Below, piece by piece: positions 1 through 64,000 of a DNA stretch of 64,000 nucleotides (position 1 is the first letter of the stretch; every line of letters begins with the position of its first letter). The notes below the pieces were generated by a model. That model ran no database searches. It saw only the letters and a list, made by a program, of their open reading frames with translations, and was not told the DNA's origin. A program made the position numbers and the translations under genes. The DNA comes from Subtercola boreus (GTDB lineage: Bacteria > Actinomycetota > Actinomycetes > Actinomycetales > Microbacteriaceae): assembly GCF_003399625.1 (NCBI RefSeq), contig NZ_NBXA01000007.1:124001-188000 (forward strand). The letters are read 5' to 3'.

Positions 1-938
1 AGGAGCTCGGCGGCGCCCTGACCCACAACACCGTCTCGGGCGTCTCGCACTACCTCGCAAGCGACGAGGACGACGCGCTCGACTACGTGCGCACGCTGCT
101 CGGCTTCCTGCCCGACAACAACCTGGCCGAGCTGCCGGTGTACGAGCACCTGGCAGAGCTCGAGATCACGGATGCCGACCACAAGCTGAACACGATCATC
201 CCCGACAGCCCGAACCAGCCCTACGACATGCACACGATCATCGAGCACATCGTCGACAACGCGGACTTCCTCGAGGTGCAGCCGCTGTATGCCCCGAACA
301 TCCTGATCGGGTTCGCCCGGGTCGAGGGGCGCTCGGTCGGCATCATCGCGAACCAGCCGAACGCGATGGCGGGCACGCTGAACATCGAGGCGGGGGAGAA
401 GGCGGCCCGGTTCGTGCGCTTCTGCGATGCGTTCTCGATCCCGATCGTGACGCTGGTGGATGTTCCCGGGTACCTCCCCGGAACCGACCAGGAATGGACG
501 GGCGTCATCCGCCGCGGCGCGAAGCTGCTCTACGCCTACGCCGAGGCCACCGTTCCGCTGATCACCGTGATCGTGCGGAAGGCCTACGGCGGGGCCTACA
601 TCGTGATGGGCTCGAAGCAGCTCGGCGCCGACCTCAACCTCGCCTGGCCCACGGCCGAGATCGCGGTGATGGGCGGGCAGGGTGCGGTGAACATCCTGTA
701 CCGCGGCGAGATCAAACGGGCCGAGGATGCGGGCGAGGATGTCGCGGCGGTGCGCACCAAGCTCGCGAACGAGTACACCTACAACGTGGCGTCGCCGTTC
801 CTGGCGGCGGAGCGCGGCGAACTCGACGGCGTGATCGAGCCGGCGGCCACCAGGGTCGCGATCGTGAAGGGGCTGCGGGCCCTCCGCACGAAGCGGGCGT
901 CGCTGCCGGCGAAGAAGCACGGCAACATCCCGCTGTGA
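1..938 (+). CDS. Acyl-CoA carboxylase beta subunit, 3' part (propionyl/acetyl-CoA carboxyltransferase)
   Basis: Carboxyltransferase subunit of a biotin-dependent acyl-CoA carboxylase, which moves the carboxyl group from biotin to acetyl- or propionyl-CoA for fatty acid or branched lipid synthesis. The gene enters from the left edge; the first full codon is at base 3 and reads [13 protein letters not shown]. About 311 residues remain, covering the C-terminal half of a roughly 530-residue family. Visible family motifs are [10 protein letters not shown], the glycine-rich [10 protein letters not shown] and [11 protein letters not shown]. It ends [17 protein letters not shown], a normal PccB/AccD-type C-terminus. 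Substrate (acetyl or propionyl) cannot be told from this part. The next gene, purE, is 244 bases away and probably separately transcribed. Confidence 0.95.
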
Positions 939-989
939 TCGTGCGGTGATCGTGCTGTGATCTCCGGCGGCGTTCCACGCGGCGTGCAT

Positions 990-1064
990 CTCCCGCCCGG
1001 GAGGAGCTGAGCGGAACCGAGGTCGTATGCGCCGAGGATCGCCTGGGCTCCTCCCGGGTGGGAG
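990..1064. terminator. Long stem-loop after the carboxylase gene
   Basis: Bases 990-1007 (CTCCCGCCCGGGAGGAGC) pair with 1047-1064 over 18 positions with only one G-T wobble, leaving a loop of about 39 bases. It starts 51 bases after the carboxylase stop codon. There is no clear T-run, so it may be a terminator or another structured element; termination is inferred. Confidence 0.4.
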
Positions 1065-1110
1065 GGTTCGCGCTGGTCACCGCTGCGGGCGGGGCTCGGC
1101 GCGGGGCATC

Positions 1111-1148
1111 GGGGCGCTGGAGCGCTGGGGCGCTGGAGCGGTGGGGCG
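1111..1148. repeat. G-rich 16-base tandem repeat upstream of purE
   Basis: GGGGCGCTGGAGCGCT at 1111-1126 is repeated as GGGGCGCTGGAGCGGT at 1127-1142, followed by a partial GGGGCG. It lies in the 244-base gap between the carboxylase gene and purE, which otherwise shows only the stem-loop at 990-1064 and the purE promoter. Confidence 0.7.
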
Positions 1149-1176
1149 TTGCCGACGCGGCGGGGCTCGGTAGGCT
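1149..1176 (+). promoter_or_regulatory. purE promoter, probably leaderless
   Basis: A TAGGCT box at 1171-1176 is followed by exactly six bases and then the ATG of purE, so the expected transcription start coincides with the start codon. TTGCCG at 1149-1154 is a possible -35 with a 16-base spacer. No Shine-Dalgarno sequence precedes the ATG. Confidence 0.55.
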
Positions 1177-1182
1177 GGGCGC

Positions 1183-1704
1183 ATGAGCAGTGAACAGCCC
1201 GTCATTGGCGTCGTCATGGGGTCGGACTCCGACTTCTCGGTCATGGAAGGCGCCGTCGCCGTGCTGAAGGAGTTCGGCATCGCGCACGAGGTGCAGGTCG
1301 TGTCGGCCCATCGCACGCCGGAGAAGATGATCGACTACGGCCGCACAGCGCGTGCGCGCGGGCTGCAGGTGATCATCGCGGGCGCCGGAGGTGCGGCGCA
1401 CCTGCCCGGCATGCTGGCCGCTGTCACGACGCTGCCCGTGATCGGCGTGCCGGTTCCGCTCGCCCGACTCGACGGCATGGACTCGCTGCTCTCCATCGTG
1501 CAGATGCCTGCCGGCATCCCCGTCGCCACGGTGTCGATCGGCGGGGCCACGAACGCCGGCCTGCTGGCCGTGCAGATCCTCGCGGCAGTGCCGGCGAGCG
1601 CGTCCGGCGGAGCCGCCGCCCTCGCCGAGCGTCTCGACGCCTACCGCGCCACCCTCACGGCCACCGTCGAGCAGAAGAACGCCGCCCTCCAGTCCCGCCT
1701 GTAG
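1183..1704 (+). CDS. purE: 5-(carboxyamino)imidazole ribonucleotide mutase
   Basis: Cytoplasmic enzyme of purine synthesis that converts N5-CAIR to CAIR. At 173 residues it has the normal class I PurE length. The N-terminal GVVMGSDSD, the central [11 protein letters not shown] containing the catalytic histidine, and the [12 protein letters not shown] loop are all present. The ATG at 1183 is preferred because the protein begins at the family N-terminus and a TAGGCT box lies six bases upstream. PurK, its usual partner and often its neighbour, is not adjacent here and must lie elsewhere. A convergent glycosyltransferase gene begins the polysaccharide locus downstream. Confidence 0.97.
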
Positions 1705-1762
1705 CAGCGCCGGTCGCCTCCGCAGCGCCTCCGCCCTCCCTCCGCAGCGCCTCCGCTCACAT

Positions 1763-1822
1763 TTGTCGCTTCCGCGCGTGCGCGCGCAGGCGCGGAAGCG
1801 ACAATCGTCAGCGGAAGCGACA
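1763..1822. repeat. Palindromic REP-like element / convergent terminator with an extra half-copy
   Basis: TTGTCGCTTCCGCGC (1763-1777) is the exact reverse complement of 1790-1804, giving a 15-bp stem with a 12-base GC-rich loop. A third half-copy, GCGGAAGCGACA, follows at 1811-1822. The element sits between the convergent ends of purE and the minus-strand glycosyltransferase, where it could terminate transcription from both sides. The extra half-copy suggests a dispersed palindromic repeat. The rest of the 195-base gap holds short direct repeats of CTCCGCAGCGCCTCCG. Confidence 0.6.
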
Positions 1823-1899
1823 GCCCCACCACGGAACCGCTGCCCCCCGGTCGATGACGTGAACGGGACCGGGCGGAGCCGGGCGCGAGGAGGAGCCGG

Positions 1900-3039
1900 T
1901 CAGAGGTCGGCGTGCAGCTGCCAGACCTTCTCGGCGGAGTCGCGCCAGCTGTAGGCGCGGGCGCGGTCGAGTCCGACGATCCGGAGCCGCCGGGCGAGGG
2001 CGTCGTCGGTCACCACGCGGCTGATTGCCTCGGCGAGGCGCGCAGGGAGACCCGCCGCGTCGTCCCGCGGCACGACGATGCTCGCGTCATCGGCAACCTC
2101 GAGCAGGGCGGGCACGTCGGTGTGGATGACCGGGGTGCCGAAGTGCAGCGCCTCGATGATCGGCAGGCCGAAGCCCTCTGCCATGCTCGGATACACGAAG
2201 ACCGTGGCGCGCGAGATCACGAGCGCCAGGTCTTCGTCGCTCACGAAGCCGAGGATGTGCAGTCGGTTCGCGGCCAGCCCCACCGAGGCGGCGACGGCTT
2301 CGACATCGAGGTCGCCCCAGCCCTTCGGCCCCGCGATCACGAGCGGGAGATCCGGGGCGTCGTCCCTGGCGAGGGCGGCGATGAGTGAGGCGAGGCCCTT
2401 GCGGGGCTCGAGGGTGCCGACCGCCAGCACGTACGAGTCGGGCAGTCCGAGGGCTGCAGCGTGGGCATCCGCGTCGGCCGGCAGGCGCAGGGACGAGCTC
2501 ACGGCCCCGCCGATGACCCGCACGCGCTCGCCGAAGTTCACGTAGCGGGCGAGCTCCTGGGCGACAGCGTGGGTGGGCACCACGACAGCGTCAGCGTACT
2601 TCCGCGCACGCTTCGCCATGGCCTTATGCCAGGCCACGCCGTGGGAGGTGAGGGTCTGCGGATGCGTCCACGGAACCACATCGTGGATCGTGACGGCGAT
2701 CTGGTCGCCGGGCTGGTGAAGCTGATCGTGCTTGGTGAGGGGGGCGAGCAGGGAGGTTGCATGAACCATGCCGCGACTCTGGCCGGTGAGCATGCCGTGC
2801 TGCCAGGCCGCGGAGAGCTCGCGACGGCCGAGAGGGGTGCGCGTGACACCGGTGAGGCCGGGCAGGCGGGCCTTCAGATCGGCGATCGAGGCGGGCGGAT
2901 GCGCGGCCACAATGGCCTCGACGAAGCAGTCCCTCGGTGCCGTCGTGATGAGTTCCCGGGTGAGCTCTTCGGTGTAGCGACCGATGCCGCCGGGAACGGG
3001 GCTCAGGATCTGGTCGACGACGACCCGAAGCGTTGCCAT
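1900..3039 (-). CDS. Glycosyltransferase family 4 protein
   Basis: Retaining GT-B glycosyltransferase (379 residues), presumably adding a sugar to a lipid-linked surface polysaccharide precursor at the inner membrane face. The N-terminal acceptor domain opens with PVPGGIGRYTEEL. The C-terminal donor domain has GTLEPRKG near residue 208 and the EGFGLPIIEA nucleotide-sugar motif near residue 287. It is the third gene of a minus-strand unit rfbB-rfbD-GT. Its ATG lies 37 bases inside the 3' end of rfbD, so translation is probably coupled. Linkage to rhamnose genes makes a rhamnosyl donor plausible, but specificity cannot be read from sequence. Confidence 0.9.
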   Translation of the reverse strand: MATLRVVVDQILSPVPGGIGRYTEELTRELITTAPRDCFVEAIVAAHPPASIADLKARLPGLTGVTRTPLGRRELSAAWQHGMLTGQSRGMVHATSLLAPLTKHDQLHQPGDQIAVTIHDVVPWTHPQTLTSHGVAWHKAMAKRARKYADAVVVPTHAVAQELARYVNFGERVRVIGGAVSSSLRLPADADAHAAALGLPDSYVLAVGTLEPRKGLASLIAALARDDAPDLPLVIAGPKGWGDLDVEAVAASVGLAANRLHILGFVSDEDLALVISRATVFVYPSMAEGFGLPIIEALHFGTPVIHTDVPALLEVADDASIVVPRDDAAGLPARLAEAISRVVTDDALARRLRIVGLDRARAYSWRDSAEKVWQLHADL

Positions 3040-3965
3040 GTATCTCCAAAAGTTCCCGAAACCGCTGCAGCGTGCAGCGCCTCACCCCAACGTCGCATGG
3101 GCTCGATCCCCGCTCGGGACCACGCGTCATGCCCGAGTACGGAATACGCGGGCCGCGGGGCGGGGCGAACAAACTGCGAACTGTCTGTCGGCTGCACCTT
3201 ATCAGGGTCAATTCCGAGTTCCCCGAACAGTGCCTGTGTGAAGGCGAACCACGAGGTGTCGCCGGAGTTCGTGGCGTGGTAGATGCCCGGTTCGGCATGC
3301 GAGTCCGCGAGGCGAAGCAGCTGGGCTGCGACATCCACCGTCCAGGTCGGCTGGCCGAACTGGTCTGTCACCACACTCACTGTGTCGCGCCCGGCGATCA
3401 ACTTCAGCATCGTCTTCGGGAAGTTCGAGCCATTGCTGCCGTAGAGCCACGCCGTGCGCACGACGAAGGCGCCCGACGGATGCTCGTGGAGCACCCTCCG
3501 CTCACCTTCGGCCTTGGTGCGCCCGTACGCCGACAGCGGGCTGTAGGGCGCGTCTTCGGGGTAGGGCGAGGTGGCCGAGCCGTCGAACACGTAGTCGGTC
3601 GACACGTGGATGATCGTGGCTCCGCTCTCGCGGGCCGCTGACGCGACGTTGCCGGCGCCGATCGCGTTGACATCGAACGCCTCGTGCTCGAATTCCTCCG
3701 CGTCGTCGACCCTGGTGTACGCAGCGAGGTTGAAGACGACATCGTGGCCGGCCACCGCGCGAAGCACGGCGTCTGCGTCGGTCACGTCGAGATCGCTGCG
3801 GCCGAGAGCGGTCACGTCGGCCCCGCGAGCGGCGAGCGCGGCCTGCAGGTCGAGGCCCAGCATCCCGCTCGCCCCGGTGATGAGGTAGCGCGGCCCAGCG
3901 GCTGCCGGTGAGGGTGCCTGTGCCGGTTGGGTCGCGGGTGCGGCTTCGGCCGCGGTTCCGCTCAT
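3003..3965 (-). CDS. rfbD: dTDP-4-dehydrorhamnose reductase
   Basis: Last step of dTDP-L-rhamnose synthesis: NAD(P)H-dependent reduction of dTDP-4-dehydro-L-rhamnose. It is a short-chain dehydrogenase of 320 residues with the cofactor loop ITGASGMLGLDL, STDYVFDG, and the YGRTK catalytic Tyr-x3-Lys. An upstream in-frame ATG exists at 4001, but the ATG at 3965 forms an ATGA overlap with the rfbB stop and is preferred. The first 25 or so residues are a low-complexity Ala/Pro/Gln stretch before the Rossmann fold, unusual for the family. It acts with rfbB, rfbC and rfbA. Confidence 0.95.
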   Translation of the reverse strand: MSGTAAEAAPATQPAQAPSPAAAGPRYLITGASGMLGLDLQAALAARGADVTALGRSDLDVTDADAVLRAVAGHDVVFNLAAYTRVDDAEEFEHEAFDVNAIGAGNVASAARESGATIIHVSTDYVFDGSATSPYPEDAPYSPLSAYGRTKAEGERRVLHEHPSGAFVVRTAWLYGSNGSNFPKTMLKLIAGRDTVSVVTDQFGQPTWTVDVAAQLLRLADSHAEPGIYHATNSGDTSWFAFTQALFGELGIDPDKVQPTDSSQFVRPAPRPAYSVLGHDAWSRAGIEPMRRWGEALHAAAVSGTFGDTWQRFGSSSTRS

Positions 3966-4951
3966 CGTGCGAGCGCGGCGCGGGCCTTCAGCGATTCCCA
4001 CCAGGCGCGGTTGTTGCGGTACCAGGCGACGACATCGCCGAGCCCCTGCTCGAAGGGGATCAGGGGCTCGTAACCGAGCTCCCGCGAGATCTTGGAGCAG
4101 TCCACCGAGTAGCGGAGGTCGTGGCCCTTGCGGTCCTCGACATGGTCGACATACGACCAGTCGGTGCCGGTCGCCTCGAGCAGCAGGTTCGTCAGCTCGA
4201 CATTCGAGAGCTCCGTGCCGCCGCCGATGTTGTAGATCTCACCGGGACGCCCGCCGACGAGAACGAGGGCGATGGCGCGGGTGTGGTCGTCGACGTGCAG
4301 CCAGTCCCTGATGTTCTCACCGGTGCCGTAGAGCGGAACGTGGTTGCCGTCGATGAGGTTCGTGACGAAGAGCGGGATGACCTTCTCGGGAAAGTGGAAG
4401 GGCCCGTAGTTGTTGGAGCAGCGTGTGATCGACACGTTCATGCCGTGCGTGCGGTAGTACGACCGCACGAGCAGGTCGCTGCCGGCCTTCGAGGCCGAGT
4501 ACGGGGAGTTCGGTTCGAGGATGTTCGTCTCGGGCCAGGAGCCCTCGGGGATGGTGCCGTAGACCTCGTCGGTGGAGACGTGCACGAAACGCGCCAGGCC
4601 GCTGCGGAGCCCGGCATCCAGGAGCTGCTGCGTGCCGAGCACGTTGGTCTCCACGAAGATCGAGGCGTCGTCGACGGAGCGGTCGACGTGCGACTCCGCA
4701 GCGAAGTGCACCACGGCGTCGATGCCCGGGAACAGCCGGTCGAGGAGAGCGCCGTCGCGGATGTCGCCCTCGACGAACGTGTAGCGCGGCGAGTCGCTCA
4801 CCGACGCCAGGTTCTCGAGGTTGCCCGAGTACGTCAGGGCGTCGAGAACGACGACCTCCGCACCCTCCAACCCCGGATAGCTGTCTTGGAGGACGCGTCG
4901 AACGAAGTTCGAGCCGATGAATCCAGCACCGCCGGTTACGAGTATCTTCAC
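3962..4951 (-). CDS. rfbB: dTDP-glucose 4,6-dehydratase
   Basis: Second step of dTDP-L-rhamnose synthesis, converting dTDP-glucose to dTDP-4-keto-6-deoxyglucose using bound NAD. It has 329 residues, normal for RmlB. Motifs include GGAGFIGSNFVRR at the N-terminus, HFAAESHVDRS, STDEVYG, YSASKAGSD with the catalytic Tyr and Lys, and NNYGPFHFPEK. The GTG start at 4951 sits exactly six bases after a minus-strand TAGAAT box, suggesting a leaderless message. It is the first gene of a minus-strand unit and diverges from rfbC. Confidence 0.97.
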   Translation of the reverse strand: MKILVTGGAGFIGSNFVRRVLQDSYPGLEGAEVVVLDALTYSGNLENLASVSDSPRYTFVEGDIRDGALLDRLFPGIDAVVHFAAESHVDRSVDDASIFVETNVLGTQQLLDAGLRSGLARFVHVSTDEVYGTIPEGSWPETNILEPNSPYSASKAGSDLLVRSYYRTHGMNVSITRCSNNYGPFHFPEKVIPLFVTNLIDGNHVPLYGTGENIRDWLHVDDHTRAIALVLVGGRPGEIYNIGGGTELSNVELTNLLLEATGTDWSYVDHVEDRKGHDLRYSVDCSKISRELGYEPLIPFEQGLGDVVAWYRNNRAWWESLKARAALAR

Positions 4952-4957
4952 GTCGGC

Positions 4958-4986
4958 ATTCTATGGCAGCTGCCCGCCGATAGAAT
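4958..4986. promoter_or_regulatory. Mirror-symmetric divergent rfbB/rfbC promoter
   Basis: The 41-base gap contains TAGAAT on plus (4981-4986) and its reverse complement ATTCTA (4958-4963), exactly 17 bases apart. Each box is followed by six bases and a GTG start codon (rfbC at 4993, rfbB at 4951). Each -10-like box therefore lies where the opposing promoter's -35 would be. A GGCAGCTGCC palindrome (4965-4974) lies between them. Promoter activity is inferred from spacing. Confidence 0.65.
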
Positions 4987-4992
4987 TCCAAG

Positions 4993-5604
4993 GTGCAGAT
5001 TCGAGAGCTCAGCATCCCCGATTCCTACGAGATCACCCCCGTGCAACACGCCGACGACCGCGGGCTGTTCTTCGAGTGGTACCGCTTCGACCGCCTGGAG
5101 GAGACCATCGGGCACCCGCTCACCCTCCGGCAGGCGAATGTGTCCGTCTCACGGAAGGGCGTGGTGCGCGGCATCCACTTCGCCGACGTGCCGCTCGGCC
5201 AGGCCAAGTTCGTCACGGCGACCCACGGCGCGGTGCTCGACTACGTGATCGACCTGCGGGTGGGTTCGCCGACGTTCGGGCGCTGGGATGCGGTGCTGCT
5301 CGATTCCGAGCACCACCGTTCGGTCTACATCGCCGAAGGGCTCGGGCATGCCTTCGTCGCGCTGACGGATGACGCCACGGTGAGCTACCTCGTGACCGAC
5401 ACGTTCGACGCCCTGAAGGAGCACGCGATCAACCCCCTCGACCCCGAGATCGCCCTGGCGTTCCCGCCTGAGGCCGGAGCGCCGGTGCTGTCGCCGAAAG
5501 ACCTGGAGGCGCCGTCGCTGGCCGAGGCGCTGGCCGCGGGACTCCTGACGACCCACGACGATGCGAAGGCGCACTATGCGTCGCTCGCGGTGAAGGGCGC
5601 CTGA
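4993..5604 (+). CDS. rfbC: dTDP-4-dehydrorhamnose 3,5-epimerase
   Basis: Third step of dTDP-L-rhamnose synthesis, epimerising C3 and C5 of the keto sugar. A 203-residue cupin with RGIHF carrying the catalytic histidine, [13 protein letters not shown] and the [13 protein letters not shown] segment typical of RmlC. The GTG at 4993 is the start that fits both the family N-terminus and the upstream TAGAAT-N6 spacing; there is no good Shine-Dalgarno sequence. Its stop TGA shares one base with the rfbA ATG, so the two are translated from one message. Confidence 0.96.
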
Positions 5605-6467
5605 TGCGCGGCATCATCCTGGCGGGCGGATCGGGTACCCGGCTGTGGCCCATCACCCGCGGCATCAGCAAGCAGCTGATGCCGATCTACGACAAGCCGA
5701 TGATCTACTACCCCCTCTCGACGCTGATGCTGGCTGGCATCCGCGAGATCCTGATCATCACGACGCCGGAGTACTCCGACCAGTTCCGGTCGCTGCTCGG
5801 CGACGGGTCAGAGCTCGGTATCCGCCTCGAATACGCCGTGCAGGAATCGCCCGACGGGCTCGCGCAGGCGTTCCTCATCGGTGAGGAGTTCATCGGCGAC
5901 GAGAGCGTGGCGCTCGTGCTCGGCGACAACATCTTCCACGGGCAGGGGTTCGGCGAGTCGATGCGCGAGCACACCGACGTCGACGGTGCCCTCGTCTTCG
6001 CGGCCCACGTGTCGAACCCCCGGGCGTACGGTGTGGTCGAGTTCGACGACGACAACGTCGCGGTGTCGATCGAGGAGAAGCCCGAGCATCCGAAGTCCGA
6101 CTTCGCTGTTCCCGGGCTGTACTTCTACGACAACACCATCGTGGAGGTCGCGCGCTCGATTCGTCCGAGCGCCCGCGGCGAGCTCGAGATCACGGCTGTC
6201 AACGCCCACTACCTCGACGCGGGGACCCTCCGCGTGCAGGTGCTCGACCGCGGAACGGCGTGGCTCGACACCGGCACGTTCGAGTCGATGCTGCAGGCCA
6301 CCGAGTTCGTGCGGGTCGTCGAGGACCGGCAGGGCTACAAGATCGGTTGTATCGAGGAGGTCGCCTGGAATTCGGGCTGGATCACCGACGACGACCTGGC
6401 GCGCCTCGCCCAGCCGCTGGTGAAGAGCGGGTACGGCGTGTACCTGCAGAACCTTCTGAAGCCGTAG
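5604..6467 (+). CDS. rfbA: Glucose-1-phosphate thymidylyltransferase
   Basis: First step of dTDP-L-rhamnose synthesis: glucose-1-phosphate plus dTTP gives dTDP-glucose. It has 287 residues, standard for RmlA. The N-terminal GGSGTRLWP nucleotide loop, [27 protein letters not shown] with the metal-binding Asp, and [12 protein letters not shown] are all intact. It overlaps rfbC by one base (TGATG), and a paired hairpin terminator follows directly. With rfbB, rfbC and rfbD the window encodes the complete pathway. Confidence 0.97.
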
Positions 6468-6529
6468 GCCCGTCCGGCGGGAAGCCGGGCAGCAGCCGGA
6501 CGGGTGGCGGGGCCGATGCCCCGCCACCC
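6468..6529. terminator. Double hairpin between convergent rfbA and GT2 genes
   Basis: Two adjacent stems fill the gap. CCCGTCCGGC (6469-6478) pairs with 6495-6504 around a 16-base loop. GGGTGGCGGGGC (6502-6513) pairs with 6518-6529 around a CGAT loop, 12 bp perfect. The two stems share three bases (6502-6504), so they exclude each other at the junction. This is a plausible bidirectional terminator, though no T-run follows. Confidence 0.6.
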
Positions 6530-7252
6530 TCAGGGCAGGGTCACCGGCGGCTGCCGGCGAGAGCCTTCCCTCAGGCGGATCTTCAGCAGGATCCAGAGCG
6601 CTTCGACGCCGTCCCAGGCGGTGATCTTCTTGCCCTCGGCGCGGGTGCGGGCCTTGTACGAGATCGGCACCTCGTAGGGGCGGTAGCCGCGCGCCAGGAG
6701 CTTGCCGGTGATCTCGGCCTCCATGCCGAAACCGTTCGACGTGATCTTCAGCGACCGGTAGAGCTCGGTCGGCATGAGCTTGTAGCAGGTCTCCACGTCG
6801 CTGACGTAGGCGTTGAAGATCACGTTCGTGAACAGGTTCACGCCGCGGTTGCCGATGACGTACCAGTACGAGTAGGAGGTGTGGCTGCCGAAGGTGCGGG
6901 TGCCGTAGACGATCTTCGCGTCACCGTCGAGGATGGGCTGGAGGAGCCCGGGGATCTCGGAGGGCCTGTACTCTTCGTCGGCATCGCAGATGATGAGGTG
7001 ATCACCGGTCGCGAGCGAGGCGGCTTTCCGGATCGCCGCGCCCTTGCCCTGGTTCCGCGGCTGGTGGAAGACCGTCACGCGCTTGTCGTCGATGGCGTCG
7101 AGGATCGTCGCGGTCAGGTCGACGCTGCCGTCGTTCACGATGACGAACTCGACCTCGACCTCGGCCTGCCATTCGATGGCGAGCACCTTGTCGAGCACCT
7201 TCTGGAGGGTCGCCTGCTCGTTGTAGACAGGCATGAGCACAGAGAGTTTCAC
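6530..7252 (-). CDS. GT2 family glycosyltransferase (polyprenyl-phosphate sugar transferase-like)
   Basis: A 240-residue GT-A glycosyltransferase resembling dolichyl/polyprenyl-phosphate mannosyl- or glucosyltransferases, which load a sugar from a nucleotide donor onto a lipid phosphate carrier. It shows LMPVYNE at the N-terminus, VNDGSVD, NQGKGAAIRKA and the metal-binding CDADEEY, and no C-terminal membrane helices. The ATG overlaps the stop of the upstream epimerase gene as ATGA, so the two form a minus-strand pair. The lipid-linked product could feed the GT-C membrane proteins of this locus; the sugar is unknown. Confidence 0.88.
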   Translation of the reverse strand: MKLSVLMPVYNEQATLQKVLDKVLAIEWQAEVEVEFVIVNDGSVDLTATILDAIDDKRVTVFHQPRNQGKGAAIRKAASLATGDHLIICDADEEYRPSEIPGLLQPILDGDAKIVYGTRTFGSHTSYSYWYVIGNRGVNLFTNVIFNAYVSDVETCYKLMPTELYRSLKITSNGFGMEAEITGKLLARGYRPYEVPISYKARTRAEGKKITAWDGVEALWILLKIRLREGSRRQPPVTLP

Positions 7253-8193
7253 TTGGTGTTCCCGTGGGTTCTGAACCAGTCGATGGTTCGGGTGAGGCCC
7301 TCCACGACATCGACCCGCGGGTTCCAGGACAGGAGTTCCTGGGCCTTGGTGATGTCGGGTTGCCGACGCTCCGGGTCGTCGACAGGGCGTGGGTGGAATT
7401 CGATGGTGGAGGAGCTGCCGGTGAGCTGGATGACCAGCTCGGCGATCTCGAGCAGGCTCTGCTCGTGCGGGTTGCCGATGTTGATCGGCCCCGTCTCGTG
7501 GCTCGCAGCCAGGGCCAGGATGCCGTCGACCTGGTCGTCGATGAAGCAGAGCGAGCGCGTCTGGAGGCCGTCTCCGTGCAGCGGAATGGGAGCATCGGCG
7601 AGCGCGGCCTTCACGAAGGCGGGAACGGCGCGGCCGTCATCGGGATCCATGCGCGGGCCGTAGGTGTTGAACAGCCGCACCACGCCGATGTCGACGCCGT
7701 GCGTGCGGTGGAAGGCGAAGGAGATCGCCTCGGCGTAGCGCTTCGCCTCGTCGTAGACGCTCCGGGGCCCTGTCGAGGAGACGTTTCCCCAGTACTCCTC
7801 GGTCTGCGGGTGCACCGACGGGTCGCCGTACACCTCGGAGGTGGAGGAGAGGATGAAACGGGCTCCGTCGCGCTCCGCGATGCGGAGCAGCGCCTCTGTG
7901 ACGATCGACCCGGCGTGCATGGTCTCGATCGGATGCGCGAGGTAGCGCGGCGGCGAGGCGGGAGAGGCGAAGTGCAGCACGAGGTCGAACGTCTCGTCGA
8001 TGGATCCGGCGTCTTCGGCGTTCATGTGCAGGAAGGTCAGGCGGGGGTGCTCCGCCAGGTGCGCGAGGTTGCTGTCGAAACCGGTGATGAGGTTGTCGAC
8101 GACGGTCACTTCCCAGCCCTCGTCGAGCAACCTGTCGGTCAGGTGGGAGCCGACGAATCCGGCTCCGCCCGCTATCAGGGCTTTGGAAAGCAT
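7249..8193 (-). CDS. NAD-dependent epimerase/decarboxylase, UDP-glucuronate decarboxylase-like
   Basis: Short-chain dehydrogenase of 314 residues, most like UDP-glucuronate decarboxylases (UXS), which make UDP-xylose from UDP-glucuronate. Evidence includes GGAGFVGSHLTDRL, HFASPASPP, STSEVYGDP, SVYDEAKRYAE with the catalytic Tyr/Lys, and RLFNTYGPRMDPDDGR, a characteristic UXS string. An upstream in-frame start at 8253 is less likely; the ATG at 8193 places the Rossmann loop at the N-terminus. It forms a pair with the GT2 gene at 6530-7252. UDP-xylose or a related pentose donor is inferred; a UDP-sugar 4-epimerase is the main alternative. Confidence 0.85.
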   Translation of the reverse strand: MLSKALIAGGAGFVGSHLTDRLLDEGWEVTVVDNLITGFDSNLAHLAEHPRLTFLHMNAEDAGSIDETFDLVLHFASPASPPRYLAHPIETMHAGSIVTEALLRIAERDGARFILSSTSEVYGDPSVHPQTEEYWGNVSSTGPRSVYDEAKRYAEAISFAFHRTHGVDIGVVRLFNTYGPRMDPDDGRAVPAFVKAALADAPIPLHGDGLQTRSLCFIDDQVDGILALAASHETGPINIGNPHEQSLLEIAELVIQLTGSSSTIEFHPRPVDDPERRQPDITKAQELLSWNPRVDVVEGLTRTIDWFRTHGNTK

Positions 8194-8268
8194 GGGGCAG
8201 GGCCCTTTCTCGAAGACAAATGACGGTAACGTGTCTACGGTTCCGCCAACCACCTAGAGGACTCTACC

Positions 8269-9567
8269 GTGCCGCCTGCCCCCTCGCGCGCTGCGCTGAC
8301 GCGTACGGCGATCGTGGGCCTCGCCGCGGTGATGTCCGGAATCGGCAGCTATGTGCTGCTGGTGCTGCTCCGCGACGCGAGTGACGCCGAGTATGCGAAC
8401 TTCGCAGTCTTCTGGTCGATGACCGTCACGATCGGCCTGGGATTCTTCTATCCGGTGGAGCAGGAGACCTCCCGTTCGATCGCGGGGGCCACGCACGGCA
8501 CGCGCGGCGGGATGGTGCGGCTGGTCTTCCTGGTGGGCGGCGGAGTCGCAGTGTTCACCTCCCTGGCCGCCCTCGCCCTCTTCAGCCCGGCGGGCCTGGC
8601 GTACATCGGCAGCCCATGGCTCGTACTGGCCCTTGTCGCGTCGTTCCTCGCCTACGCCGTGCAGTTCCCCGCGCGCGGCCTCCTCTCCGGCAGCCATCTC
8701 ACGACGCGGTACTCGGCGATCATCGCCGTCGAGGGTGTGCTTCGGGTCGGCCTGCCCGTTCTCATCGTCTGGCTCGGGATGGCCGGGGCGGTCTCCTTCG
8801 CCTTCGTCGTACCCATTGCCACCCTCGTCTCGGTGCTGCCCGCCTTCGTGCGTCGGCGCCACTCGTGGAAGGGCCTTGACCGGCTTCCGGTCGGCCAGTT
8901 CCTCGGCCGGCTGGCGCGGCTGATCGGCGCGGCCCTGTCGATCCAGCTGATCCTGAACAGCGGGCCGCTGATCGCGAAGCTGGTCGGCGGCACCGACGCG
9001 ATCGCCCTGACCGGCGAGATACTCGTCTGCCTGTCGATCGCGCGCATCCCGGTCTTCGCCTACCAGGTGCTGCAGATCCTCTATCTGCCGCGGGTCGCCA
9101 GCGCCTGGCGGAACGGTGACACCCGGCAGGCCAGCCGCACGGTGCTGGTCGCGGTGGGTGCTGCTGTGGCGGCGGCGGTCGTGCTGGTGCTCGGGATGCT
9201 GCTGCTCGGCCCGTTCATCCTGAACCTGTTCTTCGCGGGCAAGGTGCTCTCCTCGTTCGGCATCATCCTCGTCTCGGGTGGAGTGGGGATCTTCCTGATC
9301 GCGCTCGTCGTGTCCGACGGGTCGCTCGCGCTCGGCCGGCACACGCTCGTCATCCGCTCGTGGGTGATCGGTGCGGTCGCTGCCGTGGTTCCGGTGCTCC
9401 TCCTCAGCGATCCGCTCCTCCGCGTGACGAGCCCGCTCATCGTGGGGTCGTTCGTGGCCGCGGTGCAGCTCGGGATCGGCCTGGCCCGCACTGTGCGCCC
9501 GAGCAGGACCGATGGCCCACCGGCCGTCCCGGCTGCGGCAGACGACCCGGTCGAACGCGTCGTCTGA
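8269..9567 (+). CDS. Polysaccharide flippase-like membrane protein
   Basis: A 432-residue polytopic protein with about 12-14 hydrophobic segments and no soluble domain, organised like Wzx/MurJ-type (MOP superfamily) lipid-linked sugar flippases. An early YVLLVLLRD segment and a positively charged C-terminal tail (ARTVRPSRTDGP) fit that fold. The start is a GTG at 8269 with AGAGG eight bases upstream. It diverges from the UXS-like gene. It would flip lipid-linked oligosaccharides outward; an ABC exporter is encoded 25 kb away, so the locus may use two routes. Family assignment rests on topology more than on signature motifs. Confidence 0.75.
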   Translation: MPPAPSRAALTRTAIVGLAAVMSGIGSYVLLVLLRDASDAEYANFAVFWSMTVTIGLGFFYPVEQETSRSIAGATHGTRGGMVRLVFLVGGGVAVFTSLAALALFSPAGLAYIGSPWLVLALVASFLAYAVQFPARGLLSGSHLTTRYSAIIAVEGVLRVGLPVLIVWLGMAGAVSFAFVVPIATLVSVLPAFVRRRHSWKGLDRLPVGQFLGRLARLIGAALSIQLILNSGPLIAKLVGGTDAIALTGEILVCLSIARIPVFAYQVLQILYLPRVASAWRNGDTRQASRTVLVAVGAAVAAAVVLVLGMLLLGPFILNLFFAGKVLSSFGIILVSGGVGIFLIALVVSDGSLALGRHTLVIRSWVIGAVAAVVPVLLLSDPLLRVTSPLIVGSFVAAVQLGIGLARTVRPSRTDGPPAVPAAADDPVERVV

Positions 9568-9571
9568 GGCG

Positions 9572-9653
9572 TCAGCCCCCGCCGGATGCTCCTGTTCTGG
9601 GGCTCAGCCCCGCCGGATGCTCCTGTCTGGGGCTCAGCCCCTCTGGATGCTCC
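9572..9653. repeat. Three-copy repeat containing the 3' end of the adjacent gene
   Basis: Units at 9572-9603, 9604-9633 and 9634-9653 share a TCAGCCCC...GGATGCTCC core. The third unit is the reverse complement of the last codons and TGA of the minus-strand SDR gene (SIQRG-stop). The two others lie beyond that stop; the nearest repeats it in frame as SIRRG-stop. Each junction carries GGGGC-TCA-GCCCC, a short hairpin. It occupies the convergent gap and could act as a terminator. Confidence 0.7.
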
Positions 9654-10596
9654 CCAGGATGTCGAGCATCGTCGCGTGGATTCCCGCCGGAAGCGGGGTG
9701 AGCTCCCGCTCGTCGAGGTCGGACCACACCACGGAGCGGAGCCGCAGGTCGAGGGCCTGCATCGAGACGGTGGGGGAGCTGCCCAGCATGATGTGGGGCT
9801 TTCGCCGGGTGAGCGACTGGAAGTGACCGATCAGGGCGCCCACGGTGACCGCCTCACCGCTGGCGAGGATCTTGGTGATGTTCGGCTCGCCCAGTGAGAC
9901 GAGCCGTTCGAGGGCATCGAGGATCAGCTCGGCGCAGTCGTCGACGTAGATGTAGTCGCGCACGGTGTCGAGGGGGACGAAGATCGACGCGGGGGTGGGC
10001 GAGAACTGCGCCTTGGCGAGAACGGAGATCAGTCCCTGCATCTTGCTGAGCTTCTGGCCCGGGCCGTAGAGGTTGGCGATCCGGCCCTTCAGCACGGCCG
10101 TGCCGGTGCGCTCGTGGAAGGCGTCGAGGGAGCGTTCCATGGCCAGCTTGGTCTCGCCATAGGGCGACAACGGCACGGGCAGCGTTTGTTCGGTGTAGGG
10201 AGGCGTTGCCGAGCCACCGTACAGACCGCCGGCGGACGATGCGAGGAACACCGACCCGCGGGACGCGACGCCGTGCACGGCCGCCGCTGAGGAGACCAGG
10301 TCGAGTACCGCGTCGAACTGGGCCAGTTCCGCTCCGAACTGCTCGCGCGAGGTTCCGATGACGCCGGCGCCGGCCGCCCAGATGAGGCACCAGCCGTCCG
10401 TGTTGCCGCGGTCGTCGGCCAGAGCGCCGAACCACGAGTCCAGCAGCGCGGCGCTGGTCTCGCTCACGCCCTGCCGATCCGACCAGTCGAGCGGCGGCGA
10501 CGGCACGATCTGCCAGTCGGCGCGCGCCCCGGCAGCAGCGGTGAGGGCCCGGCCGAGGAGGCCCCCCGAGCCGACGATCCAGGTGGTGAGGGTCAT
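9634..10596 (-). CDS. NAD-dependent epimerase/dehydratase family protein (extended SDR)
   Basis: A 320-residue extended short-chain dehydrogenase. The N-terminal GSGGLLGRAL is an atypical glycine motif. ASSAGGLYG, the catalytic YGETK, RIANLYGPGQ and DTVRDYIYVDDCAELI are typical of nucleotide-sugar epimerases and dehydratases. The ATG overlaps the upstream GT2 stop as ATGA. It ends a four-gene minus-strand unit (GT2, GT-C, GT2, this gene). The exact reaction is not recognisable; a UDP- or dTDP-hexose is the likely substrate. Its last six codons and stop are duplicated just downstream. Confidence 0.82.
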   Translation of the reverse strand: MTLTTWIVGSGGLLGRALTAAAGARADWQIVPSPPLDWSDRQGVSETSAALLDSWFGALADDRGNTDGWCLIWAAGAGVIGTSREQFGAELAQFDAVLDLVSSAAAVHGVASRGSVFLASSAGGLYGGSATPPYTEQTLPVPLSPYGETKLAMERSLDAFHERTGTAVLKGRIANLYGPGQKLSKMQGLISVLAKAQFSPTPASIFVPLDTVRDYIYVDDCAELILDALERLVSLGEPNITKILASGEAVTVGALIGHFQSLTRRKPHIMLGSSPTVSMQALDLRLRSVVWSDLDERELTPLPAGIHATMLDILGSIQRG

Positions 10597-11660
10597 TCCG
10601 TGAGACGCACGCGGCCCAGCGGCTCCGAGGCGGGTGCCCGGTGGGCCCGGCCCAGCGGGCCGAGCGCGGGATCCGTCGTGATGAGGTACGGCGGCTTTCC
10701 CATGGCCATGTTCACGTTGATGCCGATGTACTCCGCGATCACCCCGAGCGAGAACAGGATCGCCCCGGTGCCGAGGAGCACGACGACGATCGTCGAGGCC
10801 CAGCCATCGGGAACCGTGGACGTCGTCAGCCGGGCGAGCAGGATGTAGACGGCCACGAAGATGCCGACGACCGCGAACAGCACCCCGAGGAAGCTCACGA
10901 TCCGAAGACCACGGGTGCCGCTGGTCAGCACCATGCGCCAGAAGTGGCCGAAGAGCCGGCGTGCGGAGTAGCCGGAGGGGCGGTCGCCCTCGGCCCGCAG
11001 GGTGACCGGGGCTGTGCTGACCTTGCCGGCGATCCAGCTCATGGCGATGTCGAGGTAGACGCCCGAGCCCGAGTAGGCCGCAACGCTCCGCGCGACACTG
11101 CCGAGGATGAGCCGGTAGCTCTGGAAGCTGCTGGCGTTGCCGCCCCCGGCGAGCCGGCTGAGCACGATCTTCGCCCCCACGGAGGCCGTGTTCCGAAGCC
11201 AGCCGTGAGGCGGCGGGTTGACCGGCTTGGCGTAGACGACCGACGCCTGCTCGGTGAGGGCGGTGTCGAGCAGCACGGGGATGTCGGCGGGGTCGTGCTG
11301 CCCGTCTTCGTCGAGGGTCACGATCCACTCACTGCCGGCCGACGCCATTCCTGCGAGGGTGGCGGCGTGCTGGCCGGAGTTCTTGCTGAGCCAGACGGCG
11401 CGGACGAACGGATGCTCGACGGTGAGGTCGCGGATGACCGCGGCCGAGTCATCCGGACCGTTGTCGAAGACGAGGAGGGTCTCCCGCACGACCCACGGGT
11501 AGCCGGCGGGGGAGACCTGCACGCGCGTGAGCGGGGCGATCTCGGCCATCAGCGCGGCGAGCGTGCGCTCACCCTGGTAGACGGGGACGACGATCGAGAT
11601 CTCGTGTGGCTTCTGGTCGCCTGAATCCGTCTCGTGTCTCACGGTGGATGACTTTATCAC
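10593..11660 (-). CDS. GT2 glycosyltransferase with two C-terminal membrane helices (GtrB/DPM1-like)
   Basis: A 355-residue transferase in which a GT-A domain (IVVPVYQGERTL, FDNGPDDS, SKNSGQHAATLAG, metal motif LDEDGQHDP) is followed by two hydrophobic segments at about residues 255-280 and 290-315. This is the layout of bactoprenol-phosphate glucosyltransferases (GtrB) that charge the lipid carrier. The start is a GTG at 11660, ten bases after the upstream GT-C gene. Co-transcription with that polytopic protein suggests a carrier-loading plus transfer pair, with GtrA (32382-32975) as possible flippase. Confidence 0.88.
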   Translation of the reverse strand: MIKSSTVRHETDSGDQKPHEISIVVPVYQGERTLAALMAEIAPLTRVQVSPAGYPWVVRETLLVFDNGPDDSAAVIRDLTVEHPFVRAVWLSKNSGQHAATLAGMASAGSEWIVTLDEDGQHDPADIPVLLDTALTEQASVVYAKPVNPPPHGWLRNTASVGAKIVLSRLAGGGNASSFQSYRLILGSVARSVAAYSGSGVYLDIAMSWIAGKVSTAPVTLRAEGDRPSGYSARRLFGHFWRMVLTSGTRGLRIVSFLGVLFAVVGIFVAVYILLARLTTSTVPDGWASTIVVVLLGTGAILFSLGVIAEYIGINVNMAMGKPPYLITTDPALGPLGRAHRAPASEPLGRVRLTE

Positions 11661-11670
11661 CGTTGCGCTC

Positions 11671-13941
11671 TCAGTCGCCGAGCAACGCCCCGACCGCCGT
11701 CTCCCGGACGCGGAGCTCCGAGAGGCGCACGACGGGAGGCGCTGCCGCCGAGCCGGCGGCGACCGTCACCTCCACGGGCTGGTCTCCGGGCTGCACGGTG
11801 AGCGACTGCGTGACGTCGACGGCGCCGTCCGGCCCCGCGACGACCGACTGCGAGCTTCCGTCGGGGAAGGTGACGACGGCGGTCGCGCCGGGCGCTGTGG
11901 GCAGTGTCAGCATGAACGAGACGGTCACTGCCCGGGCATCCGGCCGATCGTTCAGCAGCGTGAAGCGCGGGGACACCGTGTCGGCCTCGCCCGCGGTCAG
12001 GTCGGAGTTCGACGTGGGGCGGAAGCCCGGCAGCAGGCTGAGGTCGACGGGGTCGGTCACGCGGGCTTCGATCTCGGCCAGCTGGTCGGGTGTGTACTGG
12101 GCGGCCAGCGCCTCGCGTTCGGCACGCAGGTCGAAGAACTGCCAGTGGCCGTCGGAACTGGTCGACTCGGGGGCTCCCAGGGTCGCCGACAGCTCGGCCG
12201 ACAGTGCGGCGCCCTTGTCGTCGAAGGCCCAGGTGTCGATGAGGATGCCCGACATGCCGGAGGCGGCGGCGAGCTTCACCAGCTGGGGCCCGGGCTGCTC
12301 GGAGACGGCGTACGGCCAGTCCGACTGAGGCCGGCCCTTGATGCCGCCTGCGCTCCAGTTGAGCGTCGTCGTGTGCAAAAACGGGATGATCTCGTCGCTG
12401 GTGACCAGCCCGTTGCTCGCGAGGTTCTCGGGGAACGGGATGTAGGGCAGCTGGAACACGTCCGAACCGGCCGGCAGCTCCTGCTGGAGGGCGGAGAAGA
12501 AGGCCTCGTCCGCGGTGTAGCTCGCTGTGATGCCGGGGTAGTCGGAGGCCACGGCAGGCGTCTGGTCGTAGTAGCCGACGCCGAGAACCCCGACGGAGAC
12601 GACCCCGACGGTGACGAATGCGACGATCTTCGGGAACTTCAGTTTTCGGAAGGCCCAGGTGAGCAGGAGCTGGAGCGCCAACCCGAAGGCCACGAGGCAC
12701 AGGGCGGCGATGACGATCGACATCCGGTTCCAGCCGCGGAGCGCGGTGGTGAAGAACGAGATCAGTGTCGACAGGCCGCCGATGGTCGAGAAGAGGAACG
12801 CGACCAGGGTGAGAAGTGAGACGTAGCGGATGGTCTCGACGTGGCCGGCGGCGATCGCGGCAGGCCCGGTGGGCTCGTCGGCGGTGCGGCGGCGGTGTGC
12901 GACGACCATATAGGCCACGACGAGCAGCGCGATGACGAGACCGAGAGCCCCGATGAGCCCCAGTGCGGGCTGTTCGGACGGCAGCGGGAACGTGCGGTCG
13001 TAGAACGCCCGCAGGTCGCTGAGCGCGGTGATGCGGTTGCCGGCCCAGGGCAGCAGCAGCTGGGAGAGCTTCAGGGCGTAGACCTCGGAGTCGTCGGCGT
13101 TCCGGAAGAAACCGCCGGGGTTCGGGCCGTTGACCCAGCCGAAGATCACATCGGGGGCCATGTTGATGAGCATGACGACCACGGTCACCACGCCGATGCC
13201 GGCCGCGCCCGCGAACCGGCGCCAGTTGCGGTCCCGCACGAGCACGAAGGCGGCGGTGAAGACGAGCAGGATGATGAAGAAGACGCCGTAGTAGGTCGAC
13301 GAGGTGGCCAGCAGCGCGACGGCCACCACCGCGAAGGCCCCCCGGCCGGTGAGGATGCCGAGGATGCGGTACCGGGAGGGCCGGGCCGTCCAGAGCGATT
13401 CGCCGCGGAGGAGGAAGACCAGCAGTCCGAGCCCCAGCGGCACGCAGTAGTACGACGCCAGGAACAGGTGCGATTCGCCGCGGATGAAGTGGTACGGGGC
13501 GAGCGCGTACAGCACCGACAGCGCCACGGAGAGCGGTGGCCAGATGCGGCAGACGCGGAAGAACCAGTAGGCGGCGAGGGCGGCGAGGATGAAGCCGAGG
13601 AAGTAGTACATGTTCAGCACGACGGGCCAGTGGCCGGAGAACAGGCCGAGAACCTTCGCAGCGATCATATGCAGGTTGTCGGCCACCGGGAAGTCGTTGT
13701 AGTTCTGGCCCCACGGAGCCCCGAGGTTCGGGTTGTGCTCGTACCAGCCCTGCTCGAGCGTGGTCTTGAAGTGGTCGGCGGTGGCCAGGGCGTCACCGGT
13801 GTAGAGCCACGGCACCCCGAGCTTCGCGCGGTTGAGGTCGAGCGCGAAATAGGTGAAGAAGGCCGTGACGCCGGCGGTCAGCAGGTACCACGGCACAGCC
13901 GACTTCGAGAGCCACGCCCGCACGGTGTTCTGTCTACTCAT
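11671..13941 (-). CDS. Large polytopic membrane protein, GT-C glycosyltransferase-like
   Basis: A 756-residue protein with a dozen or so membrane segments in the first two thirds and an extracytoplasmic C-terminal part (about residues 450-756) rich in beta-type sequence. The first external loop carries LYTGDALATADHF, an acidic motif placed as in GT-C transferases that use lipid-linked donors. Its start overlaps the upstream GT2 stop by eight bases. It probably transfers a sugar from a polyprenyl phosphate, loaded by the neighbouring GT2 enzymes, to the polysaccharide outside the cell. No specific family could be named with certainty. Confidence 0.75.
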   Translation of the reverse strand: MSRQNTVRAWLSKSAVPWYLLTAGVTAFFTYFALDLNRAKLGVPWLYTGDALATADHFKTTLEQGWYEHNPNLGAPWGQNYNDFPVADNLHMIAAKVLGLFSGHWPVVLNMYYFLGFILAALAAYWFFRVCRIWPPLSVALSVLYALAPYHFIRGESHLFLASYYCVPLGLGLLVFLLRGESLWTARPSRYRILGILTGRGAFAVVAVALLATSSTYYGVFFIILLVFTAAFVLVRDRNWRRFAGAAGIGVVTVVVMLINMAPDVIFGWVNGPNPGGFFRNADDSEVYALKLSQLLLPWAGNRITALSDLRAFYDRTFPLPSEQPALGLIGALGLVIALLVVAYMVVAHRRRTADEPTGPAAIAAGHVETIRYVSLLTLVAFLFSTIGGLSTLISFFTTALRGWNRMSIVIAALCLVAFGLALQLLLTWAFRKLKFPKIVAFVTVGVVSVGVLGVGYYDQTPAVASDYPGITASYTADEAFFSALQQELPAGSDVFQLPYIPFPENLASNGLVTSDEIIPFLHTTTLNWSAGGIKGRPQSDWPYAVSEQPGPQLVKLAAASGMSGILIDTWAFDDKGAALSAELSATLGAPESTSSDGHWQFFDLRAEREALAAQYTPDQLAEIEARVTDPVDLSLLPGFRPTSNSDLTAGEADTVSPRFTLLNDRPDARAVTVSFMLTLPTAPGATAVVTFPDGSSQSVVAGPDGAVDVTQSLTVQPGDQPVEVTVAAGSAAAPPVVRLSELRVRETAVGALLGD

Positions 13942-14776
13942 CGGTCGTGTTCATCCTTCGGCGTAGCCACAGGTAGGCGAAGCGCCGGATGCGCGCCATC
14001 AGCCAGGCGCGGGCGTTGCCCACCGTGACGTCGAAGGCGGAGACGACCGACGGATGCTCCGCCCGGAGCCAGCGGTGGAATCCCGCCGCCTGCGCGGACT
14101 GCTCCTGCACGAGTCGAACGCTCCACTGCGAGTCGCTGATGCGGAACGCCGCCAGTGGCTCGATCACGGCGCGGAAGTCGCCCTCGAGCAGCACACGGGC
14201 GTAGGTGGTCTCGTCGATCAGGTAGGGGAACTGCGAATCCCAGAGCCCGACCTTCACGAGTGTCTCGCGGCGGAGCAGCACGCAGGCCGGCTCGCCGAAG
14301 ATGTTGCTTCCCACGACCACGGTGCGACGCACGGCCTTCGCCCCGGGAACGGTTCCGGTGATGCCCGCGAGGCCGCGGCGCGGAACCACGACGACGCCCC
14401 GGGCATCCACGATGTCCCTCGTCGACGCGACGAGGGTGACCTCCGGGTGCTCCTCGATGGCAGCGACCTGCACCTCGAGAGAGCGCGGGTAGAGGATGTC
14501 GTCACCGCAGACGAGCTTCAGGTATTCCCCGCTCGCCGCCTCGGTGACGCGGTTCCAGTTGCGGAGGGCCCCGCCGCCCGCCTCGGTGTCGAGCACCGTG
14601 ATGCGGGAATCGGAGCTGTACTTCTCGATGATGGCCTTGGTGCCGTCTGTCGACGAGTGATCGGCGATGATCAGTTCGAAGTCGGTGAACGTCTGGGCGA
14701 GGATCGATTCGATCGTCGCCGCGATGTAGTCCTCGTTGTTGTAGGCCGGCACGACCACGGATACTTTTGGTGACAT
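13934..14776 (-). CDS. GT2 family glycosyltransferase
   Basis: A 280-residue GT-A transferase: VVVPAYNNEDYIAATIESIL at the N-terminus, ADHSSTDGT, VCGDDIL as the metal-binding motif, and a C-terminal basic segment RIRRFAYLWLRRR. It is the first gene of the minus-strand unit running to 9634. A TATAGT box on minus lies eight bases before the ATG, so the leader is very short or absent. The role is addition of a sugar to a surface glycan intermediate; donor and acceptor are unknown. Confidence 0.88.
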   Translation of the reverse strand: MSPKVSVVVPAYNNEDYIAATIESILAQTFTDFELIIADHSSTDGTKAIIEKYSSDSRITVLDTEAGGGALRNWNRVTEAASGEYLKLVCGDDILYPRSLEVQVAAIEEHPEVTLVASTRDIVDARGVVVVPRRGLAGITGTVPGAKAVRRTVVVGSNIFGEPACVLLRRETLVKVGLWDSQFPYLIDETTYARVLLEGDFRAVIEPLAAFRISDSQWSVRLVQEQSAQAAGFHRWLRAEHPSVVSAFDVTVGNARAWLMARIRRFAYLWLRRRMNTTDE

Positions 14777-14784
14777 TGGCTTCC

Positions 14785-14790
14785 ACTATA
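14785..14790 (-). promoter_or_regulatory. -10-like box TATAGT for the 14776-9634 unit
   Basis: TATAGT on the minus strand lies eight bases before the start codon of the GT2 gene. No convincing -35 is visible. The expected transcription start would be within two bases of the ATG. Confidence 0.45.
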
Positions 14791-14898
14791 CGAGTGATCG
14801 TCGAGTCAGCCTGTGAACTCCAAGCGGCGCGGTGAGTCGGCCCGGCCGAACCCCCCGAGTGGGGCTACTCTCGACCCTGACCTGCAGGGCCGGGGGCG

Positions 14899-15528
14899 AT
14901 GTTCGCTGCCCGGCGTGAGACGAGGGGACCGATCGGTATCGCTAACGGTGAACGTCGTTCGACGTGGTGGATCTGGGTCGTCGTGGCGATCGTCGTTCTG
15001 GCGGCCCTCGGCGGAACGGCCTGGCTGCTCGTCGCCCGGGGCGGAACGGATGTAGCGGGCCCGACCACCTCGGCAACCCCGACGGTGACGCCCACGCCCA
15101 CAGCCGCTCCCACCCGCACCGCGCTCCCCACGCCGACGCCGACTCCCACGTCGACGCCCAGCGCGACGCCGAGCCCCACCCCGACCCCCACTCCCACGGT
15201 CACGACGCCTCCCGCGCCGCCGGCGCCGCCCGCGGCCACCCCGTTCATCTCCTTCGCCGCCTGGGACGTGCAGCAGAACGGGATCTCGGTGAGTGCCACC
15301 GTGCCGGGCCTCGTGGAAACGGGCGGAACGTGCACCATCACCGCCACGTTCCAGTCGAAGAGCGTCTCGCAGAGTTTCCCCGCCAGTGCGTCGGCCGATT
15401 CGACCGAGTGCGGGTCGAACATCCTGACCTCTCCGCAGTTCAGCACCGGCGCCTGGACCGTCGTCGTCGTGTACACGTCAGCGGAATCGGGCGGCACCTC
15501 ACCCGGCCAGGAGGTCGACGTTCCGTGA
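14899..15528 (+). CDS. Membrane-anchored Pro/Thr-rich protein of unknown function
   Basis: A 209-residue protein: basic N-terminus, one membrane helix at about residues 23-46 (WWIWVVVAIVVLAALGG), a Pro/Thr linker at about 53-113 made of TPTP and TPSP repeats, then a small extracytoplasmic domain with two cysteines (GGTCTIT and STECGSN) that could form a disulfide. The C-terminal domain resembles a small beta-sandwich. The GTGA overlap with the next gene implies co-expression and perhaps cooperation with that secreted glycan-binding protein. The linker would span the cell wall. No recognised family. Confidence 0.8.
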   Translation: MFAARRETRGPIGIANGERRSTWWIWVVVAIVVLAALGGTAWLLVARGGTDVAGPTTSATPTVTPTPTAAPTRTALPTPTPTPTSTPSATPSPTPTPTPTVTTPPAPPAPPAATPFISFAAWDVQQNGISVSATVPGLVETGGTCTITATFQSKSVSQSFPASASADSTECGSNILTSPQFSTGAWTVVVVYTSAESGGTSPGQEVDVP

Positions 15529-17693
15529 GTGACTTCCCGCGCATCCACCGCCGCAACCACCTCAGCCGGGCGATCGGCGCCCTCGCCACGGTGGTCGTGC
15601 TCGCCGCGGGCCTGACCGCCGTGGGGCAGACCCTGCAGCCGCAGTCGGCCTCGGCCCTCAGCGGATCGTCGTTCGACCCCGGCAACATCATCAGCGACGC
15701 GACCTTCTTCGATTCGACCACGATGAGCGAGAGTGCGGTGCAGGGCTTCCTCGCCGACCACGGATCGAGCTGCACCACGTCGGGCGGGTCGACGTGCCTG
15801 AAGGACTTCTCGAGCGCCACGAACTCGCGGGCCGCCTCCGCCTACTGCTCGGCCTACACCGGGCGTGACTCCGAGACAGCCGCGCAGATCATCGTGCGCG
15901 TGGGTGCCGCGTGCAACATCAATCCGCAGGTGATCCTCGTGATGCTCCAGAAGGAGCAGGGGCTCGTCGACGCCCGGTCGACGACGGCCGGCCAGTACCG
16001 GTCGGCGCTCGGTTACGGCTGCCCCGACACGGCGGCCTGCGACTCCACCTACTACGGTTTCTTCAACCAGGTCTACTCGGCGGCCAGCCAGTTCCAGCGC
16101 TACGCGAAGAACAGCACCTCGTGGAGCTACCAGCCGGGCCGCACCAACAACATCCTCTACAACCCGAACGCCTCGTGCGGATCGGCGCCCGTGTTCATCC
16201 AGAACCAGGCGACGGCGAACCTGTACATCTACACGCCGTACCAGCCGAACGCCGCTGCCCTGGCGAATCTCGGCGGAACGGGCGACTCCTGTTCGGCCTA
16301 CGGCAACCGCAACTTCTGGGTCTACTTCAACAACTGGTTCGGCGATCCGACGGGCGGCGGCCTCCGCTCGCCGTCGTTCGAGGGCGGCTCTGCCGGCTGG
16401 GGCCCCGGCAACGGCGCTGTGAACCAGGCCACCTACAAGGATCCCTCCATCGCCCAGAACGGATCCTGGTTCTTCGCTTCGAACACGACCGTGCCGGGCC
16501 GCTCGATCGCCCAGAACGTGCAGCGCACGGTCGAGGTGGGTGGCCAGGCCACCGCCACCATCTGGCTGCGGTCGGCGACGGGCGCGGCGGCCACGGGCCG
16601 GGTGGCGCTCTGGGGGATCGGGGGGACGACGGAGGGCGGCTCCACGTCGTACTCTGTCGGGAACACCTGGCAGCAGGTGACGGTGAAGCTCCCCGTTCGC
16701 CAGTCCGCCCACCAGACGGTGCGCCTCGAGATCTACATGGACTCCACGTCGACGACCCTCTACCTGGACAACGCGACCCTGGTCTTCGGCCAGGCCCCGC
16801 CCCTCAAGGAGTTGCTCACAGCACCCGGTTTCGAGAATTCCCTCGGCGGCTGGGTGAAGGGCAACGGCGAGATGAACCAGGCGATCTACAACGATCCGTC
16901 CGCCAGTCACTCGGGATCGTGGTTCGGGGCCGTGAACACAGGAACACCGGGCCGTTCCATCGCCCAGCAGGTTCCCGTCACCACCTCCGCAGGCGGGCGC
17001 TACACCTTCTCGATCTGGGTACGCGCTGCCCTTCCCGGGTCGACGTACTCCGGTCGCCTCGCGCTCTGGGGCCTCGGCGGATCGGCGCCCGTCGTCTCGA
17101 CCCGGGACTTCACGGCGAGCTCGAAGTGGACGAGGGTGTCGGTGACCACCGACATCCCCCCGAACTCCGTCACCACCCTGAAGCCCGAGGTCTACCTGCA
17201 GCAGACCTCCAACACGCTCTACCTCGACGACGGATCGCTCAGCCGCAACGTCCTGACCGCCGGGTCGTTCGAGGACGGCTCGTTCGCCGGCTGGGGCGTG
17301 GGCAACGGTTCGATCAACACCGCGGTCTACCGCTCGGCGGCGTCGGGTGTCGCAGCCCAGAACGGCTCGTACTTCCTCGCGACCAACACCGGCACGGCTG
17401 GCAGCTCGCTGAAGCAGGATGTCATGCGGAACACCATCGTCGGCGACTCCTACACGGCCCAGGTCTGGGTGCGCCCGGCCGACCCCACGAAGACGTTCAG
17501 CGGCACACTGGCGCTCTGGGGGCTCGGTGGCCAGACGGAGGTCCAGGCAGCCCCCTTCACCGCCAGCGGCTCGGGCTGGACCCACGTCTACGTGACGCTG
17601 CCGCTCGCTGCGGAACACCAGAGCCTCCGCTTCGAGCTCTACGAGACCACGACAGGTGAAACCCTGTGGGTCGACGGAGCACTACTCTACTGA
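15525..17693 (+). CDS. Secreted protein: lysozyme-like domain plus three carbohydrate-binding modules
   Basis: A 722-residue secreted protein. A signal peptide covers about residues 1-45. An N-terminal domain (about 46-275) contains NPQVILVMLQKEQGL with a candidate catalytic Glu144 and tandem glycine/cysteine-rich loops reminiscent of lysozyme/transglycosylase folds. Then come three tandem modules at about 280-425, 430-570 and 575-722, each with a FE-GGWG-NG start, a GRSIAQ or GSSLKQ core and an LALWGLGG-type strand, like CBM4/9-type beta-sandwiches. The start is the GTG at 15525, overlapping the previous stop by four bases; longer readings upstream are not coding. It probably binds and perhaps trims wall polysaccharide or peptidoglycan. 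Confidence 0.8.
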   Translation: MSDFPRIHRRNHLSRAIGALATVVVLAAGLTAVGQTLQPQSASALSGSSFDPGNIISDATFFDSTTMSESAVQGFLADHGSSCTTSGGSTCLKDFSSATNSRAASAYCSAYTGRDSETAAQIIVRVGAACNINPQVILVMLQKEQGLVDARSTTAGQYRSALGYGCPDTAACDSTYYGFFNQVYSAASQFQRYAKNSTSWSYQPGRTNNILYNPNASCGSAPVFIQNQATANLYIYTPYQPNAAALANLGGTGDSCSAYGNRNFWVYFNNWFGDPTGGGLRSPSFEGGSAGWGPGNGAVNQATYKDPSIAQNGSWFFASNTTVPGRSIAQNVQRTVEVGGQATATIWLRSATGAAATGRVALWGIGGTTEGGSTSYSVGNTWQQVTVKLPVRQSAHQTVRLEIYMDSTSTTLYLDNATLVFGQAPPLKELLTAPGFENSLGGWVKGNGEMNQAIYNDPSASHSGSWFGAVNTGTPGRSIAQQVPVTTSAGGRYTFSIWVRAALPGSTYSGRLALWGLGGSAPVVSTRDFTASSKWTRVSVTTDIPPNSVTTLKPEVYLQQTSNTLYLDDGSLSRNVLTAGSFEDGSFAGWGVGNGSINTAVYRSAASGVAAQNGSYFLATNTGTAGSSLKQDVMRNTIVGDSYTAQVWVRPADPTKTFSGTLALWGLGGQTEVQAAPFTASGSGWTHVYVTLPLAAEHQSLRFELYETTTGETLWVDGALLY

Positions 17694-17695
17694 CG

Positions 17696-19552
17696 ATGAC
17701 GATTCCCCTCCCCGCCCTGCCCGCTGGCCCCGTCTCCGGTCGACCCCTCCTCCGTCGCACTGCGGCAGCGCTGGCGATCGTGGGCGGCGTGGGCCTTCAC
17801 ATCTGGCTGCAGTGGTCGTACCTCTTCGCGCAGGCCGACTTCGCCTGGAGCTCCTTCCGCAACTATTTCCCGGGCGACCAGCTCTCATACATGTCGATGG
17901 TCACGAACGCCGCCGACGGCCGGCTCGCCGACGTGGAGCCGTTCACCAACTCGGGCACCAACACCTACCCGCACCTCTACTACAACGTCATCGGCACCCT
18001 CGCGCGCCTGGTGGGGCTGAACCCGTTGCAGGCCTGGTCCATCGGCGGTTTCCTGGTGCAGGCCATCCTGATCGCCGCAATCGGTACGGCGATCTACCTG
18101 GTGAGTCGCCGCTGGTGGCTTCCGCTGATCGCGCCGGTGCCGTTCGTGCTCGGCACCTTCGCGAACGCGATCTCGGCCGGCGGCTGGTACACGAACATGG
18201 CCTCCCACGCAGTGCTCTGGGGGCCCTTCGGCGTCTTCTACACCCTGAACGGCGAGACGGTCGCGCTCTCGCTCGGGGCCATCGGAATCCTCACTGCCCT
18301 CGTCACGTTCCTGCGGGTGCGTTCGCGCGTCGGCAGCGTGGTGCTCTACTCGGTGGCGGCCGCCTTCGTGGGGCTCACCGCGAACGTGCAGACCTACGGA
18401 TTCCTCGCCAGCGCCTACCTCGCCCTGTTCGCCGTCGCGGCCTACGTGCTGGCCACACGCCGGCGGCTCTGGATGATCGCCCTCTCGCTGGCACTCATCG
18501 TTCTGGTGTTCGCGGCGGGCCCCTCGATCGCATCGACGTTCGGGCCCCTGGCGACGCTCGCCTTCGGTGCGGTCCCCGCGCTGCCCGCGCTCGTCTCGCT
18601 CGTGCTTCAGTTCCGGTTCAGAGCACTCGTGCCACTGCTCGCGCTCGCCGCCGCAGCCTCTCCCCAGATCATCGCCACGATGCTCGGGATCGTCTCCAAA
18701 GACCCGTTCCTGACCTACCGGGTCGCTTCGTCGGTCGACCTGGGCGTGGATGCCCGGGGCATCCTCGGGGCGGGCGCGCTGCTACTGCCGCTGCTGGGCA
18801 TCCTGGCGGCGGGCATCCACCGGCGGAACGCGCTCTGGATCGCCTTTCCGGTGGCCTCGATCGCGGCGTGGGCGCTCACCTCGACCAACGACATCTGGGG
18901 GGCGAACCAGGAGCCCTACCGCTTCTGGCTCGACACGTTCTGCCTGGTCTCGTTCGTGACGGTGCCGATGGCCGCGATGGTGGGTGTCTCGTACCTGCGG
19001 TTGCCGAGACGGGCTGCCGCGGCCACCGGGCCACGGGCCCCGCGTTCCGCGCTCTCCGTCGCGGTCGCCGGAGTCGTCGTCATCGTCTGCGTCGTCGCCG
19101 CGGGCGTCTCCGCCGTCGACTTCCGCACCTTCCGGAACCTTGCGGGCCTGCACACGTTCATCGACTACAACACCCCGAGGTATCGCGCAATCGGCGAGCT
19201 GGGGCAGGAGGTGCCGAAGTCGGGCGCCGGCCTCGTGAATCCCGACGCCTGCATCGACGTGGAGGGTCTCAAGATCGTGTCCGACGGCGCCCCGGTCGCC
19301 ACCTTCAACGAGGGCATGGCCTGGCCGACCGACTACGCGGCGGTGCGGAACGTGAACGCCGATCGGGTGAACGGATTCCAGATCGCCACCGGCGCCACGG
19401 CTGCCGACGTGAAGTGGGTGCTGACCGACAGTGCCTGCACCCCGTTCGACTGGGGCACGTACTACGCGAAGGAGCTGACGTTCGTCGACTCCCGCAGTTA
19501 CCCCACGGCGGCCGGCGACGCCACGATCACGCTCTGGGCCTTCACGCCCTGA
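17696..19552 (+). CDS. Polytopic membrane protein, GT-C-like
   Basis: A 618-residue protein with about 12-13 membrane helices, a first external loop containing FPGDQLSYMSMV (an acidic motif in the position of GT-C active sites) and an extracytoplasmic C-terminal tail of about 150 residues. The ATG at 17696 is two bases after the previous stop, so it completes a three-gene plus-strand unit starting at 14899. It is similar in plan to the proteins at 11671-13941 and 22877-24391. It is probably a transferase using lipid-linked sugar; membership of a named family is not certain. Confidence 0.75.
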   Translation: MTIPLPALPAGPVSGRPLLRRTAAALAIVGGVGLHIWLQWSYLFAQADFAWSSFRNYFPGDQLSYMSMVTNAADGRLADVEPFTNSGTNTYPHLYYNVIGTLARLVGLNPLQAWSIGGFLVQAILIAAIGTAIYLVSRRWWLPLIAPVPFVLGTFANAISAGGWYTNMASHAVLWGPFGVFYTLNGETVALSLGAIGILTALVTFLRVRSRVGSVVLYSVAAAFVGLTANVQTYGFLASAYLALFAVAAYVLATRRRLWMIALSLALIVLVFAAGPSIASTFGPLATLAFGAVPALPALVSLVLQFRFRALVPLLALAAAASPQIIATMLGIVSKDPFLTYRVASSVDLGVDARGILGAGALLLPLLGILAAGIHRRNALWIAFPVASIAAWALTSTNDIWGANQEPYRFWLDTFCLVSFVTVPMAAMVGVSYLRLPRRAAAATGPRAPRSALSVAVAGVVVIVCVVAAGVSAVDFRTFRNLAGLHTFIDYNTPRYRAIGELGQEVPKSGAGLVNPDACIDVEGLKIVSDGAPVATFNEGMAWPTDYAAVRNVNADRVNGFQIATGATAADVKWVLTDSACTPFDWGTYYAKELTFVDSRSYPTAAGDATITLWAFTP

Positions 19553-19568
19553 GCGACGTCGCCGGGGT

Positions 19569-21029
19569 TCAGGCGGTGAAGTACTCCCACACCTCGTCGG
19601 CGTACGACTTCCACGACCGGTAGTCGTTGCCCGCGAGGTCGCGCTTCTTGCCCTCGAGTACCCGGGGGTCGGTCAGCACCGAGTGCAGGGCGGCCTCGAG
19701 CGCTTCGTCGGAGTGCGGGTCGACACCGATGACGCCGCCGTAGTGCGCCGCGATCTCGGCCATGCTGCCGAGGTCGGAAGCGATGACGGGGGTTCCCGCC
19801 CGCAGCGACTCCACGATGGGGAGCCCGAAGCCCTCGTGGAACGAGGTGAAGATCGACACCGCCGCCAGGCGATAGCTCGCTCCGAGGATGTGATCCGACG
19901 CGTTCGAGAGAACGGTCAGCGGCCAGCCCTCGTCCTGCAGGTGCTGGCTGAGCTGGTCGAAGGGCGCGCTGTTCCACGAGCCCGCACCGATCATCACGAG
20001 CTGGAACTGCTCGCCGCGGGTCCAGAGGGCGCGGGCCGCCTGCAGCACGGAGAGGTGGTTCTTGCGGGGTTCGTGGCTGCCGACCACGAGCACGACCGGC
20101 AGGTCGCTGAGTTCGAGTTCCGCTTTGACGGCGGCGAGGTCCACGTCGGAGGGGGCGGCGGAGTCGCCTCCCAGAAAGACGGTGCGAACATCCGGACCTG
20201 TGCGACCAGACGACGGGAGCATCTTCTTCCACGCGTCGAATTCGTCCGCCGTGGACTGGGAGATCGCAGCCACCCGATCGGCGTAGGCGACGGCATCGAG
20301 ATAGAGCGGGAAGTGGGCGGCCATGGCACCCGCGGCCGTCTCGCCCGAGGTGAGCGGAACGCAGTCGTAGCCGATGAAGGCCAGCTTCGAGGAGGCGAAC
20401 TCGCCGAGGGCGAGGAAACGCTCAGCGCGCTCGGAGTCGGCGGAGAGCTCGGGGACGAACACCCTGCCCCCGTTCGGAATGACGATGCGCTCACGGGCGG
20501 GCGCGAGCGACACGATCGCCTCTTCGTCGTCTCCCCTCATGCGGGCCTCCTCGCGCGGGGTGAGGCGGCGGAGGCCCTTCCGGCTCTCCGTCCACGCCAC
20601 GAGGACGACCTCGTGCTCGTGGGCCCACAGCCCCACGGTCTCCCGAACGACCCGCTGGATGCCCGACATGACGCGGGTGCTGCTCGTGTTGTGAACGTCG
20701 ATGACGATGGCGTCGGTGAGGATCTCGACCTCGGCGCTCAACCCGAAGATGCTCGAGTCGGCGCGCTCGCCGAGGCCGCGGAGTGCTTCGCCCGCGCCGT
20801 TCAGCGTGGCGTTCCGCTGGAAGACGACAAGCTCCTCCTCGGTGGGGAGTTCACCGCGGAGGGTACTCCAGACGAGCCACAGGTCGTCCCAGCGGCCGCC
20901 GGCGTCGATGGCTGCCTGGAGGGAGGCCGCGAGAGCGTCCTGCACTTCGCCAGCGCTCGCCTCGGCCGGAGCGGGGGTGCCGAGAGCCTCGAGCAGTGCG
21001 CGGAGGTTCGACGATTCGGAGAGTTTCAC
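19569..21029 (-). CDS. GT-B glycosyltransferase with N-terminal accessory domain (paralogue A)
   Basis: A 486-residue transferase. The N-terminal helical domain has DLWLVWSTLRGELP near residue 47, then DVHNTS and GIQRVVRETV near 122, VGSHEPRKNH near 319 and EGFGLPIVES near 399. These four landmarks recur in the genes at 21026, 28483 and 32972. The GTG at 21029 overlaps the upstream stop (GTGA) and is preferred over the upstream reading. It is the last gene of a seven-gene minus-strand unit that begins with gmd. It probably adds a deoxyhexose or mannose to the surface polysaccharide. Confidence 0.9.
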   Translation of the reverse strand: MKLSESSNLRALLEALGTPAPAEASAGEVQDALAASLQAAIDAGGRWDDLWLVWSTLRGELPTEEELVVFQRNATLNGAGEALRGLGERADSSIFGLSAEVEILTDAIVIDVHNTSSTRVMSGIQRVVRETVGLWAHEHEVVLVAWTESRKGLRRLTPREEARMRGDDEEAIVSLAPARERIVIPNGGRVFVPELSADSERAERFLALGEFASSKLAFIGYDCVPLTSGETAAGAMAAHFPLYLDAVAYADRVAAISQSTADEFDAWKKMLPSSGRTGPDVRTVFLGGDSAAPSDVDLAAVKAELELSDLPVVLVVGSHEPRKNHLSVLQAARALWTRGEQFQLVMIGAGSWNSAPFDQLSQHLQDEGWPLTVLSNASDHILGASYRLAAVSIFTSFHEGFGLPIVESLRAGTPVIASDLGSMAEIAAHYGGVIGVDPHSDEALEAALHSVLTDPRVLEGKKRDLAGNDYRSWKSYADEVWEYFTA

Positions 21030-22816
21030 TTCTGTGTTCCTGTCGGCTTCTGGGCTGCGCCGGCCTGTGATGCGGGGGCCGAGACGACCTTCCAGACGTC
21101 TGCCGAATACGCTTCCCACGTGCTGTCGTCCCGTGCCTCGATCTCGCCGTGCAGGCGTTCGAGCAGGGCATCGTCGGTGAGGAGCGCGCGCATGCCGTCG
21201 ACGATCGACCGGTCGTCGCGGGGGTCAGCGGTGACGCATCCACCGCCCGCTGCGATCTCCGCCGTGCTGCCGTACTCGGTGGCGAGGGCGGGTGTGCCGA
21301 CCGCCAGGGATTCGGCGATGGGCAGGCCGTAGCCCTCCTGCAGCGAGATGAAGACACTGAACCGCGCGCGGCGATAGGCGGCGGCGAGCGCGTGCTCGTC
21401 GACATCTCGGCGGAGCTCGATCTGCCTCCCCTGGTCGCGGAGCGCGGCGACCGCGTCGGGGATGTCGGTGTAGAGCCTGTCGCCCCGACCGCCGAGCAGC
21501 ACGAGCGAGAACTCCAGTCCTTCGCGCCAGAGGATCTCGCTGGCGAAGATCACGGCGAGCTGGTTCTTTCTCGGCTCGTTGCTGCCGACAGAGAGCACGA
21601 CGGGCAGCGAGGCCTCGGCGGGTGGTTCACCGTCGTCGGCCGGGATGTGCTCGATCGGCAGGTGCAGGGTTTCGACCCCGAAACCGGGCAGCCCCTGCGT
21701 GGCGAGGGCCTCACTGAAGCCGATGAACTCCGACGCGGTCGCGTTCGAGATCGCGAGGATCTCGTCGACGTACTTGATCGTCGAGAGATAGGAGACGAAG
21801 AGCCCGCTGAGCCCACGGTGCACGAGATGCCCGCTCGAGACGGGGATGGTGTCGTAGCCGATGGCGACAGTGCGGTTCGGGGAGAACCGGGTGAGCGCGG
21901 CGAGCGAGTCCGTTCCCCGGCCGACCGGCACTTCGGGGAAGAAGACCGTCGTCTGCCAGGGGACGACGAGCTCGGCGGCGGTCTCGTCGGGTTCTGCCTT
22001 CTCGTCGTCGCGGTGACGGTCGTCGTCACCCTGCCAGTCGAGCACGCGTGCCGACTCCTCGGACGACAGGGTGCGGAGGGCCGCGCCGTCATCGGTCAGG
22101 GCGGCGAGCTGGAAGCGTTCGCGGCCGGCCCAGCGCGACACGGTCTGCCGGGTCACCCGCTGGATTCCCGAGTTGAAGCCGAACTTCGCCGTCTGGTCGG
22201 TGAAGACGACCGGTTCGGTGCTGACCAGCCTGATCGTTCGGAGCTGGGCGTGGTAGCGGAGCGTCCACACGGCGCTGTGGTTCAGGATGCGCTGGGCGGC
22301 AGAGGACCCGCTCACACCGACGATGTCGCGGGCGAGCCCGAAGAGCATCTGCTGGTCGGGGAAGCATCCACTGACCGCGATGACGAGGAGCCACAGCTCG
22401 GCCTTCGAACCGGAGCCCTGCACCTGCTGCACGAGTTCGCTCAGCACGCGCTCGAGCGGCAGGGCCCGGAGCTCGGCCGCGCTCGAGTGCGGCAGGAGCG
22501 CCGGGGCGACGGCCCGCACGCGCTGCTCGAAGGCCTGCCGGCCGTGGTCGACGCCCGACTTCACGCGCGCCTGCCGGGGGAAGAGGATTCTGCGCTGCTG
22601 GCGGAGGAGGGCAACCCGTTCCCTGGCCCGCACGGCCCGGATGGGCCGCGTCACACGCCAGCTGAAACTCGCCTGCAGTTCCTGGGCCGAGGGACCGTCG
22701 AGATCGCCGGCCGCATGCAGCCCCTGGATCCAGGCGTCGACCTGTGAGGCGGCGATGAGGTGTGCTCCGCTGAGAGCGGAGGGGGAGGTGGCACTGGCCT
22801 GGTCTGTACTCGGCAT
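21026..22816 (-). CDS. GT-B glycosyltransferase with N-terminal accessory domain (paralogue B)
   Basis: A 596-residue member of the same paralogous family. An extra N-terminal segment contains LQASFSWRVTRPIRAVR, a motif seen also at the C-terminus of the FkbM protein in this window. Family landmarks follow: ELWLLVIAVSGCFP near residue 139, GIQRVTRQTV near 214, NEPRKNQ near 414 and EGYGLPIAES near 493. A 60-base gap separates it from the upstream GT-C gene. A TAGGAT sequence lies just before the ATG, so it may have its own promoter. Its C-terminus overlaps paralogue A by four bases. Confidence 0.9.
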   Translation of the reverse strand: MPSTDQASATSPSALSGAHLIAASQVDAWIQGLHAAGDLDGPSAQELQASFSWRVTRPIRAVRARERVALLRQQRRILFPRQARVKSGVDHGRQAFEQRVRAVAPALLPHSSAAELRALPLERVLSELVQQVQGSGSKAELWLLVIAVSGCFPDQQMLFGLARDIVGVSGSSAAQRILNHSAVWTLRYHAQLRTIRLVSTEPVVFTDQTAKFGFNSGIQRVTRQTVSRWAGRERFQLAALTDDGAALRTLSSEESARVLDWQGDDDRHRDDEKAEPDETAAELVVPWQTTVFFPEVPVGRGTDSLAALTRFSPNRTVAIGYDTIPVSSGHLVHRGLSGLFVSYLSTIKYVDEILAISNATASEFIGFSEALATQGLPGFGVETLHLPIEHIPADDGEPPAEASLPVVLSVGSNEPRKNQLAVIFASEILWREGLEFSLVLLGGRGDRLYTDIPDAVAALRDQGRQIELRRDVDEHALAAAYRRARFSVFISLQEGYGLPIAESLAVGTPALATEYGSTAEIAAGGGCVTADPRDDRSIVDGMRALLTDDALLERLHGEIEARDDSTWEAYSADVWKVVSAPASQAGAAQKPTGTQK

Positions 22817-22876
22817 ATCGCGCTCATCCTATTACAAGGCTCCGGCGCCAGACTGCGCGTTCCGGGAGGTCCCGGG

Positions 22877-24391
22877 TCAGAACAGCGACCACGGATAGTG
22901 CATCACGTCGAACGTGATCGGGAACGTGTAGATGGCGTACCCGGCATGCACCGCACGAGTGAAAGGCGGCAGGTCGGTGGCGACCTGCATCCGTGTGTCG
23001 TTCTCATTGTTCTCGAGCACGACCACCGTGATCTCGTCGCCCTGCAGGGCCCGTTGCTGGTAGGGCGGATACCGGTCGTTCGTCAGTCCGGCCGCCGTCA
23101 CGCGTTCCTCGGTTGCCGCGGTCAGCGAGTAGGCGACCCAGTAGTCGGCATAGACCGCGCCGAGGTTCCGGTCTTCGAGGTACTGCCCGAGCGACCGGAT
23201 GTCGCCGATGATGTAGCGGCTCTGGGTTCCGAAGGAGAGGTTCGGGAACAGGCTCTCGACCTGCACGACGGTGAGCGTCGCCGCGAGTACCATCGCGGTG
23301 ATGCCTGCCACGATCCGGTACCGGATGCGCGTCACGAGCCACGCCACGGCCACAGCCAGCGACGGCAGCACGAAGACGGTGTAGCGGTAGTCGCTCGGGC
23401 CGAGGGTCGTGCCCGCGCCGATGACCACCACGACGACGGCCAGCACCGTTCCGGCCAGCAGAGCGGCTACCCAGGCATTCCGGCCGAGCACGGCCAGTAC
23501 CGCCAGAAGGGCGAAGAGGGCGAGGCAGAGTGCGGCAGTGAGGTATCCGACGACGGTGCCCTGGGCGCTGAAGATACTCGGCATCGTGCTGGTGAACAGG
23601 GTGGCGAAGCTCCGGAGTCCCGGATGCGTGCCGTCGCTCTTCGGGGCGAGCGCATTGAGGGAGTTCGCGAACATCACCAGCCAGGGCAGGGCCCCGACGA
23701 TCGCCGCGGCGATGCCGACCAGGATGCGGTACCAGTGCCGTCTGCTTCGGACCAGGAGGATGAGCACGCCGGGTATCGCGAGCGCCGCGCCCATCGGCGA
23801 CTGCCAGAAGGCGAGGCCCGCGGCGAGCCCCACGAGCGCCCACTGCAGCAGGGGGCGGCGCACCGGCTGCCGGAGTGCCAGCGCCGTGGCGCCGAGCCCG
23901 AGCACCAGGCTCGGGCCGTAGAAGCCCGGTTCGCTGATCGAGATGCGCAGGGTGTAGAAACCTGAGAACCAGTACAGGATCGCGGCGACATTGCCCACGA
24001 GCGGGCCGAACGCCTTCGTGGCGATGAACCGCAGCACCAGCACGCCGCCGACGAAGAAGAGCATCGCGACCACGGAGAGCACTTCGATGTGCGCGCCGAC
24101 AATGGCCATCACGCCGCCCGCGACGAGTTGCAGCAGCGTGCCGCCGTAGGTCTGGCCCCAGAAGAAGAAGGTCAGGTCCCCGTCGGAGATGTCCTTCGCC
24201 ATCAGGGAGACGATGGCGTTGTCGGAGTCGACGTAGAAGGCGGGGGTGAAGACGAGAAGGAGGCGCAGCAGCAATCCGGCCGCCAGGAGCACCCAGAAGG
24301 CGATACCTGCGATCCGGAGGCCACGCTCGGCCACAGAGGATGCATTCCCCGTGGTGTCAGTCTCCGTCGATTCGGCCAGTCGGTCGCTCAT
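22877..24391 (-). CDS. GT-C-type membrane glycosyltransferase (GT39/ArnT-like)
   Basis: A 504-residue polytopic protein with about 11-12 helices. The first external loop reads FYVDSDNAIVSLMAKDI, with the paired acidic residues that mark the active site in ArnT/PMT-like GT-C enzymes, and is followed by FWGQTYGGTLLQL. The C-terminal 120 residues are extracytoplasmic. The ATG overlaps the stop of the upstream GT2 gene's neighbour as ATGA. It probably takes a sugar from a polyprenyl-phosphate carrier and attaches it to the glycan outside the membrane. Confidence 0.82.
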   Translation of the reverse strand: MSDRLAESTETDTTGNASSVAERGLRIAGIAFWVLLAAGLLLRLLLVFTPAFYVDSDNAIVSLMAKDISDGDLTFFFWGQTYGGTLLQLVAGGVMAIVGAHIEVLSVVAMLFFVGGVLVLRFIATKAFGPLVGNVAAILYWFSGFYTLRISISEPGFYGPSLVLGLGATALALRQPVRRPLLQWALVGLAAGLAFWQSPMGAALAIPGVLILLVRSRRHWYRILVGIAAAIVGALPWLVMFANSLNALAPKSDGTHPGLRSFATLFTSTMPSIFSAQGTVVGYLTAALCLALFALLAVLAVLGRNAWVAALLAGTVLAVVVVVIGAGTTLGPSDYRYTVFVLPSLAVAVAWLVTRIRYRIVAGITAMVLAATLTVVQVESLFPNLSFGTQSRYIIGDIRSLGQYLEDRNLGAVYADYWVAYSLTAATEERVTAAGLTNDRYPPYQQRALQGDEITVVVLENNENDTRMQVATDLPPFTRAVHAGYAIYTFPITFDVMHYPWSLF

Positions 24392-25284
24392 CCTCGTATC
24401 CTTCCGGCAGCCGCGCGGGCACCGAGACCCGCCCGGAGCGCCACCCGGAGGGGTAACTGGTACCAGCGGTGGTACCGCTTCGCGAGATAGAGGTACGCGC
24501 TGTGGTGGTGCGCGCTCAGCATGGCAGCCGAGACCCGTTTCGTGCTGGTGCCCCCGGTGTGCTGGACGGTGGCGGTGGGAGCATAGAGCACCCGGCGCCC
24601 CGCGTTGCCGAGCCGCTCACCGAGGTCGACGTCTTCGAAGTACATGAAGAAGCGGTCGTCGAACCCGCCCACCTGTTCGAAGGCGTCACGCCGCACCAGC
24701 ATGCAGGAGCCCGAGAGCCAGCCGGACTCGATCGGCTCTGTGCCGCTCGTCTTCGATTTGTCGGCGCGGAGGTACCGCTTCGACCAGGGGTTCTGGGGCC
24801 AGACCCGGTGGAACACCGCGTGGCCGGCGCCCGAGGTGAGCGAGGGTACGTCGCGGGCCGACGGGTAGATGCTGCCGTCGTCGTTCGTCACCCGGGGCCC
24901 GACGGCGCCGATCCTGTCATCGGCCCGGATCACGGCGAGCATCTCGTCGATGCTGCCCGGTTCGAAGACCACGTCGGGATTGGTGACGAGGATGAATCGT
25001 GCGTCGGTTCCCAGGCTCCGGGCGGCGAAGTTGACCGCGCCGCCGTAGCCCAGGTTCCTTCCCGGTGAGAGGATCCGCGCGCCGGAGGAAGCGGTCGCCG
25101 CCGTGAGATCGTCGCCCGGAGCGTTGTTCACCACGATCAGGTCGAGAGGCTCCGAGCTCGCGGAGGAGGTCGAGGCGAGGCAGGTGAGCACGTCGTCTCC
25201 CGAGAAGTAGCTCACGGTCACGAGGGCCACGAGAGCCGCGAGCGAGCCGGAAGGGGCGGCGGAGGGGCGATCCGATGTGTTCAC
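24388..25284 (-). CDS. GT2 family glycosyltransferase (rhamnosyltransferase-like)
   Basis: A 298-residue GT-A transferase. It shows VTVSYFSGDDVL at the N-terminus, VVNNAPGDD, PGRNLGYGGAVNFA, VTNPDVVF as the metal motif, GWLSGSCMLVRRDAF and GFDDRFFMYFEDVDLGERL. The last two are strong marks of the WbbL-like rhamnosyltransferase group. The GTG at 25284 overlaps the upstream stop (GTGA) and is chosen over a longer reading. Use of dTDP-L-rhamnose from the rfb genes is plausible. Co-transcribed with the gmd pair, so a GDP-sugar donor is also possible. Confidence 0.9.
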   Translation of the reverse strand: MNTSDRPSAAPSGSLAALVALVTVSYFSGDDVLTCLASTSSASSEPLDLIVVNNAPGDDLTAATASSGARILSPGRNLGYGGAVNFAARSLGTDARFILVTNPDVVFEPGSIDEMLAVIRADDRIGAVGPRVTNDDGSIYPSARDVPSLTSGAGHAVFHRVWPQNPWSKRYLRADKSKTSGTEPIESGWLSGSCMLVRRDAFEQVGGFDDRFFMYFEDVDLGERLGNAGRRVLYAPTATVQHTGGTSTKRVSAAMLSAHHHSAYLYLAKRYHRWYQLPLRVALRAGLGARAAAGRIRG

Positions 25285-26450
25285 GGGGCCACCGCCAACC
25301 GGTATGCCTCGACATGCCGAGAGGCGCACGCCGCCCAGGTGAATGCTGCAGCGCGAGCTGCTCCCGCGAGCGCCAGACGGGCGCGTTCCGCCGGGTCGGC
25401 GAGCAGGTCCCGGATGCCGCGGCCGATGCTCGCGGAGTCGACGTCTGTGTACTTCACGGCGTCACCGCCCACTTCGGGCAGGGAGAGACGGCGGGTGGTG
25501 AGCACGGCCGATCCGCTCGCCATCGCCTCGAGCACGGGCAGGCCGAACCCTTCGCCGAGGCTCGGGTAGGCCGTCAGGAGGGAGCCGCCGAGCAGGGCCC
25601 GGAGCTGTTCGAGGGGCAGGTAACCGAGCATCCGCACGTCGACTCCGGCTGCGACAGCATCCGAGACGGCGGCAGGAACGGAGTCGTCCCAGCCGCTGCC
25701 GCCCGCGAGCAGGAGTGCGGGGCGGGAGGAGGCCGGCGTGTCACGCACTGCCGCCGTGAACCCCTGCACCAGGGCCCGAACGTTCTTCCGGGGTTCGAGG
25801 GTGCCGAGGAAGGCGACCCAGCCGGCGGCGACCGGTGGAACGAGGCTCGCCTCGAAGGCCTGCCGTTCGGCGGCGGCCGGGGGGTGGAAGATCGTGCTGT
25901 CATAGCCGAGCGGCGCATCGACCACGCTCCGGGGCGAGGCATGGGTGACGCGCAGGTACTCGTCGGCTGTGGCGCGGCTCGGGGTGACGACGGTGGCGCC
26001 CGACAGGCGTGCCGCCCTGATCCAGCTACGGAAGAAGATCCGCTTGACGCGGCCGTGCACCTCCGGAGCTGTGAAGAAGGTGAGGTCGTGCACCGTCACC
26101 ACTCGCTTCCGCCTCGTGAACAGGGGGAAGGTGTAGTGAGGGGAGTGGATGATCATCGCCCCCGCCCGGCGCGCGAGCCCCGGCAGCACCAGTTGCTCCC
26201 AGACGAGGCGGCCGGATGCCCGCGCACCCCAGCCCGCGATCTCCATCACCCGCGTGACCCCTGCGGCCTCGAAGGCCGACCTGTCCCGCGGCTGGCAGAC
26301 GACAGCCAGGGGCACGCCCGCGCGCACCAGTTCGCCCACCACGTTCTCGACGTAACGGCCGACGCCCCCGCGATCGGCGGGGATGGCGGTGGCATCGAAG
26401 AGCACACGCAAGGAGGCGGCGCCCGGCGCGGAGGTCGTCACCGGGGTCAC
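25281..26450 (-). CDS. Glycosyltransferase family 4 protein
   Basis: A 389-residue GT-B enzyme. The N-terminal acceptor domain has DRGGVGRYVENVV; the centre has VTVHDLTFF and VTPSRATADE; the donor domain has LGTLEPRKN and GEGFGLPVLEAMASG. The GTG at 26450 overlaps the upstream dehydratase-like gene (GTGA) and is in frame; the much longer upstream reading is out-of-context sequence antisense to the neighbour. It resembles mannosyl- and rhamnosyltransferases of the same class. Immediate linkage to two GDP-mannose dehydratase genes suggests a GDP-6-deoxyhexose or GDP-mannose donor. Confidence 0.9.
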   Translation of the reverse strand: MTPVTTSAPGAASLRVLFDATAIPADRGGVGRYVENVVGELVRAGVPLAVVCQPRDRSAFEAAGVTRVMEIAGWGARASGRLVWEQLVLPGLARRAGAMIIHSPHYTFPLFTRRKRVVTVHDLTFFTAPEVHGRVKRIFFRSWIRAARLSGATVVTPSRATADEYLRVTHASPRSVVDAPLGYDSTIFHPPAAAERQAFEASLVPPVAAGWVAFLGTLEPRKNVRALVQGFTAAVRDTPASSRPALLLAGGSGWDDSVPAAVSDAVAAGVDVRMLGYLPLEQLRALLGGSLLTAYPSLGEGFGLPVLEAMASGSAVLTTRRLSLPEVGGDAVKYTDVDSASIGRGIRDLLADPAERARLALAGAARAAAFTWAACASRHVEAYRLAVAP

Positions 26451-27415
26451 GCGTCGAGGAGCTCGAGGTCGTGCTCGACCATCCGCGCCACCAGGGTCTC
26501 GAAGTCGACCGACGGCGACCAGCCGAGGACGTCCCGGGCGCGGCTCGCGTCCCCCAGCTGCTCGGCGGGGTCGACGGGGCGAACGAACGCCGGGTTCACG
26601 CTGACGAGCGACGACCAGTCGTCGATGCCGACCCGGGCGAACGCGGCATCCAGGAAATCGGAGATGGTGTGCGAGACGCCGGTGGCGACGATGAAGTCGC
26701 CCGCCTCGGGTGCCCGGGCGGCGAGTCGCATGGCCTCGACGTAGTCGGGTGCCCAGCCCCAGTCGCGCCGGGCGTCGAGGTTGCCGAGTTCGAGGCCCGC
26801 CTGCAGGCCCCGGCTGATGCGTGCCACGCTCGCCGTGATCTTTCGTGTGACGAAGGCCTCGGGGCGCCGGGGCGACTCGTGGTTGTAGAGGATCGTGTTC
26901 GACGCATGCAGTCCCCGCCCGCGGAACACCCCCACCGAGAGGTGCGCGTAGGCCTTCGAGGCCCCGTAGGGAGAGGATGGCCGGATCGCGGTCGTCTCCC
27001 GTTGCGGTGTCTCGGCGACCTGCCCGAAGATCTCGGCACTCGATGCGTGCAGCACCCGCACCGGATGCCCGTGCTCCTCCTGCAGGCGGTGGGCGGCGTC
27101 GAGCAACCGCACGACGACCTGCCCGTTGATCGCACCGGTCATCACGGGGTCGTTCCACGACGCGGCCACCGAGGAGACCGCGGCGAGCGAGTAGAGCTCG
27201 TCGGGCCTCACGTCACGAAGGAGGGACTCCAGGGCATCCGGGGCCAGCAGGTCGACGGCGTGCAGCGTCAGCTTCGCGGGGGAGCCGAGCGCGGCGAGGT
27301 TCTCCTCTGTGCTGTTCCTGACGACGCCGTGGACCTCATACCCGTCGGCGAGCAGGGACTCGGCGAGGTAGGAGCCGTCCTGCCCTGAGATTCCGGTGAC
27401 GAGTGCGACGGGCAC
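26447..27415 (-). CDS. GDP-mannose 4,6-dehydratase family protein, second copy
   Basis: A 322-residue extended SDR with nearly every GMD signature: TGISGQDGSYLAE, SSAEIFGQV, SPYGASKAYAH with the catalytic Tyr/Lys, NHESPRRPEAFVTRK and LGNLDARRDWGWAPDYVEAM. It lies six bases downstream of the clear gmd gene. A GDP-4-keto-6-deoxymannose reductase (rmd) would be expected here, and this copy may have taken that role, but the sequence reads as a dehydratase. Its GTG/TGA overlap couples it to the GT4 gene. The product would be GDP-4-keto-6-deoxymannose or GDP-D-rhamnose. Confidence 0.85.
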   Translation of the reverse strand: MPVALVTGISGQDGSYLAESLLADGYEVHGVVRNSTEENLAALGSPAKLTLHAVDLLAPDALESLLRDVRPDELYSLAAVSSVAASWNDPVMTGAINGQVVVRLLDAAHRLQEEHGHPVRVLHASSAEIFGQVAETPQRETTAIRPSSPYGASKAYAHLSVGVFRGRGLHASNTILYNHESPRRPEAFVTRKITASVARISRGLQAGLELGNLDARRDWGWAPDYVEAMRLAARAPEAGDFIVATGVSHTISDFLDAAFARVGIDDWSSLVSVNPAFVRPVDPAEQLGDASRARDVLGWSPSVDFETLVARMVEHDLELLDA

Positions 27416-27421
27416 TTCGGC

Positions 27422-28408
<987 letters not shown>

Positions 28409-28448
28409 GTTTCCTCGTTGTTCGTTCGGGGGGCGTCTCGGACAGCTC

Positions 28449-28479
28449 ATAGTAGCGTCGCCGAGTCATCGACTAGTAT
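28449..28479. promoter_or_regulatory. Divergent promoter region, gmd (minus) and glycosyltransferase (plus)
   Basis: ATAGTA at 28449-28454 reads TACTAT on minus, about 40 bases before the gmd start, giving a leader with GAGGAA. TAGTAT at 28474-28479 on plus is followed by TCCATGGTG. The position six bases after the box is a GTG, the second codon of the annotated plus-strand gene. No clear -35 boxes. Confidence 0.5.
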
Positions 28480-28482
28480 TCC

Positions 28483-30411
28483 ATGGTGCACCCAGACCCC
28501 GAGGCAGGCAGGCCGCCCTCCGGCGGCAGATCGGTGCCTGTGGGCACCCAGACCGCGGCTGTGGATGCCCGGCTGCGGCAGATCGCACCGCACCTCGGCC
28601 TCTCCTCCGGCCCGGCCGATCCTCTGGCGGGCTGGACCCACCCGGCCGGCGAACTGGCCGCGGCGGTGGCCCGGGCCGTACGTATCTCTCTGAACGATGC
28701 CGATGTCTGGCTGGCGATCGTGGGGTTCACCGCGACCTTCCCGACGCTCGACGAGCACGCATCTGTGCGCCGGGCGCTGGCGCTGGCAGACCCCGGCGAC
28801 GCCTTCGGGGTGCTCACCGCCCTGCTCGATGCGCTGGCACCGATCATCCGCCGCACCCTCCTGCCGGAGGCCGAGATCGAGATCGTCACCGACACGGTGA
28901 TCGTCGATGCGAACTTCAGCGGGCGGAGCGATCACAACACCGGCGTGCAGCGGGTACTGCGGGAGACCGTCTCCCGGTGGTACCCCCGGCGCGAGCTGAC
29001 TCTCGCCTGCTGGAACGAGCGCGGAACCGGGATGCGGCACCTCGTCGGCCACGAGATCGACCGTGTTCTCGACTGGGCCACCCACTCGAGCCTCTCCGCG
29101 GGGGAGCGGGCCGCCCTGCACGCCGCATCGGAGGCGTCGGCCGAGCACCGGGCCGCGCGCAGTGTCATCCTGGTTCCGCTGGGCTCGGTGATCGTCGAGA
29201 TCGAGGTCTCCCAGCTCGAGACCGCCGCGCCGCTCGCGGCTCTCGCGGCCGTCTCGGGCAACAGGGTCGCGGTCGTCGGGCACGACGCGATCCCGATCGT
29301 GAGCGCCCAGAGCCAGCCCACGGGGGAGATCGAGCGCTTCGCCCGGTTCCTCACGGTGGTGAAGCACTCGAGTCGGGTGGCGGGCGTGAGCGCATCGGCG
29401 GCCACCGAGTACAGCGGCTTCGTCGATGCGGTTCGCGCGCAGGGTGTCGAGGGGCCGAGCGTCGTCGCCGTGCCGCTGGCGATGAACCCGCCCACCGCTG
29501 CCGCGCGGGCGGTGGCGCTCGAGCCTGCCGACGGCTCCGCGGCAGATCCCACCGAGCTGCCGCTGGTGCTCGTCGTCGGCAGCCAGGAGCCGCGCAAGAA
29601 CCACAGTCCCATCGTGTTCGCGGCCGGGAGGCTGTGGGCCGAGGGCATCCGTTTCCGCATCCGGTTCATCGGTGGAGGCAGCGGGCCGGGCATCGCCAAG
29701 CTCGACCGTGAGGTTCGGGCGGTCGGTCAGCTCGGTCTCGGCGTCGAGGTGCTGAGGGATGCGAGCGATACTGTGCTGCTCGACTCCTACCGGGAGGCCC
29801 GCTTCACCGTGTTCCCCTCCCTCCACGAGGGGTTCGGTCTGCCCGTGGCCGAGTCCCTCGCCCTCGGCGTGCCGGTGATCACCTCGAACCACGGCAGCCT
29901 CGCGGAGATGGCGGAGGGCGGCGGCTGCCTCACGGTCGACCCCCGCGACGACGAGGCGATCGAGAATGCGATGAGGACGCTGCTCGTCGAGCAGGAGCTC
30001 TACGAGCGGTTGCGGCAGCAGGCGGTGTCGCGCACCTTCCGCACCTGGAACGAGTATGCCGCCGAGCTCTGGCGGCTCCTGGTCGAGCCGGTGCAGCAGC
30101 AGCTCACTGCCGCTGCGGCGGCTCTGGATGATGCAGTCGCTCTGGATGCGGGCGCCACCGCCTGGCAGCCAGAGACCGCCAACACCTCCGAGGCCTCACC
30201 GGCCGCGCTGCAGCTCGCCCTCGCGGGCTGGTTCCACGCGGTGCGGGCCGAACTCGCCGCCGAGAAGGCCCGGCAGAACTCCCCGGCTGCCAAGGTGCGG
30301 AAGGTGGGCGCGCTCGCGAAGTTCTTCGTGGCCCGCTCCCGCGAGATGGGTGTCGCACCCGCCACGCGCGCCGCGGTGAAGATCGTCAGGCGCCGTCTCA
30401 TTCGAGGCTGA
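28483..30411 (+). CDS. GT-B glycosyltransferase with N-terminal accessory domain (paralogue C)
   Basis: A 642-residue member of the four-gene family. Landmarks are DVWLAIVGFTATFP near residue 74, GVQRVLRETV near 154, VGSQEPRKNH near 365 and EGFGLPVAES near 449. A unique C-terminal extension of about 110 helical, Ala-rich and basic residues (KVRKVGALAKFF) may contact the membrane. The start could be ATG 28483 or the next codon, GTG 28486, which sits at the leaderless position behind TAGTAT. It diverges from gmd and precedes the DUF4012 gene. Donor unknown. Confidence 0.9.
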   Translation: MVHPDPEAGRPPSGGRSVPVGTQTAAVDARLRQIAPHLGLSSGPADPLAGWTHPAGELAAAVARAVRISLNDADVWLAIVGFTATFPTLDEHASVRRALALADPGDAFGVLTALLDALAPIIRRTLLPEAEIEIVTDTVIVDANFSGRSDHNTGVQRVLRETVSRWYPRRELTLACWNERGTGMRHLVGHEIDRVLDWATHSSLSAGERAALHAASEASAEHRAARSVILVPLGSVIVEIEVSQLETAAPLAALAAVSGNRVAVVGHDAIPIVSAQSQPTGEIERFARFLTVVKHSSRVAGVSASAATEYSGFVDAVRAQGVEGPSVVAVPLAMNPPTAAARAVALEPADGSAADPTELPLVLVVGSQEPRKNHSPIVFAAGRLWAEGIRFRIRFIGGGSGPGIAKLDREVRAVGQLGLGVEVLRDASDTVLLDSYREARFTVFPSLHEGFGLPVAESLALGVPVITSNHGSLAEMAEGGGCLTVDPRDDEAIENAMRTLLVEQELYERLRQQAVSRTFRTWNEYAAELWRLLVEPVQQQLTAAAAALDDAVALDAGATAWQPETANTSEASPAALQLALAGWFHAVRAELAAEKARQNSPAAKVRKVGALAKFFVARSREMGVAPATRAAVKIVRRRLIRG

Positions 30412-30507
30412 TTCCCCGGTTCGGCTTGCTACAGTGGGGCATTCGCGGGGGGAGCCGGTGCACTGCGCCCGAATCCACGCCCGCTGTGACCCCGCCAGCC
30501 GAGCACC

Positions 30508-30521
30508 AGGAGTGACCCATC
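30508..30521 (+). promoter_or_regulatory. Ribosome binding site in front of a probable ATC start codon
   Basis: AGGAG at 30508-30512 is followed by six bases and ATC at 30519. The reading frame is closed by TGA at 30513-30515, so no ATG, GTG or TTG precedes the coding frame until GTG 30600. This site decides the start of the DUF4012 gene. Confidence 0.55.
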
Positions 30522-32372
30522 ACCGCATCTCTCGCGCCCTCCGCGCCGGGTGAGCGCCGTTCCCGGCGTCGCCGGAAGTGGTCGACCCGCCGCCGTGTCG
30601 TGGCCGTCGTGCTCATCGTCCTGATCAGCCTCATCGTGGCGCTCGCCTGCATCGGCGGCTGGGTCGCCTACCAGGCCGTGCAGGCGAAGGACTCCCTCGA
30701 GCGGGCCCAGGGCACGGTCTCGACGCTACAGACGCAACTGACCTCCGTCGACGTGACGAAGCTGGATGTCTCGGCGCTGACCGCTTCGGCCGACTCCTTC
30801 GCCTCCGACGTGAGCGAGGCGCGCCAGCACACCAACGACCCGATGTTCAAGCTGGCCGAGAAGGTGCCGATGGTCGGGCCGAACCTCACTGCCGTGCGCC
30901 AGCTCACCGACTCGCTCGACCAGCTCAGCACCGACGCGCTGCTGCCGATCGTCGATTTCGGCAAGACCCTGACCCCCGCAGCGCTGAAGCCCGTCAACGG
31001 GGCGTTCAATGTCGAGCTGCTGAGAAACGGCGACACCGCCCTCGCCAATGCCGACACGGCGATCACCGCCGCCAGCGCGAGCCTTGCCTCCATCGACACG
31101 ACCGACACCGTCGGCCAGATCGGTTCGGCCAAGACCACCCTCACCTCCGCGCTCGGCAAGGCGCAGGATCAGATCGTGAAGGCTCGCGGCACGCTGTCGA
31201 CGGCTGAGGGCATCCTCGGCATGAACGGACCCCGGCACTATGTGCTGGCGTTTTTGAACAATGCCGAGTCGACCGGCCTCGGCGGTGGCCCCGCTTCGCT
31301 CTCCATGCTCACGGTCGACAACGGGGCGTTCGCGATCACCGACCAGGCCTCGAGCCGTGACTTCCCGCAGACCGACGGTCCGGTCATCCCGGTCGACGCC
31401 GGCCTCCGGGGAATCTACGGCCAGGGCATCAACGAGACGCTCAACTGGTCGACCAGCCGGCCGGACTTCCCGACCGCGGGCAACCTGATCAAGTCGTGGT
31501 GGGAGAAGTACCGGGGCGGAACCGTCGACGGCGTCGTCTCCATCGACCCGATCGCCCTCTCCGACATGCTCGCCGTGACGGGCCCGGTGAAACTGCAGTC
31601 CGGTGAGGAGATCAACGCGGACAATGCTGTCTCGCTCCTGTTGCACGACATCTACCTGCGTTTCGAACCCTCGGAGATCCAGTCGGGCACCGACGCCTTC
31701 TTCAAGGAGGCCGCGACGACCATCTTCAGCGGCATCACGTCGACCTCCGCCGCACCCGATGCGCTGATCACCGGGGTCAACAAGGCCATCGATGCCGGCG
31801 ACCTGATGGCGTGGAGCGCGAACGCCGACGAGCAGAAGCTGCTCACGGGCACGAAGATCTCGGGCGTGATGCCCACGGACAACGCGAAGTCCACGCTGAC
31901 CGGCACGTTCTTCCGGGACGTGACGGTGTCGAAGACCGACTACTGGCTCGAGACAGCCGTGAACCTGCAGACCGATGTGTGCACCAACCCGAACAACCCC
32001 ACGTTCACCCAGACGGTCACGCTGCACTCGACGATCACCAAGCAGGAGGCCTCGACGATCGCTCCCTTCATCGTCGGCGACAACTTCGGCGGGCGGAAGT
32101 TCAGCACCGAGGTCTACGGCTACGGACCCGTCGGGGCCGCCATCACCGACACCCAGGTGGGCGACTCGAGCGTGGGTGGTTCCGCGAGATCCTCCTCCGA
32201 GGATCTCGGCCGACCGGTCGGGCGTGCCATCGTCGACCTGGCCCCGGGGGAGACGAACACGGTCACCTTCACCTACGCCGGCGCGGCAGGCTCCTATGGT
32301 GCACCTGCCCTCCAGACCACGCCCATGATCAACGCCACCGCGGCCACGATCGACGCGGCCGGTTGCAAGTAG
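30519..32372 (+). CDS. DUF4012 domain membrane-anchored protein
   Basis: A 617-residue protein of the actinobacterial DUF4012 family, common in surface-polysaccharide loci; function unproven. A basic N-terminus (ERRSRRRRKW), one membrane helix at about residues 28-55, a helical region to about 210, then an extracytoplasmic domain with FLNNAESTGLGGG and GVVSIDPIALSDML, typical of the family. The conventional start GTG 30600 would remove the basic flank and has no ribosome site. ATC at 30519 lies six bases after AGGAG and restores both, so it is used here. Followed by gtrA-like and glycosyltransferase genes in one unit. Confidence 0.85.
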   Translation: MTASLAPSAPGERRSRRRRKWSTRRRVVAVVLIVLISLIVALACIGGWVAYQAVQAKDSLERAQGTVSTLQTQLTSVDVTKLDVSALTASADSFASDVSEARQHTNDPMFKLAEKVPMVGPNLTAVRQLTDSLDQLSTDALLPIVDFGKTLTPAALKPVNGAFNVELLRNGDTALANADTAITAASASLASIDTTDTVGQIGSAKTTLTSALGKAQDQIVKARGTLSTAEGILGMNGPRHYVLAFLNNAESTGLGGGPASLSMLTVDNGAFAITDQASSRDFPQTDGPVIPVDAGLRGIYGQGINETLNWSTSRPDFPTAGNLIKSWWEKYRGGTVDGVVSIDPIALSDMLAVTGPVKLQSGEEINADNAVSLLLHDIYLRFEPSEIQSGTDAFFKEAATTIFSGITSTSAAPDALITGVNKAIDAGDLMAWSANADEQKLLTGTKISGVMPTDNAKSTLTGTFFRDVTVSKTDYWLETAVNLQTDVCTNPNNPTFTQTVTLHSTITKQEASTIAPFIVGDNFGGRKFSTEVYGYGPVGAAITDTQVGDSSVGGSARSSSEDLGRPVGRAIVDLAPGETNTVTFTYAGAAGSYGAPALQTTPMINATAATIDAAGCK

Positions 32373-32381
32373 GATGTGCGA

Positions 32382-32975
32382 GTGACTGAGCCCACTACGA
32401 CCCAGACGGCTCCCCGGGGCAGGATCGCCCGCCTGGCCCATGCCTTCTGGGACAAACTGCTGCGCTACGCGCTGAAGTTCGGCGTCGTGGGCGGCATCGG
32501 CTTCGTCGTCGACTTCGCCATCTTCAACTGGTTGCGGGTCGGCGGTCTGGGCGCTGAGCACTTCCTCTCCGGCCCCATCGGCGCCAAAGTCGCGGCCGTC
32601 GCTGTGGCGACCATCGTCACCTGGTTCGGCAACCGCTACTGGACGTTCCGGGAGCACCGCCGCAAGAACTACGTGCGCGAACTGCTGGAGTTCGCCGTCG
32701 TGGCGGTCTCGGGCCTGCTGATCAACCTGCTCTGCCTGTGGGTCTCGCACTATGTGCTCGGCTTCACCTCGCTGCTCGCCGACAACATCTCGGGCAACTT
32801 CATCGGTACCGCTCTCGCGACGCTGTTCCGGTTCATGCTCTACCGCTACTGGGTGTTCGGGCACCACCGCTCCGGCACCGTCGTGGGCGCTGAGGAGCAG
32901 GCCCAGGCGGGAGCCTCGGCCCTCTTCGAGAGCGACGAGCTCGCAGCGGCCGACGCCCGCTCGAAGAAGCCGTGA
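32382..32975 (+). CDS. GtrA family membrane protein
   Basis: A 197-residue protein with four membrane helices: FGVVGGIGFVVDFAIFN, AVAVATIVTWFGNRYWTF, AVVAVSGLLINLLCLW and NFIGTALATLFRFMLYRYWVF. The NRYWTF and RYWVF motifs define the GtrA family, which is thought to help flip polyprenyl-phosphate sugars across the membrane. GTG 32382 is preferred over GTG 32376 because AGGA lies seven bases upstream. Its stop overlaps the next GTG (GTGA). Likely partner of the GtrB-like GT2 enzymes and a GT-C protein elsewhere in the locus. Confidence 0.92.
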   Translation: MTEPTTTQTAPRGRIARLAHAFWDKLLRYALKFGVVGGIGFVVDFAIFNWLRVGGLGAEHFLSGPIGAKVAAVAVATIVTWFGNRYWTFREHRRKNYVRELLEFAVVAVSGLLINLLCLWVSHYVLGFTSLLADNISGNFIGTALATLFRFMLYRYWVFGHHRSGTVVGAEEQAQAGASALFESDELAAADARSKKP

Positions 32976-34417
32976 GCACCGCCGCCCTCCTCGGTCGCCT
33001 CGATGCGCTCGCCGAAGCGATCGGCGCCACCGTGGCGGTCACAGGGGTCCCTGCCTACCTCGACGCGGTCTCCGAGGTCGTCGGTACCGATACCGAACTG
33101 CTCTGGCTGGCGCACACGGCGATCAGCGGGGAGTTCCCCGAGTCGCCCACCTTCGAGGACTTCCGCCGGGCTGCACGCCTCACGGGCACGCGCCAGGCCC
33201 TGGATGCCGTGGTGACCCGTGCCGGCCGGAGGCTGGCACCCCACCGCGGCATCGCCATCCGGATCGTGCAGCACGCGGTCGTCGTCGATGTGCACCACAC
33301 CGCCCGGACGGGCCTCGCCACGGGCATCCAACGGGTGGTGCGCCAGACGATCGTGGAGTGGTCGAAGCAGCGCGAGATCGAGCTGGTGGGCTGGGATGCC
33401 CGCTACCTGGGCCTTCGCGCACTCACCGCCCCCGAGCGGCAGAACGCGCTGTACGGATCGGTTCCCGACATCCCGAAGTCCCGGGAGCGGGTGCTGACGA
33501 TCCCGTTCCGGTGCACCTACATCCTTCCGGAGCTCGCGATCGAAGACGACCGCACCTCCCGCCTGTCGTGCTTCGCCGAGTTCTCGGGCAACACCACCAA
33601 CGTCATCGGATTCGACTGCGTGCCGCTCACCTCGTCGGAGACGGTCGGCGGCGGAATGTCGGCCGCCTTCGCGAAGAATCTCGCGGCCATCGCGCACTTC
33701 GACCGCATCTCCACCATCTCGCGCGCTGCGGCGACGGAATACGGGGGCTGGCGGCGGATGCTCGCCGGGGCCGGACTCCGGGGGCCCGAGATCGAGCCCC
33801 TGCTGCTGCCGAGCGTCGCCGAGGAGGTCTCCCCGGCCGACTTCGAGCGCGCCCGCGCCGAGCTCTTCCGGGGCGACGCCCCCCTCGTGGTGTGCGTCGG
33901 CAGCCACGAACCGCGGAAGAACCACCTCGCCGTTCTCGCCGCCGCCGAGCGGCTCTGGCGGGACGGTGTGCGCTTCCAGCTGGTCTTCATCGGAGGCAAC
34001 GGGTGGCACGGGGTGGAGTTCAAGGCCGTGCTGGCCCGGCTCGCCGCAGCCGGCCGGCCCGTCAGGGCGATCTCCGCCATCTCGGATCCGCTCCTCTGGA
34101 GCGCCTACCGGCTGGCGCGGGTGACCGTGTTCCCGTCGCTGAACGAAGGCTTCGGGCTGCCCGTCGGGGAGTCTCTCTCGGCAGGCACCCCGGTGGTCAC
34201 GAGCGACTACGGAAGCATGAAGGAGATCGCCTCGGGCGGCGGCGCCATCTTCGTCGACCCCCGCGACGATGACGACGTCTGGCGCGGAATCAGGGCCGGA
34301 CTCCTCGACGACGAGCTGCACGCACGCCTGGTCGCCGAGACGACGCACCTCTCCGGCCGCGGCTGGTCGGACTATGCCGACGAGCTCTGGGACTTCTTCG
34401 TACACACACCGGCCTGA
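32972..34417 (+). CDS. GT-B glycosyltransferase with N-terminal accessory domain (paralogue D)
   Basis: A 481-residue transferase, the most compact of the four paralogues. LLWLAHTAISGEFP near residue 43 marks the accessory domain; VVVDVHHTART and GIQRVVRQTI (near 119) link to the GT core; VGSHEPRKNH (near 309) and EGFGLPVGES (near 393) mark the donor site. The GTG overlaps the gtrA-like stop. The ABC exporter pair follows after a 94-base gap with its own promoter-like box. It probably builds the exported polysaccharide backbone. Confidence 0.9.
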   Translation: MSTAALLGRLDALAEAIGATVAVTGVPAYLDAVSEVVGTDTELLWLAHTAISGEFPESPTFEDFRRAARLTGTRQALDAVVTRAGRRLAPHRGIAIRIVQHAVVVDVHHTARTGLATGIQRVVRQTIVEWSKQREIELVGWDARYLGLRALTAPERQNALYGSVPDIPKSRERVLTIPFRCTYILPELAIEDDRTSRLSCFAEFSGNTTNVIGFDCVPLTSSETVGGGMSAAFAKNLAAIAHFDRISTISRAAATEYGGWRRMLAGAGLRGPEIEPLLLPSVAEEVSPADFERARAELFRGDAPLVVCVGSHEPRKNHLAVLAAAERLWRDGVRFQLVFIGGNGWHGVEFKAVLARLAAAGRPVRAISAISDPLLWSAYRLARVTVFPSLNEGFGLPVGESLSAGTPVVTSDYGSMKEIASGGGAIFVDPRDDDDVWRGIRAGLLDDELHARLVAETTHLSGRGWSDYADELWDFFVHTPA

Positions 34418-34459
34418 CCGGCCCTTTCCCCGGCCGGGCAACGCCCAGCCCCGAACGCG

Positions 34460-34507
34460 TAGTATTTACCGGTGGGATGCGCCTGACATCCTGCGGTACT
34501 CGAGGAG
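34460..34507 (+). promoter_or_regulatory. Promoter-like box and ribosome site before the ABC exporter genes
   Basis: TAGTAT (34460-34465) lies 46 bases upstream of the permease ATG. GAGGAG at 34502-34507, four bases before the ATG at 34512, is a strong ribosome site that decides this start against longer readings. The same TAGTAT box occurs before the gene at 28483 and before secA. A CCGGCC/GGCCGG inverted repeat precedes it at about 34419-34438. Confidence 0.5.
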
Positions 34508-34511
34508 ATGT

Positions 34512-35456
34512 ATGGCAACCCAAGCCGAAGCGAGGGCTCTGCGGCTGTCTGAGCTGCCCTTCGAAACGTCGGTCAACGCCGGCCCCAAGTACGTCGGCGG
34601 GTTCTTCACGGCCATCAGGGAGATCGCCTCCCACCGGGAGCTGCTCGATCTCCTCATCCGGCGCGAGTTGAAGTCGCGGTACAAGGACTCCTCGCTCGGC
34701 TTCCTCTGGAGCCTGATCAAGCCGCTCGTGCAGCTGCTCATCTACTACGTGTTCATCGGCCAGGTGCTGGGCGCCGCCAAGGGCGTCGCCGACTTCGCCA
34801 TCTTCGTCTTCGCGGGCCTCACTCTCTGGGGTCTCTACAGCGAGACCATCGCCACCGGCACGGCATCGATCGTCTCGAACGGCGGACTGATCAAGAAGGT
34901 CTACCTGCCGCGGGAGATCTTCCCCCTGGCCGCCACCGGGTCTGCCATCTTCAACTTCCTGGTGCAGATGGTGGTGCTGCTCGCGGCGATCGTGCTGCTC
35001 GGGCAGTTCCCGATCTCGCTCAACCTCCTCTACGTGCCTGCTGCCTTCGTGATCGTGCTCATCTGGGGCGTGGCGTTCGCCGTGCTGCTGTCGGCGCTGA
35101 ACGTGTACCTCCGCGACATCCAGTACCTGGTCGAGGTGGTGATGCTGTTGCTCTTCTGGGCCTCGCCGATCGTCTACTCGTGGGGCTTCGTCGTCGCCGC
35201 AGTCAAGAACCACACCTGGTTGCTCGAGGTGTACCTGCTGAATCCGATCTCCCTGAGCATCCTCGCGTTCCAGCGCGGGCTCTGGCAGGCCGGCAGCCAG
35301 ACGCGGGTGCTCGAAGGCAGAGAGGTTCCCCCGCAGGACTGGCCCGCCTACATGGACCTCCGTCTCGCCGCCGCCGCCGTCGTGGGCCTCATCGTTCTGT
35401 TCATCGCCCAGCGCATCTTCTCCCGCCTGCAGGGCAACTTCGCCCAGGAGATCTGA
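34512..35456 (+). CDS. ABC-2 type polysaccharide export permease (Wzm/TagG-like)
   Basis: A 314-residue inner-membrane permease. An N-terminal cytoplasmic segment ends in RRELKSRYKDSSLGFLWSL, the signature of polysaccharide and teichoic-acid ABC-2 exporters, followed by six helices with LPREIFPLAA and LNVYLRDIQYL. It pairs with the ATPase gene, whose ATG shares one base with its stop (TGATG). Together they would export an undecaprenyl-linked glycan built by the nearby transferases. The start is fixed by the GAGGAG site at 34502. Confidence 0.95.
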   Translation: MATQAEARALRLSELPFETSVNAGPKYVGGFFTAIREIASHRELLDLLIRRELKSRYKDSSLGFLWSLIKPLVQLLIYYVFIGQVLGAAKGVADFAIFVFAGLTLWGLYSETIATGTASIVSNGGLIKKVYLPREIFPLAATGSAIFNFLVQMVVLLAAIVLLGQFPISLNLLYVPAAFVIVLIWGVAFAVLLSALNVYLRDIQYLVEVVMLLLFWASPIVYSWGFVVAAVKNHTWLLEVYLLNPISLSILAFQRGLWQAGSQTRVLEGREVPPQDWPAYMDLRLAAAAVVGLIVLFIAQRIFSRLQGNFAQEI

Positions 35457-36223
35457 TGCCGTCACAATCCGACCCCCGCGTGCTCGCCAAAGCCCCCACC
35501 GTCGTTCGGGCCACCGATGTCTCGAAGCGCTTCGTCATCCGCAAGGAGAAGTCGCTGAAGGAACGCATCGTCAACTTCGGCCGGTCGCAGAAGCACAAAG
35601 ACGACTTCTGGGCCCTCCGCAACGTGTCCTTCGAGATCAAGGCCGGCACGACGATCGGCCTCGTCGGGGCCAATGGATCGGGTAAGAGCACGCTGCTGAA
35701 GGTGCTCGGTGGAATCATCCAGCCGAACGACGGCACCGTCGAACGCCGCGGCCGGCTCGCCGCGCTTTTGGAGCTCGGTGCGGGATTCCACCCCGACCTC
35801 ACCGGCCGGGAGAACGTGTACCTGAACAGCTCGATCCTCGGGCTCAGCCGAAAGCAGACCGACGAGTACTTCCAGTCGATCGTCGACTTCAGCGAGATCG
35901 AGGAGTTCATCGACACGCAGGTGAAGTTCTACTCCTCGGGTATGTACGTGCGGCTGGCCTTCGCCATCGCGGTGCACGTCGACCCCGACATCCTCCTGGT
36001 CGACGAGGTGCTGGCGGTCGGTGACGAGCCGTTCCAGGCGAAGTGCATGAGCAAGATCCGCCAGTTCCAGGCCGAGGGCCGCACGATCATCCTGGTGAGC
36101 CACTCAGCGGGCCAGATCGAGGACCTCTGCGACCGTGTCGTTGTGCTCTCGCACGGCAACGTGGTGTTCGACGGAGATGCTGCCGGTGGGCTGCTGGCGC
36201 TTCGCGAGTCGTTCGAGCACTGA
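35456..36223 (+). CDS. ABC transporter ATP-binding protein for polysaccharide export (Wzt/TagH-like)
   Basis: A 255-residue ATPase with GANGSGKST (Walker A), YSSGMYVRLAFA (signature), PDILLVDEVLAVGD (Walker B) and the SHSAGQIEDLC switch region. The N-terminal VSKRFVIRKEKSLKERIVNF is characteristic of glycan exporters. It stops right after the ATPase core, so the C-terminal carbohydrate-binding domain found in E. coli O9a-type Wzt is absent. That places it with exporters that do not recognise a terminal cap. A convergent FkbM methyltransferase gene follows. Confidence 0.95.
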   Translation: MPSQSDPRVLAKAPTVVRATDVSKRFVIRKEKSLKERIVNFGRSQKHKDDFWALRNVSFEIKAGTTIGLVGANGSGKSTLLKVLGGIIQPNDGTVERRGRLAALLELGAGFHPDLTGRENVYLNSSILGLSRKQTDEYFQSIVDFSEIEEFIDTQVKFYSSGMYVRLAFAIAVHVDPDILLVDEVLAVGDEPFQAKCMSKIRQFQAEGRTIILVSHSAGQIEDLCDRVVVLSHGNVVFDGDAAGGLLALRESFEH

Positions 36224-36271
36224 GCCCCGCCCGGCGCGACCGGCGCGACCGGGCTCTTCCGTGCGGGTGCG

Positions 36272-37219
36272 TCAGCTGCGATGCAGGCGGGAGCGCACCC
36301 CGCGGAGCGGCTTCGTGACCCGCCAGGAGAGCGTCTGCTGCAGGTCGGCGACCAGCTGGCCGAGTTCTGCCTCGTGCTGGCGGCTCTGGGCGAGCTCCGC
36401 CTCGACGGTTCCGACCCGGGCGGCGGCCGCTGCCCCGCGCGTCGCCTCGTCGTGCAGGCGTTCCGCCGTCGTCGCCAGCTCGGCGCGTGCCTCGGCGAGG
36501 TCGTTCTGCAGATCCAACTGCCGGATCGGCGTGTAGGCGTCGAGGATGCCCGCCGGGTACTCGAGATCGGCCTTCAGCTCCGCGGCACGCTCCGACGCCA
36601 CGTAGAAGCGCGACAGCCCGTCGAAGAAGCAGAACTCGTAGCCGGCCTGCTCGACGATGCCGCTCCAGCCCTCATGCACCCGCTTGGTGCTCATCGGAGC
36701 CGTGGCCTCGATCACCAGCACCCAGGGGCGGAAACGGGTGAAGTCGAGGGAGGCGAGCACCTGGGCTTCGGCGCCCTCGGTGTCGATGCTCAGAAAGTGC
36801 AGGTCGCGCTCGGCCAGGCCGGCCTGCTCGATCGCGTGGTCGAGCGAGATGACGGGCACCTCGATGTCCCGCACCGAGAAGCCCGACTGCGCGTGGTCGG
36901 CGCTGATGCCGTCGATCAGTGTCGAGAGGCCCGTGCCCTCGATGAGGTGCAGCTGCATCGTCTCATCGGTGCTGTCGCTGGCGACGGCCTCGAAGACGGT
37001 GTCCCGCGGGCGTTCCGCCCGGAAGGCCGCCGCATACGTAGGATTCGGCTCGACCGCGATGCCCGACCAGCCCGCGTCGTAGAACTTCCGCGTGACCGAG
37101 TCGTCGGTCGGATCGTTCGCGCCGACATCGAGGTACACGCCCCCCTCGATGTGCCCGAGGGCCCTCCACAGCACGATGTCCTCGCCGTTCTGGGCGAATG
37201 ACACGTTGAGATCTGGCAC
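36272..37219 (-). CDS. FkbM family methyltransferase with coiled-coil tail
   Basis: A 315-residue protein. The N-terminal 210 residues form an S-adenosylmethionine-dependent FkbM methyltransferase: VSFAQNGEDIVLWRAL, YLDVGANDPTDDSVT as the SAM site, and FLSIDTEGAEAQVL. It probably O-methylates a sugar. The remaining 100 residues are a coiled coil ending in LSWRVTKPLRGVRSRL, a motif also present in paralogue B. GTG 37219, five bases after AAAGGA, is the start; the far longer open frame upstream is antisense to the ligase gene. It may modify the chain made by this locus. Confidence 0.88.
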   Translation of the reverse strand: MPDLNVSFAQNGEDIVLWRALGHIEGGVYLDVGANDPTDDSVTRKFYDAGWSGIAVEPNPTYAAAFRAERPRDTVFEAVASDSTDETMQLHLIEGTGLSTLIDGISADHAQSGFSVRDIEVPVISLDHAIEQAGLAERDLHFLSIDTEGAEAQVLASLDFTRFRPWVLVIEATAPMSTKRVHEGWSGIVEQAGYEFCFFDGLSRFYVASERAAELKADLEYPAGILDAYTPIRQLDLQNDLAEARAELATTAERLHDEATRGAAAAARVGTVEAELAQSRQHEAELGQLVADLQQTLSWRVTKPLRGVRSRLHRS

Positions 37220-37287
37220 GGGAGTCCTTTCCGACGGCGGGCAACACTGAACGCCGCCATCCGACCCTAGCGGTTTGCGCCTCGGTG

Positions 37288-38673
37288 TCAGCGGAGCGCG
37301 CGCGGGGAAGGCCCGAGAGGCAGCGGGTCGAGTTTGACCTTCGTGGCCAGCAGCACGAGCAGCAGGAAGTTGCCCTCGATGAGCAGCCGGCTCTCGGTGA
37401 GGCTCTGGATCACCAGCGCCGTGAGCAGCAACAGCGGCAGCAGGGAGATGGCCTGGAACGGTGTCGGTGCTCCGACCACGGGCGGCGGGGGGTCGACGGC
37501 CATCCACCAGGAACGCACCGTCGTGGCGGCGATCAGGCAGCCGAACACGAACAGGCCGACGACGCCGAGTTGCAGGAAGATGTCGATCCACGCGTTGTGC
37601 GCCTGCAGGTACACCGTGCCGTCCTGCACGATCAGGTTCTTGAAGGGCTCGACCCAGGGCGCCCAATAGCTGATCCAGCCCCAGCCGCCCCAGGGATGCT
37701 GCCACGCGAGATCGATGACCGTGTCCCAGATCGCGAGCCGGCCGGTGAGGTTGTCGCTCCGGCCGATGAGGGGGAAGAAGGCGTCGGCCAGACGGATGCT
37801 CAGAACGGCGAGGATCAGCACCCCGGCGATGCCGAACGGGTAGACGATCAACCGCCTCTGAATCGGCACGCGGCGGATGAGGAGGGCAACCACCAGCACG
37901 AAACCGACAGCGATCGTCGCCATCAGCACGGTCGCCGACCGGGTCAGCCCGTGTTCGAGCAGGGCAAGCGCGATCCAGACGGCCGAGGACACCGGTCGCC
38001 TGGTCTTCTCCACCCACTCGATCGCGAAGACGATCAGGGCGAGCAGAACGAGGAAGGCGAGCAGATTGCGGTTGCCCACGATGCCCTGGATCGGGCCGCC
38101 CACCAGCAGCGAGGAGGTGCTCCACTGGTAGTCGTCGGGCACACCCCTGCCGCCGGAGAACAGCCAGAGGGCCCGCAGATCGCCCTGCACGAAGAGCGCG
38201 GTGAAGAGCTCGAAGACGATCGAGAGGCCGAGCAGCCACCGGAGGGCCGTGCCGAGCGCCCGGAGGATCTCGAACCACGAGAGCGTGATGGCGACGAACA
38301 CCCCCGCCACGGCCGTCATGAGCTCCGCCGTTGCGCCCAGGGCGGTCGCGCCGGTGTACTGCGACCAGGCGATGCTGGCCGCAGAGAGCACGAGGAGGGC
38401 GGCGAGCGGCTTGGAGTACCGCATCCACGGAACCGCCCGGGCACGGACCGTCCGCACCAGCACGACACCGCTCGCCACGGAGAGCGCGGTGACGAGCACG
38501 ATGAACGCCGGCCAGCCGAGCAGGCTCTGCCAGGCATCCGCTCCCAGCGCGGTGAAGAGCACGAACCCGGCGAGTCGGATGCGGCCGACCGGCGAGGGTG
38601 CCGGGTCGCCGACGACCGGCACCCGGTGGGCGGGTACTCCCTGCAGGGGATCGGTTCGGGGCGTCGAGGTCAT
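37288..38673 (-). CDS. O-antigen ligase / polymerase family membrane protein (Wzy/WaaL-like)
   Basis: A 461-residue polytopic protein with about 12 helices and a large external loop near residues 285-370 reading GRSDNLTGRLAIWDTVIDLA, HPWGGWGWISYW and AHNAWIDIFLQLG. These match the Wzy_C/O-antigen ligase family, including the loop histidine needed for activity in characterised members. It would polymerise lipid-linked repeat units or ligate the glycan to its acceptor. Its presence with an ABC exporter and a flippase-like protein suggests more than one glycan or assembly route. TAACCT on minus lies nine bases before the ATG. Confidence 0.9.
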   Translation of the reverse strand: MTSTPRTDPLQGVPAHRVPVVGDPAPSPVGRIRLAGFVLFTALGADAWQSLLGWPAFIVLVTALSVASGVVLVRTVRARAVPWMRYSKPLAALLVLSAASIAWSQYTGATALGATAELMTAVAGVFVAITLSWFEILRALGTALRWLLGLSIVFELFTALFVQGDLRALWLFSGGRGVPDDYQWSTSSLLVGGPIQGIVGNRNLLAFLVLLALIVFAIEWVEKTRRPVSSAVWIALALLEHGLTRSATVLMATIAVGFVLVVALLIRRVPIQRRLIVYPFGIAGVLILAVLSIRLADAFFPLIGRSDNLTGRLAIWDTVIDLAWQHPWGGWGWISYWAPWVEPFKNLIVQDGTVYLQAHNAWIDIFLQLGVVGLFVFGCLIAATTVRSWWMAVDPPPPVVGAPTPFQAISLLPLLLLTALVIQSLTESRLLIEGNFLLLVLLATKVKLDPLPLGPSPRALR

Positions 38674-38719
38674 CAGGCCCCAAGGTTAGCCAGCGGCCTC
38701 CCGGCAAACTCCTGAGAAA

Positions 38720-38735
38720 GAGGCCGTCCGGCCTC
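38720..38735 (-). terminator. Rho-independent terminator of the acyl-CoA dehydrogenase gene
   Basis: On minus, GAGGCCG-GA-CGGCCTC forms a 7-bp stem and is followed by TTTCTC. It lies 34 bases after the dehydrogenase stop. The T-rich tail is only on the minus side, which fixes the direction. Confidence 0.6.
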
Positions 38736-38768
38736 AATCGTTACCAGGCCGTCACCTGAACCCGGCCG

Positions 38769-39968
38769 TCACACGAAGGCGGCGAACCCGGTGATCTTCC
38801 GGCCGACGATCAGCGTGTTCATCTCGCGCGTGCCCTCGTAGGAGTAGAGCGCCTCCGCGTCGGCGAAGTGCCGGGCCACGTCGTACTCGAGCACGATCCC
38901 GTTGCCGCCGAGGGCCTCGCGGCACCACGCCACCGTCTCGCGCATGCGCGACGTCGCATAGGCCTTGGCGAGGGCCGAGTGCTCGTCGCGCTGGGTGTCG
39001 GCATCCAGCATCTTCGACACCTGCACGACCATGCCGAGGCTCGCCGTGATGTTGCCGAGGCTCTTCACGAGAAGGTCCTGCACGAGTTGGTGCGATCCGA
39101 TCGGCTTGCCGAACTGCACCCGCTGCTTCGTGTAGCGCACGGCAGCGTCGTAGGCGCCGATCGAGTTGCCGACCGCGGCCCAGGCCACCTCTGCGCGGGT
39201 CAGGCGCAGCACGGCCGCCGTGTCGCGGAAGCTGTTGCCGTTCTGCAGGCGCATCGACTCGGGCACCCGCACGTTCTCCAGGGTGATGTCGGCGTTCTGC
39301 ACGATGCGGAGCGACTGCTTGCCCTCGATCTTCGTGGCGGTGTAGCCGGGGGTGTCGGTCTTCACGATGAAGCCCTTGACCTGGCCGTCCTCGGCCGACT
39401 TCGCCCAGATGATCGTGATGTCGCTGAAGGTGGCGTTGCCGATCCAGCGCTTCGAGCCGTTCAGGATCCAGTCGCCCGTGGATTCGTCGCGCGTCGCGAC
39501 CGTTCGGAGCCCCTGGGCCGAGTCGGATCCCGAGTCGGGCTCGGTCAGCCCGAATGCCCCGACGATGTCGCCCTTCGCCATCTGCGGCAGCCACTCGGCC
39601 TTCTGCTCCTCGGAGCCGGCGACGCTGATCGACCCCATGGCGAGTCCGTTGTGCACACCCACGTGGGTGGCAACCGACGCGTCGATGCGCGCCAACTCGA
39701 GGGCGACGAAACCGCGGAAGACGGCAGAGTTCTCGAACGTTCTCGTCTCCTTCCACGCGAATTCGTAGAGTCCGAGCTCGGCGAGCCGCTTGATGACCTG
39801 GTGCGGGAACTCCGCCTTCTCCCAGAGGTCGTTCACGATCGGCTTGACCTCGGCCTCGAGATACTCGCGGAGGGCCGCGAGGCGCTCCTTCTCCTCGTCG
39901 CTCAGGGCGTCGGAGTAGCCGAAGAAGTCGCTGGCCAGAGGCTCGAAAGTCATCGTGTGATCATCCAT
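38769..39968 (-). CDS. Acyl-CoA dehydrogenase (glutaryl-CoA dehydrogenase-like)
   Basis: FAD-dependent dehydrogenase of 399 residues. Landmarks are AFGLTEPDSGSD for the substrate/FAD region, RWIGNATFSD, KQRVQFGKPIGSHQLVQ, ALGGNGI, and SYEGTREMNTLIVGRKITG, where the glutamate corresponds to the catalytic base of the glutaryl-CoA dehydrogenase group. It probably acts in lysine/tryptophan degradation or a related acyl-CoA pathway. It is a metabolic gene between the glycan locus and manA. ATG 39968 and ATG 39953 are both possible starts; neither has a strong ribosome site. Confidence 0.93.
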   Translation of the reverse strand: MDDHTMTFEPLASDFFGYSDALSDEEKERLAALREYLEAEVKPIVNDLWEKAEFPHQVIKRLAELGLYEFAWKETRTFENSAVFRGFVALELARIDASVATHVGVHNGLAMGSISVAGSEEQKAEWLPQMAKGDIVGAFGLTEPDSGSDSAQGLRTVATRDESTGDWILNGSKRWIGNATFSDITIIWAKSAEDGQVKGFIVKTDTPGYTATKIEGKQSLRIVQNADITLENVRVPESMRLQNGNSFRDTAAVLRLTRAEVAWAAVGNSIGAYDAAVRYTKQRVQFGKPIGSHQLVQDLLVKSLGNITASLGMVVQVSKMLDADTQRDEHSALAKAYATSRMRETVAWCREALGGNGIVLEYDVARHFADAEALYSYEGTREMNTLIVGRKITGFAAFV

Positions 39969-40051
39969 TCGTGTTCATCGTGCAGAGTCCACTTCACCGT
40001 GGAATCAGCCGCCAGCCTACGTCGGAGCATGGCGCCGGCAAACCCAGTTGG

Positions 40052-40080
40052 TAGTTTGGTCCAACACCTGAGTCGGAAGG
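40052..40080 (+). promoter_or_regulatory. manA promoter-like box and ribosome site
   Basis: TAGTTT at 40052-40057 resembles a -10 box, and GGAAGG at 40075-40080 lies seven bases before the manA ATG. The 119-base divergent gap also holds TCCAC-TTCACC-GTGGA at about 39992-40007, a short inverted repeat on the dehydrogenase side. Confidence 0.4.
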
Positions 40081-40087
40081 CCACGCC

Positions 40088-41359
40088 ATGTTCGTCCCCA
40101 TCTCCAACACCCCCCGCGACTATGCCTGGGGTTCGGCGAGTGCGATCAGCGACCTCCTGGGCACGAAGCCGACGGGCCGACCCGAGGCCGAGCTCTGGCT
40201 CGGCGCGCATCCGTCGTCGCCGAGCGTGATCGACGAGCCCGCCCTGGCCGACGGGGCCACGAACCTCGCAGAGTGGATCGCGGACGACCCGCACGGGTCC
40301 TCCGGAGCCCACGGCCAGCTGCCCTACCTGCTGAAGATCCTCGCCGCCGGTGGGCCGCTCTCGCTGCAGGCGCACCCGACGCTCGGGCGCGCCAAGGAGG
40401 GTTTCGCCCGCGAGAATGCTGCTGGAGTGCCCCTCGACGCGCCGAACCGCAACTACAAGGACCCGCTGCACAAGCCCGAGGTCATCTATGCGCTGAGTGA
40501 CACGTTCGAGGCGCTCTGCGGCTTTCGTCCGCTCGGGGAGATCCGCGCCATCGTCGCGGAGCTGCAGGCAGCCGATGCCGCGTCGGTCGTTCCCGAACCC
40601 GAACTCCTGGGCGCCCTCGTCTCGCGCCTCGGCGGTGACACGGCCGAGGCGCTCGAGACCAGTGTGGAGTGGCTGCTGTCGGGCAGCGGTGAGGTGGCGG
40701 CCCTCGTCGACCACGTGACCGCGCTGGCCGGGAGTCTTCGGAGTGAGGCGTTCGGCCCGGCGTTCTCGACGGTGCGGGAGCTCGCTTCGGACTACCCGGG
40801 CGACCCCGGGGTCGTGCTCTCTCTCCTGCTGAACCGCGTCACCCTGAGGCGCGGCGAGGCGCTGTTCCTGCCGGCCGGCAACATCCACGCCTACCTCAGG
40901 GGGCTCGGGGTGGAACTGATGGCGGCCTCGGACAACGTGCTCCGCGGCGGGCTGACGCCGAAGTACATCGACGTTCCCGAGCTGCTCGGAGTGCTGCAGT
41001 TCGAGTCGCTCCCGGTGCCCTATCTCCGGCCGGAGCATCCGTCGGCCGGGGTGGAGGAGTTCCAGCCCGACGTGACCGACTTCGTGCTCGTGCGGGTCGC
41101 GCTCGGCGACCAGGCCTCTGCCGTGAGCGCGGCGGACGGGGGAGACCCTGCTCCGGATGACCGTCCCGGGCTCTCCCGCTACCTGCCGCTCGGGCCGGCC
41201 ATCGTGATCGCCACCGCCGGAAGCGTCACCGTGTCGTCGGCCGGGGGAAGCGTCGACGTCGCCCTGGGGGCGGCGTTCTACGTCACCCCCGACGAGGGCG
41301 AACTCACGTTCACCGGCTCGGGCGAGCTGTTCCTCGCGGCTCCCGGCGCCCGCGCCTAG
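40088..41359 (+). CDS. manA: Mannose-6-phosphate isomerase, class I
   Basis: Interconverts fructose-6-phosphate and mannose-6-phosphate, the entry to GDP-mannose and hence to the gmd products of this window. It has 423 residues. Zinc ligands appear in SLQAHPT, the HKPEVIYAL segment and GNIHAYL; the N-terminal DYAWGSASAI and the LRGGLTPKYID segment are also typical. A ribosome site GGAAGG lies seven bases upstream. No phosphomannomutase or GDP-mannose pyrophosphorylase gene is in the window. The gene stands alone between a divergent dehydrogenase gene and a convergent regulator gene. Confidence 0.95.
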   Translation: MFVPISNTPRDYAWGSASAISDLLGTKPTGRPEAELWLGAHPSSPSVIDEPALADGATNLAEWIADDPHGSSGAHGQLPYLLKILAAGGPLSLQAHPTLGRAKEGFARENAAGVPLDAPNRNYKDPLHKPEVIYALSDTFEALCGFRPLGEIRAIVAELQAADAASVVPEPELLGALVSRLGGDTAEALETSVEWLLSGSGEVAALVDHVTALAGSLRSEAFGPAFSTVRELASDYPGDPGVVLSLLLNRVTLRRGEALFLPAGNIHAYLRGLGVELMAASDNVLRGGLTPKYIDVPELLGVLQFESLPVPYLRPEHPSAGVEEFQPDVTDFVLVRVALGDQASAVSAADGGDPAPDDRPGLSRYLPLGPAIVIATAGSVTVSSAGGSVDVALGAAFYVTPDEGELTFTGSGELFLAAPGARA

Positions 41360-41429
41360 CGGCTCGGCCGCCGCTGGCCGCAGGCGGTCCGACACGCAGG
41401 CAGCCGGCCGGCGGGCACCGGGTACGCGG

Positions 41430-42392
41430 TCAGGCGGGTTGGCGTGCGAGCTGCCCGAAGGTGCGCCGGTAGGCCGCGGGGGTGGTGCGCAGCACCTTCA
41501 CGAAGTGGTGCCGCATGACGGCCGCCGACCCGAAACCGGTCTCGGCGGCGACCCGGTCGAGGCCGAGGTCCGACTCCTCGAGAAGCAGTTGGGCCCGGAG
41601 GAGCCGCTGCCGGTTCAGCCATGCCGCCGGTGTGGTGCCGAGGTCTGCCCGGAACCGCCTTGCGAAGGTGCGGGGTGACATGAGGGCCCGGCGCGCGAGC
41701 TCCTCCACCGGCAGCTCCTGGTCGAGGTTGTCGATCATCCACTCGGTCACGGCCGCGAAGGAGTCGCTCCGCACGGGCGGCACGGGCGCGGCGATGTACT
41801 GGGACTGCCCGCCGGAGCGCTGCGGGGGCACGACCATCCGCCGGGCGACGACATTGGCGCTCGCGGCGCCGAGCTCGGTGCGCACGAGATGCAGGCACGC
41901 GTCGATGCCCGCAGCGGTTCCGGCTCCCGTGATGACGCGGCGGTCCTCGACGAAGAGCACGTCGGGATCGACGGCGGTGCCGGGGTGTTCCCGCGCGAGG
42001 CGTTCGGCGTGCATCCAGTGCGTCGTCGCGGCCCGGCCCTCGAGGATGCCCGCCGCGGCCAGCACGAAGGCGCCGCTGCAGACGCTCAGGATCCACGCGC
42101 CACGCGCCTCGGCCTCCCGCAGCACCCTCACGACCCCGGGGTGCACCGGATCGCCGATCGCATGCGCTGCCACCGCGATCAGGTCGGCGTCGGCGCAGCA
42201 CTCCAGCCCCTCGGAGATGACCATGTCGTAGCCCAGGCTGGTGGGAACGGGGCCGGGTTCGGGGGTCGCGATGTGGAAGTCGAAGCTCGGGCCACCCATA
42301 TCGCTGCGGTCGATGCCGAACACCTCGCACACCACGCCGAACTCGAACGGGGCGACGTGCGGCAGCGCGAGCAGAACGATCTTCTGGAGCAT
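41430..42392 (-). CDS. GlxA-type AraC family transcriptional regulator
   Basis: A 320-residue regulator. The N-terminal DJ-1/PfpI-like domain contains SVCSGAFVLAAAG with a nucleophile-elbow cysteine near residue 104. A C-terminal AraC helix-turn-helix pair follows (about 215-315), with ARRALMSPRTFARRFRADLG and AETGFGSAAVMRHHF. Ligand and targets are unknown. The ATG at 42392 lies exactly six bases after a minus-strand TAAGCT box (42399-42404), implying a leaderless message. It is convergent with manA. The larger overlapping frame to 42429 is a shadow. Confidence 0.92.
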   Translation of the reverse strand: MLQKIVLLALPHVAPFEFGVVCEVFGIDRSDMGGPSFDFHIATPEPGPVPTSLGYDMVISEGLECCADADLIAVAAHAIGDPVHPGVVRVLREAEARGAWILSVCSGAFVLAAAGILEGRAATTHWMHAERLAREHPGTAVDPDVLFVEDRRVITGAGTAAGIDACLHLVRTELGAASANVVARRMVVPPQRSGGQSQYIAAPVPPVRSDSFAAVTEWMIDNLDQELPVEELARRALMSPRTFARRFRADLGTTPAAWLNRQRLLRAQLLLEESDLGLDRVAAETGFGSAAVMRHHFVKVLRTTPAAYRRTFGQLARQPA

Positions 42393-42398
42393 GACGGC

Positions 42399-42404
42399 AG
42401 CTTA
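42399..42404 (-). promoter_or_regulatory. Leaderless promoter box TAAGCT for the GlxA-type regulator
   Basis: TAAGCT on minus, six bases, then ATG. The same hexamer and spacing recur before the zincin-like gene (48185-48190). Confidence 0.5.
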
Positions 42405-42527
42405 TCGACACCCGAGCAGATCGTGCCACCCTGCCTGTCGAGGTTGTCGGCTGACGCCCGAAGTGGGGCCAGACACGCTGGGCGCGGCGAACCTTTAATC
42501 CAGAGTTGAGGGTTTACGATCTGCGAC

Positions 42528-42610
42528 TTGACGTGAGCGAACTACACCGGTGTAATTATGGCTAGGGGTTTTCGGCAAGACTCGGCAGGTCGGGGTCTGT
42601 CAGAAAGGAG
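42528..42610 (+). promoter_or_regulatory. whiB promoter with internal palindrome and strong ribosome site
   Basis: TTGACG at 42528-42533 is a good -35. TGTAAT (42551-42556, 17-base spacer) or TAATTA (42553-42558) can serve as -10. TACACCGGTGTA (42543-42554), a perfect 12-bp palindrome, overlaps the spacer and -10, where a bound protein would block or position polymerase. AGAAAGGAG (42602-42610) is the ribosome site, eight bases before the ATG, with a 5' leader of about 55 bases. Confidence 0.65.
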
Positions 42611-42618
42611 AGCGTGAT

Positions 42619-43035
42619 ATGTCGCAAGCAGAGTTCCGCTCAGAACAGACCAGCAGTGCGCCAGCGGGCAGCGCACCGGCCACCGGAGCCTCCGCGGCGT
42701 CGTTCGGCGCGCTGAGGCGGCCGAGCGGGGTGCCCGACGACTGGTTCGTCGACCCGGTCCTCCTCGGCGTTCCCGGCGTGCGGCAGGTCGACGGCAATCC
42801 TTACGTCGACGACAACCCCCTGGCCTGGCAGACCGATTCGCTCTGCGCGCAGACCGATCCCGAGGCCTTCTTTCCCGAGAAGGGCGGATCGACCAGGGAT
42901 GCGAAGCGCATCTGCCAGACCTGCGAGGTCAAGTCCCAGTGCCTCGAGTACGCCCTGCAGAACGACGAACGCTTCGGCATCTGGGGCGGCCTCTCCGAGC
43001 GCGAGCGGCGTAAGCTCCGCAAGCAGGCCGGGTAG
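42619..43035 (+). CDS. whiB2: WhiB family iron-sulfur regulator (WhiB2/WhmD-like)
   Basis: A 138-residue WhiB-type DNA-binding regulator that carries a [4Fe-4S] cluster. The four cysteines appear in SLCAQTDP, then ICQTCEVKSQCLEYAL; the GIWGG turn and basic RERRKLRKQ tail follow. The first 60 residues are a variable Ala/Ser-rich extension. Its position beside a GT2 giant protein, DUF5719, zincin-like and DUF3499 genes matches the neighbourhood I recall for whiB2 (whmD), linked to cell division. The palindrome in its promoter suggests tight control, possibly autoregulation. Confidence 0.9.
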   Translation: MSQAEFRSEQTSSAPAGSAPATGASAASFGALRRPSGVPDDWFVDPVLLGVPGVRQVDGNPYVDDNPLAWQTDSLCAQTDPEAFFPEKGGSTRDAKRICQTCEVKSQCLEYALQNDERFGIWGGLSERERRKLRKQAG

Positions 43036-43155
43036 CGGCACAGCTGGCGCATGGCCCGCCGTGCGCCTCCCAGCCAACCAGCAGGGCCTGCACAGGCTCG
43101 AGGCCTATTTTCGGGGCGCGCCGGTCAGGCAACGGGCCAGAGTCACGCCCATCCC

Positions 43156-43161
43156 TAGTGT
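43156..43161 (+). promoter_or_regulatory. Leaderless promoter box TAGTGT for the giant GT2 gene
   Basis: TAGTGT is followed by seven bases and the ATG at 43169. The AAGGG next to the ATG is too close to be a ribosome site. The rest of the 133-base gap after whiB shows no gene. Confidence 0.45.
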
Positions 43162-43168
43162 CTAAGGG

Positions 43169-46100
43169 ATGCAAGCCCGAGTCACTGCCATTCTTGTCGC
43201 CCACAACGGGGCCGACCGGCTTCCGCGCACCCTGGATGCGCTGAGAGGCCAGACCCGGCAGCCCGATTCCCTGGTGGTCGTGGATGTCGCATCCAGCGAC
43301 GACTCGGCAGCCCTCCTCACGGCGATGCAGCCGAACGGCTTCCTCTCCTCCTCCACCCGACTCTCTTTCGGCACCGCCATCTCGCACGCGCTCGGCGTGG
43401 TCAGCCCGCCGCAGTCCGAAGACGAGTGGCTCTGGCTGCTCGCACACGACAGTGCTCCCGCTCCGGATGCTCTCGCCGCCCTTCTGGGGGCGGTCGAGGT
43501 GAATCCCTCCGTGGCAGCGGCGGGCCCGAAGCAGATGGAGTGGGACAACCCTTCGTTCATTGCCGGGTTCGGGGAGTCCATCACCCGTTTCGGCGCCAGC
43601 GTGCAACTGGTCGAACGCGAACTCGACCAGGCCCAGCACGACCGGATGAGCGACGTTCTCGGCGTCGGAGCCGCCGGTCTGCTGGTGCGGCACAGCGTCT
43701 GGAACGAGCTCGGCGGGTTCGACCCCGCGCTGCCGACCGCCGACAACGCCCTCGACTTCTCGATCCGCGTGCGTCTTGCGGGGCACCGCGTGATCACGGT
43801 GCCCGACGCGCGGGTCTCGACGAGCGGCGACGGCTACAGCGGTCCCGGGACCTCCGCGAAGGGCGGCGAGCGCCGTCACCGCCAGGCCGTCCGCCGCGCG
43901 GCCCAGCTGCACCGCCGGCTCGTCTACGCGCCGACGTTCGCTGTGCTGTTCCACTGGCTGAGCCTCGTGCCGCTCGCCGTCGCCCGCACCTTCTTCCAGC
44001 TGCTCCGCAAACAGCCGGGTGCGGTCGCCGGCGAGTTCGCGGCAGCTTTCCGCACGGCATTCAGCGGCCGGGTGGGTGAAGCCCGGCGGAGGATCCGTTC
44101 CACCCGGAAAGTGGGCTGGAACGCCATCAACCCCCTGCGGATCGCCAGCGCTGAAGTGCGCCGTCGCAACGCGCTCCTCCGGGAACTCGCGCTCTCCCGC
44201 GCGCGCGGTGCCCGCGGCGCCCATGAGGAGCTCCAGTTCTTCACCGGCGGCGGCGCTGCGATCGTGGTCGTGGCCGCGGTTGTCAGCGCTGTGCTGTTCT
44301 TCCCGCTGTTCCGCGCGCAGGCGCTCGTCGGCGGGTCGTTCCTGCCGCTCTCCGGCACCCCCGGGGGCCTCTGGGCGAACATCGGCTACGGCTGGCGTGA
44401 TCTCGGCCTCGGCTTCGTGGGGTCATCCGACCCCCTCACCTACCTGCTCTCGATCTTCGGGTCGATCACGTTCTGGTCGCCCTCGATCGCCCTCGTCGTG
44501 CTGTACCTCCTCGCACTGCCGCTGGCCGCCCTGGCGGCCTGGTTCTGCGCGGCGAAACTGACCACCCGTCAGGGCCTCCGGGTCTTCGCAGCGATCCTCT
44601 GGACCATCGCACCGCCGTTCCTCGCCTCGCTCGACTCCGGTGCGCTCGGTGCGATCCTCGCCCATCTGCTGCTGCCCTGGCTGATTCTGGCCGCCCTCTC
44701 GGCGGCGCGTTCCTGGTCGGCGTCGGCGATCGCCTCGCTCCTCTTCGCCGCGACCGTGGCCGCCGCGCCGTCGCTCTGGCCCGCGCTCCTCGTGCTCTGG
44801 CTCGGTGCGGTGCTGTTCTCGCGGCGCGCCGTCGCGAGGTACATCGGCATCCCTGTCCCGGCCCTCGTGCTCGTGCTTCCCCTGGCCGTCGAACAGTTCA
44901 TGCGCGGCACGCCGCTCGCCTTCTTCGCGGACCCCGGCACCCCGGCGGCCCACGGGTCGGTGAGCCTTCTCGACCTGTTGATCGGCCTGCCGGAGTCGGG
45001 TATCGGTGGCTGGTCGGACATCGGATCGACCGTGGGCATCGATTCCCCGACTGTCGAACTCGTGGCCGCCATACTGCTGCTTCCGCTCGCACTCATCGCT
45101 CTCGTCGCTCTCTTCCTGCCGCGACCCGGGCGTGCGGTCGTCGGCGTGGCTGTCGCGATCGTCGGCTTCGCGACCGCGTTCGCGTCGACGCTTGTCACGG
45201 TGGCATCGAACGGCCAGGATTCCGTCTCGGTCTGGCCCGCTCCCGGGCAGAGCCTCTACTGGCTCGGAATCGTCGGCGCCGCCGTGGCCGGGCTCTCGAC
45301 GTTCACGCGCCTCGCGAGCATCCCCTCCGTCATCGCCGCCCTGGCCATCGCGGTGCTCGCGGTGCCTCTCGCCACCTCGATGCTGTTCGGTACGAGTTCG
45401 GTGCGGGCCTCGACGGGCGACGCCCTGCCGGCCTTCGTGACGGCAGAGGCGGCGGGCAACCCCCGCGTGGGCACGCTCGTGCTCACGCCGCTCGCCTCGG
45501 GAGCCCTGGCCGCGGCTGTCGTGCACGGCAGCGGTTCGACGCTCGATGCACAGTCGACGCTCGACTCCACGCGCACCGGGCTGAGTGCCAGCGAAGCGCA
45601 GCTCGCCGATCTCGTCGGAAACCTCGCCTCGCGAAGCGGCACCGACGCCAGCGTCGAACTCGCCCGCCTCGGCGTCGAATTCGTCGTGCTGTCGCCAGCG
45701 ACAGGCACCCTCTCCGCTGACGGTGCTGCGGCATCCCCGACCGCGGAGGCTGCGGCGGTCGTCGTGCGTGCCGCGAGCTCCTTCGACGCCAACGCGTCGC
45801 TCACCCCGATCGGGCAGACCTTCGCCGGTGAGCTCTGGCAGATCACCGGCACCCCCGGGTTCTCGGCGCTGCCGGCCCCGGAGCCGACGAATACCGGCAC
45901 CTCCACAGGGCTCCTCATCCTGATCGTGCAGGCGATCGTCTTCGGCCTGGTGCTGCTGCTGGCACTGCCCGCGGGTCGCCTGGAGGCCCACGGCCCTCGC
46001 GCTGTCACGGCAGTCGACGATGTGCCCGAACCGGTGTTCATCGACGAAGAGGAGCTCGACCGGGTCGAAACCGAGCGTGTCGAAGCCGAGCGGGTCGAAA

Positions 46101-46285
46101 CCGAGCGTGCCCGGCACGACGACGAGCTCGTGTTGGCGTCGGGACAGGCTGCGCAGGATGAGTCTGCCGCCGCATCATCCGCCGCATCTTCCGCATCCGC
46201 CACCCCGTCACCTTCCGCAGGATCGCCGTCGCCGACTCCGCCCCCCAGCCCCTCGACTTCCTCGGAGGTGAACCGTGGCGAGTAA
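43169..46285 (+). CDS. Giant GT2 glycosyltransferase-membrane fusion protein
   Basis: A 1038-residue protein. An N-terminal GT2 domain (about 1-225: AILVAHNGADRLPRTLDAL, VDVASSDDS, LLAHDSAP, GGFDPALPTADNALDF) is followed by a helix near 265-285 and a block of about a dozen helices (about 340-760). An extracytoplasmic part (about 765-905), a final helix (about 912-935) and an acidic then Ser/Pro-rich cytoplasmic tail complete it; the tail includes DRVETERVEAERVETER. This fused type is widespread beside whiB in Actinobacteria and is presumed to act in envelope glycan assembly. It overlaps the DUF5719 gene by 11 bases. Confidence 0.88.
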   Translation: MQARVTAILVAHNGADRLPRTLDALRGQTRQPDSLVVVDVASSDDSAALLTAMQPNGFLSSSTRLSFGTAISHALGVVSPPQSEDEWLWLLAHDSAPAPDALAALLGAVEVNPSVAAAGPKQMEWDNPSFIAGFGESITRFGASVQLVERELDQAQHDRMSDVLGVGAAGLLVRHSVWNELGGFDPALPTADNALDFSIRVRLAGHRVITVPDARVSTSGDGYSGPGTSAKGGERRHRQAVRRAAQLHRRLVYAPTFAVLFHWLSLVPLAVARTFFQLLRKQPGAVAGEFAAAFRTAFSGRVGEARRRIRSTRKVGWNAINPLRIASAEVRRRNALLRELALSRARGARGAHEELQFFTGGGAAIVVVAAVVSAVLFFPLFRAQALVGGSFLPLSGTPGGLWANIGYGWRDLGLGFVGSSDPLTYLLSIFGSITFWSPSIALVVLYLLALPLAALAAWFCAAKLTTRQGLRVFAAILWTIAPPFLASLDSGALGAILAHLLLPWLILAALSAARSWSASAIASLLFAATVAAAPSLWPALLVLWLGAVLFSRRAVARYIGIPVPALVLVLPLAVEQFMRGTPLAFFADPGTPAAHGSVSLLDLLIGLPESGIGGWSDIGSTVGIDSPTVELVAAILLLPLALIALVALFLPRPGRAVVGVAVAIVGFATAFASTLVTVASNGQDSVSVWPAPGQSLYWLGIVGAAVAGLSTFTRLASIPSVIAALAIAVLAVPLATSMLFGTSSVRASTGDALPAFVTAEAAGNPRVGTLVLTPLASGALAAAVVHGSGSTLDAQSTLDSTRTGLSASEAQLADLVGNLASRSGTDASVELARLGVEFVVLSPATGTLSADGAAASPTAEAAAVVVRAASSFDANASLTPIGQTFAGELWQITGTPGFSALPAPEPTNTGTSTGLLILIVQAIVFGLVLLLALPAGRLEAHGPRAVTAVDDVPEPVFIDEEELDRVETERVEAERVETERARHDDELVLASGQAAQDESAAASSAASSASATPSPSAGSPSPTPPPSPSTSSEVNRGE

Positions 46286-47708
46286 GTCGTCCGTCTTCCG
46301 CACCGGTCTTCGCATCGTGACCAGCGTCGTCGTCGTCGCAGCCGGCGTCGCCGCCGTCACCGCTGCGGCAACCGTGCCCTGGCCCTCGGTGAGCACCGGG
46401 GTTCCGAGCGTCACCGTCACCCCCGTGGCATCCGACCAGACCCGCGCCTGCCCTGGCCCCTTCGTGACCGTGCCGACCGACGCCGGGGGCGGCTCGTCGA
46501 GCCTCGCGTCCCCGGGCGGCGGCTTCGCGATCTGGACCGGCAGTACCCCCTCCGGCACCTCCGTGACCACCACCGACCTGGCCGCGCCCGACTCACCCGG
46601 TTCCGACGCGAAGCCGCAGAAGCTGACCGCCCCGGGCGGCGACGGCATCCTCATCGCGGGCAGCCAGTCCGAGCAGCAGTTCACCGGCGGTGAGCTCATC
46701 GGGCTCGCCACCTCGGCCTGCGCGGAGCCGGTGGCCGACAGCTGGCTCGCCGCAGGATCCACGACCACGGGACGCTCGAGCGTGATCGTGCTCAGCAACC
46801 CCACGGATGTCGCGGCCACCGTGAACCTCGCGATCTTCAGCGAGGCGGGCGCCGTGCCCGCTCCCGGCGCGAGCGGCATCGTGGTTCCCGCGAACACGCA
46901 GAAGTCGCTCACGCTCGCAGGCCTCGCGCCCGATGCCCTCTCGCCGGTCATCCACGTGACCGCCACCGGCGGACAGGTCTACGCCACGCTGCAGCAGAGC
47001 ATCGTGCGGAGCCTCGACCCGGGCGGCGTGGACCTCGCAGGCCCGACCGAGGCCCCATCGACCAGCCACACCATCGCCGGCATGCAGATCGTCAGCACGA
47101 GCGCCATCGCCGAGCGCGCGGCCGATCCGGCCTCGAGCGACCTGCCGGCGGCTCTCCGGGTCTACGTGCCCGGCTCCGCGGGCGCTGCCGTCGCGGTGAC
47201 CTTCAAGAGCGAGACGCTCGGTGTTCCCGACGTGACGGCGAGCTACAGCGCCCTCGCCGGGGTCGTCACCGATTTTCCCTTCCCGTCGCTGCCCGACGAC
47301 ACCTACAGCGTCACCGTGACCAGTGACCAGCCGGTCGTGGTCGGGTCGCGTTCGTCGGTGGTCAGCGGCGGAACCGACTTCGCCTGGTACCCGGCGAGCC
47401 CGGCGATCGGCGGCACGTTCCTCTTCGCAACGACCGTGGGGCCGAACCCGATCCTCATGCTCGCGAACTCGCAGGGCACCGACGCCGCGGTGACCCTCAC
47501 CCCCGCCGGCGGCGCTCCGGTCACCGCCACGGTGTCGGGCAACTCGGCCTCTGGCATCCCGCTCCAGACGTCGACCACCTACACGGTGACGACGAGCGTT
47601 CCGCTCTCGGCCGGGGTCGGCTACCTCGGTGACGGCCTGATCTCGGCCTACGCGATCAGCCCGCCGAGCCCGCTGGCGTCACCGATCACGGTGTACCCCG
47701 GCGGCTGA
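46275..47708 (+). CDS. DUF5719 family exported protein
   Basis: A 477-residue protein with an N-terminal membrane segment (about residues 10-30: GLRIVTSVVVVAAGVAAVTA) and a long beta-rich extracytoplasmic region typical of DUF5719, including VIVLSNPTDVAATVNLAIFS and ILMLANSQGTDAAVTL, which resemble each other and may be two copies of one beta-sandwich unit. The GTG start lies 11 bases inside the 3' end of the giant GT2 gene, so translation is coupled. The two proteins probably cooperate at the outer face of the membrane. Function unknown. Confidence 0.85.
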   Translation: MASKSSVFRTGLRIVTSVVVVAAGVAAVTAAATVPWPSVSTGVPSVTVTPVASDQTRACPGPFVTVPTDAGGGSSSLASPGGGFAIWTGSTPSGTSVTTTDLAAPDSPGSDAKPQKLTAPGGDGILIAGSQSEQQFTGGELIGLATSACAEPVADSWLAAGSTTTGRSSVIVLSNPTDVAATVNLAIFSEAGAVPAPGASGIVVPANTQKSLTLAGLAPDALSPVIHVTATGGQVYATLQQSIVRSLDPGGVDLAGPTEAPSTSHTIAGMQIVSTSAIAERAADPASSDLPAALRVYVPGSAGAAVAVTFKSETLGVPDVTASYSALAGVVTDFPFPSLPDDTYSVTVTSDQPVVVGSRSSVVSGGTDFAWYPASPAIGGTFLFATTVGPNPILMLANSQGTDAAVTLTPAGGAPVTATVSGNSASGIPLQTSTTYTVTTSVPLSAGVGYLGDGLISAYAISPPSPLASPITVYPGG

Positions 47709-47717
47709 GCCGGTCGG

Positions 47718-47734
47718 CCGGGCGTACGGCCCGG
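47718..47734. terminator. Small hairpin between convergent DUF5719 and zincin-like genes
   Basis: CCGGGC (47718-47723) pairs with GCCCGG (47729-47734) around a GTACG loop. The stem is only 6 bp and no T-run follows, so this is a weak call. Confidence 0.3.
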
Positions 47735-47737
47735 GGG

Positions 47738-48178
47738 CTAGAAGTGCCGGTACCTGTCGGGTGCCAGGTCCCAGGGGTCTTTGCCGAGCAACTCGGCCAC
47801 GGCCCGGAACACGCAGCTCTCGATCACCATCCGTTTGTGCAGCTCATCGTCGCGGTGCAGCTTCGACATGCGCTGGATCGGCAGGCGGAACAGGATGATG
47901 CGCCGCCCGATCACGCTCCACCGGGCCACGGGCGCGCCCTCGACGGGCATCCCGAGCGGAATCGCGCCGATCTCGAACCGCACGTCGGCGAGCTCGTCGG
48001 GCCAGACGCCCTTGAGGTAGTCGGCCGTGGAGGCGACCGTCATCTCGAACAGGTCGATGCGGGTGCGGAGCGGGGGAAGGTGCGGGCCGGTGACAGACGA
48101 GCGCAGGGTTCGGCCGTGGCGGTTGCGGAACCGTGCCGAGGAGGTCTTCGCTGAACCGGAGCGCCGTGAACGTGGCAT
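47738..48178 (-). CDS. Zincin-like (metallopeptidase) family protein without HExxH
   Basis: A 146-residue protein placed by context and overall pattern in the zincin-like metallopeptidase family found next to whiB2: GPHLPPLRTRIDLFEMTV, an IGAIPLGMP segment, RIILFRLPIQRM and a C-terminal IESCVFRAVAELLGKDPWDL. The HExxH zinc motif expected of an active protease is absent; the corresponding helix reads RMVIESCVFRAVAELLG. The basic first 30 residues may bind nucleic acid or membrane. The ATG is six bases after TAAGCT (48185-48190, minus). It diverges from the DUF3499 gene. Confidence 0.8.
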   Translation of the reverse strand: MPRSRRSGSAKTSSARFRNRHGRTLRSSVTGPHLPPLRTRIDLFEMTVASTADYLKGVWPDELADVRFEIGAIPLGMPVEGAPVARWSVIGRRIILFRLPIQRMSKLHRDDELHKRMVIESCVFRAVAELLGKDPWDLAPDRYRHF

Positions 48179-48184
48179 GCACCA

Positions 48185-48232
48185 AGCTTACGGCGCGGCA
48201 CCCGGGGGCCGGGGCATCCGGCGACGTACTCT
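48185..48232. promoter_or_regulatory. Divergent leaderless promoter boxes, zincin-like (minus) and DUF3499 (plus)
   Basis: TAAGCT on minus (48185-48190) is six bases from the ATG at 48178. TACTCT on plus (48227-48232) is seven bases from the ATG at 48240. Neither gene has a ribosome site in the 61-base gap. Confidence 0.5.
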
Positions 48233-48239
48233 GGCAGAG

Positions 48240-48452
48240 ATGAACACCAGAACCTGCTCGCGTGCGGCCTGCGAGAGTGAACCCGTCTCGACCCTGACCT
48301 ACGTCTATGCGGACTCGATGGCGGTGCTCGGCCCGCTGAGCCTCGAACACGAGCCGGGCAGCTACGACCTCTGCGTGCGGCACACCCGGTCCATGTCCGC
48401 GCCGAAGGGCTGGCAGGTCGTGCGGTACGTCTCGGTGGGCAACGAGTACTGA
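48240..48452 (+). CDS. DUF3499 family small protein
   Basis: A 70-residue protein, near full family length. Conserved residues are CSRAACE at the N-terminus, TLTYVYADSMAVLGPLS, YDLCVRHTRSM and GWQVVRYV. The two cysteines in CSRAAC and the Cys/His in LCVRH could bind a metal ion (inferred). ATG 48240 is chosen because the upstream part of the open frame is antisense to the divergent gene and unlike the family. Always near whiB2 in the genomes I recall. Function unknown. Confidence 0.9.
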   Translation: MNTRTCSRAACESEPVSTLTYVYADSMAVLGPLSLEHEPGSYDLCVRHTRSMSAPKGWQVVRYVSVGNEY

Positions 48453-48502
48453 GCGTGTGACCCGCGTTGTCAAGTCATCGGGCTGCGTGCAGGTGCGCGC
48501 GC

Positions 48503-48508
48503 GATAAT
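48503..48508 (+). promoter_or_regulatory. Leaderless promoter box GATAAT for ahcY
   Basis: GATAAT is followed by six bases and the ahcY ATG at 48515, so transcription would start at the A of ATG. GGGAG overlaps this spacer and could act as a ribosome site on longer transcripts. A TTGTCA at 48467-48472 is too far (30 bases) to be its -35. Confidence 0.5.
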
Positions 48509-48514
48509 GGGAGC

Positions 48515-50032
48515 ATGACTTCTGCTCCCACCATTGCGCCTGGTGCGCCCGTCGCCGCTTCGCCCGCCGTCACCGCGCTTCCGTTCAAGGTCCGCGACCT
48601 CACGCTCGCCGAGTCCGGCCGCCACCAGATCCGCCTCGCCGAGAACGAGATGCCCGGGCTGATGGCGCTCCGTTCGGAGTTCGCCGAATCCCAGCCACTG
48701 GCCGGCGCCCGCATCATGGGGTCGCTTCACATGACCGTGCAGACCGCTGTTCTGATCGAGACCCTCGTCGATCTGGGTGCGCAGGTGCGCTGGGTGAGCT
48801 GCAACATCTTCTCGACGCAGGATGAGGCGGCCGCCGCCATCGTCGTCGGCCGCACGGGCACGCCCGATGCACCCGCCGGCGTGCCGGTCTTCGCGTGGAA
48901 GGGCGAGACCCTCGAGGAGTACTGGTGGTGCACCGACCAGGCCTTCGACTGGAGCGCCGAGGCAGCCGCTCTCGGAGCTTCCTTCACCGGGCCCAACATG
49001 ATCCTCGACGACGGCGGTGACGCGACGATGCTCGTGCACAAGGGTCGCGAGTTCGAGCTGGCGGGCGCGGTTCCGGATGCCCAGCCGACCGATTCGTACG
49101 AATACACCGTCGTGCTCGACCTCCTGCGCCGCTCGCTCACTTCGTCGACCGACCGGTGGGGCACGATCGCCGACGAGATCGGCGGGGTCACCGAAGAGAC
49201 CACCACCGGTGTGCACCGCCTCTACGAACTCGCCGCTGCGGGCGACCTGCGGTTTCCCGCCATCAACGTGAACGACTCGGTCACGAAGTCGAAGTTCGAC
49301 AACAAATACGGCATCCGCCACTCCCTGCCCGACGGCCTCAACCGTGCCACCGATGTGCTGATCGGCGGCAAGGTCGTCTTCGTCGTCGGCTACGGCGACG
49401 TCGGCAAGGGCGCCGCCGAGGCCCTCAAGGGCCAGGGTGCGCGCGTGATCGTCAGCGAGATCGATCCGATCAACGCCCTGCAGGCCGCGATGGACGGCTT
49501 CCAGGTCGCCCGCATCGAGACGGTGCTCGACCAGGTCGACATCTTCGTGACCACCACCGGCAACCAGCACGTCATCACCGTCGACCACATCCTCGGCATG
49601 AAGCACCTCGCGATCGTCTCGAACGTCGGCCACTTCGACGACGAGATCGACATCGCGGGCCTCGAACGTGTCGCCGGCGCCGAGAAGGTCGAGATCAAGC
49701 CGCAGGTGCACGAGTGGCGCCTGCCGACCGGCCGCTCGGTGCTCGTTCTGTCGGAGGGTCGCCTGATGAACCTCGGCAACGCCACCGGCCACCCCAGCTT
49801 CGTGATGAGCAACTCGTTCACGAACCAGGTGCTCGCGCAGATCGAGCTGTTCGTCCGCCCCGAGAACTACCCCGTCGGCGTCTACGTGCTGCCGAAGATC
49901 CTCGACGAGAAGGTCGCGCGCCTGCACCTCGACGCCCTCGGTGTGGAGCTCACAGAACTCACCCCCGCGCAGGCCGCCTACATCGGTGTGCCCGTCGATG
50001 GCCCTTACAAGGTGGATCACTACCGCTACTGA
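48515..50032 (+). CDS. ahcY: Adenosylhomocysteinase
   Basis: Hydrolyses S-adenosylhomocysteine to adenosine and homocysteine, relieving inhibition of methyltransferases. It has 505 residues, in the long class with an insertion compared with 430-residue enzymes. Landmarks include [44 protein letters not shown] with catalytic Lys, [10 protein letters not shown] for NAD, and the C-terminal KVDHYRY. ATG 48515 fits the family; an upstream GTG at 48467 adds a Cys/Arg-rich stretch that is not expected. A strong terminator follows. It precedes the mtrAB region as sahH does in Mycobacterium. Confidence 0.97.
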
Positions 50033-50063
50033 TCGCCGGGGGGGTCGCCCCGCCCTTGACGTG

Positions 50064-50126
50064 AAAGAGGAGGAGAGCCCCGCAGCGTGCCCATGGCACT
50101 CAATGGGGCTCTCCTCCTCTTTTGTG
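50064..50126 (+). terminator. Strong terminator of ahcY with a nested hairpin
   Basis: AAAGAGGAGGAGAGCCCC (50064-50081) pairs perfectly with 50105-50122, an 18-bp stem, followed by T. The 23-base loop holds a second hairpin, GTGCC-CAT-GGCAC (50087-50099). The RDD gene ends convergently at 50202; the 75 bases between show no gene. Confidence 0.85.
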
Positions 50127-50201
50127 CAGTAGTGGTGTGGTGCGAAGGTCAGCGACGCTTCGTTGTTGCCCTGACGTTGGCCACGAACGCGGCCGTGCCG
50201 C

Positions 50202-51065
50202 TCAGCGGTCGGGGAACCCGTGCGGGCTGCCCGTCAGGGCCGGTGCGAGCCGCTCGAGCCGCGACGCCTCGAGGGCGAGAGAACGCGCCTCGCGCTCCCG
50301 GCGGAGTGCCGCGATGCCGAGCAACAGCACCTCGGGCGGCACCGGGGGCACGGGCGAGACGAACGGGGCCGCCTCGGCGGCAAGAGCCGCAGCGTGGCGG
50401 GCGCGGGCATCCGGAACCATCCGCGGCGACTCCGCGAGGAACTGCGCGATGCGCCGGGAGAGCCGGTCGGGCAGGCGCGCCACGTCGGCGACGGACGCCC
50501 AGGTAGCGAGCCCGGGCGGAACCGGCTGCGCATGCGACACGAGGTGCGGCACCCGCTCGTGCTGGCTGTAGGTTCCGGCGAGCAGGTCCCCGAGCCGCTT
50601 CGCGCGCGGGTTCAGCAGCGAGACCAGGATCGCCAGGCCGCCGAACGTGCCGTAGATCTCGAGCACGCCGGTCAGCGAGCGGATGAGGGCGTGCCGGAGC
50701 GAGATGGATCCGCCGTCGTCCCGCACCACCCGCGCACCGATCACCAGCTTTCCGACCGAACGGCCGTGCGTCAGCGTCTCGACTACGGTCGGCACCACCA
50801 CGACGGCGAAGACGACGCTCGACAGGATGATCGCCTGCGAGATCGCATCGTCCGCCCGCGTCGCCGCCTGCCAGATGCTCGTGAGCAGACCCGCCAGCAC
50901 AACCAGCAGCACTGAGATCAGCACGTCGATCAGGGTGCCAGCGGCCCGCAGGATGAAGCTTGCGGGGCGCACGTCGAGCGCCACGGCCTCGCCGGTGACG
51001 AGAACCTCGTCGTCGTAGTCGAGCGAGTTCGCCCGGGCGACGGGGCGGAGGATCGGCGCTGCCAT
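50202..51065 (-). CDS. RDD family membrane protein
   Basis: A 287-residue protein whose core (about residues 30-170) is an RDD domain with three helices: RPASFILRAAGTLIDVLIS, TLTHGRSVGKLVIGARVV and RHALIRSLTGVLEIYG, then KRLGDLLAGTY. The C-terminal 110 residues are cytoplasmic, Ala/Arg-rich and probably helical. RDD proteins are membrane proteins of uncertain transport or scaffold role, often near SpoIIM and MoxR genes as here. The ATG is six bases after a minus-strand TAGATA. It diverges from the SpoIIM-like gene with only 17 bases between start codons. Confidence 0.92.
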   Translation of the reverse strand: MAAPILRPVARANSLDYDDEVLVTGEAVALDVRPASFILRAAGTLIDVLISVLLVVLAGLLTSIWQAATRADDAISQAIILSSVVFAVVVVPTVVETLTHGRSVGKLVIGARVVRDDGGSISLRHALIRSLTGVLEIYGTFGGLAILVSLLNPRAKRLGDLLAGTYSQHERVPHLVSHAQPVPPGLATWASVADVARLPDRLSRRIAQFLAESPRMVPDARARHAAALAAEAAPFVSPVPPVPPEVLLLGIAALRREREARSLALEASRLERLAPALTGSPHGFPDR

Positions 51066-51082
51066 GGCTATTATCTAAGCAG
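51066..51082. promoter_or_regulatory. 17-base divergent start region, RDD and SpoIIM-like genes
   Basis: The whole gap is GCTATTATCTAAGCAGA-like AT-rich sequence between two ATGs. On minus, TAGATA then six bases then ATG (51065). On plus, TTATCT (51071-51076) or TATTAT (51069-51074) precedes ATG (51083). If both messages are leaderless, their starts are 18 bp apart and the -10 boxes overlap. Confidence 0.5.
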
Positions 51083-52078
51083 ATGGACCTCGACGCCTAC
51101 ACTGCCGCCCATCGAGCCGACTGGGATCGCCTCGATGACCTCGGGCGACGCCGCGCATACTCGGGGCCCGAGGCCGACGAGCTGATCGAGCGGTACCAGT
51201 CCGGTGCAACCGACCTGTCCGCTCTGAAGACGGCCGCCGGATCCACCGTCGCGGGCGACCGGCTCTCGGTCTCGTTGTCCCGGGCGCGGCTCCGTTTCAC
51301 CGCGTCCTCCGGCAACGCCCTCAGGCAGCTGCCGGCATTCTTCGCACTGCAGCTGCCCGCAGCGCTCTACCGGCTGCGCTGGATCGTGCTCACCGTCGCC
51401 CTCGTGACCGTCGTCGTCAGCTCCCTCTACGCGATCTGGGCGCTGAACGACCCGCGGGTGCTGGCGAACTTCGGCAGCGACGCCGACCTGCGGAAGATCG
51501 CCGAGCAGGACTTCGTGGACTACTACTCCGAGAACCCGTCTGCCTCGTTCACCGGCCAGGTCTGGACCAACAATGCCTGGCTCGCAGCCCAGTGCGTGGC
51601 ATTCGGCATCGTGGGAGTCTATGTTCCCTATCTGCTGCTGCAGAACGCCCTGAACCTGGGGGTGAATGCCGCGGTGCTGTTCCACTTCGGGCATGCCGAC
51701 GTGTTCTTCCAGTACATCCTGCCGCACGGGATGCTCGAACTCACAGCGATCTTCGTGGCCGCTGCCGCGGGCCTCCGCATCTTCTGGGCCTGGATCGCGC
51801 CGGGCGGAAGAACCCGCGCCCAGGCGCTCGCTGCCGACGGCCGCGCCCTGTTCACGGTCGCGATCGGGCTGGTGTTCGTGCTCCTCGTCTCCGGCATCAT
51901 CGAGGGTTTCGTGACACCCTCACCGCTGCCGTGGCCCGTCAAACTGGCGATCGGTGCGATGGCACTCGCGGCCTTCCTCTTCTACATGATCCGGGTCGGC
52001 GGGCGCGCCCACCGCGCAGGCGAGACCGGCGACCTCGAGGAGTTCGACAGGGGCGCCCAGCGCCTCGTCGCAACCTGA
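51083..52078 (+). CDS. Stage II sporulation protein M-like membrane protein
   Basis: A 331-residue protein of the SpoIIM family. The cytoplasmic N-terminus (about 1-85) contains DWDRLDDLGRRR and is followed by about six helices, including the NNAWLAAQCVAFGIVGVYVPY segment and HGMLELTAIFVAAAAGLRI, which carry the conserved His/Glu of the family. In sporulating Firmicutes SpoIIM takes part in septal peptidoglycan degradation; in Actinobacteria its role is unknown. Linked to RDD, DUF58 and MoxR genes, suggesting an envelope function. It converges on the DUF58 gene. Confidence 0.92.
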   Translation: MDLDAYTAAHRADWDRLDDLGRRRAYSGPEADELIERYQSGATDLSALKTAAGSTVAGDRLSVSLSRARLRFTASSGNALRQLPAFFALQLPAALYRLRWIVLTVALVTVVVSSLYAIWALNDPRVLANFGSDADLRKIAEQDFVDYYSENPSASFTGQVWTNNAWLAAQCVAFGIVGVYVPYLLLQNALNLGVNAAVLFHFGHADVFFQYILPHGMLELTAIFVAAAAGLRIFWAWIAPGGRTRAQALAADGRALFTVAIGLVFVLLVSGIIEGFVTPSPLPWPVKLAIGAMALAAFLFYMIRVGGRAHRAGETGDLEEFDRGAQRLVAT

Positions 52079-52170
52079 GCCCTCCCTGAGGAGCACCCGC
52101 ACGACTCGCGCCGCACGACGCCGCCCGCTGCCGCCCACCCCGCAGTGCGCCGCGCGCGGCCCCCAGCAGC

Positions 52171-53478
52171 TCAGAGCCGCCCGGCGGCCTTCAGCGCGAG
52201 GTACCGGTCGGCCACCGCCGGCGGGAGGTCGGCAGGCGAGCCTGTCACCACGTCCGCACCCTGCTGGCGGGCCGCGGCCGACACCCGCGCGACATCCAGA
52301 AGCGCGCGCTCCGCGGCTGCAGCCGTGTACGTCTGTTCGAGGTCGGCCCGCTGCCCCACCCGTTCGAACGTGCCGTGGTCGGTGACCGACGCGACCAGCA
52401 CGGTGTGCCGCTGGGTCAGCTGCGGCAGCACGGAGAGGAGGCCCCGCGAGGATCCGGGCGTCTCGAGCGAGGTCAGCAACACCACGAGGGCGCGCTGGTT
52501 CGTGATCTCGCGCACGCGCGCCGGAACCGCCGACCAGTCCGTCTCGAGCAACTCAGGATCGACAGAGGCGAGAGCATCGACCATCCGCGAGAGCAGCTCC
52601 GCCCCCGTCTGGCCCTGCACCCGGGCACGCACCCGGCGATCCCACGCGATGACATCGATGCGGTCTCCGGCGCGGCTCGCCAACGCCGCCAGCAGCAGCG
52701 CGGCCTCGAAGGCCGTGTCGAGCCTCGGTTCGTCGTCGATCCGGGCGGCACTGGTCCGCCCGGAGTCGATCACGATCACCACCCGACGGTCGCGTTCGGG
52801 TCGCCAGGTGCGCACCACGAGTTCATCGCGTCGGGCCGTTGCGCGCCAGTCGATCGAACGCACGTCGTCGCCGCGCACGTACTCCCGCAGCGAGTCGAAC
52901 TCGGTTCCCTGCCCTCGGATCATCACGCTGGTGCGACCGTCCAGTTCCCTCAGCCGGGCGAGGCGGCTGGGCAGGTGCCGCCGCGAATGGAAGGGCGGCA
53001 GAACGCGGATCCGCCCCGGTGCAGTGATGTTCGCCTGCCGCGCCCAGAGCCCCAGCGGACCGAACGAACGGATGGCCACCTCCTCGACGCGGCGTTCACC
53101 CCGTCGGAACGGGCGGAGCTCAGAGCCCACCATCCGCCGCTCGCCGGCCGGAAGGTGCACGGCGAAACGTGTGGTCACTGCGCCGGCCGAGGGCTGCCAG
53201 GCATCGCGCACCGTTCCGCGGAGGGCACGCCGACCGCTGTTCGTCAGGTACAGGTCGCTCCTCGCCGGTTGCCCGAGCCGCACCCGCAGAGGCAGATCGC
53301 GTTCGATGCCCACGCGCCGCGGGGAGCCCGCCAACAGGAGGTCGACGATGCCGAGCAGCACAGCAAGCGCAAGCCATCCGCCGAGCGCCTCGAACGCGAG
53401 CCCGTAGGCCTGCCCGAGCAGCACGACCGGCACGGCGCCGAGCGCGAGCAGCAGCACGAACCGCCCCGAGACGGCCAT
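52171..53478 (-). CDS. DUF58 domain protein
   Basis: A 435-residue protein: two N-terminal helices (about 5-45), a beta-rich segment, then the DUF58 core with LREYVRGDDVRSIDWRAT, which is the family signature, and VVIVIDSGRTSAA starting a von Willebrand factor A-like domain. DUF58 proteins are regular partners of MoxR ATPases. ATG 53478 is chosen because it begins the first helix; an earlier start at 53583 would add a Cys-rich, uncharacteristic stretch. A 73-base gap separates it from moxR. It ends the minus-strand unit from 57753. Confidence 0.93.
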   Translation of the reverse strand: MAVSGRFVLLLALGAVPVVLLGQAYGLAFEALGGWLALAVLLGIVDLLLAGSPRRVGIERDLPLRVRLGQPARSDLYLTNSGRRALRGTVRDAWQPSAGAVTTRFAVHLPAGERRMVGSELRPFRRGERRVEEVAIRSFGPLGLWARQANITAPGRIRVLPPFHSRRHLPSRLARLRELDGRTSVMIRGQGTEFDSLREYVRGDDVRSIDWRATARRDELVVRTWRPERDRRVVIVIDSGRTSAARIDDEPRLDTAFEAALLLAALASRAGDRIDVIAWDRRVRARVQGQTGAELLSRMVDALASVDPELLETDWSAVPARVREITNQRALVVLLTSLETPGSSRGLLSVLPQLTQRHTVLVASVTDHGTFERVGQRADLEQTYTAAAAERALLDVARVSAAARQQGADVVTGSPADLPPAVADRYLALKAAGRL

Positions 53479-53551
53479 CAGCGACGCCCGCCCCTCGGAC
53501 GGAGCGACTGCCGGCTCTGCTGCCGGGCATCCGCCGAACCAGTGTTCTCCA

Positions 53552-54573
<1,022 letters not shown>

Positions 54574-54577
<4 letters not shown>

Positions 54578-55881
54578 GACCGGCTTCCTGTGGGAGGGGA
54601 GGGGGGAGAAGGTGGGGAGGCTGGTGTGCGTCCGACCGCGACCTGCACGCGGCGTTCGATCACCGACAGCTGGTGCGAGAGTTCGAGCAGCTCGGCGTCG
54701 GTTCGGGGGAGCCGGTTCACGAGAATTCCGGCAACGTCGGCAGCCGCGAGTTCGGCGACGGAGGCGACGGCGTCCACGACCTCCGGCAGCGTGGCGGAAC
54801 GGGGGAGGCCGAGCAGCCCGGAGAGCCTCGTCACGGTGCCGATCCGCAGGGCATCCAGAGCCCGGGTGCGCGCGTTCGAGCGCGCATACAGCCGCGCACG
54901 ACCCGTGACGGTCTCTGAGCCGCGAACGATAACCGGCAGATTCTCGACCACCACGGGCCCGAGCCTGCGGCCCCGCCAGAGTGCCGCGGCCAGGAACACC
55001 ACGACCAGGAGCAGAACGAGCGGGGTGACCCAGCCGGGCGTGAGGGCGCCGAGGCTCGGGGGGCCCGTCTGGGAGAGGTCGGCCGCCGAGGGCAGGTACC
55101 AGACCAGCTGGTCGACGCCGCCGAGGAGGCCGAGCGCCACGCTCGCGTTGCCGGCCTCGAGGATGTGTTCGTTCGTAAGGATTCCGGATGCCCCGAGCAC
55201 CGTCACGACGGAATCTCCCCGCTGCTCCTCGACGAGTGAGAAGCCGCCGTCACCGGCCGGAAAGCATCCGGCACCGGCACCGCCGCTGCCGGATCCTCCC
55301 TCTAACCGGTACCCGCTCCCCGACGTGGAGATCGTGCCGGCGCGTTCGGCCACGGGCAGTGCGCAGCCGGCGTCGGCGACGGAGGGAGAACCGACCACAC
55401 CTGTCACCGAGACGCCGGGCGCGAGGGCGTCGAGTGTGAAGATGTCCGGTTCGACGAGCACGATCCGGCCGCCGAGCGCGGCGAGGTCTGCCGTGCGGTC
55501 CACGGGCAGGAAGCTGTTCGGGTCGTAGATGAGCACGGTCGGATCGCCGCCCGCCCCGCTCGCGCGGGCGTCGGCCACCGCCCGCACCGCCGCGTCGAGC
55601 GAGTCCGCCGTCGTCACCGTCACGCCCTGCTGGCCGAGCACCTGGGCGACCGCCTTCGCGCCGGTCGGGGCTGCGCTCGTCGTCGACATGTCTGAGCCGC
55701 CGTCCGCGCCGGAGACACCGCGGATGAGCAGCAGCACCAGGCTCGCGATCACAAGGAGCACGCCGGCGCCCAGCCAGAACGACCAGCGGCGGAAGAAGAC
55801 CCGCACGGTGGGCGTCGACGTCGGCGGTGGTCCGGGCGTCACCGACGGCGGGGCGGTCGCACCCGCCTTCAGGGCGGTCAC
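54574..55881 (-). CDS. DUF4350 domain membrane protein
   Basis: A 435-residue protein with a helix near residues 30-55 (SFWLGAGVLLVIASLVLLLI), an external domain containing TTSAAPTGAKAVAQVLGQQGV and LAALGGRIVLVEPDIFTL, a second helix near 290-310 and a cytoplasmic C-terminus. This is the DUF4350 pattern regularly coupled to MoxR and DUF58. GTG 55881 overlaps the DUF4129 stop (GTGA). The external domain resembles glutamine-amidotransferase-like folds in the family; no catalytic residues are assigned here. Confidence 0.9.
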
Positions 55882-56558
55882 CGGGCCCCGATCCGTTCAC
55901 GTCCCGCCGGAACCGCATCCCGCAGCGTCGCCTCGAGCGCCACCAGCTGCTCGTACGACTCGAGGGTCCCGGATGCCCCCAGGTACCGCACCTCGTCGAA
56001 CACCCTCGCAGCCGACGCGAGCCGCCCTGCTTCGCCCGGGTACGACACGGCCGCGCGCAGAGCGACGTCCTGCGCCGTGCTGCCCGGATCGATGCGGATG
56101 ACCGTGCGTTCCGCCTGTCGCCGTGCAAGAGACCGGTAGAGCTCTTCAATCGCCGTGCGATAGTCGCCCGACCGGGCCGCCTTCACCGCGGACGCCCGCA
56201 ACTCAGCCGAGCTCCGCCGGTCATCCGACCCGAACAGGGAGCCCAGTTCCACGGGGGCCGAGCGGTTCCGGCGGGGACGCCCGAAGACGATGAAGGCCAC
56301 CACGATGAGCGCGACCAGAACGATTGTCGCGAGCACCGGGAGGATGCCGCCGAAGTCACCGCCCGACGGCAGAACCAGACTGTTGAGCCAGTGCTCCACC
56401 GCCGATGCGGCCTGGTCGAGCCAGGTGGGTTTCGCCGACTGGTACTCGGGCCTGCCCAGTTCGCCCTGGAGGAGCTGGCGGGCATCCGGGGCCGAGGGAT
56501 CGACCGGCACGTCGCCGAGAAGGAACACGACCGGGCCGCCCTCAGGCCCGCCCGGCAA
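55878..56558 (-). CDS. DUF4129 domain membrane protein
   Basis: A 226-residue protein: external N-terminus with VPVDPSAPDARQLLQGEL, one helix near residues 75-95 (GGILPVLATIVLVALIVV), and a cytoplasmic helical DUF4129 domain (GDYRTAIEELYRSLARR, DPGSTAQDVALRA). DUF4129 sits with DUF4350 and MoxR in many Actinobacteria; in some archaeal and bacterial proteins it is fused to transglutaminase domains. TTG 56558 overlaps the upstream gene by 17 bases. GTG 56528 is an alternative start and is not excluded. Confidence 0.85.
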   Translation of the reverse strand: MPGGPEGGPVVFLLGDVPVDPSAPDARQLLQGELGRPEYQSAKPTWLDQAASAVEHWLNSLVLPSGGDFGGILPVLATIVLVALIVVAFIVFGRPRRNRSAPVELGSLFGSDDRRSSAELRASAVKAARSGDYRTAIEELYRSLARRQAERTVIRIDPGSTAQDVALRAAVSYPGEAGRLASAARVFDEVRYLGASGTLESYEQLVALEATLRDAVPAGRERIGAR

Positions 56559-57753
56559 CCCGGAACGGATCCTCGTCAGCGTCTTGGCGCGCGCTCTCCC
56601 GGGCCTCGACGAACCGGATCAGTTCGAGATCGAGCCCCTCCTTGCGGATGCGGAGGTCGACGTAGATGACCGACACCGTCGCCGCCTGCACCACGGAGCT
56701 GATCGCGCCGAACACGAGCTGGATGACGCCGATCACCAGGTAGAGGCCGCCGATCAGCAGTATGTCGGACGGGAACCCCGAGCCATCCGTTCCGTTCGGT
56801 GCAAGCACGCCGACGCCGAGCCCGAAGATCAGGCTGATCGGCTGGACGACCACCTGCGACGCCACCGACACGATCGCACCGACGAGCCACTCGGTGCCGA
56901 GCGTCCGCCAGAAGTACCGGTCGGTCAGCCGCCACGACCGGGCGATCGCCGCCCGCACACCGGCCCGTTCGAGCACGATGACGCAGGGTACGAGCGACAG
57001 CTTCGTCGTGAGCCAGGCCGCCAGCACCGCGAGGGCGAGGAAGGCGAGGATGCCGAACACCACCGCCAGCACGGCCCCGACCGTGCCGATGAAGGTCAGC
57101 AGCACGATCACGCCGACCACGGCGCCCAGCACGACGACCGCGACGGCGGCCTGCAGGAGCGTCCAGAGGGCGAGCGGCCAGATGCGGCGGGCAGCGGCTC
57201 GCCAGAGTTCGCCCAGCCGGCGCTTCTCGCCGAGGATCTCCCGCGACACTTCGATGACCAGGATGCTCTGCAGCAGGGCGCTCGTGATGAGGGCGACGGC
57301 CAGCGGAATCAGGGTGCTGAGCAGCACGATCGCCGTCGATCCGGCCTGGATGGAGTCGTAGTCGGCTGCCGAGGCGGAATCCACCCGCGTGAACGCGAGC
57401 AGCGCGGCGCCACCCACGATGACCGCAGTGACGAGACCGATCGCGAACTGGATGATCAGGGCGCTGCCGAGCGTCGCCCGGGGGTTTCGGCGGAGCACCT
57501 GGAACGGCGCTCCGAGCAGTGTGCCGAAGCTGAGGGGCCGGAGCGGCACGAGCCCCGGCTTCGGCGGCGGCGCCCACTGCTGCTGCCCCGGGTACTGCTG
57601 CTGCCCCGGCTGCCCCGGGTACTGCTGCTGCCCCGGGTACGGCTGCCCCGGCTGGGGCTCGGGAGGGTACGGCAGGGGTGACTGTCGACCGAAAGCCGGA
57701 GGCGCTTCGACAGGCGGAACCCCCGCCGCCCATCCATCGTTGTTCTCGCTCAC
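56542..57753 (-). CDS. Membrane protein with GPDPase-type membrane domain and PGQ-repeat N-terminus
   Basis: A 403-residue protein. The first 65 residues are cytoplasmic and low complexity, with repeats of PGQ and QQYPGQ. They are followed by six or so helices in the style of glycerophosphodiesterase membrane domains (SFGTLLGAPFQVLRRNPRATLG, then WRLTDRYFWRTLG). No enzymatic domain is attached. The start is GTG 57753. It is the first gene of the minus-strand unit ending in DUF58 and diverges from mtrA. The proline/glutamine tail may bind partner proteins. Role unknown. Confidence 0.85.
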   Translation of the reverse strand: MSENNDGWAAGVPPVEAPPAFGRQSPLPYPPEPQPGQPYPGQQQYPGQPGQQQYPGQQQWAPPPKPGLVPLRPLSFGTLLGAPFQVLRRNPRATLGSALIIQFAIGLVTAVIVGGAALLAFTRVDSASAADYDSIQAGSTAIVLLSTLIPLAVALITSALLQSILVIEVSREILGEKRRLGELWRAAARRIWPLALWTLLQAAVAVVVLGAVVGVIVLLTFIGTVGAVLAVVFGILAFLALAVLAAWLTTKLSLVPCVIVLERAGVRAAIARSWRLTDRYFWRTLGTEWLVGAIVSVASQVVVQPISLIFGLGVGVLAPNGTDGSGFPSDILLIGGLYLVIGVIQLVFGAISSVVQAATVSVIYVDLRIRKEGLDLELIRFVEARESARQDADEDPFRVAGRA

Positions 57754-57843
57754 CGGTCAATGCTCGCACACCGCCGAGCGAGCATCCCGGCGGAAAGTGC
57801 GCCACATGGCCCCCACGGTGTCCGTTCGCGACAAAAACTCACT

Positions 57844-57890
57844 TGGACGACGCAGTGATGTCGTCCATGGGGAACATCGTGACGGTGACG
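57844..57890 (+). promoter_or_regulatory. Inverted and direct repeats upstream of mtrA
   Basis: TGGACGAC (57844-57851) is mirrored by GTCGTCCA (57860-57867) with an 8-base centre. GTGACG is repeated directly at 57879-57884 and 57885-57890. Both lie in the 228-base gap before mtrA and are candidate binding sites; the direct repeat loosely recalls MtrA-type boxes. Nothing else is recognised in this gap except the mtrA box. Confidence 0.4.
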
Positions 57891-57968
57891 GCAGGCACCC
57901 CGACAGCTCGAACGGGCACTGAACGCCCGGAGGGGACTGCCTCGCAGCCCTCCCCGGGCCCGCTCGAC

Positions 57969-57974
57969 TATCCT
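57969..57974 (+). promoter_or_regulatory. Leaderless promoter box TATCCT for mtrA
   Basis: TATCCT is followed by seven bases and the mtrA ATG at 57982. There is no ribosome site. Confidence 0.45.
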
Positions 57975-57981
57975 CTACAGC

Positions 57982-58668
57982 ATGGATGCTCGCATACTCG
58001 TGGTCGATGACGACCCCGCGCTCGCCGAGATGATCGGCATCGTGCTGCAGACCGAGGGTTTCGAGCCGATCTTCTGTGCCGACGGCTCCGAGGCGCTCGC
58101 CGCGTTCCAGCAGTCGAAACCGGAACTGGTGCTGCTCGACCTCATGCTCCCGGGGCTCGACGGCATCGAGGTGTGCGCCCAGATCCGGGCGGAGTCGGGG
58201 GTGCCGATCATCATGCTCACCGCGAAATCCGACACGATGGATGTGGTGAAGGGGCTGGAGTCCGGCGCCGACGACTACATCGTGAAGCCGTTCAACCCGA
58301 AGGAACTGGTGGCGCGCATCCGCACCAGGCTGAGACAGAACCCCGTGAACGCCCCCACCAGCGGAGTGCTCCGGATCGGCGACCTCGAGCTCGACATCGA
58401 GGGGCACGAGGTTCGCCGGGGCGCCGGTCGCATTAACCTCACCCCGCTCGAGTTCGACCTGCTTCAGGCGCTCTCCTCCAAACCCCAGCAGGTATTCACC
58501 CGCGAGATGCTGCTCGAGCAGGTCTGGGGCTATCACTACAAGGCCGACACGAGGCTCGTGAATGTGCACGTGCAGCGGCTGCGGGCGAAGGTCGAGGAAG
58601 ACCCCGACAACCCCCGTATCGTCATGACCGTGCGGGGTGTCGGTTACCGGGCCGGCGCCGTCATCTGA
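57982..58668 (+). CDS. mtrA: Response regulator MtrA
   Basis: OmpR/PhoB-family response regulator of 228 residues that governs cell-wall and division genes with MtrB. The receiver domain has VVDDDPALAEM, the phosphoacceptor Asp53 in LLDLMLPG, and IVKPFNPKEL with the conserved Lys. The winged-helix domain has NLTPLEFDLLQALSS, EQVWGYHYKADTRLVNVHV and RGVGYRAG. Its synteny with mtrB, lpqB, comF-like, hpf and secA is the same as in Mycobacterium. The stop is followed by a duplicated initiation sequence leading into mtrB. Confidence 0.97.
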   Translation: MDARILVVDDDPALAEMIGIVLQTEGFEPIFCADGSEALAAFQQSKPELVLLDLMLPGLDGIEVCAQIRAESGVPIIMLTAKSDTMDVVKGLESGADDYIVKPFNPKELVARIRTRLRQNPVNAPTSGVLRIGDLELDIEGHEVRRGAGRINLTPLEFDLLQALSSKPQQVFTREMLLEQVWGYHYKADTRLVNVHVQRLRAKVEEDPDNPRIVMTVRGVGYRAGAVI

Positions 58669-58693
58669 CGTGACGGCCCCCTGACGTGACGGC
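58665..58693 (+). repeat. Duplicated initiation sequence between mtrA and mtrB
   Basis: CTGACGTGACGGC at 58665-58677 is repeated exactly at 58681-58693. Each copy carries a GTG. The first gives a four-codon frame ending in TGA (M-T-A-P-stop); the second is the mtrB start (M-T-A-A). Confidence 0.75.
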
Positions 58694-60335
58694 GGCGGAT
58701 GCCCGGCAGGGCCGGAGCCACATCGGACCCTTCCTGGCGAGGGAGTGGCGCGCCTGGCCGCGGCAGTTGCGGGGCGCCTGGCGCCAGTCGCTGCAGTTCC
58801 GCACGATCGTCATCACCATCGCCCTCACGACGGTCGCCCTGCTGGGCGCGGGCATCTACACCTCGGTCAGCATCGGCAACGACCTGTTCCATTCGCGCCT
58901 GAACCAGGTGCTCGCCGACTCCAACCAGGCCGCCCAGGCCGCCCAGACCATCTTCGATGCCTCCGATTCCACGTCGGAGACCTCGGTGAGCACATTGCTG
59001 AACTCCGCGCAGTCGAAGATCACGTCATCCTCGTCGTCGCGCCTCATCGCCATCCTCACAGCGCCGGGCAACGACCAGGGAACCACCTCGTTCCTGCCGT
59101 TCGCGAGCCCCGCTCTGAATGCCAAGGGCCTGATCTCCGACTCCCTGAAGGGCCAGGTCACCGGCGGCGACGGAACCCAGACCCAGTACTGGCAGTCTGT
59201 GGCGCTGCCGAACAGCACCGGTGGCACCGACCCGGGCATCATCGTGGGGACCCCGCTCACCATCCCGAGCGCCGGCCAGTACCAGCTCTATCTCGGCTAC
59301 AACCTCGCCGACGCCGGCCAGACCCTCAGCTTCGTGCAGCAGACGCTCTGGATCGCCGGCCTCCTGCTCACTCTCCTGATCGCTGTGGTGGCCTGGGTGA
59401 TCGTGCGGCTGGTGATCGAGCCCATCCGCATCACGGCCGAGACCAGCGAGCAGCTCGCTGCGGGCCGGCTGGAGGTGCGCATCCCCGAGAAGGGCGACGA
59501 CATCCTCGCCACGCTGGCGCGCTCCTTCAACGGCATGGCCGACAGCATGCAGGGGCAGATCACCCAGCTCGCCGAACTCTCCCAACTGCAGCAGAGATTC
59601 GTGTCGGATGTCTCGCACGAACTCCGCACGCCCCTGACGACCATCAGACTGGCCGGTGACATGCTCTACGACCAACGCGACACCTTCGAACCGGCGATCG
59701 GCCGCACCGCGGAGCTGCTGCACACCCAGACGGTTCGTTTCGAGATGCTGCTCGGAGACCTGCTGGAGATCAGCCGGTTCGACGCCGGATCCGCCGACCT
59801 GAACGTCGAGTCGACCAACCTCGTGCGCCTGGCAGAGGACGCGGTCGACCAGATGCAGCCGCTGGCCGCCTCGGCGGGCTCCGAGATCCGTGTCTTCGCC
59901 CCCGGCGGCTATGTCGAAGTCGAACTCGACGCGAGCCGCATCCGGCGCATCCTGACCAACCTGCTCGGCAATGCGATCGAGCACGGCGAGGGGCGGCCGA
60001 TCGTGGTCTCGGTCGACAGCAACGTGTCCTCCATCGCCGTGGCGGTGCGCGACTACGGCATCGGCATGAGCCCCGACGAGGCCGAGCGCGTGTTCGAGCG
60101 CTTCTGGCGGGCGGACCCCTCCCGAAAGCGCACCATCGGTGGCACGGGCCTCGGCCTCGCGATCTCGCTCGAAGACGCAGCTCTTCACCGGGGTGCGCTC
60201 GAGGTGTGGTCCGAGAGCGGTGCGGGCAGCTGCTTCCGCCTCACGCTGCCGCGCATCCACGGGCATTCCGCCGGAACGTCGCCGCTGCCGCTGCCGCCGG
60301 AAGACGCGGGCCAGCCATACGGGGAGATCCAGTGA
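58686..60335 (+). CDS. mtrB: Sensor histidine kinase MtrB
   Basis: A 549-residue membrane kinase. Two helices (about 40-60 and 215-240) flank a 155-residue external sensor region. A HAMP linker follows (IEPIRITAETSEQLAAGRLE), then DVSHELRTPLTTIRL with His311, and the ATPase boxes NLLGNAIEHGEG, VRDYGIGMSP and GGTGLGLAIS. It phosphorylates MtrA. The GTG at 58686 is the second of two duplicated initiation sites and is 17 bases after the mtrA stop; no ribosome site is obvious. It overlaps lpqB by four bases. Confidence 0.96.
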   Translation: MTAADARQGRSHIGPFLAREWRAWPRQLRGAWRQSLQFRTIVITIALTTVALLGAGIYTSVSIGNDLFHSRLNQVLADSNQAAQAAQTIFDASDSTSETSVSTLLNSAQSKITSSSSSRLIAILTAPGNDQGTTSFLPFASPALNAKGLISDSLKGQVTGGDGTQTQYWQSVALPNSTGGTDPGIIVGTPLTIPSAGQYQLYLGYNLADAGQTLSFVQQTLWIAGLLLTLLIAVVAWVIVRLVIEPIRITAETSEQLAAGRLEVRIPEKGDDILATLARSFNGMADSMQGQITQLAELSQLQQRFVSDVSHELRTPLTTIRLAGDMLYDQRDTFEPAIGRTAELLHTQTVRFEMLLGDLLEISRFDAGSADLNVESTNLVRLAEDAVDQMQPLAASAGSEIRVFAPGGYVEVELDASRIRRILTNLLGNAIEHGEGRPIVVSVDSNVSSIAVAVRDYGIGMSPDEAERVFERFWRADPSRKRTIGGTGLGLAISLEDAALHRGALEVWSESGAGSCFRLTLPRIHGHSAGTSPLPLPPEDAGQPYGEIQ

Positions 60336-62005
60336 GGGCCGGGCGCCTGCGGGCGACAGCCGTGCTGGCGGTGGCCGTCGCCGCCGTTTTCGCGGTCTCC
60401 GGATGCACGGGCATCCCCGACAGCGGGGGAGTGCACGCCCAGCCCGCGAGTTCGGCACCCGACGACATCGACGTGATCCTGCTGCCGCCGGGGCCGGTGC
60501 CTGATGCGAACCAGACGCAGATCCTGAACGGGTTCCTGCAGGCCGCGGCGAGCCCGCAGAACGACTACGCGGTCGCTCGGAGTTTCCTCTCCACGGGTTT
60601 CCAGAAGCAGTGGGATCCGAACGCGGGCGTTCTGATCGATGCGGGACAACTCTCTTTCACCACCCAGTCCGACACCGCGATGAGCGTCAGTGTGACTCCG
60701 CAGGCCGAGGTGGACGGTATGGGGGACTACGTCGAGAACTCGTCGACCGCGGCCGTGACGATCCCGTTCCAGTTCACGCAGGAAGACGGCCAGTGGCGCA
60801 TCAACCTGGCCAACCCGGGCATCATCCTCGAACAGACACGGTTCAACCAGGTGTTCAGTTCGCACTCCCTCTACTTCTACGATCCGACATACACCTACCT
60901 GGTACCGGATGTGCGGTGGTTCCCGAAAGACGAGACGACCGGTACGCGCGTGGTCAAGGCCCTCCTCGCGGGCCCCACGGCGTGGCTCGGACAGGGCGCT
61001 GTCGTCACCGCCTTCCCGGACGGCACCGAGACGTCGTCTGTGGTGGTGTCGTCGGGCAAGGCGAACGTCGACCTGTCGAATCAGGTGCTCACCCAGACGC
61101 CGGAGGCGCAGCAGCGGATGCAGGCACAGCTCGATGCCTCGCTCGGGTCGGTGGCGTCTGTCGCCGCGGTCGCGATCACTGTCAACCAGGCCCTGCTCGC
61201 CATTCCCGCGGGCGTGGCCCCGGTGTTCGCGCCGCGGGTCGATTCGAAGGCGCTCGTGCTGCAGTCGGGGGCCTTCGGCTACCTCAGCAGCAGTGCGCTC
61301 GTGCCCATTCCCACGGTGAGCGACAAGGTGCAGGCGCTCGCCCCTCTGTCGGTGACCTCGTCGTCGAAGGTGCTGGCGGTCGGTACCGCGACCGGCGTGT
61401 TCGCCGTGCAGTCGGGCGACAACCAGCCGGTGCTGGTCGACAGCCGGCCAGGGCTGCTGGCTCCGACACTCGACCCGTCAGGGTACGTGTGGACCGTTCC
61501 CGCAGGCGCGCCCGAGGCGGTGCAGGCCTACGGCAGCGACGGTTCCGTGCATCCGGTGGCGGTCGATTGGGATGGAGCCTCCTCCATCGTGTCGCTGGAT
61601 GTCTCCCGCGACGGCACCCGGGCACTGGCGTTCACCCTCACAGACGGCGCTCCGCGGCTGATCGTTGCCGCGATCATCCGCAACTCGGCCGGGGCGCCCG
61701 AGAGGCTGGGAGACCCGGTGACTCTCGCGTCGGGCTCGGGAACGCCCCTCGACGCGACCTGGGTCGACTCGTCGAATGTCGCGTCGCTCACCGTGACGTC
61801 GGGCGGTGACGACAGGGTGGTTCTGCAGGAGATCGGTGGCATGAGTTCGCCACTCGGCATTCCGACGAACGGTGCTTCCCTCGCGGGGTCGAACGACGTG
61901 ACCGGGCTCTGGCTGCTGACCTCGACGGGTGAGCTGCAGCAGCAACGCGGAAGCGGCTGGCAGACCACGGCGAAGTCGGTCTCGCTCCTCGCCACGCAGA
62001 CCTGA
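60332..62005 (+). CDS. lpqB: Lipoprotein LpqB
   Basis: A 557-residue lipoprotein that interacts with MtrB and tunes its activity in Mycobacterium. The signal peptide ends in a lipobox at AVSGC, with Cys24 or so as the lipidated residue. A GerMN domain (about 180-310, including VVKALLAGPTAWLGQG and VTAFPDGT) is followed by a beta-propeller-like C-terminus (DVSRDGTRALAF). The GTG at 60332 overlaps the mtrB stop (GTGA); the longer open frame upstream is not coding. Confidence 0.95.
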   Translation: MRAGRLRATAVLAVAVAAVFAVSGCTGIPDSGGVHAQPASSAPDDIDVILLPPGPVPDANQTQILNGFLQAAASPQNDYAVARSFLSTGFQKQWDPNAGVLIDAGQLSFTTQSDTAMSVSVTPQAEVDGMGDYVENSSTAAVTIPFQFTQEDGQWRINLANPGIILEQTRFNQVFSSHSLYFYDPTYTYLVPDVRWFPKDETTGTRVVKALLAGPTAWLGQGAVVTAFPDGTETSSVVVSSGKANVDLSNQVLTQTPEAQQRMQAQLDASLGSVASVAAVAITVNQALLAIPAGVAPVFAPRVDSKALVLQSGAFGYLSSSALVPIPTVSDKVQALAPLSVTSSSKVLAVGTATGVFAVQSGDNQPVLVDSRPGLLAPTLDPSGYVWTVPAGAPEAVQAYGSDGSVHPVAVDWDGASSIVSLDVSRDGTRALAFTLTDGAPRLIVAAIIRNSAGAPERLGDPVTLASGSGTPLDATWVDSSNVASLTVTSGGDDRVVLQEIGGMSSPLGIPTNGASLAGSNDVTGLWLLTSTGELQQQRGSGWQTTAKSVSLLATQT

Positions 62006-62114
62006 TCCATCGCGCTTCCCGTCTTCTCCTCCACAGGCCCGGGCCGGGCGGAGTTCTCCACCGATCGCACGGATGCCCGTTTCCCTCACCGGTGCCAGCG
62101 GAAGAGTGGGGGCC

Positions 62115-62918
62115 ATGAACCTTCGAACCCTTTCCTTCCTGAAGACCGCCGTCGGCCGGGCGCTCGCGGCAGCCGTGGCCGTGATGCTGCCGACCGAGTG
62201 TGTCGGGTGCGGAGCACCCGACAGCGCGCTCTGCGCGGTGTGCAGCGAGACGATCGGGGCGTCGCTGCCGCCCTCGTCTGTTCCGCTGCCCCCGCCCGGC
62301 GCCCGATCGTGCGCACTCGTCATCGAGATGCCTCCCGAGCCGCCGCTCCGGGTGTGGGCGGGCACGCCCTACGGCACAGTGGTGAGTTCGGCGCTCTCGG
62401 CGTTCAAAGAGTCGGGCCGAACCGATGCCGCCCGTTCTCTGGCCCGCGTTCTCGAATCGGCGATCCTGGATGCGCGAGCTGAGCTCGAGGGCGGGTTGCC
62501 TCCGGGCGCGGTGCTCGAGCTCACGGTCACACCGTCGTCACGCGCCGCGTTCCGCCGGCGTGGCTACCACCCGGTGGAGCTTCTCGCGGCGCGGGCGCGC
62601 GGGGTGCTCCCGCTCGTGCGCACACTGCGGGTCGCCCGGCCCGTCGTTGACCAGGCCGGCCTCGGCAGAGAGGCGCGGAGGGCGAATCTCAGCGGATCCC
62701 TGGAGGTTCGGAGCAAGCTCTCAGGGGCGCTCGACGGGCGCCATTTCCTGGTCGTCGACGATGTCATCACGACCGGTTCCACGCTGGTGGAATGCCGCAG
62801 GGCGCTGGAATCAGCGGGTGCGACGGTGTGGGGTGCGGCGACGCTCGCTTACACGCCGAAGCACCGCGGAGCATCCACCGTGCGTCCGCTGGGCGAACGG
62901 GAGGGGCAGATGGGATGA
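62115..62918 (+). CDS. ComF family protein (phosphoribosyltransferase-like)
   Basis: A 267-residue protein of the ComF family, linked to DNA uptake in competent bacteria. The N-terminal zinc-ribbon-like part has CVGCGAPDSALCAVC. The C-terminal phosphoribosyltransferase fold ends in VVDDVITTGSTLVECRRAL, the PRPP-binding loop. The ATG at 62115 is preferred over an in-frame ATG at 62073 because it starts the family N-terminus and has GGGGG upstream. The 109-base gap after lpqB holds a GGCCCGGGCC palindrome only. Active transferase activity is unproven in the family. Confidence 0.92.
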   Translation: MNLRTLSFLKTAVGRALAAAVAVMLPTECVGCGAPDSALCAVCSETIGASLPPSSVPLPPPGARSCALVIEMPPEPPLRVWAGTPYGTVVSSALSAFKESGRTDAARSLARVLESAILDARAELEGGLPPGAVLELTVTPSSRAAFRRRGYHPVELLAARARGVLPLVRTLRVARPVVDQAGLGREARRANLSGSLEVRSKLSGALDGRHFLVVDDVITTGSTLVECRRALESAGATVWGAATLAYTPKHRGASTVRPLGEREGQMG

Positions 62919-62946
62919 ACGGATGACACGGGGTGCTCCAGAGCAC

Positions 62947-63016
62947 TACGGTGGGGGAAAAGGCGCGGAAGAACTCGCTTTGGTTCCAGGGCGGCACGTC
63001 TTTTTGAGACTAGGAG
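62947..63016 (+). promoter_or_regulatory. hpf promoter-like box and ribosome site
   Basis: TACGGT at 62947-62952 resembles a -10. AGGAG at 63012-63016 is six bases before the hpf ATG. The leader of about 65 bases contains a T5 run. No -35 was recognised. Confidence 0.35.
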
Positions 63017-63022
63017 ATTGCC

Positions 63023-63739
63023 ATGGAGATCAACATCACGGGCCGAAACCTAGGGATCACCGATCGATTCCGGAGCTACGCGACCGAGAAGGCCGAGAAG
63101 GTCTCGCACCTCGCCGACCGGGCACTCGCCCTCGAGATCAAGGTGTGCCGGCACAGTTCTGCGAACGCCTCCGGTGGAGACGACCGGGTCGAGCTCACCC
63201 TCATCGGGCCCGGGCCGATCGTTCGGGCGGAGAGCGCGGGCAGCGACAAGTACGTGGCCTTCGATCTCGCGATCGCCAAGCTCCTCGAACGGATCCGGCG
63301 CGCGAAGGACCGCAAGAAGGTTCACCGCGGACAGCACCGGCCGGTCTCGCTCCGTGAGGCGTCGATGACCGACTTCAATCTCACCGACCTGAAGCCTGCC
63401 GAAGCCGAGGTGCTCGCCCAGGTGAGCACGGGAGCCGTGCAGCCGGCGCCGGCCGCGGTCGGTGCGGCAGAGTCCGAGTCGATCGATCCGGTCGAGGAGG
63501 CCTGGTCGCCGGTCGTCATCCGCACGAAGGTCTTCGCGGCGGCCCCGATGACGGTGGATGACGCGCTCTACCTGATGGAGCTCGTCGGGCACGACTTCTA
63601 CCTCTTCGTCGACTCGGAATCCGGAAGGCCGAGTGTGGTCTACCGCCGGAAGGGCTGGGACTACGGAGTGATCGGGCTCGATGACAGCGCGTCGGCGCTG
63701 CTCGTGGATGCCCGCCAGGCTGAAGGAGTTCTCTCGTAG
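63023..63739 (+). CDS. hpf: Long ribosome hibernation promotion factor
   Basis: A 238-residue long-form HPF. An N-terminal S30AE domain (about 1-105: MEINITGRNLGITDRF, AIAKLLERIRRAKDRKKVHR) binds the ribosome decoding region. A linker with Pro/Ala stretches connects it to the C-terminal dimerisation domain (about 180-235: VVIRTKVFAAAPMTVDDAL, GHDFYLFVDSESG, VVYRRKGWDYGVIGL). It inactivates ribosomes as 100S dimers in stationary phase. A ribosome site AGGAG precedes it. A 17-bp terminator hairpin separates it from secA. Confidence 0.97.
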   Translation: MEINITGRNLGITDRFRSYATEKAEKVSHLADRALALEIKVCRHSSANASGGDDRVELTLIGPGPIVRAESAGSDKYVAFDLAIAKLLERIRRAKDRKKVHRGQHRPVSLREASMTDFNLTDLKPAEAEVLAQVSTGAVQPAPAAVGAAESESIDPVEEAWSPVVIRTKVFAAAPMTVDDALYLMELVGHDFYLFVDSESGRPSVVYRRKGWDYGVIGLDDSASALLVDARQAEGVLS

Positions 63740-63770
63740 GGATCTCTCCCGCAGTATGGAGACGGACCGA

Positions 63771-63808
63771 GCTGGGGGGTGCGGCGCTGAGGCGCCGCAC
63801 CCCCCAGC
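63771..63808 (+). terminator. Strong terminator between hpf and secA
   Basis: GCTGGGGGGTGCGGCGC (63771-63787) pairs perfectly with 63792-63808 around a TGAG loop, a 17-bp stem. It is followed by GTTCGTTGG, a weak T-rich tail. Confidence 0.85.
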
Positions 63809-63839
63809 GTTCGTTGGACAGACCCTCAGGTACGACAAC

Positions 63840-63886
63840 TAGTATTGCTATGATTACCGGCTGGATCATGGCTGGTTCGGTAGGAG
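63840..63886 (+). promoter_or_regulatory. secA promoter boxes and ribosome site
   Basis: TAGTAT (63840-63845) and TATGAT (63849-63854) are candidate -10 boxes; TTGGAC at 63814-63819 is an ill-spaced -35 candidate. AGGAG at 63882-63886 is seven bases before the GTG start of secA. Confidence 0.45.
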
Positions 63887-63893
63887 ATTCAAC

Positions 63894-64000
63894 GTGGCTT
63901 CAGTTTTGGAAAAGGTCCTTCGTGTCGGCGAGGGCCGGGTGCTTCGTCGCCTCGAGAACTACGCGAAGGCGATCAACGCCCTCGAGGAGGACTTCACGCA
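63894..64000 (+). CDS. secA: Preprotein translocase ATPase SecA, 5' part
   Basis: Only the first 35 codons are in the window: [17 protein letters not shown], then [18 protein letters not shown]. These match the SecA N-terminus of Actinobacteria. SecA drives protein export through SecYEG. The GTG start has AGGAG seven bases upstream. Position after hpf is as in Mycobacterium secA1. The rest lies beyond the right edge. Confidence 0.95.

What the first reader, a model, noticed from the sequence alone, without database searches (positions are those of the whole stretch)
19569..34417. Four paralogous glycosyltransferases with an extra N-terminal domain in one locus
Genes at 19569, 21026, 28483 and 32972 share the order: WL motif with following GxFP/GELP (DLWLVWSTLRGELP, ELWLLVIAVSGCFP, DVWLAIVGFTATFP, LLWLAHTAISGEFP), a GIQRVxRxT link, an EPRKN motif and EGFGLP or EGYGLP. 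The GT-B core is ordinary, but the shared N-terminal helical domain and GIQRV link are not part of the standard GT4 fold. The four copies span both strands and probably build different linkages of one polymer. The N-terminal domain may be an undescribed acceptor- or partner-binding module.
Basis: partly seen in the sequence, partly recalled or inferred. Interest (0 to 1): 0.7.

Follow-up and report, generated by a model that had tools for sequence, protein, structure and literature searches.

The report
Paired sugar transferases with helical module
Four enzymes that string sugars together in an actinobacterium are two ordered pairs of one family, each carrying a small five-helix part that the domain libraries searched here do not name and that probably helps the paired enzymes assemble at the membrane; this matters because it offers a testable way in which such polymer-building machines are put together.

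Summary
The four paralogues are real. A module profile built without rows named Subtercola finds all four N-termini at 50-59 bits; the best of 200 shuffled controls scores 10. The extra part is the ~100 residues before it: five helices, pLDDT 96, with no credible Pfam, NCBIfam, PHROGs or PDB sequence match. Fold search gives only a non-significant phycobilisome lead; DUF4214 failed.

New: the four are two ordered pairs. "First" and "second" enzymes split anciently. Pairs often lie with GDP-mannose-dehydratase-like genes and a Wzm/Wzt exporter. In 39 of 54 loci a SWR(V/I)TxPLR element lies just before a first enzyme's core, often on a FkbM methyltransferase. In four genomes a second enzyme has lost its catalytic motifs but keeps the module.

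Best reading: the module is an assembly element of a membrane-bound two-transferase polymerase resembling WbdA/WbdD or WsaE/WsaF. Docking is inferred, not shown.

The parts
19569..21029 (-). GT-A: second-type module-bearing GT4 (486 aa); overlaps the stop of GT-B by 4 bases
20736..21029 (-). N-terminal five-helix module of GT-A (about residues 1-98)
20649..20663 (-). GIQRV of GT-A (residues 123-127): start of a helix of the GT-B N lobe, not a separate link
21026..22816 (-). GT-B: first-type module-bearing GT4 (596 aa) with an N-terminal extension
22625..22747 (-). SWRVTRPIR element in the N-terminal extension of GT-B (profile match residues 24-64)
22211..22534 (-). Five-helix module of GT-B (residues 95-202)
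28483..30411 (+). GT-C: first-type module-bearing GT4 (642 aa)
28558..28902 (+). Five-helix module of GT-C (residues 26-140)
30211..30405 (+). C-terminal tail of GT-C (residues 577-641) matching the SWR-element profile; weak here (15 bits), stronger in one orthologue (25 bits)
32972..34417 (+). GT-D: second-type module-bearing GT4 (481 aa)
32972..33283 (+). Five-helix module of GT-D (about residues 1-104); residues 1-102 modelled alone at pLDDT 96.3
26447..27415 (-). GDP-mannose-dehydratase-like SDR; called Rmd in my scripts, but closer to Gmd than to known RMD
27422..28450 (-). GDP-mannose 4,6-dehydratase (Gmd)
34491..35456 (+). ABC polysaccharide exporter permease (Wzm-like); start not settled
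35456..36223 (+). ABC exporter ATPase (Wzt-like, 255 aa with the start I chose, no extra C-terminal domain found)
36272..37258 (-). FkbM methyltransferase with a ~95-residue spacer before SWRVTKPLR (residues 311-319) near its end
25281..26444 (-). Plain GT4 without the module, used as comparator

Best explanation
The four genes encode two first+second pairs of retaining GT4 glycosyltransferases that build a cytoplasmic polysaccharide exported by the neighbouring Wzm/Wzt-type ABC transporter, probably from a GDP-6-deoxyhexose. The ~100-residue N-terminal module is a compact five-helix domain that is a regular part of this actinobacterial GT4 family. Most likely it is an assembly element: it helps each enzyme take its place in a membrane-bound two-transferase polymerase, next to a SWR(V/I)TxPLR element that is carried by a FkbM methyltransferase, a small separate ORF, or the first transferase itself. 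The arrangement resembles the WbdA/WbdD or WsaE/WsaF polymerase-terminator systems. Shown by computation: family, predicted fold, pairing, ancient first/second split, gene neighbourhood, SWR element, retention of the module in copies without catalytic motifs. Inferred: physical docking, membrane anchoring, methyl capping, sugar identity.
For: Module present in 179 of 179 family ORFs (partly circular, since the profile came from members) and found by the out-of-genus profile. Five helices at pLDDT 96.3; full chain pLDDT 92, pTM 0.91. First/second split: 57 of 58 seconds and 0 of 56 firsts lie on one side of a branch with SH-aLRT 99. The module alone picks a relative of the same position in 111 of 112 cases (after one relabelling). 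Even copy number in 30 of 36 module-bearing genomes of the family sample. Of 54 loci: Gmd-like 41, second SDR 39, Wzm 38, Wzt 37. SWR element before a family GT core on the same strand in 39 of 54 loci, in 6 loci inside the GT itself; methyltransferase + SWR in 21 ORFs of 19 loci, with an 82-124 residue spacer in the 18 whose methyltransferase part aligns to its end. Four genomes carry a second copy without GIQRV, EPRKN or EX7E that keeps the module, 27-35% identical to each other; in the shortest, no missing C lobe was found in another frame. WbdD recruits WbdA through its C-terminal region (PMC3482155, passages).
Against: No interaction was modelled or measured. Each module follows its own GT-B core more closely (partial correlations 0.27 and 0.34) than the partner's module (0.13, 9 of 500 permutations as high; 0.17, 0 of 500, when Wzm is also controlled for); the first module follows Wzm as well (0.26) while the second does not (-0.17) (35 loci). 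So the module may simply be part of each enzyme's own fold. pTM 0.91 suggests, without proving it, that it packs on its own core. 13 of 54 loci show no SWR motif, and 3 methyltransferase ORFs lack it. Wzt lacks the carbohydrate-binding domain of the capped systems. The second SDR is nearer to Gmd than to RMD, so D-rhamnose is unproven.
Confidence: 0.45

Rival explanations
1. The module is an intramolecular extension of the GT-B N lobe that stabilises the fold or shapes the active-site entrance, with no partner of its own.
For: It is present in all 179 family ORFs (partly circular), its divergence follows its own GT core best, and the full-chain model has pTM 0.91.
Against: It is kept in four second copies whose donor-binding lobe has decayed, one of them with most of that lobe missing; the stretch 92-97 that links it to the core is below pLDDT 50.
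Confidence: 0.3
2. The module binds the acceptor (growing glycan or its polyprenyl-diphosphate carrier), as the first reader suggested as one option.
For: In sequence it precedes the acceptor-side lobe of the GT-B fold, and first and second enzymes have distinct modules.
Against: Copies without catalytic motifs keep the module; the nearly invariant residues W, L, P and R look like core residues rather than a binding surface (inference, no surface computed); no carbohydrate-binding fold was among the 34 fold matches.
Confidence: 0.12
3. The module is a divergent DUF4214 / phycobilisome-linker-like domain.
For: Chains of phycobilisome entries (three of them named as linker domains) take the first three Foldseek ranks and 9 of 34 hits, with probabilities 0.12-0.85 against at most 0.10 for the other hits; an own-genome DUF4214 protein matches PF00427 at E 8.8e-4, below its cut-off.
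Against: Best Foldseek E-value is only 0.5; neither PF13946 nor PF00427 is among the 25 of 28 families shown for the 132 members; profile-profile probability with DUF4214 was 0.1% (score 9.2), and at least 8 of 60 column-shuffled controls scored higher, up to 12.9.
Confidence: 0.13

Closest known systems
E. coli O9a / Klebsiella O3 WbdA-WbdD polymerase-terminator system (PMC11231755: outline with abstract, discussion part 1 of 2, passages; PMC3482155: passages)
   Same: Cytoplasmic assembly, Wzm/Wzt export, more than one GT module per polymer, a methyltransferase protein in the locus whose tail may lie at the membrane and near the polymerase (the last point inferred here).
   Different: Here the two GTs are separate proteins with an extra helical module; the methyltransferase is FkbM-type and no kinase domain was matched; the spacer is about 82-124 residues; Wzt has no extra C-terminal domain; the host is an actinobacterium.
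Geobacillus stearothermophilus WsaE/WsaF S-layer rhamnan system (PMC2943079, PMC3898925: passages)
   Same: Gram-positive, ABC-dependent glycan, two polymerising GT proteins, methyltransferase-linked termination.
   Different: WsaE fuses the methyltransferase to two GT domains and uses dTDP-L-rhamnose; here the GTs are separate, carry the module, and the locus has GDP-mannose-dehydratase-like genes. WsaF has a proline in place of the first Glu of EX7E; the window enzymes keep it.
GT4 proteins with GIQRVVR of up to about 1,400 aa in L063-L082 (nearly all Proteobacteria; L064 is a Tissierellia)
   Same: Related GT core and GIQRV loop.
   Different: No convincing module match (two of these ORFs at E 5 or more; one other ORF in L075 at 0.13).
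DUF4214 (PF13946) and phycobilisome linker (PF00427)
   Same: Short helical domain with a G..P....L-like turn (resemblance recalled, then tested).
   Different: Profile comparison with DUF4214 negative; PF00427 itself was not compared profile to profile.

Membership tests
GT4 glycosyltransferase | Glycos_transf_1 C-terminal domain | tested here: met
   4 of 4 above the Pfam cut-off
GT4 glycosyltransferase | EX7E motif | tested here: met
   EGFGLPIVE, EGYGLPIAE, EGFGLPVAE, EGFGLPVGE in the alignment
GT4 glycosyltransferase | GT-B fold | tested here: met
   Model of GT-A, pTM 0.91; the 50 PDB matches shown are led by GT-B enzymes, best E 2.9e-13; only GT-A was modelled in full
GT4 glycosyltransferase | Pfam N-lobe model (Glyco_transf_4) | tested here: not met
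   0 of 4, while the plain GT4 at 25281-26444 has it; the fold is nevertheless GT-B
DUF4214 (PF13946) | Sequence or profile similarity | tested here: not met
   Not among the families shown for 132 members; hhalign probability 0.1%, shuffled controls as high or higher
Phycobilisome linker fold | Significant fold match | tested here: inconclusive
   Ranks 1-3 in Foldseek, but best E 0.5 and TMq 0.42
ABC-dependent polymerase-terminator system | Wzm/Wzt exporter beside the GTs | tested here: met
   Window; Wzm 38 and Wzt 37 of 54 loci, some cut by contig ends
ABC-dependent polymerase-terminator system | Terminating enzyme linked to a coiled-coil ruler | tested here: inconclusive
   FkbM methyltransferase with conserved tail; coiled coil not computed, termination not testable here
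ABC-dependent polymerase-terminator system (capped type) | Carbohydrate-binding module on Wzt | tested here: not met
   255 aa; ABC and AAA matches only
GDP-D-rhamnose pathway | Gmd | tested here: met
   399 bits to NCBIfam gmd, cut-off 415, so just under it
GDP-D-rhamnose pathway | RMD reductase | tested here: inconclusive
   26447-27415 scores 272 bits with a Gmd structure against 114 bits with RMD 2pk3

The most novel reading that the evidence does not exclude
The five-helix module is a previously undescribed assembly domain that builds a heteromeric two-glycosyltransferase polymerase on a SWR-element membrane scaffold, and some actinobacteria use a catalytically dead glycosyltransferase as the second, purely structural or regulatory subunit.
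Probability: 0.3. Interest if true: 0.65.

Novelty: new variant of a known kind. Interest (0 to 1): 0.5.

Why it matters
How separate glycosyltransferases are held together to make a regular polymer is, to my knowledge, worked out for few systems, mostly Gram-negative. This family gives an ordered, ancient enzyme pair, a shared module, a recurrent SWR element found in several gene contexts, and natural copies in which catalytic motifs are lost but the module is kept: a ready-made set for testing assembly apart from catalysis in actinobacterial wall or surface glycans.

Tried and rejected
DUF4214 homology: suggested by a motif that I recalled; not supported by profile-profile comparison. The DUF4214 alignment used 21 of the 31 stretches extracted; the others were near-copies or held stops. 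Phycobilisome linker: kept only as a lead. Six weak module hits in the phylum sample: five read as alpha/beta hydrolases and one as another enzyme by my reading of the open frames, without a family search; treated as chance. FkbM-GT fusion: suspected from the table, not borne out (0 of 155). My first count of FkbM-type SWR carriers (21 loci) included short tails; recounted with the methyltransferase part alone as 21 ORFs in 19 loci, in two of which (L013, L014) the gene lies on the opposite strand; 3 further methyltransferase ORFs have no SWR match. The label Rmd in my scripts is not established. L020_8316_9989 was labelled second by my rule; as the third of four copies in a row I relabelled it first after seeing the tree (used). 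Module-partner covariation was weak. A frame check for the shortened copy in L206 found no C lobe in another frame. Rows dropped: the module alignment A3 holds a window row and 131 of 135 non-redundant rows; the full-length alignment A4 holds 74 rows, the first 12 and then every second one. Literature: no paper in the library holds both DUF4214 and glycosyltransferase; the listings showed none that I recognised as describing this GT family. I saw only their top rows, and subscription journals are mostly not held, so absence from print is not shown.

Full report
Observation. The four genes and their motifs are in the sequence. I name them GT-A (19569-21029, -), GT-B (21026-22816, -), GT-C (28483-30411, +) and GT-D (32972-34417, +). 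GT-A most likely starts at 21029, its GTG overlapping the TGA of GT-B. Pfam matches only the C-terminal part of each. The own genome has these four module carriers and no other at E<=1 (150 of 185 candidates scored); its other matches to GT-A score 60 bits or less against 217 or more for the family.

GIQRV is ordinary. It aligns with GGVGRY of the plain GT4 at 25281-26444. In the model of GT-A (pLDDT 92.0, pTM 0.91) it begins helix 123-138, after strand 108-111 and a short loop helix, as in a GT-B N lobe. G-I/V-QR is found in 21 of 28 lower-scoring relatives from L063-L082, which are nearly all proteobacterial and show no convincing module.

The extra domain. About 100 residues before the first strands form a compact five-helix module (GT-D residues 1-102: pLDDT 96.3, pTM 0.89). 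A profile from 93 of 132 rows, leaving out the genus, finds all four at 50-59 bits; the best of 200 shuffled controls reached 10.1. First-type and second-type modules are homologous (hhalign probability 98.7%). In Pfam, NCBIfam and PHROGs no family is matched by more than two of 132 members, and PDB sequences give nothing below E 0.37. Foldseek puts chains of phycobilisome entries at ranks 1-3 and in 9 of 34 hits, but the best E is 0.5. DUF4214, which I suspected from a recalled motif, failed: probability 0.1%, score 9.2, and shuffled profiles scored up to 12.9.

Distribution. From the loci then held I took 179 ORFs at 370 bits or more, 155 distinct after trimming; the next best ORF has 203 bits. 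All 12 genomes of the genus searched, the own one included, have a match, but one (G010, 88% complete) has only low-scoring matches of at most 87 bits. In the family sample 36 of 299 genomes carry modules, 30 of them in even number (at most 16 candidates per genome scored). In a phylum sample of 396 genomes, with 12 candidates per genome scored, only the own genome and G393 have strong hits; six weak hits I read as chance.

Pairs. In 54 loci (L009-L062, three contigs appearing twice) the genes mostly come as ordered neighbours. A tree of 126 GT cores, module left out, puts 57 of 58 second-position genes and 0 of 56 first-position genes on one side of a branch with SH-aLRT 99. The one exception is the third of four copies in a row, so probably the first of a second pair; I relabelled it after seeing the tree. 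GT-A and GT-D fall on the second side, GT-B and GT-C on the other. So the window holds two pairs: GT-B/GT-A, and GT-C/GT-D with DUF4012 and GtrA genes between. By module alone, the nearest relative in another locus has the same position in 111 of 112 cases; by GT core in 112 of 112.

Neighbourhood. With best-hit assignment and thresholds of my choosing, 41 of 54 loci have a Gmd-like gene, 39 a second SDR, 38 a Wzm and 37 a Wzt; several loci are cut by contig ends. The second SDR, which my scripts call Rmd, is closer to Gmd structures (272 bits) than to RMD 2pk3 (114 bits), so the sugar may be D-rhamnose or another 6-deoxyhexose. Rhamnan is reported in walls of some Curtobacterium, also Microbacteriaceae (PMC9862828, passages, citing others).

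SWR element. A motif SW(R/K)xTxPxR was found in 41 of 54 loci; in 39 it lies 384-859 bases, mostly 430-560, before the GIQRV of a family GT on the same strand. In 6 loci it is inside that GT's own N-terminal extension, as in GT-B. It sits near the end of a FkbM methyltransferase in 21 ORFs of 19 loci, in two of them on the opposite strand as in the window; the spacer is 82-124 residues in the 18 whose methyltransferase part aligns to its end, and 3 further methyltransferase ORFs have no SWR match. Elsewhere it is on a small separate ORF. By a weaker profile match it is at the C-terminus of GT-C (15 bits; 25 bits in one orthologue). In the window the FkbM protein has SWRVTKPLR near its end. That this is a membrane-binding helix or coiled coil is inference; neither was computed.

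Second copies without catalytic motifs. Five lack all three, two of them being the same gene, so four genes in four genomes (L058, L060 = L196, L197, L206). Each follows an intact first-type GT, keeps the module, and is 27-35% identical to the others; L206 has lost most of the C lobe, which is not in another frame. Each of these genomes also holds a pair whose motifs are intact. The other five ORFs fail one or two patterns: L057 is cut by a contig end, L011 looks like a degenerate first-type copy, and L029, L032 and L061 were not looked into.

Interpretation. In WbdD systems a coiled-coil protein with a terminating enzyme recruits the polymerase near the membrane (PMC11231755, outline, discussion part 1 of 2 and passages; PMC3482155, passages). 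In Gram-positive Geobacillus, WsaE joins a methyltransferase to two GT domains and works with WsaF (PMC2943079, PMC3898925, passages). The present loci look like another arrangement: separate paired GTs, each with the module, beside a methyltransferase or SWR element and a short Wzt. Keeping the module where catalytic motifs are lost favours assembly over acceptor binding. Against this, each module follows its own GT core (partial r 0.27 and 0.34) more than the partner's module (0.13, 9 of 500 permutations as high; 0.17 with Wzm controlled), and the first module follows Wzm about as closely (0.26) while the second does not (-0.17) (35 loci). A purely intramolecular role stays possible. No interaction was modelled or measured.

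Verdict. A real, conserved, unnamed domain in an otherwise known kind of system: new variant of a known kind, interest 0.5.

Noticed in passing
L058:1506-3080, L060:10561-12399 (same as L196), L197:2309-3715, L206:2074-3669: Second-position copies that keep the module but lack GIQRV, EPRKN and EX7E; L206 lacks most of the C lobe.
   Followed up: partly
L011:1947-3845: A first-type copy in Subtercola lobariae that fails the EPRKN and EX7E patterns and has a degenerate GIQRV region.
   Followed up: no
window 36272-37258 (-): FkbM methyltransferase with SWRVTKPLR near its end, on the opposite strand downstream of Wzt; in 17 of the 19 loci with methyltransferase + SWR the gene is on the strand of the GTs instead.
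   Followed up: partly
L128, L143 (own genome, contigs C14 and C6): Proteins with tandem DUF4214 units; the one in L143 also matches the phycobilisome linker family PF00427 at E 8.8e-4, below its cut-off.
   Followed up: partly
window 17666-19552 (+) and 22877-24391 (-): Two large ORFs that look like membrane proteins by eye, with no Pfam match at 0.001 or NCBIfam match at 1e-10; relatives occur in some of the loci.
   Followed up: no
window 14964-17693 (+): Long ORF whose translation shows about three repeats of roughly 150 residues with a GxGNGxxNxAxY-like motif; seen by eye only.
   Followed up: no
G010: The one same-genus genome sampled without a strong module-bearing GT (88% complete); the locus may be lost or missing from the assembly.
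   Followed up: no
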